64,000 bases of DNA from a virus (IMGVR_UViG_3300037882_002640:30811-94810); one strand, 5' to 3'. Positions 1 through 64,000 are shown, numbered from the stretch's first letter. Translations and numbers: made by a program. Notes: generated from the sequence alone by a model not told the origin.

Positions 1-2
1 CG

Positions 3-3000
3 TCACTTAGTTATGATGCTTGGGTTAGAGGTGTAGTGGGGGAAAACTACAGTGATGCTAAGACTGCTTTTGATTTCTATGAGCAATCTAATTTTGTTAA
101 ATCACTAGTTGGCGCTGTGTCTTCTCTAAGAAGGAACAGACCCGCTGTTGGTGTGAGAACTTACGATGAAGGAGTCTACAAGACTAGTTACATAGGTGTA
201 AAAGAATCTGGAGCTCGTGCTGTACTTGAGAATGATATTATCAATGGTTTCATGAGGGCTAATGATAAGGCAGATAAGAAGATATTCAGTGACGAGATTC
301 TAAAAGAACTCGCTAATTTCAAGTTCAGTGAAGACTACGATACTACCTACAACCTTGCTAAAAGACTGCTCTTAACGTTTGGTATCAAGATTAAGAAGGG
401 AGATGCGTCTTCACTGGAACTTCAGAACTTCATAAAAAGATCTAAGACCGTTTTACCTAAGATAAACGAGAAGACTGACACCCCTTACAATGTTATTACC
501 AACGAATCTAGTTTAATTAGTTTGATTATTGAAGCTGCATCCACAACGGCTAATCTAGTCCAGCCTACCTCATTTATGCGGGGAGATGGTAAGAAAGCCT
601 TCTTGTGGGTTGATGCTTCGTATCAAACATCCATCCTCACATCTATTGTAAACTCGATAAACGGGTTGAAGGGTATGAGGACTAGGTACTTCAGTATCAA
701 CAAAGGAGAATTAAAGTCTACTTCCCCATTCCTTACGAACAATATATTCTTTAATGGCTTATCTAGGATATATTCATTTTTAGATCATGATTCTATAAAA
801 TGGAAGGGTAGAGAAGAGAACGCTAAGATTCTACATCGTGAGGGTCCAACAGAAGCCTTGATACGGGCATTTGATTTAGGTTTTATAAACAAGGCTGCTA
901 ATGGTGATACTTATATTCAATTCCTACCAATACCTTCTAATAGAAGAACTATTAATGGAGTTGAGGTAAGTAGGCTTTCACCTAAACAATTAGATTCTGC
1001 CTTAATGGGTTTAATCAAATCCCAAAAGAATCGACCTGAACCTACAGGTAAACTTGCTAACAATGATAACTACCTTAAGAATTACAAGAAATTTAATCTT
1101 CCTGGTCTAGATGGACTGGATGTCAACTCCCTTACTGAAGCAGAAGCTTTGAAGAAGTTGAAAGAAGCACTCGCAGAGATTAAGGAAGATTACAAGTCTA
1201 AAATACTTGAGTACCTTGTTCGGGAATCTACTGGAACTGAGGTTAGTGAATCTAATTTGCAGGTAGATGTTGACTCTTTACTAAGGACTTACACTAAGAT
1301 TAGTAGCAAGAAAGCTAACTTATCTAGAGCTGGTGAGTACCGTAAGAAATTAGCTGCATATAAAGCAGAGATTGATAAACTTAGTTTAGCTGGTGATACC
1401 GATGCAGCTTTAAAGATTACTGAAGAGGCTAATGAGTTTGTTAAGAGTAGAACCGCATCTCTAAATGATATTCTGGACACTGTGGTTGAGAATTTTGTAG
1501 CAAATCATGTTGTAAACTCTTATAACCTTTCTCAGATGCTTTATGGGGATGGCACCTTCTACAAATCAAAAGAAGATTTAACTAAACGTATTCAAGTATT
1601 TACTGCAACTGGTGATGTACCTATTGTAGACGAAGCGGATGGTTATCCACCAGTATCTAGGATTGGTGTAATTCAAGACATAGAATCTGCTTTGGAAGAG
1701 TTAGAAGATATGAGAGATGAGGCTGCTAGAGAAACAGTTAATGAAGCGGATGGGCAAGGATTCATGTTACCAGAGGCTTACGAACAGCTCGCAAAGGCTC
1801 GTGGTAGGCATACTGAAGATGACATTACTCTTAAGACAGTGTACTCATCAACTGATGAACTTGGCATACCAACCCTCCTCAAGTATTCCATCATTGTTCT
1901 TACTGACGAGCTTATTGGGTACAACGCTGGTAAACCTATTAATGTTGCCTTACACAACTTAAGGGAAGCAATGCGCAACCCTGCAGACGGTAAGGGGAGG
2001 TTAGACCAAGCTATATTTTCATCTGGTGTTAAATCAGGTGGTCCAAGCAATAAGAACCAGGCTAGGGTTAACATGGAGGACATGAGTATATCATTCCAAG
2101 ATTCTTCAATTATCAGTATTGACAATCGTCACTTTAGGTTCCAGTTGAATCCTGCGAGTGAAGTTGAGAAGACTGTGGCTAACCCGTCACAGATAACTGC
2201 CTTTATAGACAGCAATGGTATCAACCCAAACGAAGCTTATGAAGTACATAAGTTGAATGCAGGTATAATGGCTGTGGGTATGCGATTGATTTCACATAAG
2301 TTGGGTATATCAAGGAAAGGAAGACTTACCAAATCTTCAGAGAATGTAATGCGTAAAAGAGCAATACAAGCAAATGAAGGTATGACGGGTAAGGAATCTT
2401 TAGTGAATGCGTTAGCCGCTAAACGTAATGGTAAGTACTCCGTATCTCTTAACCTACCTATGATTGGAGATGGTCTGGTATCATCCTTAGCCTCTATTGT
2501 TTCTTCTTCTACAGTTGGATTTCGATTTCCAGGCTCTAAGCTTGTTCTTCAATCAGAATTCGGTACATATACCAATACTAAGGAGAAACTCAAGTTCAAA
2601 GATAAAGATGGCTTTACAGAAGTAATGCTTCCAGAAGTCTTCAGGGAGTTCCTGTCAGAAGGTGATGTAGTTGCTAATGATGCAATGGTTGGATTCCGTA
2701 TTCCATCCACAAACTACCACTCTGCTATTGCTCTAAGGGTAGTAGGATTCTATAAAGTTCCACCAGGTTCTGCAGGTAATATTGTGATTGCTCCTGCTGC
2801 ACTTGTGTTCTATCATGGTTCAGACTTTGACGTTGACTCTCTATTTCTTATTAAAAAGGATAAACTTAAAGAGGATATATCATTAGACACCATCATCTCC
2901 AAGTACACTAAAGACAAGACTTCCTTGAAGTTTAAGAAAGGGGATAGGATTGGCGCTGATAAGACTATAGATATGGTTGGAGGACTTAAGTTAACTGAGT

Positions 3001-6000
3001 ACTTAGAAAGACTCGTTGGTATAATCGACAATGCTATACAAAGTATTAGATCCTCAGATTCATCAGCAGCTGCTGCAATGGAAGATGATTTAAGGACAGT
3101 AGCCAGTATGTATAACATAGCTGCTCAAAACAGTATTGTGCATATACTCTCGTCTAACATTAGGAATATAAAGAACCGTAAGGATTTGCTAACTCCTATC
3201 TCTTTCGCTCGTGTGTCTAAAATGAAAGCAGATATTCTTAAGAATTTTATATCTGATTTTGATAACATTAAGAAAGATATACTATCCTCTGGGTTGGCTA
3301 CTAAAGAGGAATTGGAAGAGAAGAAGGAGTTGTTATTTACTGAAGGTATTGATGTTCTGGACAAGAAAGACTTAACACCTAAAGCGCAGGCATTAATAAA
3401 CAAGTACTCACTAAAGAGTGAGGATACTGTTATTGAAATGATTGCTAAGTTAGAAGCAACAAAAGAAGGTTTAGATGGAAGTAGGTTAAGTGGGACAGAG
3501 GCTGGAAGGTTAGTTAACCCTAAAGGAACCATGCACTCTCCAACTACCCAACTTCAAATACACTCTAATACTTACTCTGGTGTATCTCTAACGGGTGTAG
3601 CTGCCAATACAGGTAAGATTCTTTCTTATCTATTCTCTGCTGCCAGAATTCTTTCTATAAAGAAAGGAGATGTTATCCTAGAGTTTACTAGGGATGGTAA
3701 ATACTCATCAGAGCAGATGAGGGAGATGCTAAACTCACAAGACCTACCATCAATTAATTCTGCCTTAGCGTCTGGCTGGGAAATTGTTACAAGGGAAGAA
3801 CCTAAGTTGAAGGAAGGCTCACGGATTAAGTTCCTAAACCATACCTTTGACAGTTTATCTAGGAATGAAAAGAACTTGGATGGTACACCTAAGATGGCTT
3901 ACAAGTATGGGGATACTTTAATCAACATATTTGAAACTATTGATACGGTCATTAACTTAGCGATTGATAATGTTAAAGAGCAGAAATTATTCGTGCTCGG
4001 TATCACCAACTTTAACTCTAATGCTTTCCTCGCTGGAATATCTTTAGGTATCCCTCTTAACACAGTTGTGATGATGTTTAAGACTCCATTCATGGCGAAA
4101 GCTTCTTTATCCCCTCTAAATACCTCTAAGATGTCTAAAGACATGTTGAAAGAACTTTCAAACCTGGATATAAATGAAGTAATAAACATGGTTGAAGAGT
4201 ACTCACATTCACAGGTAGGGCAGTTTAAAACTGCTTTAGCTAATGGATTAGAAGCGGCTTTGAAGACTCTTAGTATAAATCCAGACTACTTAGAGCGCTC
4301 TTACTTGGGAGATTCTAATGTTGTAGGAGATTTCGTGTTAAATAGGTACGTAGGGAAGCTAAATGATTTAGGTACTGAGTTATATGATAACTCTGAATTG
4401 TTCTCTATACTACGAGGCATGCCTTCAACTAAAGAGGATATAGATACTGCTGTAGATGCAGGTCTAAAGTACCAAACTATTCAATCACTAGAGGCCACTA
4501 ATACAGACGACTCTATACGTGATCAGTTAAAGACACAAGTTATTAAGGAGAAGTTAGAAGCTATACGCTCATCTGATTTGTATAAAAATAGTTCACCTGT
4601 AAAACAATCTAGCCTAGAGGATTTATCTATAGTGGATAGTTTAATAGAAGCTGAGGTGGAGAGAAGGTACAATGCCACACTTGTAACTAAGATAGTTAGC
4701 AATAAAGTGGCTAAGAACTTCAGAACTAAACAAAACTCAGTATTTGAGGATCTCTCAGTATTTAATCTTCCCCATATGTTCCAAGCATGGAACATTGTTA
4801 AGAGATTGCAATATTTGATTGAGAACACATTTGCTTTGTACTCATCAGACTTGAAAGAATATGCAGATAAGATAGCAGATCATTTAGGTGTTACTTATGG
4901 GAAGGGCCCTCTACGCTACCTAGTAGCTAAAGAGTTCTTTAAGTTTATAACATCTGATATGAAAATTATTTTACCTTACGGGACAGTAGACTTTAAAGTA
5001 CCTAATAACATCACACAAGTTGTTATGAGTGAAAGAGGGGATACCACTCTATACGGCGCAGATGCTTGGGCTCATAACTTTACTAATAAGTTTGAGAACT
5101 TCAGAAAGCAGTATCCTGTTGAAAATGAGTTCCTAAAATCAGTTGAAGTAGTTTCAGACTTTAAAGGAAGAAAATCACTAAAGATTACTTCTGATAAGAC
5201 CACTAATCCTGAAACTATTCTTAAGATTAAGGAAGGAGTTCTTTCGTTACTACAAGAGGAGGAGATAACAGAACTAGGGGTAATTATAAGGCCTAGAGAA
5301 ATGGTACTTGATTTATTTAAGTATGCAGCTTTAAGTCAGGGTATGTTCTACTCTAGAACTGGCTTTGCTTTAGTATTCCCAGTAGTTTTCTCTGAGGCTT
5401 ACTCCAACCACTTAGATGACGCTTTAGATCGTGTGTTCTCACGAGACGAGAGAGGAAACATAAGTCCTCTTTACACTTCAGCTAATACCAGCAGACTGTT
5501 TAATACCTTTATGTACCAGTTAGTTAGAAATAATCCTGACATACTTCCTTACAGGAAAGGGGCTATAAAAACAGCTGGCTACACCAATGCTAAAGGGGAC
5601 TACAAGAGAATTTACACTGGAAACAAAGATGGAGTGTTTTTTGATTTGTCTTACCCTAATGCAGGTGATACCCCTCCTGTGTTTATAAGTGATTTTAATA
5701 AAGAAGTCTTTATGTTTGTCACTACTAAGAATGGTACGGACTATTATCGTAAGTTAACCTCAAAAAATAAACTCACCCTACACCAATTCCCCACTTATTA
5801 TGCTAAGAATGAGGAGCTTGATTTAAGTGTGTTCTCTGATCCAAACCTTGATGGACCTATGTTCGATGCTAAACTTCTACAGGGCAGAACAATTAACTAC
5901 CCTGTGGATAGGAAAGTAGTTTCAGAAGGAGATGTTGTTTATATACACGATTACTCTAATCCTAACCCAACTGAGATATCTACTAGCGTTGTAACCAATG

Positions 6001-6710
6001 TTGAGAAGACAGCAGGAGGGTACTCTATAACTATAGGTGAGAAGAAAAGTATGAGTTTATTGAAGGGAACATCAAAAGAAGTGTTATCTTTGTTACCTGT
6101 TTTAGCTTCGTCTAAGTTTATTGATACTCCCCTTAACATGGGGGCTAAGACCATTGGAGATACAAACTCTGATATTAACTTAGATTTAGCGAAGGGATTT
6201 GAGCATGTACTACAGGCTATTAAAGACCTTCCTGACGGCATATACAAAGCCTACAGAACACTATTTAATGGTTACTACGCTAACAACCCAACTGAGGCTA
6301 TAACTCTCGCTAAGGCCCTTTCTGCGAAGACTAGGACTAGGTTTGATATCTTAGATATTAGAGAAACTGTAACCCCGGAAGATGTTGTAAGCGATGAAGT
6401 TAGTTTCACACCAGAGATGTACAATGAAGATGGAATCTATTACTCTATTAAAAAATCAGAGTCTAAAAAGACTTCCACGCACACTAGAGAATACGCCTCT
6501 CTACAAGTAGGTAACATATACTTTGCTGGCATGTCAGATGGTAATCCTGTTTACTTCTTAGTAAGTTCCGAATCTACTAAGTCTAAGAAAGGGTTACTGT
6601 TAGATGGTGCAGTTGTACAGGCTCTTATTGATAATAACTATATAGTAGACTCACAATTCAATCCTGAAAACATAGAAAATGAACTGCAGAAATTAATTGA
6701 ATCTTGCTAA
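3..6710 (+). CDS. Giant crAss-like virion RNA polymerase, 5' end cut by window edge
   Basis: The reading frame is already open at base 3, so the gene begins outside the window and at least 2,235 codons lie inside. Near nt 2823-2837 it carries the acidic motif DFDVD within a hydrophobic context (YHGS before, SLFLI after). This matches the DFDxD/DxDGD-type metal-binding loop of the crAss-like phage RNA polymerases (phi14:2 gp66 type), in which Asp residues hold the catalytic metal of a double-psi beta-barrel polymerase. Known role of the family: packaged in the virion, injected, and transcribing early genes. The size (over 2,200 aa) fits. Trp codons are TGG only, there is no in-frame TGA, and it ends TAA overlapping the next start (TAATG). 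Function is assigned from motif, size and position; the rest of the sequence was not matched residue by residue. Confidence 0.85.
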   Translation, partial: SLSYDAWVRGVVGENYSDAKTAFDFYEQSNFVKSLVGAVSSLRRNRPAVGVRTYDEGVYKTSYIGVKESGARAVLENDIINGFMRANDKADKKIFSDEILKELANFKFSEDYDTTYNLAKRLLLTFGIKIKKGDASSLELQNFIKRSKTVLPKINEKTDTPYNVITNESSLISLIIEAASTTANLVQPTSFMRGDGKKAFLWVDASYQTSILTSIVNSINGLKGMRTRYFSINKGELKSTSPFLTNNIFFNGLSRIYSFLDHDSIKWKGREENAKILHREGPTEALIRAFDLGFINKAANGDTYIQFLPIPSNRRTINGVEVSRLSPKQLDSALMGLIKSQKNRPEPTGKLANNDNYLKNYKKFNLPGLDGLDVNSLTEAEALKKLKEALAEIKEDYKSKILEYLVRESTGTEVSESNLQVDVDSLLRTYTKISSKKANLSRAGEYRKKLAAYKAEIDKLSLAGDTDAALKITEEANEFVKSRTASLNDILDTVVENFVANHVVNSYNLSQMLYGDGTFYKSKEDLTKRIQVFTATGDVPIVDEADGYPPVSRIGVIQDIESALEELEDMRDEAARETVNEADGQGFMLPEAYEQLAKARGRHTEDDITLKTVYSSTDELGIPTLLKYSIIVLTDELIGYNAGKPINVALHNLREAMRNPADGKGRLDQAIFSSGVKSGGPSNKNQARVNMEDMSISFQDSSIISIDNRHFRFQLNPASEVEKTVANPSQITAFIDSNGINPNEAYEVHKLNAGIMAVGMRLISHKLGISRKGRLTKSSENVMRKRAIQANEGMTGKESLVNALAAKRNGKYSVSLNLPMIGDGLVSSLASIVSSSTVGFRFPGSKLVLQSEFGTYTNTKEKLKFKDKDGFTEVMLPEVFREFLSEGDVVANDAMVGFRIPSTNYHSAIALRVVGFYKVPPGSAGNIVIAPAALVFYHGSDFDVDSLFLIKKDKLKEDISLDTIISKYTKDKTSLKFKKGDRIGADKTIDMVGGLKLTEYLERLVGIIDNAIQSIRSSDSSAAAAMEDDLRTVASMYNIAAQNSIVHILSSNIRNIKNRKDLLTPISFARVSKMKADILKNFISDFDNIKKDILSSGLATKEELEEKKELLFTEGIDVLDKKDLTPKAQALINKYSLKSEDTVIEMIAKLEATKEGLDGSRLSGTEAGRLVNPKGTMHSPTTQLQIHSNTYSGVSLTGVAANTGKILSYLFSAARILSIKKGDVILEFTRDGKYSSEQMREMLNSQDLPSINSALASGWEIVTREEPKLKEGSRIKFLNHTFDSLSRNEKNLDGTPKMAYKYGDTLINIFETIDTVINLAIDNVKEQKLFVLGITNFNSNAFLAGISLGIPLNTVVMMFKTPFMAKASLSPLNTSKMSKDMLKELSNLDINEVINMVEEYSHSQVGQFKTALANGLEAALKTLSINPDYLERSYLGDSNVVGDFVLNRYVGKLNDLGTELYDNSELFSILRGMPSTKEDIDTAVDAGLKYQTIQSLEATNTDDSIRDQLKTQVIKEKLEAIRSSDLYKNSSPVKQSSLEDLSIVDSLIEAEVERRYNATLVTKIVSNKVAKNFRTKQNSVFEDLSVFNLPHMFQAWNIVKRLQYLIENTFALYSSDLKEYADKIADHLGVTYGKGPLRYLVAKEFFKFITSDMKIILPYGTVDFKVPNNITQVVMSERGDTTLYGADAWAHNFTNKFENFRKQYPVENEFLKSVEVVSDFKGRKSLKITSDKTTNPETILKIKEGVLSLLQEEEITELGVIIRPREMVLDLFKYAALSQGMFYSRTGFALVFPVVFSEAYSNHLDDALDRVFSRDERGNISPLYTSANTSRLFNTFMYQLVRNNPDILPYRKGAIKTAGYTNAKGDYKRIYTGNKDGVFFDLSYPNAGDTPPVFISDFNKEVFMFVTTKNGTDYYRKLTSKNKLTLHQFPTYYAKNEELDLSVFSDPNLDGPMFDAKLLQGRTINYPVDRKVVSEGDVVYIHDYSNPNPTEISTSVVTNVEKTAGGYSITIGEKKSMSLLKGTSKEVLSLLPVLASSKFIDTPLNMGAKTIGDTNSDINLDLAKGFEHVLQAIKDLPDGIYKAYRTLFNGYYANNPTEAITLAKALSAKTRTRFDILDIRETVTPEDVVSDEVSFTPEMYNEDGIYYSIKKSESKKTSTHTREYASLQVGNIYFAGMSDGNPVYFLVSSESTKSKKGLLLDGAVVQALIDNNYIVDSQFNPENIENELQKLIESC

Positions 6711-9700
6711 TGATTTGTCCAATAAATAAAAAAGTGGAGGGGCTTAAGGCTCCTCCACCTATTAAATCCCCATTAAGAGATTTAATAAAAGAACAACTCC
6801 TAACCTACAAAAAATATTTTAGGGAAAACTACCCAGAGCTTAAAGATGGTAATCTCACGAAGTCAATCAATTACTTCTATAACCCAGTAAAAGATTTGAG
6901 GGGCAGGGTAGCTGGTAATAATATTATTACCAACAATACGGTAGTTAGTATATTCCCTAAGGGAACTCCTGATACCAAACCTAACTCCAACTTAATTTTT
7001 GTTCTAGACATGATGAAGAGCAGGTTCAACTTCCCTTACATAATTGTCCATGAGCCTGAAAGTAATTTTAAAGGTAAGTACCTAAACATAGATGGGCAGA
7101 AGACTGTAGTAATAAACACAGCTCATGCAACTGATGATACTCCCTTCCATGAATACTTCCACCCATTTGTAAGGTTAATGAAGAATGAAAATCCTGAGTT
7201 GTTTAGCTTGATTGCTAAGGAAGCGTCCTTCTTAAAAATGGAAGAAGAGGAAGCGGTAACTGAATACTTAGGTAAGGTCGCAGCATCCACCTACCGTAAC
7301 AGTTTATTCCATAAGTTCATAGACTTTGTATCAAGAGTACTCTCTGAATATTTTGGGGTACCCTTTAGGTATAACCCATCTGATACTGTTAAGGAGCTTG
7401 TAGATAGATTGCTTGTTACTGGTGCTGATGTTAGTTCAGAGAACACACTCTCTGAAGCCTTCCAGCTTTTAAACACTATTGACAATACTACCGGTGTTTT
7501 ATCCAAAGAGGATAGACGTACTGATATCTTAGGTAAACTAAAATCCTTAACCAAAGACTTCACTACAGATGATACTACAGATTACTATACCTCACCCACT
7601 GGAACCTTTAGGCGCTTAACAAGTTTTGTATCTTCTAAAGAGAAAGGAGCATTTACAACTGTATTCGCTAACTTTAAGTCTTGGGATGCTAACCATAAAG
7701 CTGCTTTGAAGTATAAGGCAGAGAATCTAGATAAGTCCCAGAAGATAACAATCAATGGAACTGAACTTACATTTGATGAGCTTGTGCAAGCTTACGAATT
7801 AAATGAGAAGACCCCTATACTTATAGGTAAGCTCACACACGCCTATATAGAATACCTCTTAACTAAATCAAGAGAAGCTCTTGCTAAGACAGAATCTTAT
7901 GCTGCTGCCTTAGGTGTACCTTATATTGATTTAGATAAGCATCCTAATCTTCGTGAAATACATGATAACTTTGGAGAGATAGTTCGGCTATCTGGTATTA
8001 CAATAGGTGAAAAGCAAAGTAAGTTTGATGATAATATTGGTAGTGAAGTAACACTCAAGTCTGATATATTAAAGGATTCTGAAGGTTATAATCTTGCCTC
8101 CACAGCTGACTTGATAACTGAGAAGTTTAATGGTGATATAGGTCTTGTTGACTTCAAATCAGGTAATATCACATCTAACTACTCCACATCGATTTTTATG
8201 CCTCATGGAGCTAAATTTGGTGTTAGGGACACTAAACTTAATCACGCTTTCATGGAGTTAGCTCTCCGTGCTATAATGATTAAGGAGGCTAATCCTGACG
8301 CCAAATTCTCCTACCTACGAATTGTAAAGACTAGTAAATATGGCCATCATGAGATGTACGAGGGGGAATTAGAATTATTCCTAAACGTGATAGGCAACTA
8401 CTACAAGACTACTAATCCTTCAGTGTACGCCCAGTTAGAGGAGAAGGGATTACTTGATGTTAATAACTATCAAGGAACTTCAATGTCTTCCTTAAAGTAT
8501 TACTCTAAAATACAGGGTAAAAGCCGAGAAGAGTCAATAGCAATTATAAACTCTGAATTAGATAGATTACACTCTATACCATTTACTGGTAAGCAACCTG
8601 ACTATATTCGTGAAGGTATAAAGGAACTAACTGAAGTCCGTTTGGAACTAGAGGGTATAAAGGATATCAAAGCTGATTTGACTACTGATAAAGGTTTCAT
8701 GGCTAAAATCTCTACCTTATCCGATTTAGATAAGAAATCTATTAAGGGCTTGAATAAACTTTTAATAGAGGCAAGGGACAAAGAAACAAAAGAGGTTGGA
8801 ACTATTTTTAACCAGTGGGATAAACTTCTGGAAGATGTGTATGCAGAAAGACCTAACTATGGTAGTAAGAAACAAATGATAGGTAAAACTGCTGCTACTC
8901 TCTCAATACTTTTTGGTGTAGCTACTTTAAATCCTTTTATTCTAGGCATGGGCATAGCTGGGGCGTACGCAGTACGCAGGAGCATTCAGAATCCCAAAGA
9001 TGCTTTTGGATTTATGTATGTTAAATCAACCGATCCTGATAGGCCTGGATATTTCCTAAATAACACAGACTCCCATAATGGAGTCAAGTTAACTAAAGCT
9101 GAGAGATCTCTAAGAGATTACTACAAAGCAAAACTTGCTTCTCTTTACCAAGATAGTATGTCTGTCGTAGTGGATATGAAGGGTAGCATGGAGATAACTA
9201 AGGCGATGGCTATGAGAATGCCACCTACCTTACCTGACAACTTTATTGTTCGCCCTCCTAAGACATTGGATGAGTATAAAGCAGAATCAGAACTTCTCTC
9301 TTCCTTCTTTGGTGTAAAAGACTATCTCAAACACACAATGGCTGCTAATGTAGTTTCCCTGCTAGAGCGTGATGCAGGTATCTCCCAAAAAGATTCCCTC
9401 TACTATCCTGTAAAGAACTTCTATACTAGTGGTAAGGTAGTGGAATCAGAGATGCACTCATTTGATGCTGATCTAGGCTTTAAGATGATGGTTGGTAACT
9501 TAGTTCATAAGAAACACTTTGACACCCTTTACCCTGTGGCTCAAGGAGTTATTAATATAGTAGAGGATGCAACTACTCCAGATGGACGAAAAGCATTACC
9601 TAATATACTGGAGGCTTTGGATAGGCATGTAACCATGCAAGTACACAGTAAAACCTCTGAGGTTCGCTTTAGAAGCACTCCCATAACCATGAAGGTTGGT

Positions 9701-11068
9701 GATAAGCTATCCTCTATACTAGGCGTTCCTAAGGGAGAATATGAGGTTAACCAAGATAAGATTGCAAGAGCTTTAAAGACAGGTCTTGGCTTTACAACCA
9801 TGGCGTTCAAAACTGTAACTGCAACTAAGAACTTTGCGATTATATCCTTTACTAATGGTACTAAAATCCTCTCTCAATTCCTCTCTAAGAGATTTGGGGT
9901 AGAATCTAATGATGATGACTTTACTAAAGGAACTGCCTTAGCCTTAAAGGAGATGACTAATTATTGGAAGGATTGGATGTTAGGTAAACAGAAACAGAAT
10001 AAACTTTACCTCTTATCAGAACATTTAAATTGGATGCCAGATAACTTTGCTTATGGTAAGGCTAAGAATAACCTTCTTAGAGATATATCTAAACCAACTA
10101 TTGGGGGTACTGCCTATATGTTCCATAATTTCACTGAAACATATGGCGCTTTAACCCATCTTGCTGCTGCTCTTAACTCCTCTTTTGTGCTGGTGAATGG
10201 GAAGAAAACTTCTCTTTATGATGCTTATGATGTAGTTAATGGAGAAGTGGTTTGGAAAGGGGGTACTAGAGGTGTGAATACTCTAGGGCAAGAACTAACT
10301 GAGTTAGATGCTAATGAGGTTAAGTCCTTTAAGAGGATATACGAAAGAACCCAAGGTTCCTACCGAGCTGAGGAAAGAACTGCAATGGAATACCACATTT
10401 TAGGGCAGTTTGTGATGCAGTTTAAAAAGTACTTCTACACCTATGCTAAAAACCAGTTTCAATCTGAATTAGAAGATCCAACTATGGGCAGGTATGTAGC
10501 TAATAAGGATATTACCAGGCCTGATGGCCTAACTACTTTCGAGTGGGAGTCTGAGATAATGAAGGGAAGGTTAAACACTCTTGTTGGCTCTTTGATACTT
10601 GCAGGTAAGTCAGGTAAATTTATACGTGGCGGTAAGCAGGGAAAAGGCGATAAGAAAAGACTTGCTGAACTTCTCTCTACTGCTATATTCATGACCTTAC
10701 TCTACTGGCTGCTAGTAGGCTTTGATGACGATGAGGACGAATCTCCACGAGAAAGAATCTATCGCTCACTCATTTACGACATATCACAAGGTTTAAATGT
10801 TAGAGATTATTTGTCAACAGCTACTGAACCAGTAGTACTTTTTACCAGAGGTTCCCAACTTGTTAAAGCCACTCTTGATTTAATGACTGTGAGTGGGGAG
10901 ACTTCAAAAGGTAAATCAGACAGAAGGAAAGCGCGTAGAACCATTGAGAAGACAGTACCATTCTTATCTAATAAAGATATGATGACTGAACTTCTATCTA
11001 ATGCTAAAATAAAAAGCACAGAAAGTTTCTGGGATAAACTATTCACAGATTCAAGTACTAAGCGGTAA
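6710..11068 (+). CDS. Second giant virion-associated protein with zincin and PD-(D/E)XK motifs
   Basis: About 1,452 aa, starting at the ATG that overlaps the upstream TAA; an upstream TTG at 6704 is less likely. Residues 149-153 read HEYFH, the HExxH signature of zinc metallopeptidases, followed by an acidic EEEEAVTEY segment that could give the third ligand. Residues about 467-483 contain ADL, 13 residues, then DFK, a PD-(D/E)XK nuclease core. A hydrophobic stretch lies near residues 725-755 and another near the C-terminus (LLYWLLVGF) before acidic residues. In crAss-like genomes such giant proteins next to the polymerase are thought to be ejected capsid cargo. Protease and nuclease activities are inferred from motifs only. 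Confidence 0.6.
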   Translation: MICPINKKVEGLKAPPPIKSPLRDLIKEQLLTYKKYFRENYPELKDGNLTKSINYFYNPVKDLRGRVAGNNIITNNTVVSIFPKGTPDTKPNSNLIFVLDMMKSRFNFPYIIVHEPESNFKGKYLNIDGQKTVVINTAHATDDTPFHEYFHPFVRLMKNENPELFSLIAKEASFLKMEEEEAVTEYLGKVAASTYRNSLFHKFIDFVSRVLSEYFGVPFRYNPSDTVKELVDRLLVTGADVSSENTLSEAFQLLNTIDNTTGVLSKEDRRTDILGKLKSLTKDFTTDDTTDYYTSPTGTFRRLTSFVSSKEKGAFTTVFANFKSWDANHKAALKYKAENLDKSQKITINGTELTFDELVQAYELNEKTPILIGKLTHAYIEYLLTKSREALAKTESYAAALGVPYIDLDKHPNLREIHDNFGEIVRLSGITIGEKQSKFDDNIGSEVTLKSDILKDSEGYNLASTADLITEKFNGDIGLVDFKSGNITSNYSTSIFMPHGAKFGVRDTKLNHAFMELALRAIMIKEANPDAKFSYLRIVKTSKYGHHEMYEGELELFLNVIGNYYKTTNPSVYAQLEEKGLLDVNNYQGTSMSSLKYYSKIQGKSREESIAIINSELDRLHSIPFTGKQPDYIREGIKELTEVRLELEGIKDIKADLTTDKGFMAKISTLSDLDKKSIKGLNKLLIEARDKETKEVGTIFNQWDKLLEDVYAERPNYGSKKQMIGKTAATLSILFGVATLNPFILGMGIAGAYAVRRSIQNPKDAFGFMYVKSTDPDRPGYFLNNTDSHNGVKLTKAERSLRDYYKAKLASLYQDSMSVVVDMKGSMEITKAMAMRMPPTLPDNFIVRPPKTLDEYKAESELLSSFFGVKDYLKHTMAANVVSLLERDAGISQKDSLYYPVKNFYTSGKVVESEMHSFDADLGFKMMVGNLVHKKHFDTLYPVAQGVINIVEDATTPDGRKALPNILEALDRHVTMQVHSKTSEVRFRSTPITMKVGDKLSSILGVPKGEYEVNQDKIARALKTGLGFTTMAFKTVTATKNFAIISFTNGTKILSQFLSKRFGVESNDDDFTKGTALALKEMTNYWKDWMLGKQKQNKLYLLSEHLNWMPDNFAYGKAKNNLLRDISKPTIGGTAYMFHNFTETYGALTHLAAALNSSFVLVNGKKTSLYDAYDVVNGEVVWKGGTRGVNTLGQELTELDANEVKSFKRIYERTQGSYRAEERTAMEYHILGQFVMQFKKYFYTYAKNQFQSELEDPTMGRYVANKDITRPDGLTTFEWESEIMKGRLNTLVGSLILAGKSGKFIRGGKQGKGDKKRLAELLSTAIFMTLLYWLLVGFDDDEDESPRERIYRSLIYDISQGLNVRDYLSTATEPVVLFTRGSQLVKATLDLMTVSGETSKGKSDRRKARRTIEKTVPFLSNKDMMTELLSNAKIKSTESFWDKLFTDSSTKR

Positions 11069-11084
11069 TCCCCTAGTAAAAAAT

Positions 11085-11118
11085 AAACCCCCATGACTAA
11101 TCAAAGTCATGGGGGTTT
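11085..11118. terminator. Bidirectional rho-independent terminator between convergent gene blocks
   Basis: A perfect 11-bp stem (CCCCCATGACT with AGT CATGGGGG) around a 6-nt loop is flanked by AAA on the left and TTTT on the right, so it can terminate on both strands. It lies exactly where the rightward giant genes meet the leftward block. Confidence 0.93.
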
Positions 11119-11203
11119 TGTGTTTTGGGGGTGTAGTTAGTTGATTACACCTGATAAGCAGGCAACGCTGAAGAAGAATGCCCAGATTTGCTCAAATCCC
11201 GCA

Positions 11204-11455
11204 TTAACTATTCTCCACGCGATTTTGTGGACTCGGTCCATATATTCCGTTAGCTGTGGTTAGTAATAACAATACAAACGAGATGACTGTAAGGAATAGC
11301 AATACTCCTAAGTCTTCTTCGCAGTTGTATGTGGTACCGTAAAATGTAGAGGTTAGTCCACACTTACCTTTGGAACAGTCGTATAGATTGAGCGACAGGG
11401 ATACACATAATATAATCAGTGCTCCTGCCACTACTAATGCGAGTGCCCTTCTCAT
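11204..11455 (-). CDS. Small membrane protein, unknown
   Basis: About 83 aa with two hydrophobic segments (ALALVVAGALIILCVSL near the start, VLLFLTVISFVLLLL later) separated by a Cys-containing loop (four Cys), suggesting a two-pass membrane protein with the loop outside. The start is taken as the ATG that overlaps the TGA stop of the upstream gene (ATGA); a longer frame to 11503 exists but would overlap far more. Function unknown. It is the last gene of the leftward block, about 90 nt before the shared terminator. Confidence 0.6.
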   Translation of the reverse strand: MRRALALVVAGALIILCVSLSLNLYDCSKGKCGLTSTFYGTTYNCEEDLGVLLFLTVISFVLLLLTTANGIYGPSPQNRVENS

Positions 11456-11796
11456 AGTTTTCTTACTATTGTTTCGTATTCCTCTAGTTTTTTCAGTATC
11501 CACTCGTAAGTTCCAGCAAATACTTCAAACACAGGATAACCTTTTCTGTTAGTGTTAATTATCAGTATTGCTGGTAAGTTAGTGTAGGCGCTTGAAATGT
11601 TTAAACTTATGTTTATAGTGCGGGACTGTTCTGACTTATCATTGGTAATAGTTAACCTAGCAAGCTTTTTTTCTAAAGTCAGCCCCTTAATTTTCATGTC
11701 TTTGGCTAACTTTTCATAATCAATTTGGCGTATCCCCCCTGAAAAAATGACAACCCCAATGCCCACTTTAATCCACTTGTTACTATTTCTTTTCAT
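11452..11796 (-). CDS. Unknown protein, paralogue of its upstream neighbour
   Basis: 114 aa. It shares layout with the next gene upstream: a K/RWxKIG-type hydrophobic N-terminus, an LTLEKKL/LLLEKIG segment, a P-x-I-x-I-x-x-x-RKG motif and a C-terminus ending RKL or RRL. It ends at TGA in an ATGA overlap with the following gene; since both paralogues end at the same place at TGA, TGA is read here as stop. Function unknown; possibly membrane-associated through its N-terminus. Confidence 0.65.
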   Translation of the reverse strand: MKRNSNKWIKVGIGVVIFSGGIRQIDYEKLAKDMKIKGLTLEKKLARLTITNDKSEQSRTINISLNISSAYTNLPAILIINTNRKGYPVFEVFAGTYEWILKKLEEYETIVRKL

Positions 11797-12143
11797 AATC
11801 TACGCAATTTTTGTTCAGTTAACTCCATGACATGTGCGACACTGCGCATAGTTCCATGCACTGCCTTGTATAATGATTGCCCTTTTCTAGTTACATCAAT
11901 AACTGCAATATCGGGCAACATGAAAGACCAGCCATTACTTCTAATTTTCATTACGCGAGGTTCGGCACCTTCCACCATCTTTTTCAGTTTTAGAGTATCC
12001 CCAATCTTTTCAAGAAGGAGCCCTCTTTTTTTAAGATCTTCGCAAAGTACAGCAAATTCAGCTTCACTTTCTATGGCTCCCCCCACTATGAGCAACCAAT
12101 TACCTATTTTGTACCATCTTTTGACTATAATTTTACCTTGCAT
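11793..12143 (-). CDS. Unknown protein, paralogue of the downstream gene
   Basis: 116 aa with a hydrophobic WLLIVGGAI stretch near the N-terminus and an RKG motif near residue 88. It is visibly related to the gene just downstream (see there), so the pair is a tandem duplication. It ends in TGA overlapping the downstream ATG by 4 nt. Its start overlaps the upstream gene's TAA region by about 11 nt. Function not recognised. Confidence 0.65.
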   Translation of the reverse strand: MQGKIIVKRWYKIGNWLLIVGGAIESEAEFAVLCEDLKKRGLLLEKIGDTLKLKKMVEGAEPRVMKIRSNGWSFMLPDIAVIDVTRKGQSLYKAVHGTMRSVAHVMELTEQKLRRL

Positions 12144-12516
12144 TATTAAGATGTTTTAAAATTAAGTTAACTAATTGTGTGTCTTTAGGCATACCATCAG
12201 GACTGAGGTTAGACTTAGGTAATTTCTTTCTAAGCCTACTAAGTATGATGTAATCTCTAAATTTCTTATCCCCCAATATGACTGAGCCTAAGGCATCTAA
12301 CTTCCCTTTCTCTTCCTCGTACACTACGATTTCCTCAGGAGATAATTCTATCTTACCAGCCTGATGTAGTATGAGGTACTTGGATGTTACTACTGGAGAT
12401 AGGTTTTGCTTCTCTAGTTCCTCTAAAAGTTTTCTATTGTTTGGATTAGACATTAGCCACACGTATGTGGCTAACAGTATAATGCACAAACTAAGTAAGG
12501 CTACTAGGGTTTTCAT
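12133..12516 (-). CDS. Single-pass membrane protein, unknown
   Basis: 127 aa. Residues 3-22 are a strong hydrophobic segment (VALLSLCIILLATYVWLM) behind a single Lys, consistent with an N-terminal anchor; the rest is charged and soluble. Stop TAA; the start forms TAATG with the upstream gene. No recognised domain. Confidence 0.65.
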   Translation of the reverse strand: MKTLVALLSLCIILLATYVWLMSNPNNRKLLEELEKQNLSPVVTSKYLILHQAGKIELSPEEIVVYEEEKGKLDALGSVILGDKKFRDYIILSRLRKKLPKSNLSPDGMPKDTQLVNLILKHLNNAR

Positions 12517-12743
12517 TAGAAGGGTAAAGGATTATCTGCCTCTTCATAATACTGAACGCCCCCACGAGTACCGCTGGGCAAAGATATAATGAAGTCTTGA
12601 TTTTTTGGAATCTCCATATCAGCAGCAGGTACAAGCGTTATCCGCTCATCTATGCTTTCTGGGTAGAATTCTTGGACTAACGCCCCTACAAATTTTCCAG
12701 TAAGGTCAAACAAATGACCTTCTTCGTTTAAATACAAATTCAT
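12516..12743 (-). CDS. Small unknown protein with an acidic Pro-Phe tail
   Basis: 75 aa, ending in EEADNPLPF. This resembles the acidic tip of bacterial SSB proteins (consensus DDDIPF) and recurs in two other proteins of this window. It is probably cytoplasmic, and function is unknown. Start ATG overlaps the upstream TGA (ATGA). Confidence 0.6.
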   Translation of the reverse strand: MNLYLNEEGHLFDLTGKFVGALVQEFYPESIDERITLVPAADMEIPKNQDFIISLPSGTRGGVQYYEEADNPLPF

Positions 12744-12940
12744 CTTTTTTTATCTTTGTTATGTATGGCGTGAAGGGCAGAATACCATACAAGTAGAACA
12801 AAAGTAACTACTAAAGTAAGGATTAACACCCCTGAACTTTTTATTAGTTTTATCACCCTTATAAACTCTTTTGAAGTTACAAAAGTTATAATCAAATTTA
12901 CAGTGATAAATATTAATATTAGTAGGACTAGCAGAATCAT
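12740..12940 (-). CDS. Small two-pass membrane protein
   Basis: 66 aa, almost entirely hydrophobic in two stretches (LLVLLILIFITVNLIITFV and VLILTLVVTFVLLVWY) with a basic C-terminus. It ends at TGA that overlaps the next ATG (ATGA), one of the cases that argue for TGA as stop here. Unknown role. Confidence 0.6.
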   Translation of the reverse strand: MILLVLLILIFITVNLIITFVTSKEFIRVIKLIKSSGVLILTLVVTFVLLVWYSALHAIHNKDKKR

Positions 12941-12942
12941 AA

Positions 12943-13260
12943 TTAATATATATTTGATACTTCTTCTAGTAAATGGTTAATTAAATGCCTTCTAAAGACA
13001 AAGATGTTTTTAGAATCTAGGATTTCAGTAATCTCCTCAACGTGTAGCGCTATCCTCAGAGATACTGTATCGGGGCTACCATTAACTTTTATCGCCGTTA
13101 CATCAGCCATAAACTTGTTATGTAGGGATATAATTTGAGCGTTATAAGTTAATGCTCCTATGGCGGATAATTGTTTTTTTGGGGGTTTGCCTCTGTAGAA
13201 GGTCAAATAGCTCCAAACTATTATTAGCGCGAATATGATACTAATTATTGTTGTAATCAT
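12943..13260 (-). CDS. N-terminally anchored unknown protein
   Basis: 105 aa; residues 2-20 form a hydrophobic anchor (ITTIISIIFALIIVWSYL), followed by a charged soluble domain. Stop TAA. It resembles the neighbour at 13.3-13.6 kb in layout (anchor, then a helix mentioning HxxFM), so the two may be distant paralogues. Function not recognised. Confidence 0.6.
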   Translation of the reverse strand: MITTIISIIFALIIVWSYLTFYRGKPPKKQLSAIGALTYNAQIISLHNKFMADVTAIKVNGSPDTVSLRIALHVEEITEILDSKNIFVFRRHLINHLLEEVSNIY

Positions 13261-13294
13261 TTTATTTCACTGATTAAATCCATTACGTAAATGG

Positions 13295-13591
13295 TTAGTT
13301 CTTTTTTTTTGATACCCAAGCGTTATTGATATATGTTTGTTCCCTAACATAATTAATATGGTAATCAGTAAGTGTAGGTATTTGATTACCATCACCACTA
13401 CGTTTGTATCTAGCCACACGGTTCATAAATATCCCATGTGCTTCTACTATAGAGGGGGTATACTTCAAAGCCTCTTCTGGGTCTAAAAATTTGCGCGACA
13501 TATTTATATCCAACGCCTTTACAAACTCATGTAGAAGGACTAATACTCCTAAGCCCATGAATGCAAGAAATACAATTTGTTTTGTGTCCAT
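13295..13591 (-). CDS. N-terminally anchored unknown protein
   Basis: 98 aa with a hydrophobic N-terminal segment (IVFLAFMGLGVLVLLHEFV) and a hydrophilic remainder ending in a Lys-rich tail. The segment IVEAHGIFMNRVARYKRSGDG parallels IISLHNKFMADVTAIKVNGSPD in the neighbouring gene, suggesting a common ancestor. Function unknown. Confidence 0.6.
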   Translation of the reverse strand: MDTKQIVFLAFMGLGVLVLLHEFVKALDINMSRKFLDPEEALKYTPSIVEAHGIFMNRVARYKRSGDGNQIPTLTDYHINYVREQTYINNAWVSKKKN

Positions 13592-13606
13592 AATTAAAAT
13601 AAAAAA

Positions 13607-13632
13607 GGGCCAGTACTTAAATGTACTGGCCC
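13607..13632 (-). terminator. Rho-independent terminator after the 13.6 kb gene
   Basis: A perfect 10-bp stem (GGGCCAGTAC/GTACTGGCCC) with a 6-nt loop, followed on the minus strand by a run of six T. It lies 12 nt past the stop of the upstream leftward gene. Confidence 0.92.
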
Positions 13633-13643
13633 TAGGTTAGTGA

Positions 13644-14093
13644 TTAGGTTCTTCTTTTTACAATGAGACGCATAGCTAAAAATATTATTCCAGCTATATC
13701 CGCATTCCCTTTCGGGAAGTCTTCCTTTACGAGTTTAGACATTTTCATTCTAATCTCTCCCTCAGTTAGGATGTTGATTGATCCAATCTTGTCCTTGTGC
13801 TTATTATATAACTCTTTGAGGAGTTTAAGGTGTGAGGTGTAGACTTCATCTGTTGTTTCAGTCTTGCCTTCAGGTTTAACTGAGGCATTTTTTCGTAATT
13901 CCGCAAGTTGCTCTGTAGTGATTGCTAATTTATCACAGCAGAACTTTTTAAGCCCTTTATCGTTCACTTCTTTTAGTAGTGCTAGTGCTCTAGTGGTTTG
14001 GGCATCCGTTGGAACTTCAACTTTTTTAGCCTCTGGTTTAGGCTCTGGTTTAGGTGCTGGTTTGCGTCCAAGCAGTGAATCCATTAAACTCAT
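13644..14093 (-). CDS. Unknown protein with proline-lysine N-terminal linker
   Basis: 149 aa. Residues 10-28 are an alternating P/K/E linker (KPAPKPEPKPEAKK); the rest is predicted helical, with KEVNDKGLKKF and TEGEIRMKMSKLV segments. It directly precedes a strong terminator, so it is the last gene of its transcript. It overlaps the end of the upstream gene by 44 nt. Function not recognised. Confidence 0.65.
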   Translation of the reverse strand: MSLMDSLLGRKPAPKPEPKPEAKKVEVPTDAQTTRALALLKEVNDKGLKKFCCDKLAITTEQLAELRKNASVKPEGKTETTDEVYTSHLKLLKELYNKHKDKIGSINILTEGEIRMKMSKLVKEDFPKGNADIAGIIFLAMRLIVKRRT

Positions 14094-14547
14094 ATTTTTC
14101 TACTGTTAAATCAGGTATGCTCCAGACTTCTCCTGAAGGATTTAGTGTAATATCAACTCCCTTTAAAGCCCAGTACTCGACCATCGCAGGGTCTGCATCA
14201 AATATCAGCCTATTAGAGTATAGAGGATGGGTGGGGTTCCTAGGAAAGTGTTTGTCCACATAAGTCCTGTCGACTTGTGTGTATTTACCCTTAATAAAGG
14301 GTTCGACAACCTTCTTATAGTCACCCTCGCTTATAGTGAACGTATAAACGGCTTTTTCCCCGTCTCTCTGCATGTTGACGAATGTGGGGGCAGTAGAGAG
14401 TTTGTTATGTGTTTGTTCATCGAAAGTACTATATACTACCTGTAAGGTGTTACCCTCACCAATATAAGTATTTTCAAATGTTTCTGTGGTTAATCCACTA
14501 ACTCCAATGAGTGGAGTCAGGAAAGCTGATGTTTTATTGTACGCCAT
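14050..14547 (-). CDS. Unknown protein in replication block
   Basis: 165 aa, soluble, no signal peptide, no motif recognised. It sits between the PD-(D/E)XK nuclease gene (14-nt overlap) and an unknown gene (44-nt overlap), so it is translationally coupled to the nuclease. Stop TAA. Confidence 0.6.
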   Translation of the reverse strand: MAYNKTSAFLTPLIGVSGLTTETFENTYIGEGNTLQVVYSTFDEQTHNKLSTAPTFVNMQRDGEKAVYTFTISEGDYKKVVEPFIKGKYTQVDRTYVDKHFPRNPTHPLYSNRLIFDADPAMVEYWALKGVDITLNPSGEVWSIPDLTVEKYEFNGFTAWTQTST

Positions 14548-15457
14548 CGAACACGTCTAGTTTTATTACCCCTCCTGAATCGAAGAGATACTTGGGCATA
14601 TCCCAGTAGTCGTTACTGCTATGCCATAGGTAGTCGTCTAATAAGCCCTCTATACCTGGGTATGTCCTGGTGCCTATCTTTCCCCCCTTCAGACCAGCTA
14701 AACGATCGTTGGGGGAAGTGACGAATATTATTGCAGATCTTGTCGATTTCACATTTGTTTCTGCGACTATGAAAACAAAGTCGAGAAGTTTATATCCTTC
14801 CTCTAGTAAGTGCTTTATTGGGGACTGCCCACTGAGCAGCGCTTGCTCATAGAATGCACATTGTCTATAATATCCAAAGGAAAGGAAGGAATCTGGAAAA
14901 TCAAGCACAGATTTGCCTGTTGTCTTTAAATCAAAGGGCTGAATGGTTTTATCAATGTGATTAATTCTAATCCCATCTAATAAAGCTTTACATTCAACAC
15001 CTTTGAAGTCAAAATAAATATCCACCTGGTGCATTAATTCATCCCCATACTCTGACAGTTGAAAGTAACCAATTGTGGGGGGGTTTGATAGTAGTAGTTC
15101 TTTAGCTTTACTTACTGAAGCCATCATATCCTTGGTTAGGAGGATACGCTCATCCTTACTACGCACCTCGTTATAGTACGCTACAGCACTATGATCATTT
15201 CAGAACATCCCAATAACCCTTGTTAAGGAAATTTTATATCCCGATTTATTGTAGGCTTCTTCATAGTCTTCTTTTTGAGACATCGGGGATATACCTTCGG
15301 GTAAGGCGTTAACAAAATTAGCCATGAAGCTAGTCGGCTTTTCTATATCCACTACCCTAAAATCTTCCTCTCAACGCTCTGGTGAGGTTAGAAGACAATC
15401 CACTGCTGCGCCTACACTAAAGAAGGATTTCTCCTCTTCCACTATTACCCCATCCAT
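14534..15457 (-). CDS. PD-(D/E)XK (RecB/Cas4-like) nuclease, two TGA codons read as Trp
   Basis: About 307 aa when the TGA codons at 15200-15202 and 15371-15373 are read as Trp; otherwise only the last 210 codons are open. The core reads LLDGI, then PFDLKTTG: an Asp about 15 residues before D-x-K, the usual PD-(D/E)XK active site of RecB/Cas4-type DNA exonucleases. Expected role is processing of DNA ends in replication or recombination. The start is the ATG at 15455-15457; another ATG lies at 15467-15469. It overlaps the endonuclease I-like gene upstream by about 40 nt. Stop TAA. Confidence 0.75.
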
Positions 15458-15914
15458 CTGAAGTTTCATGTAGCGGGGATTTTGTAGCGCTGAGAGCAGG
15501 GAGTTTGATACCCTCTTGGTTTGGAAGTATTGTTTTATCTTGTCCACCTAGTTCTTTTATGATTTCTATACATTCGTCTAATTGTTTATTGTTCCTAGGC
15601 ATTAATAATGTATAAGGAGCACCTAAGGTGTGGAGCATATGTTTAAACAATTTCCACCTCAAATCGAAATCAGGGCGTCTATGCCCCTTTACCTCCATTA
15701 TCCAGTTACTACCCACAAAGTCTGGTTTATAGGTTATTGGCAAGACCAATTTCCTTTTCTTTACCAATTGCCTACCTCTTCCTTCGTAAACATCTCCTTC
15801 AAAACTGAACTGAGGCGAAAGAATTATACTCACAGGTTCGTAAGTAAAACTTATATTCGCCTCAGTCAGTTTGTCTCATGCCCTATCTTCCAAGGGGGAT
15901 CTCAATTTTTGCAT
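15417..15914 (-). CDS. T7 endonuclease I-like Holliday-junction resolvase, one TGA read as Trp
   Basis: 165 aa after reading TGA at 15876-15878 as Trp, which supplies the N-terminus (context DRA-W-DKL). The motif YKPDFVG...WIMEVKGH gives the D...ExK of the PD-(D/E)XK phage endonuclease I family, followed by a DLRWKLFKHM helix typical of it. Known role: resolving branched DNA during phage replication and packaging. The start ATG overlaps the upstream TAA. Stop TAG. Confidence 0.78.
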
Positions 15915-16603
15915 TACTTTAATGACACTGGACCTCTTAGTGCCCCAGTATTTTCAATCTGCTCTACTGCTTCTTCTACCGCGTCCTCGACAATTACTTC
16001 TGCTATAGCCCCCACTATTCTATCTTCCATGGCGTTTTTTACAATGTATGGAATCAACTCTTTAGGCACTTCGCCTATTTCCAGAGTATTGGCATCCACC
16101 ACTGAGTACCCTCCATTCGGGGCTTTAGCAAGTACAACCACCGCTATTGCTAGGTCTAAAGCCCTGGCCACGCCCATAGCTGTTTTTGCAGCGTGCGGAT
16201 TCACTTGTTCGTGATTCACTACCCCATGTTTAACGTAGTTCGTAGGGTCGCCCAAGTACACTTTTCCTTGGGAAGCTGCTGCAGGACATACTGTGACAGA
16301 GGTTACGGTTTTAGGATTAACATTCGCCTGAATGATTGACCCTGGGGTTTCAGCGTGTTTACCAATGGAGGTTAACTTCTGTATGAAACCGCCTCCCATT
16401 TCGCCGATTTGACCACCTGCCATGATACGTGTACCATACCCACAATCAAGTGAATCTAATTCTCTCTCAGAGAAGGAGTTCCCGACAGGTAGATAACTTG
16501 GCACGTTGAAGCCAGTCTTCTTGGCCAACTCCATCAGCATCAATTTATCTTGTGTCAGTGCTTGGTCCTCTTCGAGGATGTTTAATAGATTTTGCATATG
16601 CAT
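15914..16603 (-). CDS. Unknown 229-aa protein
   Basis: Soluble protein with a Gly-rich segment (MAGGQIGEMGGGF) and an acidic C-terminal helix (IVEDAVEEAVEQIENTG). No family recognised. It lies between primase-side genes and the resolvase, with TAATG coupling to the resolvase, so it may belong to the replication module. Two ATGs near the start (codons 1 and 3) are possible. Confidence 0.65.
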   Translation of the reverse strand: MHMQNLLNILEEDQALTQDKLMLMELAKKTGFNVPSYLPVGNSFSERELDSLDCGYGTRIMAGGQIGEMGGGFIQKLTSIGKHAETPGSIIQANVNPKTVTSVTVCPAAASQGKVYLGDPTNYVKHGVVNHEQVNPHAAKTAMGVARALDLAIAVVVLAKAPNGGYSVVDANTLEIGEVPKELIPYIVKNAMEDRIVGAIAEVIVEDAVEEAVEQIENTGALRGPVSLK

Positions 16604-16611
16604 ATTAACAG

Positions 16612-16905
16612 TTAAAATTTTAAAATTTCAAAATAAATCGTGTCCGCTATGGATTCTCCTTGGTCGTACCTGTAGTACTGCATGGAGTCCTGCATAATTT
16701 CTTGCACTACTATACGCCTATCGAAACGAGTGACCCCGAATTCTACCAGCGTATCCCTCACCACCTCTTCTCCCCTGTCAGAATGCTCTGTGTAAACTAT
16801 TGTTGTTTTTTGAGTGTACGTTGTGGGGTTAACAGCATGTACTAAAAGTGCAGTTAAAAAAGCAGTCACGATAATCACGATGATTGCGCTAATATGGGAC
16901 TTCAT
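16612..16905 (-). CDS. Small anchored or exported protein
   Basis: 97 aa with an N-terminal hydrophobic segment (AIIVIIVTAFLTALLVHAV, residues 7-25) after a short start, consistent with an uncleaved anchor or signal peptide; the remainder is polar. Function unknown. It overlaps the primase 3' end by 17 nt. Confidence 0.6.
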   Translation of the reverse strand: MKSHISAIIVIIVTAFLTALLVHAVNPTTYTQKTTIVYTEHSDRGEEVVRDTLVEFGVTRFDRRIVVQEIMQDSMQYYRYDQGESIADTIYFEILKF

Positions 16906-17893
16906 AGTTTGAATTTGTTGTTTTTAGCACTTTGGACAAGCGCTTTTTTAAGTAGCGAAATGAAAAGTGGCTTTTCCGCAATTTCACTAAATCTGATATG
17001 TCCTTCGCTGCATATAAGAACATTAGTTTTAAACGATATTCTCCGCTCAATCTGTGTCCATGCTTAAGACCGCTCTCATCGTTATCATACAACACTACGA
17101 TATGTTCAAACCTTTCTTTCAAATTGTTGAATAAATCCTCAAAAATCCCATCTCGATAGCCCATACCCTCTCCATTAAACGAAATCGCAGGAATCCCCAT
17201 TTCATAGAGAACCATCACATCCTTCATAGACTTTGTAACTATTAGAAGTTTGCCCTTTTTAGGGAGTTGCTGTAAACCAGCTATGTCGTCTATAGACGAA
17301 TTGCCTCTTCATTTCTTAGTCTTATCTGGACTCAATGGCCTATATAATTTGATTCTTCCTGATGGAAAGTAATAAGCAAAAATTGGATTGTCGGTAGTCG
17401 CTCGAAATTGTATTTTCTTATTTCTGTACACGCTCTGGACGCCATGTACATTAAACTTCTTTAGAGTCTCTGGCGTGATCCCAAACAGGGAAAAGTATGG
17501 GTGTAATTTTTCGGAAACTACTACATCAAGCTCCACATCCTCTTCCTCCAACTTGCTTACATTTACAGCCTTAATCAAGTTTCGATCTTCTCTTATTTTC
17601 TCCAACGCATGTGCATAAGTGAGGTTGTACTTGCACCGAACTATTGATGCCCACGAGTAGTGCACTCCAGTCGCAAAGTCATGAAAGAACAAGGTATCAT
17701 TTTTACTGTAGTAAAAACCGCAACTAGGATTATTATCTTTCCTTAGTGGATTGCGGAAAAGCACACCCAATTTTATCTCTAGACCTAAATAGAAGCTAAG
17801 AATTTGCTCCTGAGTTAAGTCCAGGTAGGTTTTGGTTGTTATTATTCAGTCTTTAGCTCTGAATTGTAGTGATTGGTTCGTATGGTTCGACAC
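16889..17893 (-). CDS. DnaG-like TOPRIM primase, two TGA codons read as Trp
   Basis: About 334 aa when TGA at 17309-17311 and 17846-17848 are read as Trp. The N-terminal part (FRNPLRKDNNPSCGFY, then FFHDFATG) matches the CHC2/primase N-terminal domain; the C-terminal part is a TOPRIM fold with LLIVTKSMKDVM and VLYDNDESG, the DxD metal site. The usual EG of TOPRIM motif I is KS here, as in other phage primases of this sort. Role: synthesis of RNA primers on the lagging strand. The start is unclear: the frame opens at 17902 and the GTG at 17891-17893 is the best codon seen. Stop TAG. Confidence 0.82.
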
Positions 17894-18128
17894 TTGATTT
17901 TGTTATTTCTACTGTATTTAATCTCTTTGTTTCCATAAGATAACACTCAATTTGCCATATTGGGCAGATGTACGGGGACACTACTCGTATCCCCGTACCA
18001 CCTACTTTTTTGTTTAGACTGTTAACTCCTGAATAGGAGAACCTTACGACTACAAATTCATTGATTTGCTCTTGAACTACTTGTATTATCTCCTCGCTGT
18101 TCTTCTTTAAGAAATCTGATACTTTCAT
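17853..18128 (-). CDS. Small unknown protein upstream of primase
   Basis: 91 aa, soluble, with a mixed alpha/beta look (EFVVVRFSYSG, GIRVVSPYICP). No family recognised. It overlaps the primase start region and the gene upstream by about 70 nt. Stop TAA. Confidence 0.55.
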   Translation of the reverse strand: MKVSDFLKKNSEEIIQVVQEQINEFVVVRFSYSGVNSLNKKVGGTGIRVVSPYICPIWQIECYLMETKRLNTVEITKSSVEPYEPITTIQS

Positions 18129-18339
18129 ATAGCGTGGCTATTGGTGGGTAGAATTTGCGGACATAAACATCCTTTCTATTCACCCTAGTGGAATGATGCA
18201 TTTTTAATACTAGAAACAGGAAAATTCCAGCTTCTCGTGTACTCAGCCCCAGACTTCTCATAGTTTCATTCCACACCTCAAGGTTAGAATGGGTGGTCAG
18301 GGGCTTCTTCTTTTTTACCGTCTGAGTTGCTACTTGCAA
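18058..18339 (-). CDS. Small unknown protein with uncertain end (TGA stop or Trp)
   Basis: 93 aa to the TGA at 18058-18060; if TGA is Trp the frame closes at TAA at 18022-18024. The N-terminus is basic (KKKKPLTTHSN) and a hydrophobic helix (AGIFLFLVLKM) follows. The 3' part overlaps the next gene by over 70 nt, so the true end is uncertain. Function unknown. Confidence 0.45.
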   Translation of the reverse strand: MQVATQTVKKKKPLTTHSNLEVWNETMRSLGLSTREAGIFLFLVLKMHHSTRVNRKDVYVRKFYPPIATLYESIRFLKEEQRGDNTSSSRANQ

Positions 18340-18871
18340 TGTCTTTGAGTTCTTTTTGTGAAAAATTTAAAGTTGAGGGGACCCCTTCTGTGTACAATTC
18401 CATATACCCATTGTATGCTGGTATGTTAGCATACACAGTGGTTCCACCCTCTTTCTTTTTGGTTACTTTAGGTACAACCTTTAGATTTACCTTTGTCCCT
18501 TTAAAGCCGTTGGTTATAGTGATTGCTTTTTCTGCAAATTCCGTGTACGTTTTCGCGGTTAATTTGTCTATGCTCGCTTCGTCCCCTACTACACTTAGTA
18601 CGTAGGTCAGTGCGACCACATTTCTGTGTTGTTCCCGTTCAAGCGCTTCGGCGGGAGTTTCCATCACTTTATCAGCCTTCTCGAAAGGCATTGCGCCAGT
18701 TGGTTTGAACAACCGTTTACGCGCAAACCGTTTTTCTGTATCTATAAATGTGATATCTATGGAGTCTCCATCCTTTACCAGTCCGCTAAAGGTTACACCT
18801 TCGTGTATCCCTACTGGTATACTACCTACCGACGCTAGGTCGCTCTCGAAAATTAATTTTGCTTGAAACAT
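18284..18871 (-). CDS. Putative single-stranded DNA-binding protein
   Basis: 195 aa, rich in beta-strand-like segments (SIDITFIDTEKRF, KVNLKVVPKV), ending in EEAPDHPF, very like the acidic Pro-Phe tip that bacterial and phage SSB proteins use to recruit partners. It lies directly between the RecA-like ATPase and primase genes, where an SSB is expected. The OB fold itself was not verified, so the name is an inference. Stop TAA. Confidence 0.5.
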   Translation of the reverse strand: MFQAKLIFESDLASVGSIPVGIHEGVTFSGLVKDGDSIDITFIDTEKRFARKRLFKPTGAMPFEKADKVMETPAEALEREQHRNVVALTYVLSVVGDEASIDKLTAKTYTEFAEKAITITNGFKGTKVNLKVVPKVTKKKEGGTTVYANIPAYNGYMELYTEGVPSTLNFSQKELKDIASSNSDGKKEEAPDHPF

Positions 18872-18875
18872 TGTT

Positions 18876-19535
18876 TTATCCTTCTTTTTCTATAATTGTG
18901 TCCACAACGAACTTCAAGTCGTTGGGAATTCTTGGTGGGAATACTCCCATCACAGACCTAGCCTCATTTATTCCGTTAGAATTGGTCTGTAATTCATAAA
19001 GTGGCTCTCCAGCGTCAAAAGTTAGATCTGTATAGAGATTGTATGTGAGAAATGAATTCAGGTTAATCTTAGTGAGCTTCTTGCCATTAGTTTTTATCCT
19101 TAAGCATTGCGCACCATTCATCTCGTAAGCCTCTACATGAGACATTACGATTACTGTAAAATCTTCCCGACTCAAGTCTCTAATTGCTTTAAACAGATCA
19201 TAGACCTCGCTTGCTAAGTCAGCCCATTGGTCTCTTGATGGGTTCTTGAGTATCTCCATCTCTGCATTTGTCATTAAAGTAGAGATGGTGTCAATAACTA
19301 CTACCTTAACTTCTGGCACCTTATCATGGATACTCTTTACAAAAGTCTCAGCTTGCTTTGCAGTGCTGACCTTAAAGTAATTTTTATTTGCAGTATTGTA
19401 ATCTTTCTTTCACCCCACCCAAGCCATTCCTTTGCCATCGCCATCTAGGAATACTGTGCTTTTAGGATCTAACGTCATTACTCCTGTGGTCTTCCCTGTT
19501 GATGGGAATCCCGAAATCATTATTAATCTACTCAT
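18876..19535 (-). CDS. RecA-like P-loop ATPase, one TGA read as Trp
   Basis: 219 aa when TGA at 19410-19412 is read as Trp (context WVG-W-KKDY). The N-terminus has a Walker A motif GFPSTGKT (residues 9-16) and residues about 78-84 have a Walker B strand VVVIDT. This is the RecA/Sak4-like ATPase of phage recombination systems, expected to act with the neighbouring SSB-like protein in annealing or strand exchange. Without the TGA reading the P-loop is cut off from the Walker B part. It overlaps the DnaB-like gene by 8 nt. Confidence 0.8.
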
Positions 19536-20526
19536 TTGGGTTTCTCTCGCTTATTTGGTTCTTATTGAATTGCTCTATACATGCTATCACTACTGGAGTT
19601 CCAAACCGCTCCTTAATAACATGCAGATATATCATGGATTTATTTAGAGTGGGGTGTATTACTGGAAGTCCATGTGGAAACCCATCTCTTGGGGGCCCAT
19701 AGTATGCACCCATTCCTGAAACCACCACAGGCCTATGAAGTATCACAACATAATCAGAGCATTGATACGCTGAAGATGATGCGAATAAGTCATTCTGGGT
19801 GGGGTAGTGTAATTTAGGGTTTGATACCCTCTCGTTACTTTGTATATCACGATTAAGTTGAGACAAAAGTACGAACATTATTTTGATATTTTCGTGTGAA
19901 AAATGTTTTTTTAATTCCACGAGTGATAAATAAAGTTCGTCCACCCTTTGCTTTTCAGCCTCTCCTTTATTGTTTTTAGTTAGGAGGGTGTGATCAATAG
20001 TCACTACTAATCCTTTGTTTTCACTTTGGAGATTTCTAACCTCAGCAAAATTAAGTATTGTCTGAGTAATATCTCTCGCTGTACCAACCTTATCTACATA
20101 GAATATAGGCAGCAAAGCAATATTCTCAACTTCATTCTCAATTTTGTTGTATAAATCCTGTGATATTGGAGTTTCAGAGGAATATATTTCCTTTAGGCCT
20201 ACACCTAAACTGCTAGATAAATCTCTAGCAATTTGGTCTTCCATGCGCATCTCGAACTCAAACGAAAGTATTTCAAAATTCTGGTCTTTGTTCAACGCAA
20301 TGAAATCTCTTCGCAACTCTGATAAGAATGTGGACTTACCACTTCCTGGCAAGCCCGCAACTGTTGTTATCCTTCACCAATCAAGGCCATTCAAGAAAGT
20401 CTTGTTAAACTTACTTTTAGAGGTCTTAAGTGACTTTATCTCCCCTGTTCGTAGAGAATGGATAAATTTCTTGGAAGAGGTAGCTGCATGAGATATGTGT
20501 CTTACATTAAGCGAGATCTGTTCCAT
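19528..20526 (-). CDS. DnaB-like replicative helicase, one TGA read as Trp
   Basis: 332 aa with TGA at 20374-20376 as the first Trp of NGLDWWRITT, directly before Walker A GLPGSGKST. The upstream 50 residues (ATG at 20524-20526) resemble the DnaB linker (LRTGEIKSL). Later segments LVVTIDHT (Walker B) and MFVLLSQLNRDIQ match the RecA-fold core of DnaB helicases (IxxxSQLNR motif). Role: unwinding DNA at the fork. The N-terminal DnaB domain is absent. Stop TAG. Confidence 0.85.
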
Positions 20527-21046
20527 AGGTTACCGTTCTTGCTGGGGCTGCCACTTCGTAATCTAGAAACGTTTTAGACTTCAGAAAACTACTAGGCCCC
20601 TTCATATATGTAACTTTGTTTTCAGTATAGGAAGTTTTCTTTAGATATTCATAGTAGGCTTTAAGCCCTTCTATTATCACATCGAGGTCATACCTTAACC
20701 TCGCTTTAGTAAACTCTAGTTTAGATTCATCTCGATTTGTCCGTATGACTCTAGTTGACTCAAATCTGCCAAAACTATTGTCAAGAGGGTATGCCTTTCA
20801 GAACTTCTCGAACTCATCCTCATCAGATTCTACCCCACCTTCTAATTCTGTTACTAAAACATAGAAAGTGTTGGTGAGGTTACCAGCCCTATCTAAAAAC
20901 CCTAAAGTTTTCATTTTATTCATACTCTCTGTTGTTGGGTAGTTACCCCAATCCTCGTCTAAATACAGAGAGTAAAGATACGCAAATTCTTCTAAATCAA
21001 GAAGTAATTTCGTAACCGTTTTGTATAATTTATTAGTAAAATACAT
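20507..21046 (-). CDS. Unknown 179-aa protein, one TGA read as Trp
   Basis: With TGA at 20798-20800 as Trp, the protein continues from EDEFEKF into KAYPLDNSF and ends at TAA overlapping the DnaB-like start by 20 nt. Without it the frame would stop 270 nt before the helicase, leaving an unexplained gap, so the reading is well supported by spacing. No domain recognised; placed in the replication operon. Confidence 0.68.
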
Positions 21047-21299
21047 ATTCTTTTATGCCTTCTCGACCATTCGTTATATGGTCGAGTTCCGCTCTTTTTA
21101 GATCATCTATTGCTTTACCCCACGTTTCCCACAAATCTTTAGTCTGTTGGGAACCGTTGCTGGAGACCAGTACTTTCCGTTTACCTCCCTTCAAATAGTA
21201 ATATATCTGAACATTCCATAAACCCTCATTTCTGTAGACATGTATTTTGTAATCCTTGTAGTTGAACTTTATGTTATCTTTGATATTTTTTTTTGCCAT
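21033..21299 (-). CDS. Small basic unknown protein
   Basis: 88 aa, Lys-rich, with KIHVYRNEGLWNVQIYYYLKGGKRKV suggesting antiparallel beta strands and a basic surface; nucleic-acid binding is possible but unproven. Stop TAA overlaps the next start by 14 nt. Confidence 0.6.
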   Translation of the reverse strand: MAKKNIKDNIKFNYKDYKIHVYRNEGLWNVQIYYYLKGGKRKVLVSSNGSQQTKDLWETWGKAIDDLKRAELDHITNGREGIKEYVFY

Positions 21300-21301
21300 A
21301 C

Positions 21302-21529
21302 CTAGTAACGAAATAATATTTTTTCCAGGGATTCACATTCATCCTGTATATTGTAGTACAGAGAGAAATTTATGTCATACTCCCTAATAGATTTAGCTTC
21401 ATCCTTTTTTCCTGGGTAGGAGCCTACAAAAAAGTAACATATCACAGTGTTTGTATTGTTACTTGGCCTGTACTGGCTAGTTACCTGCACGCAAAACCTA
21501 CCAATATGGATAACTTTTATCTCCTCCAT
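21302..21529 (-). CDS. Small unknown protein
   Basis: 75 aa, soluble, no motif recognised. Stop TAG two bases before the next gene; its start forms TAATG with the zinc-finger gene upstream, so it is part of the same translationally coupled chain. Confidence 0.6.
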   Translation of the reverse strand: MEEIKVIHIGRFCVQVTSQYRPSNNTNTVICYFFVGSYPGKKDEAKSIREYDINFSLYYNIQDECESLEKILFRY

Positions 21530-22578
21530 TAGAAAGGGTAATCCAAATCAAAATCAATTTTTCTTTGTAAATTGAAATCAGGTTTAATAGTTTCAAGTTT
21601 TAGCACTTTGGTTACATTATGGTTATGAAATACCATCTTGTAGATGTAGTCTCTTTTGTTGTTAAAGACATAAACCACTTTGTCTGCGCTTCTTTTTACT
21701 ATGATGGGGGCCTTACCTTCGTGATTGCAGATCTTGCAAAGGTATGACTGGCCTTTTAAGTCCCAGTCTAGTTGTTCCCTGCTAAGCATCAAGTCAATTT
21801 CTTGTACTATATCACATTCACAGGTGAAGTGATTATACCTTTGAGTAACTCCTATACCTATAGTGTATGGGCTCATTCTTGAGTCGTGTGCTCTTTGGAT
21901 CGCTGTACATTCACCACAAAGATATGTATAATCTGCGATGACTGCAAATTTTCTCCAACTTTTTTCAGAGTTATCAATGAGATAATCTTCGTTGCAGTGT
22001 GCGCACACTCTGCTGTAACTCCTAAAGGAAAAGAGGTTCTCTCTTTTCCTACCGCTTGTATTTTTGATAAATGTTTCACAACTATCACAAACTTTAACTC
22101 TGCCTCCTGTAGTTTCGTTGTTCAAGTTAGAGTATTCCCTAGATACTGGTATATTTACTATTATCGAAAACATAGGCATGGCAGTTTCACAGAGGATACA
22201 GTACTCACTAAGGTCCATACCATCATAATATTTAGCATGTGAGTAGTAGTTACCTAATCGTGGAAGACCATAATTATGTATCATAGTATACCTGTCCAAG
22301 ATTTTATGATTCTTTCTTTCCATGACTTTCTTTTTTTCTGTTTTGATGCTATTTTGACATTCTTCGCAGGCAAATATGTGAAGGTTAAGTTCATTATACT
22401 CACTTGTAGACATAGAGTGTGTTGTCCTCACTTCATTTACGTGGAAGTAACACTCTCCCATTCTCGCCCCTGCCGTGACATTAGGCAACCATGTGTCATC
22501 AACAAACCTAAAGTCATGTTCAATGTACCGTCTTAGCCTCCAAGGGTATCTGGGGAGGTCGGAATTGATTTCAACCAT
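21529..22578 (-). CDS. Zinc-finger protein with several CxxC pairs
   Basis: 349 aa with CEEC (near residue 72), CILC, CDSC, CAHC, CGEC and CKIC pairs, i.e. at least three treble-clef or ribbon-like zinc sites. It ends DFDLDYPF, an acidic Pro-Phe tail. Trp codons are TGG. It lies just downstream of the SF2 helicase gene (46-nt overlap). Role unknown; HNH-like fingers are conceivable but no clear His-Asn-His catalytic motif is seen. Confidence 0.62.
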   Translation of the reverse strand: MVEINSDLPRYPWRLRRYIEHDFRFVDDTWLPNVTAGARMGECYFHVNEVRTTHSMSTSEYNELNLHIFACEECQNSIKTEKKKVMERKNHKILDRYTMIHNYGLPRLGNYYSHAKYYDGMDLSEYCILCETAMPMFSIIVNIPVSREYSNLNNETTGGRVKVCDSCETFIKNTSGRKRENLFSFRSYSRVCAHCNEDYLIDNSEKSWRKFAVIADYTYLCGECTAIQRAHDSRMSPYTIGIGVTQRYNHFTCECDIVQEIDLMLSREQLDWDLKGQSYLCKICNHEGKAPIIVKRSADKVVYVFNNKRDYIYKMVFHNHNVTKVLKLETIKPDFNLQRKIDFDLDYPF

Positions 22579-23690
22579 ATAGGTTTAATTTTTAAAGTTT
22601 TAGTTTTTACCCATTTTTCTTCCCTTGTTCCTTCAGTGTAAAGATTAAAGAATAAGGCTTTCTTATCCTTACCTAACCTCACTGTACGCCCAAGAGCTTG
22701 GGTAAATACCAGTAACGATGAGTCTCCTGACACTGAAATGCCAGCATCTAGACTAGGAATGTCTAACCCTTCATTTAGAGCATCAACACCTATTAACCTA
22801 CTTACTTTACCAGTTTCCATCCTTTCAAGGACCTCTGCTTTTGCTTTCTTGCTCATCTTAGAATGGTAAACTGCTGAATTAGGTAGTAGTTTTCCGCAAA
22901 TTTCAGCTTCTTTAATACTTTTGAAGAAGATTATCCATCTTCTCCCTGGGTATTGATTAACCAACTTTATAACGGCGTCCATCTTGTTACCGTTACTTCA
23001 TACCGCTTGCTTCCGCATAGTCATTGCCCCCCAAAATTCCTTACTAGCACTACTAACCTCCTTATCAGGATGATTTCTATAGTGTTTAGCGTTCTCGAAG
23101 GGGGATGAATATTCCAGGTTTTTTTCTTTGGCTAATCTCGCTAAATTCTTAGACGCTTGAATTAATTTAGCGTTGAACACTGAGTACCTCTTCCCATTCG
23201 ACTTATCGTTGGGTAAGGCTATGTTGTATACCGTGAAATCACTTATTGCCCCATCTTCTAGGGCTTCATCAACTGTTTTCTCCTTTGCTATTGGCGCAAT
23301 GCTCACCATAAAATCCAGGTACTCTAGATTAGATGGGGCTGTTGCTGTTAACAGTAAGGTGTAGTTTCTGCTTATGTTGGAGTATAAACTCCTGTAGGCT
23401 GGGGAAAGGCTTCGGTGCGCCTCATCAACTATGAGTAGATTAACGCTTTTCTTCTGCTTGTACGCTGAATTAATTGTTGTAACCTCAGCCTTTCCCCCCA
23501 CCACTTTTTTTCATGCCTCAACTAAATTTACTCTAGATGAGACGATCAGTACTTCTCCTCCAATAAGCTCTACTGCCATTTGACCGACCCTGGTCTTACC
23601 ATATCCTGTCGGGAGAAGCACTGTGACGTGTTTATGTTCTACTAATTTATTTACCGAATCCAATTGCTCGGCATCTCTGATGGTTTTCAT
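22533..23690 (-). CDS. SF2 DEAH-box helicase, two TGA codons read as Trp
   Basis: 385 aa when TGA at 22998-23000 and 23511-23513 are read as Trp. Motifs in order: Walker A LPTGYGKT (residues about 26-33), DEAH box LIVDEAHRS, motif III LLTATAP, helicase C domain with WIIFFKS, and motif VI QALGRTVRLGK. This is the UvsW/RAD3-like SF2 helicase commonly found in phage replication modules; expected role in branch migration or recombination-dependent replication. The start ATG overlaps the upstream TAA. Stop TAA. Confidence 0.88.
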
Positions 23691-24547
23691 TAGTTATGGG
23701 CATTACATATTTTATATTTAGCCGATATTTGGGTATTACACCCAGACACCTGGCATTCGTGTGTAGTTAACTTACAGCCTCTGCATATTTCGCCTCCTGA
23801 AGATACCCGACTTGTTGCGCACCTAGCACAATAATGTATTTTTCTGCTGTCGCAATTGTCACATAAACCTTCACGAGTCAAGTCATATCCTCCAGGTAGC
23901 CTAACATATGCGCCACATCTCAAGCAGTTATCTGCTGAATCCTTTTCACATGTATTGCAGAGAGTCTTGGTGTAGTCATTACTCTCGAATCTGCACTTAC
24001 AATTAGAGCAAACATTTGAATGCTCTAGACAGAACTTAGATCCATTTATGGTGTGTTCACTGCATATTAAGCAGTAATTTGGGAAAATACTCCCACAATG
24101 ATCGCATTCTCTGTCTTTACCTAAGTATACGTCACACTTTGGGCATTTCCTGTTACAAGACTTGCATGTAGTATCGGCCAATAAATCATCCCCACAACCG
24201 GGGCATATACCAAAGGTACAACCTCTGCATATATTATCCGAATTTATTTTCTTAAACAAATTACACTTAAAACATTTACCTAGTTTAGGGCCGTTATCAA
24301 CGCTTACACAATCATGGACAGTCGTAGAAGGGTATACTTCCGCACAAGTTTTGCACGTTACATGATGCTCTTTTAAGCAGTCAATACACATTGCTTTTGC
24401 AACTGCTCTGTCTTCTGCAGGGCTTACCCATACACCCACTGTTAAATTGGCCGTCTTACCACACTCTTGGCAAGGACTGTGTATACACATGTCGCATAGT
24501 TCTTTAGTGGAACTAATAAGTGTATCACATTTAAAGCATGTGTTCAT
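23690..24547 (-). CDS. Cysteine-rich zinc-ribbon array protein
   Basis: 285 aa made almost wholly of Cys-x-x-Cys knuckles (CFKC, CDMC, CQEC, CIDC, CKTC, CRGC, CPGC, CKSC, CPKC, CDHC, CLIC, CSNC, CNTC, CLRC, CDNC, CARC and others), spaced 10-15 residues. Roughly ten zinc ribbons in tandem are implied. No catalytic motif is visible; a scaffold or nucleic-acid/protein-binding role is likely. It sits between the SF2 helicase and a membrane protein. Stop TAA coupled to the helicase start. Confidence 0.75.
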   Translation of the reverse strand: MNTCFKCDTLISSTKELCDMCIHSPCQECGKTANLTVGVWVSPAEDRAVAKAMCIDCLKEHHVTCKTCAEVYPSTTVHDCVSVDNGPKLGKCFKCNLFKKINSDNICRGCTFGICPGCGDDLLADTTCKSCNRKCPKCDVYLGKDRECDHCGSIFPNYCLICSEHTINGSKFCLEHSNVCSNCKCRFESNDYTKTLCNTCEKDSADNCLRCGAYVRLPGGYDLTREGLCDNCDSRKIHYCARCATSRVSSGGEICRGCKLTTHECQVSGCNTQISAKYKICNAHN

Positions 24548-24636
24548 ACAAACACACTGCGCACCTAAGGTGCACTTCTTTACCTTCCTGCCAAAGTGTG
24601 GCGACGACCTATTTATACATGTGAATGTACGGGTAA

Positions 24637-25647
24637 CTAGTTTGGGAGTACTATACCTAGGCCACCATCAAGGATGGAATCCTCAAAGAGAGCTCTAACA
24701 GCGTCGACTTCGGGTTTTTTACCCTCGTTAATCCTGTTGCTGATTTCAGCAAATGTTAGCATTAGTTTGATTGCAGATTCTTTTTCTGCTTCATCATCAG
24801 ATGACGAGTATCTATCCTTTGCTTCCACCACCTCTGCGTATATCTTGTCTGTTTTGGTCTTATCAGTTATACCGATATACTTAAGCAAATTAAGCACAAC
24901 AGATTTATCCTTGTCTGGATTCTTGGGCTTATCATCTCCGCTACTAGCAGGGGTTGTACTTTGCTGCCCTTTATCATCCTTCATGTAGTTCTCGCTATTA
25001 GTTCCTAGTGAGTAGAATATCTCCACCACTAAGATTAAATAGTGTACTACTATAGTGGCGATCATTAAGATTATTGGAGCAGCTAGTATTGCCCAAGGAG
25101 AGGTGTAGACCCTTAATCCCATTTGCAAGCACTCTTGCACATACTCCTGTTTATTAGTGAACGGGGATATCCATGAGTAAAACAATCCTAGGTGTGGAAT
25201 TTCTCCCAAACCCGCAGCCATTATGGTCAAGTTGAAGTAGGGCGGTAGAAACAGCCCCAAAAAAGAAACCCCCATGATAATGACGTTTATCAACATTGTC
25301 CCGAATTTCGACTTAATAAAACTGTCATAGATTGCTGCCATGGTGGAGGCAATAATCATACCAGATACAAACTGGTAAAATCCTAGGATTATATGAGTCA
25401 TAATCCTAGCTATAGGATTAATTTCCACCTTAGCCCCCGCTAAATGGGTAGTGGCCGCAACAAGACATTCCCCCACTGTGGCTATCAGTAGGATGACTAG
25501 CAACCACCCCGAAAAATCATTTCGGAATTGGTTCAGAATTAAATCTGTCAGTTTTTCATCCGGGTTTGAGTTTTTTAGGCGGATGAGTACTATGGCCACG
25601 CCAATAATCCCGCAGACAGCGAGAATTGAAATTAATAGATCCGACAT
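24637..25647 (-). CDS. Polytopic membrane protein, unknown
   Basis: 336 aa. At least five hydrophobic segments lie in the first 215 residues (LLISILAVCGIIGVAIVLI, WLLVILLIATVGECLVAA, FVSGMIIASTMAAIY, LINVIIMGVSFLGLFLPP, AILAAPIILMIATIVVHYL), followed by a charged cytoplasmic tail with a Ser/Pro/Asp linker and helices. Adjacent to the DNA polymerase gene (start next to its stop), so it may tether replication to the membrane, but this is speculation. Stop TAG. Confidence 0.7.
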   Translation of the reverse strand: MSDLLISILAVCGIIGVAIVLIRLKNSNPDEKLTDLILNQFRNDFSGWLLVILLIATVGECLVAATTHLAGAKVEINPIARIMTHIILGFYQFVSGMIIASTMAAIYDSFIKSKFGTMLINVIIMGVSFLGLFLPPYFNLTIMAAGLGEIPHLGLFYSWISPFTNKQEYVQECLQMGLRVYTSPWAILAAPIILMIATIVVHYLILVVEIFYSLGTNSENYMKDDKGQQSTTPASSGDDKPKNPDKDKSVVLNLLKYIGITDKTKTDKIYAEVVEAKDRYSSSDDEAEKESAIKLMLTFAEISNRINEGKKPEVDAVRALFEDSILDGGLGIVLPN

Positions 25648-27495
25648 TTATTTTGTCCATATTGTAGAGTGAGAAGTGTCACTCTTTGGTGAGCAATTTT
25701 TTAGTAAGAGTTTCCCAGCCTGCATCATGGCGGAGCTAACTACTTGCTTTACTTTTTCCACATCTTCATCCCTGCACCTAATAACCCATTCATCATGGAT
25801 TAAGATACATATCTCGAAATTGTGGATACTGCTTAATTTTCTTAAGAGATTACCAGCTAGTTTAATCATATCCGCTCCAGTTGACTGAATTGGGTAATTA
25901 AATGCTTTTCTCCTTACTTGGGATTCAAACTTATTAATCCATTCCTTCATCGCTTGGTTCTCGTAGCCCCTTGCAATTAAGTCCGAATAAATTTTCTTAG
26001 CTTTTAGGTACTCGTCATGCCCTTCAAATAGTATTCTCCTTTTAGAGTAATTGTTGGTTATTACGTAACCATCTATTAGGGCCTGTGCGGCCTTCTTTTC
26101 CAATCCCTCTATCAGAGTAGGGTACAACGCTTTAACGTCCTCTACGGCCTTTCTAGCCACCTTCATAGGCAATCCGAATTGACTTGCAATCTTTCCTGGA
26201 CCACCACCATACAGAATTGTAAATACGATGGTTTTCGCAATCTGCCTATGTAGTGATGGAATCATATTCTCACCCCAGACTACACTTGCAGTTTTCAAAT
26301 GCAAATCAACTCCTTCCTTAAACCAGTCAAGAATTTTAGTCTCCCCATATAAATCCGCAGCTATTAACACCTCTTGTGAGGAGTAGTCAGCAGTTACAAA
26401 GGAATAACCTTCTCCTGCTTCAAAACAGTTGCGGTACTCATTCATCCTAGGAATTTGCTGCATATTAGGATTAGACGATGAAGTTCGTCCCGTGTCCACC
26501 ATTTGCATGTAACTACTATGGATTTTGCCAGTAAGTGGGCTAATCTTTGATAGAAATTTCTCACCATATGATGTCTTAAGTTTCATTAACTTCTTATACT
26601 CCAAATACAAATGTACAAGTTCATTATCAATCTTAGACAGGACAGTGGAGTTTACCCCCTCTTTTATTTCACCTGTTTTCTTATCTATAAACGAAACTGA
26701 TACACCAGTATTTTTCATCAAATCTAGAACTTGCTTTGGCGAGTTCCAGTTGATATCCCCATACACCGAAAGTTTTTCCAGAGACTTTTCAATTTCATTT
26801 TCCTGGTGCTTAATTAAAGCATTTCATTTATCGCGGTTAACATCCACACCATTAAGTTCCATGTCCGCTAAAACCAAAATAAATTCCTTTTCGACTAGGT
26901 TGTAGACATCCAGTAACCCGTCTTTTTCCATTTTAGCATGTAGGACTTCATATAGTGTGTACGTGTATTCTGTGTCTTTTGCAGCATATGCTGCTTGCTG
27001 TGGGGTTAGCTTCCCACCAAATGTTCGTCGGATGTCCTTAGTTACAGTGTAATCAAATAAGTCAGTCTGTAGCGTATACGCATACTTGTCAACATATTCC
27101 CTAGCCATACTTTCTAATGAAAAAGTACCTTTAGGGTTTGTTAAACCTAACTTAATTAACTGCCCCATAACCATGGTATCATCTACATCATTATGTACGT
27201 ATCCTGTGTGTCTTTTTATCACAGAATAATCGAATTTGCCATTATGGCAAATCCACCCTATCTTTTTTAACTTCCCTAGGAGCATCTTAGAAAATCCTTC
27301 CTGAACATCCACTAGTATAGTATAATCTTTACCTGTTATCTGTACAGTAAGAATCTCTTTGGCCTCATCCCAAGTAGTTTCCGTGTCCAGGGCTACCTTA
27401 TCTTTTATTTTACTACAAGCCTCAACTAAACTAATATTAATAAAGCCGTCAATCTTATAGTCCCCTACGAAATACCTAGTAAATTTCTTTGCCAT
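25648..27495 (-). CDS. PolA-family DNA polymerase with 3'-5' exonuclease, one TGA read as Trp
   Basis: 615 aa with TGA at 26824-26826 as Trp (VNRDK-W-NALIKHQ), joining an exonuclease half and a polymerase half. Exonuclease motifs: VALDTETT (Exo I, near residue 35), NGKFDYS (Exo II) and YAAKDTEYTY (Exo III). Polymerase motifs: A, DYSSQEVLIAADLYGE; B, RQIAKTIVFTILYGG; C, ILIHDEW. All catalytic acidic residues are present. No 5' nuclease domain, as usual for phage PolA enzymes. It is the replicative polymerase of the phage. Stop TAA. Confidence 0.95.
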
Positions 27496-27781
27496 CGATT
27501 TCTAAAAATCTGTCTATTTTGTAAGATGAGCTCGTAAACTCATCCATATTCCTTACCACTCCCTTACTAGATACCACCCTACGTATCTTCCTAATGCAGG
27601 TGAAATTATTTAACTTCACCTTTCACTTATCGTGTTGATAGGTAACTTGGTATTTGTCAGGCACCTCATCTAGGATGAAGGGAAGGCCCTTACCCATGTA
27701 TTCCACAAGTTCAGCCTCCCCTTCGTAACCTAAATTTTGATAAGGGTCAAGGTACACTGGTACCATCTGCCCTACCTTCAT
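27476..27781 (-). CDS. Small unknown protein, TGA read as Trp
   Basis: 101 aa from the ATG at 27779-27781 to TAG, overlapping the polymerase start by 20 nt. TGA at 27623-27625 falls in QHDK-W-KVKLNNF. Under the standard code this stretch would look noncoding; with TGA as Trp it is open over its whole length and fits tightly between its neighbours. The sequence begins MKVGQMVPVYLDPYQN; no family recognised. Confidence 0.75.
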
Positions 27782-27783
27782 AC

Positions 27784-28374
27784 TTACATTTCTATATGTA
27801 TGTGACTTCCTGTAGCGCTGGGGTTGTAAAATATATAAGGCTTACATTCCTCGCGTGTAGCGTAAGTTTCCACCTCTTTACATCCTGGCTTGCCTTCGAT
27901 GTACATAGTTAGCCCATGTTCTTGTAGCCATTTCTTACCAGATTCTGATACTAAATAATCTACAAGGTCTTGAGACAAATCTAAGTCGCAGGCTTTGCCA
28001 TGTTCATGTTCTGACTTTGTCCCCCAATTCCTACGAAGTGAGGTTATCATTGCCTTGGGACCACTGTACTCCCCCAGTGCTGTTTTTAAGGCACTACAAA
28101 TATCCGTGTTTACACCTCTATACAGTACAAACCCTAGAAAGTTAGCTTTGCAGCTACCGAATTTTTTACTTTTCGGATTCTTTCATGGGTGTATTTTCAG
28201 TAGTGTATCTAGTTGTAGTTTAATGGAGTCTGTTACTCCACCATACTCTAAAACCTCCATTTTAAGGTGTTCAAGAGCATCACGTTGGTCGTCGATAATC
28301 CTATTTTGTTTTATTTGAAAACTAATAAGTGCTGCGACCATTATACCCTGTAGTGCCAATCGTATGTCATTCAT
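27784..28374 (-). CDS. Membrane-anchored M15-type peptidase (D-Ala-D-Ala carboxypeptidase-like), TGA read as Trp
   Basis: 196 aa with TGA at 28183-28185 as Trp (KIHP-W-KNPK), joining an N-terminal hydrophobic segment (LALQGIMVAALISFQI, residues 6-21) and helix to the peptidase domain. That domain has the M15 zinc signature S-x-H-x-x-G-x-A-x-D (SEHEHGKACD) and a C-terminal HIHIE. It would cut peptidoglycan stem peptides, in lysis or entry, anchored in the inner membrane. Lies immediately upstream of the small TGA-containing gene. Stop TAA. Confidence 0.83.
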
Positions 28375-28419
28375 ATGTTTGCTGTCTTGTATTTACTAGT
28401 GCTCTAGTTCCAAGCACTT

Positions 28420-28707
28420 CTAGTTAGCGGGGTATAAAAGCTTGTAAGCTTTGTTTACTACAAAGAACTCCGCCACTTGGGCACCTGTATTTGGATGGTT
28501 ACGAGGAACAAACTTTTCGACTATTACGCCGTCTGATTTATTTCCGTTCCTATCGTAATACAAGTTAACGCCCCTTTTATCAGTAGTTCATGTCAGTCCC
28601 ACCTCGCTGTATGACACATTTAGCGCCATTCCAGTCCTGGCGGACCTCAAAACTACCAATCCACTGTTACTTAAGTAAGTAACAGCTCGCTCATCAATAT
28701 TGTTCAT
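28420..28707 (-). CDS. Small unknown protein, TGA read as Trp
   Basis: 95 aa from the ATG at 28705-28707 to TAG; TGA at 28588-28590 falls in VGLT-W-TTDKRG. It begins MNNIDERAVTYLSNSG and has beta-strand-like segments. No standard-code frame longer than a fragment exists here, and the gene fills the gap between its neighbours exactly. Function unknown. Confidence 0.72.
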
Positions 28708-28708
28708 T

Positions 28709-29269
28709 TTAACTTAGAATTGAAACAGGCCTTGGTCCATCCAAGTCCTCTCTTGGCAGTAGTAATTTCTGGAACTCTAAGTCCCATGAAATATACTCCC
28801 CACCTATCAACATGGCGTTGTTAGCCACGAAGCATCTCTTTTTATCATCGAATTGGATAGGATCGCGATAATCGCTTATCTTCACTATCCCCCCTTCGAT
28901 AATTAGTTTTACTGTCAACTCGTTCGCAACCTGCCACATGCAGGCCATCATAATAAAGGAGTTCCCTTCACATATTATCCTTACACTACGGTCATATAAA
29001 TATCTGTAATGCTTGTCACGTACAAACCCTTCTATGTGGTTTGGCCAATTACCAATTGGGGGTTTCCCATGTGGGTAATTGAAGAAGTGTGGGATATTGG
29101 TAGAGAACCCCTCAAAGTGGGGAATGTACAGGTAGTCCATTTTACTGGTACTGTCCCCAGGTAAAATTAACTTAACACTGTATCCCAACTCTAGGAGTTT
29201 GGATATATCGGGCAACTTTAATGGGTCCACCAAGACCCCTATTGTTACCTGTGAATTATTTTTGATCAT
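28709..29269 (-). CDS. Unknown protein, weakly glutamine-amidotransferase-like
   Basis: 186 aa. An alternating strand-helix pattern starts with VTIGVLVDPLKLPDI and continues VKLILPGD; a RIICEGNSFIMMAC segment resembles the nucleophile elbow (C-x-G-x-Q/S) of class I glutamine amidotransferases, but the catalytic His-Glu pair was not identified. Treat the family as a hint only. Stop TAA. Confidence 0.5.
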   Translation of the reverse strand: MIKNNSQVTIGVLVDPLKLPDISKLLELGYSVKLILPGDSTSKMDYLYIPHFEGFSTNIPHFFNYPHGKPPIGNWPNHIEGFVRDKHYRYLYDRSVRIICEGNSFIMMACMWQVANELTVKLIIEGGIVKISDYRDPIQFDDKKRCFVANNAMLIGGEYISWDLEFQKLLLPREDLDGPRPVSILS

Positions 29270-29429
29270 TAGCCAGTTTCTTTAGGCGAGTCAATAACTC
29301 ATACAAAAGTATGGATTTATTTTGACTGCACAAATTTATTTCCTTAAAGAAATTTTTTTTTGTGTGTTGAGGAGCAAATACTCTATGCATGCCCTCTTCT
29401 TCTGCTATAAATATACCTAGGCGGTTCAT
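29256..29429 (-). CDS. Small unknown protein
   Basis: 57 aa starting at the ATG at 29427-29429, just after the TGA that ends the preceding gene. Basic, ends KLANDQK. A longer frame to 29588 exists but would run antiparallel to conserved-looking coding sequence of the upstream gene. Function unknown. Confidence 0.5.
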   Translation of the reverse strand: MNRLGIFIAEEEGMHRVFAPQHTKKNFFKEINLCSQNKSILLYELLTRLKKLANDQK

Positions 29430-29436
29430 TGCCAAT

Positions 29437-29754
29437 TCAAGCTCCCCGTAGGTACGCTGCCTGCACTTGAATCTCTTGCCTAAGCTCTTCGATTTTGCGG
29501 GTGTATACAGTGATTTGTTTTTTGGCCCTGCCATACTTGATTTTTCTTTTATTATTGTACACTGCAATATCTTGGTACTTACGAACAACCCTACGTGCTT
29601 CTACAATGATTCCATGGAACCTGTTGTGTGCTGTGTTTACTTTTTCGTAGAGAAAAACTTCTTCCTTTTCATCAGGGGTGGGGAAATCGGGGAGTGGGTC
29701 AATACCGAGGTCTTCAAACCCCTCCCCTTTCAACCATCTTCTTTTTGCGTCCAT
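29437..29754 (-). CDS. Unknown protein with coiled-coil C-terminus
   Basis: About 105 aa from the ATG at 29752-29754 (MDAKRRWLKGEGFEDLG), placed after the lipoprotein stop. The C-terminal half (IIVEARRVVRKY onward to IEELRQEIQVQAAYL) is charged and heptad-like, suggesting a coiled coil. It ends at TGA 8 nt before the next ATG; a Trp reading would add 18 residues to a TAG. Function unknown. Confidence 0.55.
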   Translation of the reverse strand: MDAKRRWLKGEGFEDLGIDPLPDFPTPDEKEEVFLYEKVNTAHNRFHGIIVEARRVVRKYQDIAVYNNKRKIKYGRAKKQITVYTRKIEELRQEIQVQAAYLRGA

Positions 29755-29764
29755 GGTTAGTGAA

Positions 29765-30307
29765 TTAATAGTTAATGATTTGCCCCACTTTTGGGATTTT
29801 TGGAATGGCTTCACTAGGAATCCCTAATGCCTGTAAGACTTTTCGGGTTTCTCCAGGCCTTACTACATGCGTCTTAGTAACCTTCCTTGAATTGGATGGT
29901 AAAACGGCTGTGTACGCTATGTTACCTAGGTAAATTACTTGATTTGTTGTGTCAACCCGAACCGAATATATTTCCACCACTTTTCGTGGGAAATGATTTA
30001 TTCGATATCCAACAGCCCCATCCCCTAGTGAAAATATATCCCCTTGTGATATATGAACCGTATCTAAATCGACAACAATATTCTCTGGGGTAATAAGGAA
30101 CTTCTTAGGTTCCTCCACTATGGATTGATTTTCTAATATGAACTTGGTGAAGACTTCCACCTCACACTCTTCGCAGAACCCTGTAAGTTCTGGATTAGTT
30201 TGAGGAGTTGTAAACTCCTGTGGCAGGGCTTCGTTGCCACCGCATCTGGTGAGCAGTATAAGTAGTAATACCAGAATTGTTCTGGCGTAATAAACAATTG
30301 GTTGCAT
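29765..30307 (-). CDS. Lipoprotein with LysM-like C-terminal domain
   Basis: 180 aa. A signal peptide with hydrophobic core ILVLLLILL is followed by TRCGG, a plausible lipobox cysteine. The last 35 residues (HVVRPGETRKVLQALGIP, then PKVGQIINY) follow the LysM pattern used for peptidoglycan binding. Likely attached to a membrane and facing the cell wall; it may matter for superinfection or lysis. The first 174 nt overlap the upstream gene in another frame. Stop TAA. Confidence 0.68.
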   Translation of the reverse strand: MQPIVYYARTILVLLLILLTRCGGNEALPQEFTTPQTNPELTGFCEECEVEVFTKFILENQSIVEEPKKFLITPENIVVDLDTVHISQGDIFSLGDGAVGYRINHFPRKVVEIYSVRVDTTNQVIYLGNIAYTAVLPSNSRKVTKTHVVRPGETRKVLQALGIPSEAIPKIPKVGQIINY

Positions 30308-30753
30308 AAATTTTTAGGTGATGCCAAGAGAGCGGCGATTTGTATATGGTCGCTCCCTTGAAGGTTATCGAAATTTATTTTTAGTAGGTCTGAGGATGCA
30401 AAGTTAGGGTTTTCTTCCATGGCTCGCTTTATTGCTACTGGAAAATAATTATTCAGTTTTTCCCTGCAAAGCAACTCGTTTGCCAATTCCTGTTCCATCC
30501 TAGGCATCCGTGTACACCATAATGGGCAATATTTATCCCGTAACAGGGAAGTGTATGCTACTTCTCTACTAAAAATAGTAGTGCAGCGGATTTCCCACAT
30601 CTTTTTACCCTTATTGAGGACCATAATCGATGGGCCATAGGAACTCCCGTCTTCATACTTAAATTCAGGGGTAGCGTGCACAAAGTATCGGCTAGACCCT
30701 GTGTTAGATTGTAGTTCTACTTTATATGTAGGACCTGTATCGGTATTCTCCAT
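30133..30753 (-). CDS. Unknown 206-aa protein with long 3' overlap
   Basis: The frame runs to TAG at 30133 and overlaps the downstream lipoprotein by about 174 nt. The first 148 residues look like an ordinary soluble protein (CTRMPRMEQELANELLCREKL). Whether the C-terminal 58 residues are truly translated or the end is elsewhere cannot be decided from one sequence. Function unknown. Confidence 0.55.
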   Translation of the reverse strand: MENTDTGPTYKVELQSNTGSSRYFVHATPEFKYEDGSSYGPSIMVLNKGKKMWEIRCTTIFSREVAYTSLLRDKYCPLWCTRMPRMEQELANELLCREKLNNYFPVAIKRAMEENPNFASSDLLKINFDNLQGSDHIQIAALLASPKNLCNQLFITPEQFWYYYLYCSPDAVATKPCHRSLQLLKLIQNLQGSAKSVRWKSSPSSY

Positions 30754-31328
30754 AGCGTTCCGTTTACTTCACACATGATTACTCGGTTTATGTGGGAAGG
30801 TAAGCCAATTAGGGGCTCTTGGGCATTTCTGCTTATATGCTCATGTAGCCACATTTTCTTACCCCTTCTTGTCAGCTGATAACGTACAATGATTTCAAAC
30901 ATAGACACCGCGTATTGCGGAGCCAGAAAATCCATCATTCTACCTACATCAGCCTCGAAGTACTTGATTTCGTCGTCTACCTCTATTTGTTCTTTATCTC
31001 CCACCATTTGGTGATGGTATCTGTTATTCCACTTATATATGATTAAATCACACTTTGACTCCTCATCTCTGAAGACGTTAGGGCCAAATAGTGGTTTTAA
31101 CATGTAATCTTCTGCATAGTCTTTATGGTACAACGCGTAGTACATTGGATGTAGATGGTTCCAATATATGCAGAATGGGAAGATAAAACAGGGAAGTGTA
31201 AACTTAATACCATTAACAGCAACCTCAAGTATTTGAGTCTTTTCGTTTTTTGATATTATTTCTACACTTCCCTTGAATGTGGCTTCTCTAGGCAGTTGGA
31301 CCGCTGCCTTTTGCTTGTGCCTGGTCAT
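30717..31328 (-). CDS. Unknown protein next to AAA+ ATPase
   Basis: 203 aa, no signal peptide, aromatic-rich middle part (FIFPFCIYWNHLHPMYYALYHKDY). Overlaps the gene downstream by 37 nt and the AAA+ gene upstream by 41 nt, so it is translationally coupled to the AAA+ ATPase. No family recognised. Stop TAG. Confidence 0.62.
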   Translation of the reverse strand: MTRHKQKAAVQLPREATFKGSVEIISKNEKTQILEVAVNGIKFTLPCFIFPFCIYWNHLHPMYYALYHKDYAEDYMLKPLFGPNVFRDEESKCDLIIYKWNNRYHHQMVGDKEQIEVDDEIKYFEADVGRMMDFLAPQYAVSMFEIIVRYQLTRRGKKMWLHEHISRNAQEPLIGLPSHINRVIMCEVNGTLWRIPIQVLHIK

Positions 31329-32595
31329 AGATTTCTGACAATGAGAAGGACGATACTCCTTCTGGTAAAGTTGTTACTTTACCTCCAGATATGAGGTTAA
31401 CCACTTGCTTCGCGGCTTCCACCTTAAATTTGGTTATCTCGACTACTAGGCTTCTTCCAGGGCGATAGAAGGCTGGGCATGCCTTCTTTGCCACAGCTAC
31501 ATCTGTATTTGTCACAAATACATAGGATATAGAAGGAGAGGCTAATCCGTCAAGAAATTTGCACATATCCCTAATTACAGCAGACTCCATGTTGAAGTCA
31601 TCCATAATGAGTATAACTTTCTTCCCCAATCCTGCTACAAAAGCCACAAATTCGGTGTAATTTTCCGATACAGCGGTGAGTATCAACTCACTTGCGAACA
31701 CAGCTACAGTTTGATCTAGAGATCTTGCAATTGTTTTAGCAATTGTAGTTTTTCCAGTGCCAGGATGCCCAAAAAGAGTTAGGGATCGTCCCCCTCCTTG
31801 GTTCAGGTATTTAATGGCCTGATCCGTAAACACTTGGGGGTCCATCTCTGTACCTCCCATTAGAATGGGGGCATAGTACTCCATTCGTGTCTCTGTATTA
31901 ATTACAGATAGTGGGTTGAGCTTGAAGCCCCCCGTATAACTTAGCGCATATAAAGGAGCAGAAGTGCCATACTGACGTTGTACTTTGAATTTATCGAATT
32001 CCTTGAAATGAACACGCATTACGTCGATACACTCGTCGTTGCAATTCACCAGACTAAAGGCCACTTGAACTTTACAAACGGATGGGACGGAAACTCCGTC
32101 TTTAACGAATATATTTGGAGCACTTTGGTCTTCGGTAACCTCTAAGATTACTTGCTGCCCGTTCACCTCCCAAGAATAATAAGAAACTGCCCCCCTATCC
32201 GTTTCGCTACGGTGGTGCATTGTTTTTGGCTGAGCATTGACCCATGCCATCACATCAGATGTTGAGAGGAAATCATCCCCTATCTGCTTAAAAAATACAG
32301 ACGTGTTGGGGAATAGTACCCCAGCATACCCCTTAAGGCCGTTGGCAACTACTGAGACCATTAGTTCGTTTGTTAACGACCTCTGGGCCAAGGCTTTTAA
32401 GCCATTGGTTACTGTGCGTAGGGCACTTGTAGCCACAGCTACTTCTTCAACAGCAGCGGTTACCTCTGCAACCGCCTCTACCTTTGCTTGGCTGGCCGCT
32501 TTATGGTTAAGGTTCATGTTGACAACCACAACCACCAAAACGATGAGAAGGGATGCCATCAGCCATAGCGCACCAGTGATGGATAGTAATATCAT
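31288..32595 (-). CDS. Membrane-anchored AAA+ ATPase
   Basis: 435 aa. Residues 2-26 form a transmembrane anchor (LSITGALWLMASLLIVLVVVVV), then an Ala/Val/Glu-rich coiled-coil stalk (VEAVAEVTAAVEEVAVATSA). The C-terminal half has Walker A GHPGTGKTT, Walker B VILIMDD and a sensor-like VTNTD with a downstream Arg (FYRPGR), a BCS1/classic AAA+ arrangement. It probably remodels proteins at the membrane. Start ATG sits behind TTTAATTATG. Stop TAG. Confidence 0.8.
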   Translation of the reverse strand: MILLSITGALWLMASLLIVLVVVVVNMNLNHKAASQAKVEAVAEVTAAVEEVAVATSALRTVTNGLKALAQRSLTNELMVSVVANGLKGYAGVLFPNTSVFFKQIGDDFLSTSDVMAWVNAQPKTMHHRSETDRGAVSYYSWEVNGQQVILEVTEDQSAPNIFVKDGVSVPSVCKVQVAFSLVNCNDECIDVMRVHFKEFDKFKVQRQYGTSAPLYALSYTGGFKLNPLSVINTETRMEYYAPILMGGTEMDPQVFTDQAIKYLNQGGGRSLTLFGHPGTGKTTIAKTIARSLDQTVAVFASELILTAVSENYTEFVAFVAGLGKKVILIMDDFNMESAVIRDMCKFLDGLASPSISYVFVTNTDVAVAKKACPAFYRPGRSLVVEITKFKVEAAKQVVNLISGGKVTTLPEGVSSFSLSEIYDQAQAKGSGPTA

Positions 32596-32597
32596 AA

Positions 32598-32852
32598 TTA
32601 AAATTTTATTGTCTCAGCAATCTTACTGAGCTTTTGAATGTTTTGTTGAAAAGTCTCGTCGTGCTCTTCTATCGGGTGCATAACACCTTCTATAACGAAC
32701 ACTTTGAAATCGAAATATACTGTTCCTCCTGCCAAGTATCTAAAGCGGACTATTGTCCTGTCCATCAAGTCTATGTCGACTTCGTACTCTAGTAGGGTTA
32801 CCCCTACGAAAATGGTGGTGGCAGGTACCGCTATATAGTTTGCAAGCCTCAC
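32598..32852 (-). CDS. Small unknown protein (GTG start in a GTGA overlap)
   Basis: 84 aa starting at GTG 32850-32852, which overlaps the TGA stop of the upstream gene by 4 nt. Beta-rich sequence (ATTIFVGVTLLEYEVDIDL, GGTVYFDFKVFVIEG). An alternative in-frame GTG-free extension to 32927 would overlap the upstream gene by 79 nt. Function unknown; ends 3 nt before the AAA+ start. Confidence 0.58.
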   Translation of the reverse strand: MRLANYIAVPATTIFVGVTLLEYEVDIDLMDRTIVRFRYLAGGTVYFDFKVFVIEGVMHPIEEHDETFQQNIQKLSKIAETIKF

Positions 32853-33517
32853 AGTATAGAGACTGCTCTGCGTGGTGAACTTACAGGCAGCACAGGCTTT
32901 GGGGCTTTCTCGTAGCCCACCTTCCACAGGTAGTCTTCTACTACGTATTGCAAAAGGACTCTTTGAGGGATGTCTTTAGGCGCTGGTTTGGCCTGGGTTC
33001 CACCCATCATCAGGCTGGTAAATTGGCTGTATACGTCTTTAGGTTGTACTGCCATACTCTCGTTGTAGTACCGTAATACTACAACTTCTCCAGCAAACAC
33101 TGCGCTGCCGATTTCCCTGCCCGCCTTTACTATTACAAGACTAGTCAGGCCGCTGTCTATTACAGTAGATCCCCTTGTTGTCAGTATGTTGGTTTCTTTT
33201 ATCTCGAAAATAGGTCGCATTTTAATACTGTAGACTGCAGGCATCTGAGCCACAGCATACCCCGTGTCTCTATACACTACATCTAGTGTCATGTGTTCGA
33301 CAAAAACACTAACCATACTTACATTTTTTAGCGTAAATGGTATTCCGTACTGCTCCTGTATAGCAGTCATGACCATTTTAGCACTTGCGGGCACTTTCGG
33401 CAGGTTGATCTTGACCTTTATATGCTCTCCGTCACGGTTCACTGTGATTAGGATTGCTGGGCCCTGCCCTTTGTCTGGAACCATTATTCCAGATGTATTT
33501 TTTACTTTTAGTTGCAT
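32849..33517 (-). CDS. Unknown beta-rich protein
   Basis: 222 aa of predominantly beta-type sequence (PAILITVNRDGEHIKVKINLP, SVFVEHMTLDVVY, FAGEVVVLRYYN) with a Pro-rich C-terminus. Ends TGA within a GTGA overlap, so TGA is taken as stop; a Trp reading would add only five residues before TAG. No family recognised. A terminator hairpin lies just upstream of its start. Confidence 0.62.
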   Translation of the reverse strand: MQLKVKNTSGIMVPDKGQGPAILITVNRDGEHIKVKINLPKVPASAKMVMTAIQEQYGIPFTLKNVSMVSVFVEHMTLDVVYRDTGYAVAQMPAVYSIKMRPIFEIKETNILTTRGSTVIDSGLTSLVIVKAGREIGSAVFAGEVVVLRYYNESMAVQPKDVYSQFTSLMMGGTQAKPAPKDIPQRVLLQYVVEDYLWKVGYEKAPKPVLPVSSPRRAVSIL

Positions 33518-33533
33518 TGTGATTAACTTTGAA

Positions 33534-33555
33534 GGGGGAAGGTTTCCCTTCCCCC
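33534..33555 (-). terminator. Hairpin terminator between two leftward genes
   Basis: A 9-bp perfect stem (GGGGGAAGG/CCTTCCCCC) with a 4-nt loop, 24 nt past the stop of the gene at 33.6-34.4 kb. The T-tract is short (TTCAAAG), so partial termination or mRNA processing is likely. Confidence 0.7.
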
Positions 33556-33578
33556 AATGATGAATGATAAATTGTTCC

Positions 33579-34445
33579 TTAGACTTCAGTGGCCGCAGGT
33601 ACTGCGGCAGACTCTACTACCGCGTCTTCTACTGTAGCCGTTTTTTGACTGCCTGCACTGTTTTTTACCATCAATTCAAGCGTTCGGGCTTGAACCAGAT
33701 TGGTTTGTGCAGCATCCCCCACTGCTTGTGTGAGTTTAGCGACTGTCTGCAGGGCGAGATCCACCTGTGCTTCACGCAATTCAATACCGGATGTCGTTGT
33801 TGCTGTGACCAAGCCATTCTCAGACTCGGTAGTAGGAGCTTCTTCGGCAGGCGTTTCAACAGCCTCTTCCTCAACAGGTACTTCTGAGGTAGGAGTCTCG
33901 GCAGGAGTTTCATTGGGTGCTTCGGCAGGAGTTTGATCAATGAGCACTTCTTCTTCAGTGTTACCAGGAGCCTGCTCTTCTTCAGACGCTACCGCATCCA
34001 CTGCTTCCGCCACATCTTCAGGAGCCGCTGCATAGAGCATAGTGGGGTCAGTGTCGAGCACCAGTGCCGAGTAGAACTCTTTTGCTTCTGGAGGTGTGGC
34101 GAGTGTCGCACCTCCAGGGATTTCTCCATTTTCGAGGAAGAATTCCTGCAATTCTTCAACGAAAGCTGTTGTGTTTTGTGTCGTGAGCGGTATTGTGCCG
34201 TCTAGGATGGCCTCTGCCACCCGTGCACGGTAATCTACGCTCAAGCCCTCTACAGCCTGCTGCATATCCTTGTCGCCTAACTTCGCCTCTATAAGAGGAA
34301 CGGCTACGGCGAATGACGCGACATCCCCCAAGTGTTTGTCTGTTCCATCGTCGTTCTTATTCGCTAATGTGAAGAACGCATCTTCTGTGTCGAAAACTTT
34401 CGCGATAATGGCGAGTGTGTGGAGATTTTTCTGTGTCTGTGACAT
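33579..34445 (-). CDS. Unknown protein with a Pro/Glu/Thr-rich linker
   Basis: 288 aa. The first half is a helical domain (residues 1-140), residues about 145-205 are a low-complexity linker of Pro, Glu, Ala and Thr (AEAPNETPAETPTSEVPVEE), and the rest is helical. Such linkers join independent domains. Codon use is richer in C- and G-ending codons than in neighbours, hinting at high expression. Function unknown. Confidence 0.65.
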   Translation of the reverse strand: MSQTQKNLHTLAIIAKVFDTEDAFFTLANKNDDGTDKHLGDVASFAVAVPLIEAKLGDKDMQQAVEGLSVDYRARVAEAILDGTIPLTTQNTTAFVEELQEFFLENGEIPGGATLATPPEAKEFYSALVLDTDPTMLYAAAPEDVAEAVDAVASEEEQAPGNTEEEVLIDQTPAEAPNETPAETPTSEVPVEEEAVETPAEEAPTTESENGLVTATTTSGIELREAQVDLALQTVAKLTQAVGDAAQTNLVQARTLELMVKNSAGSQKTATVEDAVVESAAVPAATEV

Positions 34446-34524
34446 AGAGTAAAAAATAAATTAGTGATTTTAACTGTGTTAGGTTTTTTGGTAGGACTTT
34501 TCCTACCAATTACCTATACAGCCG

Positions 34525-34824
34525 TTAAGTTGTTGGGATTAAATCAAATATATACTCGTCACAATCTACAATGGACTGTAGTTTGTGCAAATCTTCGTCT
34601 CTTATTTTCAGTACCCCGATATCTCCTTGAGTATATCTTTTTAGTTTATGGGGTAGTGGTGCTTCTTTTAGATGCACTTTCTGATCGTTGTATTCAGCTT
34701 CTAGTATTGTTTGAGATTTGTTCGTAGACGAAACTACGAAAATTCTCTCACCTATACAGAAGCCTGGTCTTATCTTCCGATCATTATAGACGTTATTGTA
34801 GCGGTATAGGTATATACCCTTCAT
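34525..34824 (-). CDS. Small unknown protein
   Basis: 99 aa, soluble, beta-rich (ERIFVVSSTN, TILEAEYNDQKVHL). Lies 9 nt downstream of the VWA gene, so it probably belongs to the same transcript and module. A 9-bp hairpin (TTGGTAGGA/TCCTACCAA, 34488-34509) follows its stop without a T-tract. No family recognised. Confidence 0.6.
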   Translation of the reverse strand: MKGIYLYRYNNVYNDRKIRPGFCIGERIFVVSSTNKSQTILEAEYNDQKVHLKEAPLPHKLKRYTQGDIGVLKIRDEDLHKLQSIVDCDEYIFDLIPTT

Positions 34825-34832
34825 TATATTTT

Positions 34833-35963
34833 TTACGCTTTTACATAGTTAAATGTCCCACCCGATTTCAAGCAGAACTCCTGCAAGCCTTCGTTCTTAA
34901 GGCCTTCATAATGTTGGAACATTAAAGCGTGGGTAGTGATTTCTGGAACACCACTTACATGGTCTTGACCGTCATTTACAATGACAATCTCAACGCTGGC
35001 TCCGATGTCATTGATGGGGTGCTTACCCCACATTCCCTTACTTATCATGTCAGCCACTTCTTTGACGCAGTCTCCCACTTCTGTTCCTCCCCCACTTCCA
35101 GCAGGGAACTTAGCGAACATCTTGTCAAAAGATTCAATGTCCGTTATCTTCTTGAATTTATGGCACTCCTCTAGAAACCGGCATAAATATAGCTCGGTTT
35201 CTCCTTTGAGTATTCCTGGTCTTACTGCAGCTAGAACTGCCTTTACATAGGAAAACATGCCATGCATAGATCCAGAGTCGTCGATCATCATGTAGATCTG
35301 CTGCTTCTGTATGATATACTTGTATTTCTGAGCCACTCTAAACTGCTTGCCTACGAGCTTCAGCTTGAATGTGGGGTCCATAAATTCCGATGGATCCACC
35401 GAAGCCAAATCCGAGTAATCAGTCATCCTGACCATACGGTTTTTACCTTTTGGGGATTGGACTTTTTTCTTTTTTCCACCTACTTTGAATGTGGGCATAT
35501 TTTCAAAGAGATTTAAATAGTTAATCCACTCTAAATCTATGTCGTCCAGTTCCAATTCCTCGGCGTCTATAGGATCACCTTCTCCTTTCCCGCCCTTCAA
35601 CCCGCCTGGGATTTTACCTTCTTTTAAGGCTTCCCTGGCTTTTTCAAGAGACTCTATGGCCTCCCCTAAATTCCCACCATTAGGATCTAGGTAATTTTTT
35701 ATAAATTTAGCGTAATTCACCGCTTTTTGGGTGGGGGTAATTCCGCTTAAGTGAGTGTCAACTCCTCTAACTGCCTTTAACGCCTCTAGCGATTCCTGGT
35801 TATGAGAAATCAATGCATCCCTACCGTCTAGACCTCTGTCTGTGTACGATGTGATGTCTTGATACGCCTTCGCATCATAAGGATGGTCAGTCAACGCTTC
35901 AAACTCACTCACACCCATCCCAATGTAATTAGAATGGGTGTGAGTCACTTGTTGATTTAACAT
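34833..35963 (-). CDS. VWA-domain protein (CobT-like), partner of MoxR-type ATPase
   Basis: 376 aa. The C-terminal half is a von Willebrand A domain with a complete MIDAS: DDSGSM (DxSxS), GGTEVGD (Thr) and IVNDGQD (Asp). The N-terminal half carries charged, acidic segments (DAEELELDDIDLEW). The start overlaps the end of the MoxR-like ATPase gene by 7 nt. MoxR/CobS AAA+ plus VWA/CobT pairs act as metal chelatase or as protein-remodelling machines; in phages their substrate is unknown. Stop TAA. Confidence 0.82.
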   Translation of the reverse strand: MLNQQVTHTHSNYIGMGVSEFEALTDHPYDAKAYQDITSYTDRGLDGRDALISHNQESLEALKAVRGVDTHLSGITPTQKAVNYAKFIKNYLDPNGGNLGEAIESLEKAREALKEGKIPGGLKGGKGEGDPIDAEELELDDIDLEWINYLNLFENMPTFKVGGKKKKVQSPKGKNRMVRMTDYSDLASVDPSEFMDPTFKLKLVGKQFRVAQKYKYIIQKQQIYMMIDDSGSMHGMFSYVKAVLAAVRPGILKGETELYLCRFLEECHKFKKITDIESFDKMFAKFPAGSGGGTEVGDCVKEVADMISKGMWGKHPINDIGASVEIVIVNDGQDHVSGVPEITTHALMFQHYEGLKNEGLQEFCLKSGGTFNYVKA

Positions 35964-37063
35964 AACCCGGCAAGTAAGTTATCGACGTTTATAGTTGGTG
36001 TATACGTATTCGCTTTGGCGGTGAAGTCGGATAGCTCCTTCTTAATCACCACATATTTGCTGTAGAGCTCGGTATTACTATGTGACAACCGAGCGTTTTC
36101 CAACTCAGATTTTAGCGAAGCTGCTACCGTAAGTAACTGCGAAATCTTTCCAGCCACATTTACTTTAGATAGGTCTACACCCATCAATTTCTTTGCATTA
36201 TCTAATAGTATCCTTACTTGCGCAGTATCCTCAATTCCCATGAGTGACTTTCTCACTGTTCCCACACCCGCTTCTGGCAGCGTGGTAATCATTGTGAAGG
36301 CTGCTTGTTTTTGCGATGGGGTGGTCGCATCGTTATACATGGGTATAACAGCGTTCAGGAAAACGCGGGGAGACAACTTGATGTTATTTGCTGCTAATTC
36401 CGCAGCCACACTTGCCACTTCACTAAGTATCTTCTGGTTGTGGTTTGGATATCTCAATATTGCTGTCTTGTAGTAAGCGTCATATGAGTAGTCTTCCCAG
36501 ACTACTTTCATCTTGAACATATAGCGCTCCAAGAACGCCATGCTGTCATCAGGGTTTTCACATGTCTTTGCCCACTCTAGTGGGTCATAGTTCGTGCCTA
36601 TAAAGTAGATTCCTTGTAGTGGTATACAAATATCTCCTTCGCACATAAATCCGCTAGTCATAACGTACTTGAGTGCGTTCAGTACGTCGGGTTGGGCTTG
36701 CAGCCCTTCCTCGAACACACCTACTTCCCCGCTGAATATTGACTGCTCGATATTCTTGCGTAGTTCATTCTCAGTTATGAGCTTCTTCAGATCGTAACCC
36801 CCAAATAATTCAGGGACGGTAGTGCTGCTCGATAGCGCCATCACTTTGGGCATCTTCGCGAAGAAATACTTTGAGAACAGTTCCATTATCTGTGTCTTAC
36901 CATACCCCCCAGGGCCATAAAGCACAACGTGGGGTACTCCCCCTGATTGGTGTTGGCGATATGCTTGAAATAACATTTCAGCAAATTTATCCATCTGGGT
37001 AAATTTACTGTTAACCAATTTTAGCCACTCCTTAAGAGTGACTTCTTTTTTTACAGGTGTCAT
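35957..37063 (-). CDS. MoxR/CobS-like AAA+ ATPase
   Basis: 368 aa with Walker A GPGGYGKT (residues about 50-57), a VPELFGGYD segment typical of MoxR-type ATPases (insertion before helix 2), Walker B region GEVGVFEEG and a sensor-type FIGTNYDP. The gene overlaps the VWA gene by 7 nt, a conserved pairing. The start ATG is chosen at 37061-37063; an upstream in-frame ATG at 37091-37093 would add ten residues but only if an in-frame TGA is read as Trp. Confidence 0.82.
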   Translation of the reverse strand: MTPVKKEVTLKEWLKLVNSKFTQMDKFAEMLFQAYRQHQSGGVPHVVLYGPGGYGKTQIMELFSKYFFAKMPKVMALSSSTTVPELFGGYDLKKLITENELRKNIEQSIFSGEVGVFEEGLQAQPDVLNALKYVMTSGFMCEGDICIPLQGIYFIGTNYDPLEWAKTCENPDDSMAFLERYMFKMKVVWEDYSYDAYYKTAILRYPNHNQKILSEVASVAAELAANNIKLSPRVFLNAVIPMYNDATTPSQKQAAFTMITTLPEAGVGTVRKSLMGIEDTAQVRILLDNAKKLMGVDLSKVNVAGKISQLLTVAASLKSELENARLSHSNTELYSKYVVIKKELSDFTAKANTYTPTINVDNLLAGLC

Positions 37064-37219
37064 AGTTTTTCAGCTGTTGTTTAACCAGCTCATAATAAAT
37101 TCCTGTAAAAACTCATCCTTTATCCAGTTATTCTTGGCCGGAGAATCGGTCCGAATATCAGATGAGTGCTATGCCTCCACCACTCTTTAGTGATGAAGGG
37201 AGGTATATGTTGGCCAGTA
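37064..37219 (-). other. Intergenic stretch with no convincing gene
   Basis: 156 nt. The frame of the MoxR-like gene stays open upstream for about 100 nt if TGA is Trp (…KNNWIKDEFLQEF…, MSWLNNS), so a longer N-terminus is possible; otherwise only leader sequence is seen. Confidence 0.4.
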
Positions 37220-37612
37220 TTAAATTCTGTTTTCTTTAAACACCTGTGTGATTTGGCGGCTTATTAGCCGGATGGTGTTTTTATGGATAAGAGAATAAAA
37301 TCCCTGATACTCTGCCTCAATCCTTACTTTACCGTAATTCTTACCATGGGGAGTCCCAAAATGGGACACGATTCTTATGTTAAGGTAAGAGGTTGTGAAC
37401 CTTTGGGCGAGGGAGTTTAAATGCCCCCTTATTTCCTCTGTCCTGGCGACCTTCTTCATGAAATCTGGATCCCCTCGTAGGGTGTTCACTGATTTTGGAA
37501 TTAGTCTGCGATAGACGCATTTTGTGCCAAACACCACAGCATTATCATTGTCCAGATAACACTTTTGGGTGATTTCCATCCCGTCTTTGTAGAAACTCTG
37601 TTCTTGAGTCAT
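37220..37612 (-). CDS. Unknown 130-aa protein
   Basis: Soluble, basic, with an IRGHLNSLAQRFTTSYLNIRIV segment and a C-terminal helix. No motif recognised. Start behind TTTAATTATG, the A/T-rich initiation context seen repeatedly here. It is preceded by a terminator-like hairpin (37633-37692), so it may start its own transcript. Confidence 0.6.
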   Translation of the reverse strand: MTQEQSFYKDGMEITQKCYLDNDNAVVFGTKCVYRRLIPKSVNTLRGDPDFMKKVARTEEIRGHLNSLAQRFTTSYLNIRIVSHFGTPHGKNYGKVRIEAEYQGFYSLIHKNTIRLISRQITQVFKENRI

Positions 37613-37632
37613 AATTAAATTAAGATTTAAAA

Positions 37633-37692
37633 CCCCATTCCCCCTTTAACAGGCTTGAGTTTGGACCCCAAGGGTACGTCCGTGGAATGGGG
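37633..37692 (-). terminator. Large-loop hairpin terminator
   Basis: CCCCATTCC and GGAATGGGG pair over 9 bp around a 42-nt interior that can fold further; on the minus strand the stem is followed by TTTTAAAT. It lies 6 nt past the stop of the gene ending at 37698. Two more terminators of this large-loop form occur at 46.6 and 48.7 kb. Confidence 0.7.
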
Positions 37693-37697
37693 CATAT

Positions 37698-38078
37698 TTA
37701 ATAATCTGTTGGATTTGATTCCCAGTCAGTACGTGGATTCTTGTTTCTAGCACGTCTCTGGGCTTTTGCGTTACCCTTTAAGGGTAACTCTTCTTCTAGG
37801 GCTTCGATAACTATTTCGTTACCGATGGCCGTTATGTTACACGCCCTCGAGTAACATGTTTGTATGAAGAAGAGCAATCTGATGGGGTTACCAGTAAATT
37901 CAAATTTAATAGCAACCTCATCATATACTAGTGGTGCACCAAATCGATTAGCACCCCGATTGCGGTTTTTATACTTTTGGTACGCTTCTGGCCCTATCAC
38001 TGACCTAAGTTCCCTTAATATGATAGCCTTACCTGCGTAAGCCCGACGCATCCATACTAACTTAATGAAGATTTTCAT
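37698..38078 (-). CDS. Unknown basic protein
   Basis: 126 aa, Arg/Lys-rich (LRELRSVIGPEAYQKYKNRNRG; KGNAKAQRRARNKN), likely able to bind nucleic acid, but no family recognised. Overlaps the upstream gene by 17 nt. Stop TAA, directly followed by the large-loop terminator. Confidence 0.58.
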   Translation of the reverse strand: MKIFIKLVWMRRAYAGKAIILRELRSVIGPEAYQKYKNRNRGANRFGAPLVYDEVAIKFEFTGNPIRLLFFIQTCYSRACNITAIGNEIVIEALEEELPLKGNAKAQRRARNKNPRTDWESNPTDY

Positions 38079-38352
38079 AGTTTTTAACTATGTCCATAGC
38101 TAACAGTTCAGAATCTAGGTCTTCTAGCGTAAATTTCCACTTTCCCACTTCTCTGCACCCTTCCCTACTCCTAAAGTGGGTGATTAAACTGTTATAGTTA
38201 ACGAAGGACACACCTCCATCATCTATCAGTAATTCCTCCAGCACTCCCTCAAGGAATTGGAACTTAGTAACAGCCCCAAGCAGTTCGCCATCATATTCTA
38301 TGGTAATTTGCTTAGTGCATTCCTCTGCATCGCCATTAAATATGTTTTTCAT
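38062..38352 (-). CDS. Unknown acidic protein
   Basis: 96 aa, acidic, with QFLEGVLEELLIDDGG and WKFTLEDLDSELLAMD segments. Start ATG overlaps the upstream TGA (ATGA), supporting TGA as stop. Function unknown. Confidence 0.6.
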   Translation of the reverse strand: MKNIFNGDAEECTKQITIEYDGELLGAVTKFQFLEGVLEELLIDDGGVSFVNYNSLITHFRSREGCREVGKWKFTLEDLDSELLAMDIVKNYENLH

Positions 38353-45506: not shown

Positions 45507-45821
45507 TTATGCGTTATATTCCTCCCACGCTTCCTGCAACTCGCCTTGGAATTGCTGGAAAGTAGCGTAACATAACGAAGCGGCATGTTGCATCGCGTCA
45601 CTGTCAGACGTGTCGAGGTTCGGGAACAGGTCTGTGTGTTCCAATATGAACTCACCGTACTGACGGCTTTCGTGGTCAATTTGACTGCCGTCATTTATGA
45701 GTTCAAAAAACGCATCCTTTACCGCGTTTTGGTCGAATAGTTCGGCGGCAGTGTATAGTCTATCAAATCTACGAAGAGAGTCCCGTAAGACTCTTGTACA
45801 AGTCTTAGCACTTCCGCATCC
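45507..45821 (-). CDS. Open frame without a canonical start, possible frameshift product
   Basis: The frame from 45821 to TAA at 45507 has no stop and its 3' part reads like a genuine acidic protein (AAELFDQNAVKDAFFELIND, then EFILEHTDLFPNLDTSDSD, ending EAWEEYNA). There is no ATG, GTG or TTG in the 5' region. It overlaps the 3' end of the upstream gene by 100 nt in the -1 frame, so it may be reached by ribosomal frameshifting, an unusual start, or reflect a sequence error. Confidence 0.45.
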   Translation of the reverse strand, partial: GCGSAKTCTRVLRDSLRRFDRLYTAAELFDQNAVKDAFFELINDGSQIDHESRQYGEFILEHTDLFPNLDTSDSDAMQHAASLCYATFQQFQGELQEAWEEYNA

Positions 45822-45955
45822 TCAATGCGGTCTAAATATTTTTCTTCTAAAAGTATAGAAGCCTCTTCTGGCTCCCCTAATGGTTTCTCTTCCTCATCAG
45901 GGGAGATTCTTTGGACTATTACTTTTACTTTTACGACTGCGTTGTGTTCGGTCAT
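45719..45955 (-). CDS. Small acidic protein, possibly shifted into the next frame
   Basis: 78 aa (MTEHNAVVKVKVIVQRISPD, then an acidic EEEKPLGEPEEA segment). It stops at TAA inside the start-less frame that continues downstream, so the two may form one protein. Start behind AAATTAAAAAATC. Function unknown. Confidence 0.52.
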   Translation of the reverse strand: MTEHNAVVKVKVIVQRISPDEEEKPLGEPEEASILLEEKYLDRIEDAEVLRLVQESYGTLFVDLIDYTLPPNYSTKTR

Positions 45956-46116
45956 GATTTTTTAATTTATTCTTGTTTAATGTTTTTACTGTTTCGATCC
46001 TCAATTAGATCATCATCAGGTTGAACAGTAGTCCAACGACAGTTAAGCATCTCATTTTGCAACAAGATGCTTAATTTATTATATTATTTGAGTTATTTCC
46101 CACTTTTCTAACTTAG

Positions 46117-46252
46117 TACCCCGTACAGGACTCGAACCTGTGACCATACGTTAGTCTTTCTCATTCTTTACGAAAGAACAACTCTCTATTTTCAAGAGTT
46201 GATAAGAAAAAAAATAAATCAGTTGCATAGCCCTTGAATTTAATCACCGGGC
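46117..46252 (-). tRNA. tRNA-like element with regular T arm but irregular, extended 5' half
   Basis: The 3' end has a perfect T arm ACAGG-TTCGAGT-CCTGT and an acceptor half ACGGGGT plus A. The nearest partner, GCCCGGT, lies 129 nt upstream with one G-G mismatch. Between them are a GCAACTGAT segment, a CAACTCT/AGAGTTG hairpin and a TTCTTT/AAAGAA hairpin, but no regular D or anticodon arm. It could be a tRNA with an insertion or intron, or a remnant. Confidence 0.35.
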
Positions 46253-46343
46253 CAGTTCCTTTGAGCGAGAGACTCTTTTATTGAGTTGCGCTGCTGGACA
46301 ATTTTGTTAAGGCACTTTATCTCTTGCCCCAACTGATTTAAAT

Positions 46344-46376
46344 AAGCCCACACAGTCATTATGACTGTGTGGGCTT
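46344..46376. terminator. Bidirectional terminator
   Basis: A perfect 14-bp stem AAGCCCACACAGTC/GACTGTGTGGGCTT with a 5-nt loop; TTTT follows on the plus strand and ATTT on the minus strand. Confidence 0.9.
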
Positions 46377-46415
46377 TTCACTTACCTTCATTTTTTGATT
46401 GAGTAAACGGGTTGC

Positions 46416-46607
46416 CTATAGAAAAATTTCTTCAAGTTCTTTAAGAACCTGTTTCAGGGTAGACCGCCAAACTGGCGTGTCGAATTTTTTCTGGAGTAGT
46501 CCTTTGACTTCCTCCAAAATCTGAGACTCTTCGATTTTTAGTTCTTCTAACCCGGCTATTGCTCCTTCCGCGTAAGAAAAAATTATACTGTATCTCTATT
46601 CTGTCAT
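46416..46607 (-). CDS. Small acidic protein with an in-frame TAG at codon 4
   Basis: From ATG 46605-46607 the frame reads MTE, TAG, RYSIIFSYAEGAIAGLEEL and on to TAG at 46416, 64 codons in all. The downstream sequence looks coding (charged helix KIEESQILEEVKGLLQKKF, KQVLKELEEIF). Either TAG is read as an amino acid here, a non-ATG start is used, or the first codons are lost to mutation. A terminator follows. Confidence 0.4.
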
Positions 46608-46636
46608 AATATTTTGAGTGAAATTAAGTTAAAAAT

Positions 46637-46727
46637 CCCCGATTCCAGACTACACTGCTTTAAGTTTAATGCGCGGGTTTACGAGCCCTCATAGGCAGTG
46701 CGCGGTAGCCGTGTGTTGGAATCGGGG
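46637..46727 (-). terminator. Large-loop terminator or structured RNA
   Basis: CCCCGATTCCA and TGGAATCGGGG pair over 11 bp around 69 nt that contains an inner CACTGC/GCAGTG pair; ATTTTT follows on the minus strand. It lies 18 nt past the stop of the gene ending at 46745. Confidence 0.7.
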
Positions 46728-46744
46728 TTAAATGTGAAACTGGA

Positions 46745-47581
46745 TTAGCAGTCTAAGTTAATGATTGTAGAGTCCTCTGCTTGTGCAGTGGTTTTACGGT
46801 CACCACCACCTCTGCGGGGTTGAGGAGGGTTGATTATCTCGTCTATTACCTTGCGAAACTCCCAAGGGAAGTCGAACTCGGCACATTTCATAGTGCCATT
46901 CACGTTCAAAACTCCATACTTGCAACCCTCGAAAGAAAGGCTGCCGCGTCCAGCCCATTCAGATGGGTTTTGAACTACAGTGAAGAATTCACTTCTTTCG
47001 ATTCTACTTTCTGGTACTGGAACGTAATAGTTCCACCCCTTGAGTCGATAAATCTCTTTGTTTTTTAGGTACACAAACCCACGAGAATGTGCAAGGACGG
47101 ATTCAACAACAGTCTCTCTTTCTGCCCGAATATCAGGTAGAAGAGAGTACAACACTCCACGGCAGAATGCGGGGATTAAGAAAGTCTGGAGGACATAGGA
47201 GTCCTCCACCTCTAAAATAGTGCTCACTCTGGTGTTTAGAACCTCAGCCCCAACGCCTTCCAAATATTCCCCCAAAGTAGTGATGAAACATCCTTGGAAG
47301 GATACCTCCTTCCAATTTAGCGATTCGTTGAAGAAACCTTCTTGTGCGAAGGAAGTTTTGGTGAAATAGATGAATTCACAGCCCCCCTCAAAGAAAGGCA
47401 CTATGAATTGTATGTACTCATTGTCATCTGTTGTGACCAGTCCCGATATCGGCACTTGGCAGGATTCACCTGCCGCGTACTCGGATTTTAACTGATTACC
47501 CAACCGCGTTGGGAGAGTGGCATCGAAGAGTATTTTCATACCCGTGTATCCACCCTGTGTTTTATTGAGTGTAATTTTCAT
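46745..47581 (-). CDS. Unknown 278-aa protein
   Basis: Start chosen at ATG 47579-47581 (MKITLNKTQGGYTG) because the longer frame runs through a tRNA gene. Soluble, with a GRGSLSFEGCKYGVLNV region, a FDFPWEFRKVIDEII helix and a Pro/Arg/Gly-rich tail (PPQPRRGGGDRK). The N-terminal motif and length do not match a family I know. Codon use is richer in C/G-ending codons, suggesting high expression. Stop TAA. Confidence 0.65.
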   Translation of the reverse strand: MKITLNKTQGGYTGMKILFDATLPTRLGNQLKSEYAAGESCQVPISGLVTTDDNEYIQFIVPFFEGGCEFIYFTKTSFAQEGFFNESLNWKEVSFQGCFITTLGEYLEGVGAEVLNTRVSTILEVEDSYVLQTFLIPAFCRGVLYSLLPDIRAERETVVESVLAHSRGFVYLKNKEIYRLKGWNYYVPVPESRIERSEFFTVVQNPSEWAGRGSLSFEGCKYGVLNVNGTMKCAEFDFPWEFRKVIDEIINPPQPRRGGGDRKTTAQAEDSTIINLDC

Positions 47582-47613
47582 AATAAAGATGAATAATAAA
47601 GATGAATAAATAG

Positions 47614-47692
47614 TGACCCAAACAGGACTCGAACCTGCATACTCCAATTACTCAGTTAACGACCGCTTAGAAGGCGGTTGAGATATTGGGCC
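47614..47692 (-). tRNA. Irregular tRNA-Arg (UCU) lacking a normal D arm
   Basis: 79 nt. Acceptor GGCCCAA/TTGGGTC, T arm GCAGG-TTCGAGT-CCTGT and anticodon arm ACCGC-CTTCTAA-GCGGT (anticodon TCT) are good. Only 7 nt separate acceptor and anticodon stem, so no D arm fits, while the variable region is 23 nt and looks like an inverted copy of a D-arm side (CTCAGTTAAC on the other strand). Confidence 0.6.
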
Positions 47693-47696
47693 AATT

Positions 47697-48000
47697 TCCT
47701 GCGTCGTAGGCTGTTGCTATGCAGGGTGAGTATGTGTTTCTACCAATAGATTTCTTCGGCGGCTAATCACCTGTGTATCTATCATACTCTTTGTGCTTTG
47801 GGATGTTATCCCTTTTCGAGAGCACCAGTCTCTATCCCAACCACTTATCGTATGGTCCTAAGACATACTGGGGTTGAGAACATTAAGCAGTTTATCGGGA
47901 TGCTTAGCCTAATTCTTAATCTTGATTGCTCAAACCTTCACATTAAGATTATTTGTGAAGTACTAGTACCTTTCGGGTAATTCATTTGTTAGTAATCATC
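47697..48000 (-). ncRNA. Candidate structured leader RNA upstream of tRNA-Arg
   Basis: About 300 nt without coding frame, downstream of a minus-strand TATATTTG promoter. Hairpins visible on the minus strand: CTTCACA/TGTGAAG and GGGAT-AAC-ATCCC. It may be the 5' part of the tRNA transcript or an independent RNA. Family not recognised. Confidence 0.35.
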
Positions 48001-48003
48001 TAA

Positions 48004-48011
48004 CAAATATA
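48004..48011 (-). promoter_or_regulatory. Bacteroidota-type promoter facing left
   Basis: TATATTTG on the minus strand (plus CAAATATA) matches TAnnTTTG; it faces the structured stretch and the tRNA-Arg gene. Confidence 0.45.
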
Positions 48012-48109
48012 CCATAAACTACTCACCTTATCTCACGACTTAGGCTTCCTTGTGACAATTACATAACAATCCTTATGGCGAGTGTTATAACTAAAGTACT
48101 GTTGTTCCC

Positions 48110-48376
48110 TTAGGTTGTCATTTTGAGAATCTCGATAACATAACTTAATTCTACATCTTTGGTGATGTAGTTTGTTGTGCTAAAGGTTTCCTTCAGTGCG
48201 GACGCTATATTCCCCCTGTTCAGGTTGAAATATATCCACTCATGTTTTGTAGAAACAGGTTTGAACCCAACTTCGAGTATTGCTACTACTTGATGGGTTG
48301 TTGTTTCCTTACATGCTTGAAGGAATCCTAACTCTTGTTTATACGTACCTATGACGTATAGTTCTACAGTCTTCAT
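48110..48376 (-). CDS. Small unknown protein
   Basis: 88 aa from the ATG at 48374-48376, which overlaps the TGA of the upstream gene (ATGA). Mixed alpha/beta (KTVELYVIGTYKQELG, QVVAILEVGFKPV, NITKDVELSYVIEIL-like end). Function unknown. Stop TAA. Confidence 0.55.
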   Translation of the reverse strand: MKTVELYVIGTYKQELGFLQACKETTTHQVVAILEVGFKPVSTKHEWIYFNLNRGNIASALKETFSTTNYITKDVELSYVIEILKMTT

Positions 48377-48567
48377 ATCTGAATCTTGTAGAATAAAGAG
48401 TCGAGGCTCTCTGTGCAGTATTGATCCCACACCAATAGTCCTTCCTGTAGAAGAAAGCACTCTGATTTATAACCTTGAGATTTAGCCCAAGGTGTCGGTA
48501 CCAATACCACAACATCTTTTGTTACGCCCAGTTTGATTCTGGCGTAACGTTGTAATGTTGTTAACAT
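48373..48567 (-). CDS. Small unknown protein
   Basis: 64 aa (MLTTLQRYARIKLGVTKDVVVLV), soluble. Ends TGA in an ATGA overlap, supporting TGA as stop. Promoter TAAGTTTG lies about 75 nt upstream. Unknown. Confidence 0.52.
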   Translation of the reverse strand: MLTTLQRYARIKLGVTKDVVVLVPTPWAKSQGYKSECFLLQEGLLVWDQYCTESLDSLFYKIQI

Positions 48568-48639
48568 GACTTATAAATAAGTTTCGGCACTTATATTTAT
48601 ACTCCTGTGCCATCATCAGATGTTTGGAGTTGGTAAGTA

Positions 48640-48647
48640 CAAACTTA
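48640..48647 (-). promoter_or_regulatory. Bacteroidota-type promoter for the 48.4 kb gene pair
   Basis: TAAGTTTG on the minus strand (plus CAAACTTA) fits TAnnTTTG and sits between the large-loop terminator of the upstream gene and the next start. Confidence 0.5.
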
Positions 48648-48671
48648 CCTTTCACCTGTGAATTTTAAATA

Positions 48672-48748
48672 AACACCCAAGCATTGCAACCCAGAGGTTT
48701 CAGTGCATTATACTATGATTTCTCATAGTCAAGTCTTGCTTGGGTGTT
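48672..48748 (-). terminator. Large-loop terminator
   Basis: AACACCCAAGCA pairs with TGCTTGGGTGTT over 12 bp around 53 nt that includes an inner ACTATGA/TCATAGT hairpin; TTTATTT follows on the minus strand. It begins directly at the stop of the gene ending at 48749. Confidence 0.78.
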
Positions 48749-48952
48749 CTATTCGCTGTTACTCAAGATGAGACATACTCGCCAGAATAGTTCACTGGCT
48801 TTTATCAGACCATCCTTGGTGGATTCTGACTTTCTTGTTATTTCACTTACAACCCCGAAAGGTAGAAATATACAAACGCCAGATTTCACCGCAGAAATCT
48901 GGGAAATGGCAGCAAATAGTGTTACCACGATATAATTTCGCCTGTACCTCAT
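48749..48952 (-). CDS. Small protein with hydrophobic N-terminus
   Basis: 67 aa with RYRRNYIVVTLFAAISQISA at the start, like a signal peptide or anchor. Stop TAG immediately before the large-loop terminator, which supports the minus-strand reading over a plus-strand frame of similar length. Unknown. Confidence 0.45.
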   Translation of the reverse strand: MRYRRNYIVVTLFAAISQISAVKSGVCIFLPFGVVSEITRKSESTKDGLIKASELFWRVCLILSNSE

Positions 48953-49004
48953 CAGGTGGTTTTATCATTTATTTATACTCCCTGAATAGTACAGGTTAGG
49001 AGTT

Positions 49005-49046
49005 AAAGAATTACTGCTATCATAGTTGAGAAAGCAGTAATTCTTT
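49005..49046. terminator. Hairpin terminator
   Basis: A perfect 14-bp stem AAAGAATTACTGCT/AGCAGTAATTCTTT with a 14-nt loop, 14 nt past the TGA of the leftward gene at 49061, which supports that TGA as stop. Confidence 0.85.
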
Positions 49047-49060
49047 GCATATGGAAGAGT

Positions 49061-49249
49061 TCAGATAAACTCTTCCGTCGACCAGGTGAAGAATACTATC
49101 AACCCTACACATATGTGTAGGAATATGTAGAAACCATGAGTGATAGTTTCTACATAGCTAAGTGGCGTAACTACTGATAGTCCGAAGACTATTAATAGTG
49201 GCAAAAAGACTACCACTAATAGTTTGGCGGTAATTTTAAGAGCTTTCAT
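49061..49249 (-). CDS. Small two-pass membrane protein
   Basis: 62 aa: KLLVVVFLPLLIVFGLSVV and FYIFLHICVGLIVFFTW are transmembrane, with a short acidic end (STEEFI). TGA stop followed by a terminator. Holin-like size and topology, but no further support. Confidence 0.6.
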   Translation of the reverse strand: MKALKITAKLLVVVFLPLLIVFGLSVVTPLSYVETITHGFYIFLHICVGLIVFFTWSTEEFI

Positions 49250-49337
49250 AAATTACTATAAAGAGATAAAGAGGTGAATAAATTAAAAGGGATGGTAACA
49301 ATGGGGTGGGGAGTGTGTAGTAGGATTGTTTATTGGT

Positions 49338-49865
49338 TTAGGCTGCCTTAACCCATGCGTTATGAGTATAGCGCGGTGAATTTGAAGGTGCGCAAAAGAT
49401 GTTGATATTGGTTTTACCACCGTTTGCCGCTGCATTGATAGCAATCTTAGCGGGTAACGAAAATGTAAACGTTTGGCCATTCATGTTAAAAGTTGTGTTA
49501 ACAACTAATTCCTGAATTGCTTTTCCCGTTTCGTCCGTTTTTACCTGTGCCAACCGTTCTACTCGTCCATTTGGACGGCCTTCGCCGTCCTTACCTTCGT
49601 AAATTACGTTGTTTACACGGTTTTTAATGGTTGATTCACCAGTGGCCAAAACCGTAATTTCAACCGTTTTTTGTGTCTGCTGTGTTGTACACATATCCAA
49701 TGCAGCCAAAGTCTGCATAAATGCAGCATCTTTGGTGGCCGTTGGTAGTGTATTGATTGATGCACCATCGAATTGGGTTGTTAGACCGTTTTCTTGTGCA
49801 AAGATAGCAAGTGTTGACGCGCTGGCTTTGAGGATTTCAGCGGGTGTCAGTGTGGATACTGCCAT
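49338..49865 (-). CDS. Unknown, probably highly expressed protein; first leftward gene
   Basis: 175 aa, soluble, Ala/Thr-rich, beta-type C-terminus (QELVVNTTFNMNGQTFTFSLP). It is the promoter-proximal gene of the leftward block, next to the divergent repeat region, and its codons favour C/G endings relative to neighbours, both suggesting high expression. Function not recognised. Stop TAA. Confidence 0.68.
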   Translation of the reverse strand: MAVSTLTPAEILKASASTLAIFAQENGLTTQFDGASINTLPTATKDAAFMQTLAALDMCTTQQTQKTVEITVLATGESTIKNRVNNVIYEGKDGEGRPNGRVERLAQVKTDETGKAIQELVVNTTFNMNGQTFTFSLPAKIAINAAANGGKTNINIFCAPSNSPRYTHNAWVKAA

Positions 49866-49950
49866 AATAAAAATTATTTAGTATATTAAAAAATGAAATA
49901 AAATGATACCCCCACCCCATTTGTTACTACAATTACGATGGGGGGTGTTT

Positions 49951-50046
49951 AGTTGGGGACCATACTAACGTTTAGAAATATAAAAAATTTTTAGTTGGGG
50001 ACAATATCAAAAGATAAAAACATAAAAAAATTTTTGAGTTGGTTTC
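49951..50046. repeat. Tandem repeats in the divergent promoter region
   Basis: AGTTGGGGAC occurs at 49951-49960 and 49993-50002, with a related AGTTGGTTTC at 50037-50046; spacings are 42 and 44 nt and each is followed by an A-rich stretch ending in AAATTTTT. Likely operator or activator sites for the leftward and/or rightward early promoters. Confidence 0.65.
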
Positions 50047-50066
50047 ACTTTTTATTCGTATCTTTA
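50042..50066 (+). promoter_or_regulatory. Promoter of the rightward block
   Basis: GTTTCAC, 10 nt, then TATCTTTA (close to TAnnTTTG). The ATG of the first gene starts only 4 nt downstream, so the transcript could be nearly leaderless. The same GTTTCAC/TAnCTTT pair occurs at 53059-53084. Confidence 0.55.
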
Positions 50067-50070
50067 CACC

Positions 50071-50337
50071 ATGAATAACTTAAGTAATGTCTATGGGTTT
50101 TACCACGCTAGGTATAATCTTAAAAAACAAAAAGAAGAAATAAAGGTTTACAAGGAAGCTTTAAATTCTCTTAATAAGGTTATACTTCTACATAAAGGAA
50201 GACGAGTAGTACATATACCAGACTATTTAACTCAAGCTAGGAAACACCTAAAGGATAGAGTAGTCTCTAAAACTAAATCCCTAAGAAAGATGCGTAGAGA
50301 TTTATACCAGCTTTATAAAGAACACAATGAAAAATAA
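50071..50337 (+). CDS. Small basic helical protein
   Basis: 88 aa, Lys/Arg-rich and helical (YNLKKQKEEIKVYKEALNSL, KTKSLRKMRRDLYQLYKE). First gene of the rightward block; no family recognised. Overlaps the next gene by 11 nt. Stop TAA. Confidence 0.65.
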   Translation: MNNLSNVYGFYHARYNLKKQKEEIKVYKEALNSLNKVILLHKGRRVVHIPDYLTQARKHLKDRVVSKTKSLRKMRRDLYQLYKEHNEK

Positions 50338-50584
50338 TTTAGGAAAATATTATTCGGAAGAGGTTAATAGGGCTGTAATGTTTGACTCGATTCCTCTTAC
50401 TGAAGAGCAAGAGAGTGATATAGATTATATTAAAGATTTAACAGCCAGGCTGTACCAGTTTATACTCTCAAGAACGAATGAGAGTAATACTAAATCCTCT
50501 ACCGTAGCACTTTTTAATCTAGAAAATACTGTGATGTACGCAGTTAAAGCAATAGTACAATCTAACTTACAATCAAATGACTAG
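50327..50584 (+). CDS. Small unknown protein
   Basis: 85 aa, acidic and helical (LTEEQESDIDYIKDLTARLY). Overlaps both neighbours by 8-11 nt in a tightly packed operon. Stop TAG. Unknown. Confidence 0.62.
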   Translation: MKNNLGKYYSEEVNRAVMFDSIPLTEEQESDIDYIKDLTARLYQFILSRTNESNTKSSTVALFNLENTVMYAVKAIVQSNLQSND

Positions 50585-50927
50585 AGAAGAACACATCGAA
50601 ACACTAAGCAACATTATTGCTGCATACGCCACACCAGTAGAGAAGTACCTAGAGGTATTTAAATACATACATTCCCCAGCACAAGAGTCTGCCATAACTC
50701 TAGAACTATTACTGGATTGCAGGAAAGAGTATTTTGAGTTGAGCTTAACTCAGATAATTCATTTTGAGCATTTAGGGGATCCTACTTTAGGATCTGAGAA
50801 AGAGGTTATTAATAGGCGTATAAAAGTTGATAGTGAGAATATATACACTATTCTAAAGGCTATACTCCCCTCTTACCCTAATAAGTATGTGCACACAGGC
50901 TCGTTAAATCCTTACAGTGGAAAGTAA
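50577..50927 (+). CDS. Unknown helical protein
   Basis: 116 aa, mainly helical (EEHIETLSNIIAAYATPVEKYLEVF, EKEVINRRIKVDSENIYTILKAI). No motif recognised. Stop TAA, 11-nt overlap with the next gene. Confidence 0.62.
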   Translation: MTREEHIETLSNIIAAYATPVEKYLEVFKYIHSPAQESAITLELLLDCRKEYFELSLTQIIHFEHLGDPTLGSEKEVINRRIKVDSENIYTILKAILPSYPNKYVHTGSLNPYSGK

Positions 50928-51186
50928 AGAAGAAATCAAGCTAGACCCTACCTCTTATCTACACCAAAGAATATGGGAATTATCAGAATCTCTCTCTAAA
51001 CTAGAGGGTAAGGTTAAGGAGTTAGAGTTTGAATTAAATTGTTTTAAAGCAAGGTTAGTTCCTTCTTACCCTTATTATAATCCCCAACCTTTTTATCCCT
51101 CTTATCCTGTGCATGTAGAATGCAGCCCATATGTATCTAATTTAACATACTCTCCAACTGCTACAGATGAAAATAATACGCCATAA
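50917..51186 (+). CDS. Unknown protein with coiled coil and Pro/Tyr tail
   Basis: 89 aa from GTG 50917. An N-terminal coiled coil (IWELSESLSKLEGKVKELEFEL) is followed by a Pro/Tyr-rich low-complexity tail (YPYYNPQPFYPSYP). Such tails often mediate interactions. Unknown function. Confidence 0.55.
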   Translation: MESKEEIKLDPTSYLHQRIWELSESLSKLEGKVKELEFELNCFKARLVPSYPYYNPQPFYPSYPVHVECSPYVSNLTYSPTATDENNTP

Positions 51187-51643
51187 AGAGACGTTTGAAT
51201 ACTTCTCTCGCATTATAAAAAAGCATAAGAAACTTATATCTAGATATAAGTATAAAATTAAGGTACTAGAATTAACTATCAGGGGTACTACAGATATAGA
51301 TGCTTGGCATTATTACACTAGAGAGGCAAGCATTTACTTAGAGAAGATTTCCTCTTTACAGGAGCGTATAAGGTATTATAGGAAGAGGAATAAATACTGC
51401 TATCTCTACGGTTTTGATGTGTTTAAGAATGGGAATTCTATGAGTTTCCAAACTTCAGAAGGTTATATAAGGGTGCATAAAATAGAGGATATATCTACAA
51501 GGATAGAAATCGTTAAGTCTCTTATAACACAAGTTAAACGACATCCTATCCGCTACCTCATCTACACTATAATGCCCACTCTTAACAAGTCACTCAGACT
51601 TTATAGAAATATTAATAAGATATATTATGAATCAACAAAATAA
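51167..51643 (+). CDS. Unknown basic protein
   Basis: 158 aa, very Lys/Arg/Tyr-rich (IIKKHKKLISRYKYKIKVLEL; RIRYYRKRNKYCYLYG), predicted helical. Nucleic-acid binding plausible. Overlaps the DUF2493-like gene by 17 nt. Stop TAA. Confidence 0.6.
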   Translation: MKIIRHKETFEYFSRIIKKHKKLISRYKYKIKVLELTIRGTTDIDAWHYYTREASIYLEKISSLQERIRYYRKRNKYCYLYGFDVFKNGNSMSFQTSEGYIRVHKIEDISTRIEIVKSLITQVKRHPIRYLIYTIMPTLNKSLRLYRNINKIYYESTK

Positions 51644-52052
51644 AGTAATTGTTGCAGGCTCAAGAACCTTTACTAATTACGCAATATTAAGTGAAGTACT
51701 TGATAAATACTTACCAGTAAATGCCAGTATAATATCTGGAACTGCTAGAGGTGCTGATAAGTTAGGTGAGCGATACGCTGAAGAGAATAACATAACCCTT
51801 ACTAAGTTCCCAGCCGATTGGAATAAATATGGTAAATCAGCTGGGCCTCTACGTAATAGAGAGATGGCAGATATTGCACACACAGCCATCATATTTTGGG
51901 ATGGACATTCCAAAGGTACTCTAGATATGATTGAAGTTTCTAAGTCTAAAAACTTAGATTTGATTGTTATTCGGTATAGAGAATATGAAGGCTCAACCTA
52001 TTATATTGTAGAAACAAAAACTTCGATACAGCATCAAACATTAAAACAATAA
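51627..52052 (+). CDS. SLOG-superfamily (DUF2493/YspA-like) protein
   Basis: 141 aa. VIVAGSRTFTNY at the start, SGTARGADKLGERYA in the middle and FPADWNKYGKSAGPLRNREM, then IIFWDGHSKGTLDMI, follow the DUF2493 pattern of Rossmann-like SLOG domains, proposed to bind nucleotide-derived ligands or modified nucleotides. These are common in phages; exact role unknown. Stop TAA. Confidence 0.82.
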   Translation: MNQQNKVIVAGSRTFTNYAILSEVLDKYLPVNASIISGTARGADKLGERYAEENNITLTKFPADWNKYGKSAGPLRNREMADIAHTAIIFWDGHSKGTLDMIEVSKSKNLDLIVIRYREYEGSTYYIVETKTSIQHQTLKQ

Positions 52053-52072
52053 ATTTATGGAAAAGATAGATA

Positions 52073-52171
52073 ATGATGGACAAAGTTAGACAAGAAGAAA
52101 TTGAAAAAATAGAAACTATAATGGAGGCAATAATTCCAAAACCTGAAGATATCATTTTGTATGAAGACTAG
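52073..52171 (+). CDS. 32-aa acidic peptide
   Basis: ATG 52073 to TAG, a helical, acidic peptide (QEEIEKIETIMEAIIPKPED). Its end overlaps the next start by 11 nt, matching the packing of the operon. Low certainty because of size. Confidence 0.4.
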   Translation: MMDKVRQEEIEKIETIMEAIIPKPEDIILYED

Positions 52172-52406
52172 TATTATTATAAAGGAAGATGATATAGTAA
52201 CTATCATTGGTATTTCTAGCCCCCAGAAATACTCTGAAGCCAAGAGAACTATACTGTATCTAAAGCAAACACATAAAAGACCAATAGATTTTATCAATGC
52301 TCTTAACGCTCATTTTACTATTACTTCTATTGATGAATCGCCCAAAGTACCAAAAATAGATAATTCGATACGAATAACTTATGAAACTACTTACCCTAAT
52401 AATTAG
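52161..52406 (+). CDS. Small unknown protein
   Basis: 81 aa, alpha/beta (TSIIIKEDDIVTIIGISSP; YSEAKRTILYLKQTHKRP). Overlaps the secreted-protein gene by 26 nt. Stop TAG. Unknown. Confidence 0.58.
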   Translation: MKTSIIIKEDDIVTIIGISSPQKYSEAKRTILYLKQTHKRPIDFINALNAHFTITSIDESPKVPKIDNSIRITYETTYPNN

Positions 52407-59670: not shown

Positions 59671-61927
59671 AGAGAAGTCAAAAAACGATTTTGAGTGGGC
59701 TAAGAAGACAATTGACGCTATCATAGCCACATCTCCAGATCAAAACAAGGACATTCATAGAATGAAGTCCAACTACCAGCTGTATAACAATCAACTTAAC
59801 CAACAAGATTTCGAGAGGGAATGTAATCCTTTAAATATTGATGTTGGCCAGTTTAAAGATACAATACAGCCTTACAATAAGACATACAATAAGATTCAGG
59901 TACTACTATCTGAAGAACTATCTCGTCCCTTCGTGTTTAAGACTCTACTAGTTAACGCTGATGGGGTTAAATCTAAACTGATGTATCGGGACAATCTCCT
60001 AAAGACTTATATACAAAATAAGGTATCTAATACTATTAGGGGATTGTATGGAGAGCAGGCAGAGGAAGAGGGTATGATGCCTGAAGAAATTAATAAGTAC
60101 ATGAAGTATACTTTCCTGGATGCTAAGGAAGTTACTGCAAACAGGATAATGGAATACTTATGGAAGAAATTAAGTATAGATGGATTAAAGAATGAGTCCT
60201 TTAAACATGGACTAATCTCAGGAGTTGAGTTATGCTATGTAGGCAGAAAGGATGATGATCCTTATGTGTCTATATTAAATCCCTTAAACACCTTCTACTA
60301 TAAATCTGAGGAGACTCGTTATGTGCAGGATGGATTATATGCTGGGTATAGAACTACCTTATCTAACTATGAAATACTAGATAGGTATGGAATGTATCTT
60401 AGTGACGAGGATAAGAGGAGTTTAGAGGATAAATTCCCGACAGGTAACTATATTGGTAACGAGATGAAGTACCCTGAAGGGGTAAGACTGTATGATTACA
60501 ATACCTACCAGACATACACTGATGGTAACGATGAGGTAAGCTCCCAAACTGTTGTGCATGTAGAGTGGAGATCAGCTCGAAAGGTAGGATTCCTATCATG
60601 GGAAAATGAGTTTGGTGACCCTGAGCAAATGATAGTTTCAGAAGACACTGCTATACCCCCACATGCTGAGACTAAGATGGTGACTAAGAAATATGGTAGG
60701 AAATGTAAGTACTACTACTTTGATGGTTATTCCCTCTACTTTGACTATGTTCCAGAGATATGGACTGGTATAAAAATAGGTAGCGAGATTTATTGTAAGA
60801 TTGGACCAAAAGAGGATCAATTCAGATCTATGGACAACCCTTACGACGTTAAGTTAGGATACCATGGTATTGCTTATTCCTCTTTGAACGCACCTAACAT
60901 ATCCCTTATGGATAGAATGAAGCCATTCCAGTATCTATACTTCATTGTTATGCACAAACTTAAGAAGTTAATTGCTAGAGATGAAGGTATGGTATATAAG
61001 TTTGATTACTCAATGGTTGATCCTAAACTAGGTATTGAGAAGACACTATATTACATCAAAGAAATGGGTATAGATATCTATAACTCTTTACAGAACGCAG
61101 ACCAACCTGGAAGTGGCCAACGAGGAGTAGTAACTCAAGCAGTTAATATGTCTAATATGCAATATATTATGTCATATGTTAATCTACTTGCATCTATTGA
61201 CCAGCAGATTTCAGATGTAGCTGGTGTATCTCGACAGAAAGAAGGGCAAATGGTTGCTAATGAAGCAGTTGGCAATAACCAAGCAGCAATCCAGATGTCA
61301 TCTTTAGTAACTGAGATATACTTCCATATTCATTACTCTATGTGGGGTGAGGTACTGACCTCCCTATTGAATACAGCCTCATCTTGCTACCAAGGAAAGC
61401 ATGTTGTAAAGCAGTTTATATTGGACGATTTAAGCATTGGGAGTCTGGAAGTAAGCCCAGGCGATTTGATTAATTCTGATTTTGGAATATTTGTATCTTC
61501 CTCTATTAAGGATAACAATATGTTTAAGTCCTTACAAGGAATAGCAGCTGACTTGATTCGCTCAACAAGAGCATCATTCTCAGACTTGATTTCTCTGTAT
61601 ACTTCTACGTCTTCTGAGGAACTTAAGAATACTATAATTGCATCTGAAGAGAAAACTAATGCTCAAGCACAGCAATCTCAACAAGCACAGATTCAAGCTC
61701 AATTACAAGTAGAAGAATCCAAAAAACAAACTCAGCTGGAACTTGCCAATATCGCTGCTGAAACTAAAATTAAGGTTGCAGAAATTGGAAGTTTTGCTCG
61801 ACAGATGGACCAAGATGTGAACGATAATAATGTGCCAGACCAGCTAGAGTTGGAGAAATTAAGGGTCAATACTAGGCTAAAAGAAAGAGAGCTTGATATC
61901 AAAGAGAAAGCTTTAAATAAAAAATAG
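59636..61927 (+). CDS. Portal protein
   Basis: 763 aa from ATG 59636 (MWDLPKQRLSFKEK; an ATG at 59600 would overlap TerL by 71 nt instead of 35). Portal traits: long helical N-terminal part with QLNQQDFERECNPLNIDVGQ, a central domain SVLNPLNTFYYKSEE-like, a SDVAGVSRQKEGQM crown region and a long Gln/Lys-rich coiled-coil C-terminus (AQAQQSQQAQIQAQLQVEE). Position right after TerL supports it. Role: dodecameric channel for DNA. Stop TAG. Confidence 0.88.
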   Translation: MWDLPKQRLSFKEKSKNDFEWAKKTIDAIIATSPDQNKDIHRMKSNYQLYNNQLNQQDFERECNPLNIDVGQFKDTIQPYNKTYNKIQVLLSEELSRPFVFKTLLVNADGVKSKLMYRDNLLKTYIQNKVSNTIRGLYGEQAEEEGMMPEEINKYMKYTFLDAKEVTANRIMEYLWKKLSIDGLKNESFKHGLISGVELCYVGRKDDDPYVSILNPLNTFYYKSEETRYVQDGLYAGYRTTLSNYEILDRYGMYLSDEDKRSLEDKFPTGNYIGNEMKYPEGVRLYDYNTYQTYTDGNDEVSSQTVVHVEWRSARKVGFLSWENEFGDPEQMIVSEDTAIPPHAETKMVTKKYGRKCKYYYFDGYSLYFDYVPEIWTGIKIGSEIYCKIGPKEDQFRSMDNPYDVKLGYHGIAYSSLNAPNISLMDRMKPFQYLYFIVMHKLKKLIARDEGMVYKFDYSMVDPKLGIEKTLYYIKEMGIDIYNSLQNADQPGSGQRGVVTQAVNMSNMQYIMSYVNLLASIDQQISDVAGVSRQKEGQMVANEAVGNNQAAIQMSSLVTEIYFHIHYSMWGEVLTSLLNTASSCYQGKHVVKQFILDDLSIGSLEVSPGDLINSDFGIFVSSSIKDNNMFKSLQGIAADLIRSTRASFSDLISLYTSTSSEELKNTIIASEEKTNAQAQQSQQAQIQAQLQVEESKKQTQLELANIAAETKIKVAEIGSFARQMDQDVNDNNVPDQLELEKLRVNTRLKERELDIKEKALNKK

Positions 61928-61980
61928 GCTATACCCCATTTAGGTATAGTTAGATATAACAATTCATTAACAATAAATTT

Positions 61981-62925
61981 ATGGAAGAATTAGAAGATCT
62001 GTTCTCTACAGAGGTAGATAACGAAGATATTGATGGCGAGGGTACGGACCCTATTATAACAGATCCACCTGCTGAAGGTGGTGAGGGTACTGGTAAGGAA
62101 GAAGACCCAGTCGCTAAATATTTAGTAGAATTAGGCATATTAGATGAGGACGAAGACCTGTCTGATTTAGAGGTAGCTATAAAATCATCGAAAGATAAAG
62201 CAGATAACAAAGCTGTAGAGGCGCTACTCTCGAGATTACCAGAAGACTTTAAGCCTCTATTGGAATATGGTTTAAATGGTGGTGCTTCGCTTCAAGAATA
62301 CCTTCAAGCAAACGCACCAATTGATTACGATAAGTTAGACTTAGACGATGAGAATGTTCAGAACTCAGTCATGTTCAACTACTATAAGCAAACATCAAAA
62401 TACTCTGACGAGAAGATTGAAAAACTTATAGCAAGGTTGAAAGACGCAGATGCTCTAAAAGAGACTGCTGAGGAGACTGTAGCTGAACTCAAACAGATTC
62501 GTGAGGAAGCTAAAAGTAAGCTAATTGATGACCAGAAAAAACAACACGCTGATTATCTAAAGGAAGTAGCTAAAGAAACTGAAAGGTTTGAAAAATCTTT
62601 TGAGGAGTACAAAGCTCCTGCAGATAGGAAAGAGAAAATACAAAAAATGTTTACGGTAGGAAAAGATAACAAAGTTCCATTCAATGATACCATGAACACT
62701 ATACGCTCTAACTACGATCACCTCTTACAATTATCTGATTTACTTTTAGATTATGACCCTAAGAAAGGTTTCAACATGGATCGCTTTATAAAAAAAGCAC
62801 AAACAGAAAAGGTTAGTAATCTAAGAAATATTCTGGAAGAGAGGATTCAAAATTCAAAACCTGGTGGAGAGGGTCGACCCACCAAAGAAAATAACTTCGA
62901 CTTTGAAAAATTCATATCCCTATAA
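61981..62925 (+). CDS. Acidic scaffold-like head protein
   Basis: 314 aa. Very acidic, Gly/Glu-rich N-terminus (EDLFSTEVDNEDIDGEGTDP), then helical charged segments (ALKETAEETVAELKQIREEAK, KEVAKETERFEKSFEEYK), ending with a Gly/Pro linker and FDFEKFISL. Location between portal and capsid gene and the composition match scaffold proteins. Stop TAA 2 nt before the capsid start. Confidence 0.75.
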   Translation: MEELEDLFSTEVDNEDIDGEGTDPIITDPPAEGGEGTGKEEDPVAKYLVELGILDEDEDLSDLEVAIKSSKDKADNKAVEALLSRLPEDFKPLLEYGLNGGASLQEYLQANAPIDYDKLDLDDENVQNSVMFNYYKQTSKYSDEKIEKLIARLKDADALKETAEETVAELKQIREEAKSKLIDDQKKQHADYLKEVAKETERFEKSFEEYKAPADRKEKIQKMFTVGKDNKVPFNDTMNTIRSNYDHLLQLSDLLLDYDPKKGFNMDRFIKKAQTEKVSNLRNILEERIQNSKPGGEGRPTKENNFDFEKFISL

Positions 62926-62927
62926 AA

Positions 62928-64000
62928 ATGGCAACTCCACAAAGTTCACTTATAATTAAAAGATGGGAAGGTTTTGGCGGTAATTTCGTTGATGCTGACT
63001 ACTTAGGTCACTCATACGAAGCTTCCAAACCTTATGTGTTCGAGAACACACTCATGAAACTGTACTCATCTAAATCACGTTTCTTCACAGGCGGCAAACT
63101 TCTCCAGCAAATGCTTGGTAGTACTTCTGCTGGTATGAAGGAAATTGATACTGATATATTCCGTTGGAAACTTCAAGGCGCTGAGCACAAGTCTGCTCGT
63201 GTAGTAGAAGTGGTAGAAACATCTACAGCTCCAGGTCTTGGCTTGACTACATTCCGTATTAAGCTTGACCTTAACTACTTCGCTCGTCCTGACGTTCTTA
63301 TGGGCGAAGACAATGAATATCCTTTGGAGATCGTAAATGGTCCAATCCCTGATGGTACTGGTTATGTTTATGAAGTACGCATCCAAGGCGATAGCCCATC
63401 TGTATTCCTTCCTGTTTCTGAAATTCAACTTGGTCGTCGTTTCGATAAAGTTTGGACTTCAGTATCTAGCGAGCATAACGAAGAGTATGGTACCCAACAG
63501 GCTCCTGCATCCTTAATGCTTGAGAACCAACTTGGCTACTTCGCTCAAAAACTTAGTGTAACTGACAAAGCCCTCCGTACTGATGGCCGCTTGGGTCTTG
63601 ATTTCATCATGACTGACGGCGCTGGCAAGCAAACTAAAATCAGCAAGTTCATCCCTTATTACGAGGCTCGTATGCAAGAAGAACTTTACAATTCTGTAGA
63701 GGCTCAACTTGTTTATGGTAAAAAGCAAACTCGTCCAGGTTCACAAGGTTATGTACTCCGCACAGGTATGGGTCTTCGCGAGCAGTTGAAAGACTCTTGG
63801 ACTTCTTACTACTCTGGCGCACTTACTGTTAATCTTCTTCGTGACTACCTCATGGATATCTTCTTCACACGTGAGAACGAATCTAATCGTGTAGTTCGCA
63901 TGATGACTGGTACACTTGGTTCACTCCTGTTCCACCAAGCACTTTCTAACTTGGCTAATGGTTTCTTGACTGTAGATACACATCACATCAAGTCTATTGG
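62928..64000 (+). CDS. Major capsid protein, 3' end cut by window edge
   Basis: Open from ATG 62928 to the window end, 357 codons so far. Begins MATPQSSLIIKRWEGF; contains FRWKLQGAEHKSARVVEVVE, LNYFARPDVLMGEDNEYPLEI, FLPVSEIQLGRRFDKVW and SEHNEEYGTQQAPASLMLENQLGYF-like segments characteristic of crAss-like HK97-fold capsid proteins. Arg codons are almost all CGT/CGC, unlike the AGA/AGG of neighbours, consistent with very high expression. Confidence 0.9.
   Translation, partial: MATPQSSLIIKRWEGFGGNFVDADYLGHSYEASKPYVFENTLMKLYSSKSRFFTGGKLLQQMLGSTSAGMKEIDTDIFRWKLQGAEHKSARVVEVVETSTAPGLGLTTFRIKLDLNYFARPDVLMGEDNEYPLEIVNGPIPDGTGYVYEVRIQGDSPSVFLPVSEIQLGRRFDKVWTSVSSEHNEEYGTQQAPASLMLENQLGYFAQKLSVTDKALRTDGRLGLDFIMTDGAGKQTKISKFIPYYEARMQEELYNSVEAQLVYGKKQTRPGSQGYVLRTGMGLREQLKDSWTSYYSGALTVNLLRDYLMDIFFTRENESNRVVRMMTGTLGSLLFHQALSNLANGFLTVDTHHIKSI

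What the first reader, a model, noticed from the sequence alone, without database searches (positions are those of the whole stretch)
14534..28707. TGA read as tryptophan only in the replication block
Fourteen in-frame TGA codons fall in eleven leftward genes, all between 14.5 and 28.7 kb, e.g. 15200, 15371, 15876, 17309, 17846, 19410, 20374, 20798, 22998, 23511, 26824, 27623, 28183, 28588. Reading each as Trp joins split motifs into complete enzymes: PolA exonuclease to polymerase half, DnaB Walker A to its linker, RecA-like Walker A to Walker B, primase halves, endonuclease I N-terminus, M15 peptidase to its anchor. Several sit where homologues have Trp (RDK-W, ERA/DRA-W-DKL, EA-W-KK). Published work on stop-recoded phages reports recoding mainly in structural and lysis genes; here it is the replication genes, which is the reverse.
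Basis: partly seen in the sequence, partly recalled or inferred. Interest (0 to 1): 0.9.

Follow-up and report, generated by a model that had tools for sequence, protein, structure and literature searches.

The report
TGA-as-tryptophan phage, replication genes only
A crAss-like phage spells tryptophan with the stop codon TGA in its DNA-replication genes but not in its virus-particle genes, the reverse of what is reported for such phages, and unlike its recoded relatives it has no visible special tRNA to read that codon.

Summary
All 14 TGAs lie at the stated places, in frame, in 11 leftward genes; no TAA or TAG interrupts those genes. With the TGA masked, homologues carry Trp at 32.5% of residues in TGA columns, against 0.8% in other columns and 48.7% in TGG columns. 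In the 94.8-kb record, TGA is 14 of 53 Trp codons in replication genes and 0 of 124 in late genes (p=1.2e-8).

Relatives explain part of it. Four recoded relatives also concentrate TGA in replication genes (pooled odds ratio 3.9, p=6e-10) and in the terminase, with few in portal and none in the capsid protein or GroEL. Most recoded relatives carry a UCA-anticodon tRNA, usually just upstream of GroEL; the window phage has none in its sequenced part. Its 14 TGAs are followed by A (12) or G (2), the context in which ordinary tRNA-Trp misreads UGA. Replication-gene and late-gene trees agree, so a swapped replication module is unlikely.

Best reading: UGA is Trp, decoded imperfectly, tolerated in low-copy enzymes and purged from abundant or very long virion proteins; this phage is the extreme case. 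The assignment is well supported; decoder and cause are inferred, and the record ends inside the capsid gene.

The parts
14534..15547 (-). exonuclease (PHROG exonuclease VIII) with sense TGA at 15200 and 15371
15417..15914 (-). RusA-like / DUF1064 endonuclease with sense TGA at 15876
   Evidence: syntenic with the Holliday junction resolvase of cr115_1
16889..17893 (-). DNA primase with sense TGA at 17309 (conserved Trp column) and 17846
18876..19535 (-). Sak4-like annealing ATPase with sense TGA at 19410
19528..20526 (-). DnaB-like helicase with sense TGA at 20374 (not a Trp column in homologues)
20507..21046 (-). replisome-organiser-like protein with sense TGA at 20798
22533..23690 (-). SF2 helicase with sense TGA at 22998 and 23511 (the latter a Trp column)
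25648..27495 (-). DNA polymerase I (3'-5' exonuclease + polymerase) with sense TGA at 26824, Trp in 41/42 homologues
27476..27781 (-). unknown gene with sense TGA at 27623
27784..28374 (-). unknown gene with sense TGA at 28183
28420..28707 (-). unknown gene with sense TGA at 28588 (TGA also in G001)
28709..42706 (-). early block: no TGA inside genes; TGA ends several genes (29439, 32851, 38351, 38586, 39524, 41206, 41751, 42050)
   Evidence: gene-end count by hand
36..11068 (+). late block, left part: 3' part of a 5264-aa ORF (record 21726-37520) and a 1454-aa ORF, both without TGA
50071..64000 (+). late block, right part: small genes, GroEL 55859, TerL 57427, portal 59600, capsid protein 62928 (cut at the record end); no TGA
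50071..55858 (+). stretch upstream of GroEL where recoded relatives carry the UCA tRNA; none found here
47614..47692 (-). tRNA-Arg(UCU)-like gene without a D arm; not an opal suppressor

Best explanation
This is a Crassvirales phage in which UGA is translated as tryptophan. It belongs to a group in which several lineages do this, most with a UCA-anticodon tRNA. Decoding of UGA is less efficient than decoding of UGG, so UGA is tolerated where few protein copies are needed (replication enzymes, terminase) and selected against in abundant or very long virion proteins (capsid, portal, GroEL, giant RNA polymerase proteins). The window phage is the extreme: it has no visible UCA tRNA, keeps UGA only in low-copy replication enzymes and almost always before A, where ordinary tRNA-Trp misreads UGA best. 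SHOWN: the TGAs, the Trp assignment, the uneven distribution here and in four relatives, the UCA tRNAs in most recoded relatives, no UCA tRNA found in this record, the UGA-A context. INFERRED: which tRNA reads UGA here, that decoding is inefficient, that protein abundance drives the distribution.
For: 14/14 coordinates. Masked columns: Trp 32.5% at TGA vs 0.8% elsewhere, best amino acid W; same in G001. Rep 14/53 vs late 0/124. Relatives, TGA share of Trp codons rep vs late: G010 15/43 vs 11/107, G011 12/45 vs 14/82, G012 10/15 vs 14/110, G001 16/54 vs 11/125 (pooled p=6e-10); TerL 17/42, portal 3/41, capsid 0/17. UCA tRNAs in G001, G010/G013, G011, G012, G014 and L209, called tRNA-SeC(tca) by ARAGORN in three; none in standard-code G003 and G008. 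None in the window with a model that finds unseen relatives at 54-80 bits (window best 15.9 bits, its own Leu tRNA). +4 base A in 12/14 vs 13/39 after TGG (p=0.0013). UGA-A favours misreading by tRNA-Trp in E. coli (PMC5289835 citing Engelberg-Kulka 1981).
Against: No expression data. The record ends inside the capsid gene, so a suppressor could be in the missing part. Protein abundance is inferred from gene type. Three of 14 TGA columns show no Trp in homologues. Ordinary near-cognate misreading is usually a few per cent (general knowledge), which looks low for genes with two UGAs. Relatives with a UCA tRNA also show an A bias in replication genes (29/53), so UGA-A is not specific to a tRNA-less phage. 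L203 is recoded but its tRNA copy has an altered loop, so tRNA and recoding do not match perfectly.
Confidence: 0.55

Rival explanations
1. The phage encodes a UCA suppressor tRNA in the unsequenced part of its genome or in an unrecognisable form; late genes lack TGA by lineage history (recent gain or ongoing loss of recoding).
For: Record cut in the capsid gene. Relatives carry UCA tRNAs. Recoding is patchy in the group: L271 lies inside the recoded part of the replication tree with 1 TGA in its replication genes; L192 lies inside the recoded part of the late tree with none in its late genes.
Against: The tRNA's usual site upstream of GroEL is fully sequenced here and empty; the matching G001 stretch (64-80 kb) has no tRNA hit.
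Confidence: 0.25
2. The host reads UGA as Trp itself, so the phage needs no decoder; TGA gene ends in early genes only add short tails.
For: No UCA tRNA, RF1 or Trp/Tyr-tRNA synthetase in the record. The early TGA gene ends are followed by TAA/TAG within about 1-28 codons.
Against: About 8 of 32 early genes end in TGA, some in ATGA overlaps with the next start, with non-coding signal beyond 29439 and 11454; a host with this code gives no reason to spare late genes. Close relatives carry their own UCA tRNA.
Confidence: 0.1
3. Reversed timing control: UGA blocks replication enzymes until a decoder is present, delaying replication.
For: TGA is a stop in early genes and sense in the next block of the same strand.
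Against: Late genes, made after replication, have no TGA, so there is no sign of a lasting switch; relatives use TGA in the terminase too; no decoder found.
Confidence: 0.07
4. Mosaic genome: a replication module taken from a recoded phage sits in a standard-code genome.
For: Sharp block boundaries at 14.5 and 28.7 kb.
Against: Trees of late genes and replication genes both place the window as sister to the G001/G010/G011 group, with support 1.0 and 0.97-1.0.
Confidence: 0.03
5. Sequencing errors or decayed genes.
For: None found.
Against: TGA only, mostly at Trp columns; relatives show the same kind of TGAs in independent assemblies (L095/L096; L193/L195/L196/L198).
Confidence: 0.01

Closest known systems
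TGA-to-Trp (code 4) crAss-like phages of the Zeta group, e.g. Lera (PMC12386605; PMC7886860)
   Same: Crassvirales; TGA read as Trp; recoding switches at short phylogenetic distance; suppressor tRNA not always found
   Different: There TGA is mostly in structural and lysis genes; here in replication genes only, with 0/124 in late genes
Late-gene recoded phages (code 15 or 4; Borges 2022, cited through PMC9523058, PMC10136315 and PMC10746230)
   Same: In-frame stop codons in essential phage genes, with part of the genome in the standard code
   Different: That model gates late lytic genes; the distribution here is reversed and no RF1 or Trp-tRNA synthetase was found
Cellulophaga phage phi14:2 (Steigviridae) and Suoliviridae such as cr52_1, cr55_1, cr115_1
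   Same: TerL, portal, GroEL (phi14:2) and the replication gene order PolA - organiser - DnaB - Sak4 - primase - resolvase - exonuclease - giant late genes (Suoliviridae)
   Different: TerL only 33% identical to phi14:2; no in-frame TGA was seen in phi14:2 homologues
Unnamed IMG/VR group: G001, G010, G011, G012, G014
   Same: TGA = Trp; G001, G010 and G011 are the window's sister group by trees; TGA enriched in replication genes and TerL
   Different: They have some late TGAs and UCA tRNAs; the window has neither in its record

Membership tests
Crassvirales | Homologous TerL, portal and capsid protein | tested here: met
   (PHROG TerL 9.7e-107, portal 1.2e-104; capsid homologue in relatives)
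Crassvirales | crAss-like gene order: replication block facing giant late genes | tested here: met
TGA-to-Trp recoded crAss-like phages | In-frame TGA in conserved genes at Trp columns | tested here: met
TGA-to-Trp recoded crAss-like phages | TGA in late signature genes (TerL, capsid, portal), the criterion used by Yutin 2021 | tested here: not met
   0 in TerL, portal, GroEL and the sequenced 357 codons of the capsid gene
TGA-to-Trp recoded crAss-like phages | UCA-anticodon suppressor tRNA (frequent, not universal) | tested here: not met
   record incomplete
Late-gene stop recoding as timing switch | Recoded stops concentrated in structural and lysis genes | tested here: not met
   0/124 late Trp codons; endolysin free of internal TGA
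Late-gene stop recoding as timing switch | Standard-code host | not testable with these tools
   host unknown
Phages with a code-switch kit | Phage-encoded RF1 and Trp-tRNA synthetase | tested here: not met
   record incomplete

The most novel reading that the evidence does not exclude
A phage that uses UGA as a tryptophan codon without any suppressor tRNA, relying on ordinary tRNA-Trp misreading UGA before A, which limits the amount of its replication enzymes while its virion genes keep to UGG.
Probability: 0.2. Interest if true: 0.8.

Novelty: new variant of a known kind. Interest (0 to 1): 0.6.

Why it matters
Stop-codon recoding in phages is usually explained as a timer for late genes. Here, and more weakly in four relatives, TGA avoids late virion genes and collects in replication enzymes and the terminase. 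That fits a cost of imperfect decoding better than a timer and gives a simple rule to test: TGA use should fall with protein output and length. The phage also poses a clean question: what reads UGA when no UCA tRNA is visible.

Tried and rejected
Opal suppressor tRNA in the record: ARAGORN, Rfam (gathering and permissive), a hand-written cloverleaf scan, a relaxed anticodon-arm scan of gaps, and a covariance model from relatives; none found. The odd tRNA at 47614 was considered as a mutated suppressor; its loop matches a tRNA-Arg(UCU) in L202, so rejected. The 53033-53702 gap was checked for similarity to relatives; none. Selenocysteine or serine for UGA: scores strongly negative. Module swap: trees congruent. 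Absence of TGA stops in late genes as evidence for recoding: phi14:2, with no recoding seen, also has 1/36, so not used. Inheritance of TGA positions from a common ancestor: no significant association. IQ-TREE hit the time limit; FastTree was used instead. Single-protein scans with PolA and DnaB found no close relative.

Full report
WHAT IS THERE. The window is bases 30811-94810 of a 94,810-base virus record. The record is a Crassvirales phage: its terminase, portal and GroEL match PHROG families at 1e-104 or better, the terminase is 33% identical to that of Cellulophaga phage phi14:2, and the replication genes are in the order of Suoliviridae phages cr52_1, cr55_1 and cr115_1. Leftward genes fill 11-50 kb; rightward late genes fill the rest. 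The record stops inside the capsid gene.

THE TGAS. All 14 positions are TGA in frame. In the same stretch no TAA or TAG interrupts the genes. The TGA-joined frames give complete enzymes. Codon signal continues past the TGAs inside the block and stops at the gene-end TGAs at 29439 and 11454.

WHAT TGA MEANS. With X at each TGA, so that the alignment is not biased, homologues have Trp in 32.5% of residues at 12 TGA columns, 48.7% at 28 TGG columns and 0.8% at 3292 other columns; the best-scoring amino acid is Trp, then Tyr. In unmasked alignments PolA shows Trp in 41 of 42 homologues, SF2-60 in 58 of 60 (the other two have TGA), primase-195 in 100 of 144; DnaB-51, RusA-13 and SF2-231 show no Trp.

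DISTRIBUTION. Replication genes hold 14 TGA and 39 TGG; late genes hold 0 TGA and 124 TGG in 18,190 codons (p=1.2e-8). In the early block (28.7-42.5 kb) TGA appears only at gene ends, about 8 of 32 leftward genes between 28.7 and 50 kb by my count; no gene in the replication block ends in TGA. ATGA gene junctions number 4 here and 2-5 in recoded relatives, against 18, 8 and 7 in G003, G008 and phi14:2, which show no recoding.

RELATIVES. The closest large relative, G001 (IMGVR 3300048837_000398, also assembled in a second sample), has TGA in replication and late genes; its TGA columns are Trp as well. G010, G011 and G012 are similar. In all four the TGA share is higher in replication genes than in late genes (significant in three; pooled odds ratio 3.9, p=6e-10), and within late genes TGA is concentrated in the terminase (17 of 42 Trp codons) with 3 of 41 in portal and 0 of 17 in the capsid protein. 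Trees from late genes and from replication genes both make the window a sister of the G001/G010/G011 group, so the block pattern is unlikely to be a recombination scar. Recoding is patchy: L271 and L192 fall inside that group with one and no TGA in the genes seen.

DECODER. G001, G010/G013, G011, G012, G014 and L209 carry a tRNA with the loop CTTCAAA, anticodon UCA, in most cases shortly upstream of GroEL (about 4 kb upstream in G012; placement worked out from the coordinates). Most have a long variable arm and resemble tRNA-Sec; G011's has a short variable loop. G003 and G008 have none. The window has none at that site or elsewhere in the record. No RF1 or Trp/Tyr-tRNA synthetase was found in any of 12 records.

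CONTEXT. The base after the 14 TGAs is A in 12 and G in 2; after TGG in the same genes it is A in 13 of 39 (p=0.0013). Recoded relatives show a weaker A bias in replication genes (29/53). UGA before A is the context most prone to misreading by tRNA-Trp in E. coli (PMC5289835).

HOW IT PROBABLY WORKS. UGA is Trp but is read imperfectly. Few copies of replication enzymes are needed, so loss of some product is tolerated; capsid, portal, GroEL and the giant proteins cannot afford it. Without a dedicated UCA tRNA the cost is highest, which would explain zero late TGAs and the UGA-A context. The decoder and the abundance argument are inferences; no expression data were available.

WHAT IS KNOWN. TGA-to-Trp crAss-like phages are known (PMC7886860, PMC12386605), and a Zeta phage PolB with several TGAs is shown in PMC7886860, so TGA in a replication gene is not new. 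Published reports place recoding mostly in late, structural and lysis genes (PMC7886860, PMC10136315, PMC12386605, PMC9523058). A genome with TGA in replication genes and none in late genes was not found in the papers searched.

Noticed in passing
G001 (L175:11867-11963), G010, G012, G014, L209: UCA-anticodon tRNAs with a long variable arm, like tRNA-Sec or tRNA-Ser, in phages where TGA is Trp (columns tested in G001: not Ser or Cys). How such a tRNA would be charged with Trp is unexplained.
   Followed up: partly
window 47614-47692, minus: tRNA-Arg(UCU)-like gene that lacks a D arm and has a long variable region.
   Followed up: partly
G001 52617-64314: GroEL, TerL and capsid genes are each interrupted by an insertion of about 1 kb (homology breaks at 52871/53853, 56193/57280 and 62742/64006), possibly introns or inteins.
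   Followed up: no
L271, L272 (RXKB01000033, RXKB01000023): Two crAss-like phage contigs with DnaB 48-50% identical to the window's sit in a GTDB MAG named Candidatus Dependentiae; mis-binning or an unexpected host.
   Followed up: no
L009 (cr52_1) and L069: Two in-frame TAG codons in the RusA-like gene, so TAG-recoded phages can also carry recoded stops in a replication gene.
   Followed up: no
window 53033-53702: 670-base stretch without a gene between two late genes; no RNA family and no similarity to relatives.
   Followed up: partly
L203:6877-6963: Recoded relative whose tRNA copy upstream of GroEL has an altered anticodon loop instead of CTTCAAA.
   Followed up: no
window 51627-52049, plus: SLOG-family (YspA/DprA-like) gene in the late operon.
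   Followed up: no
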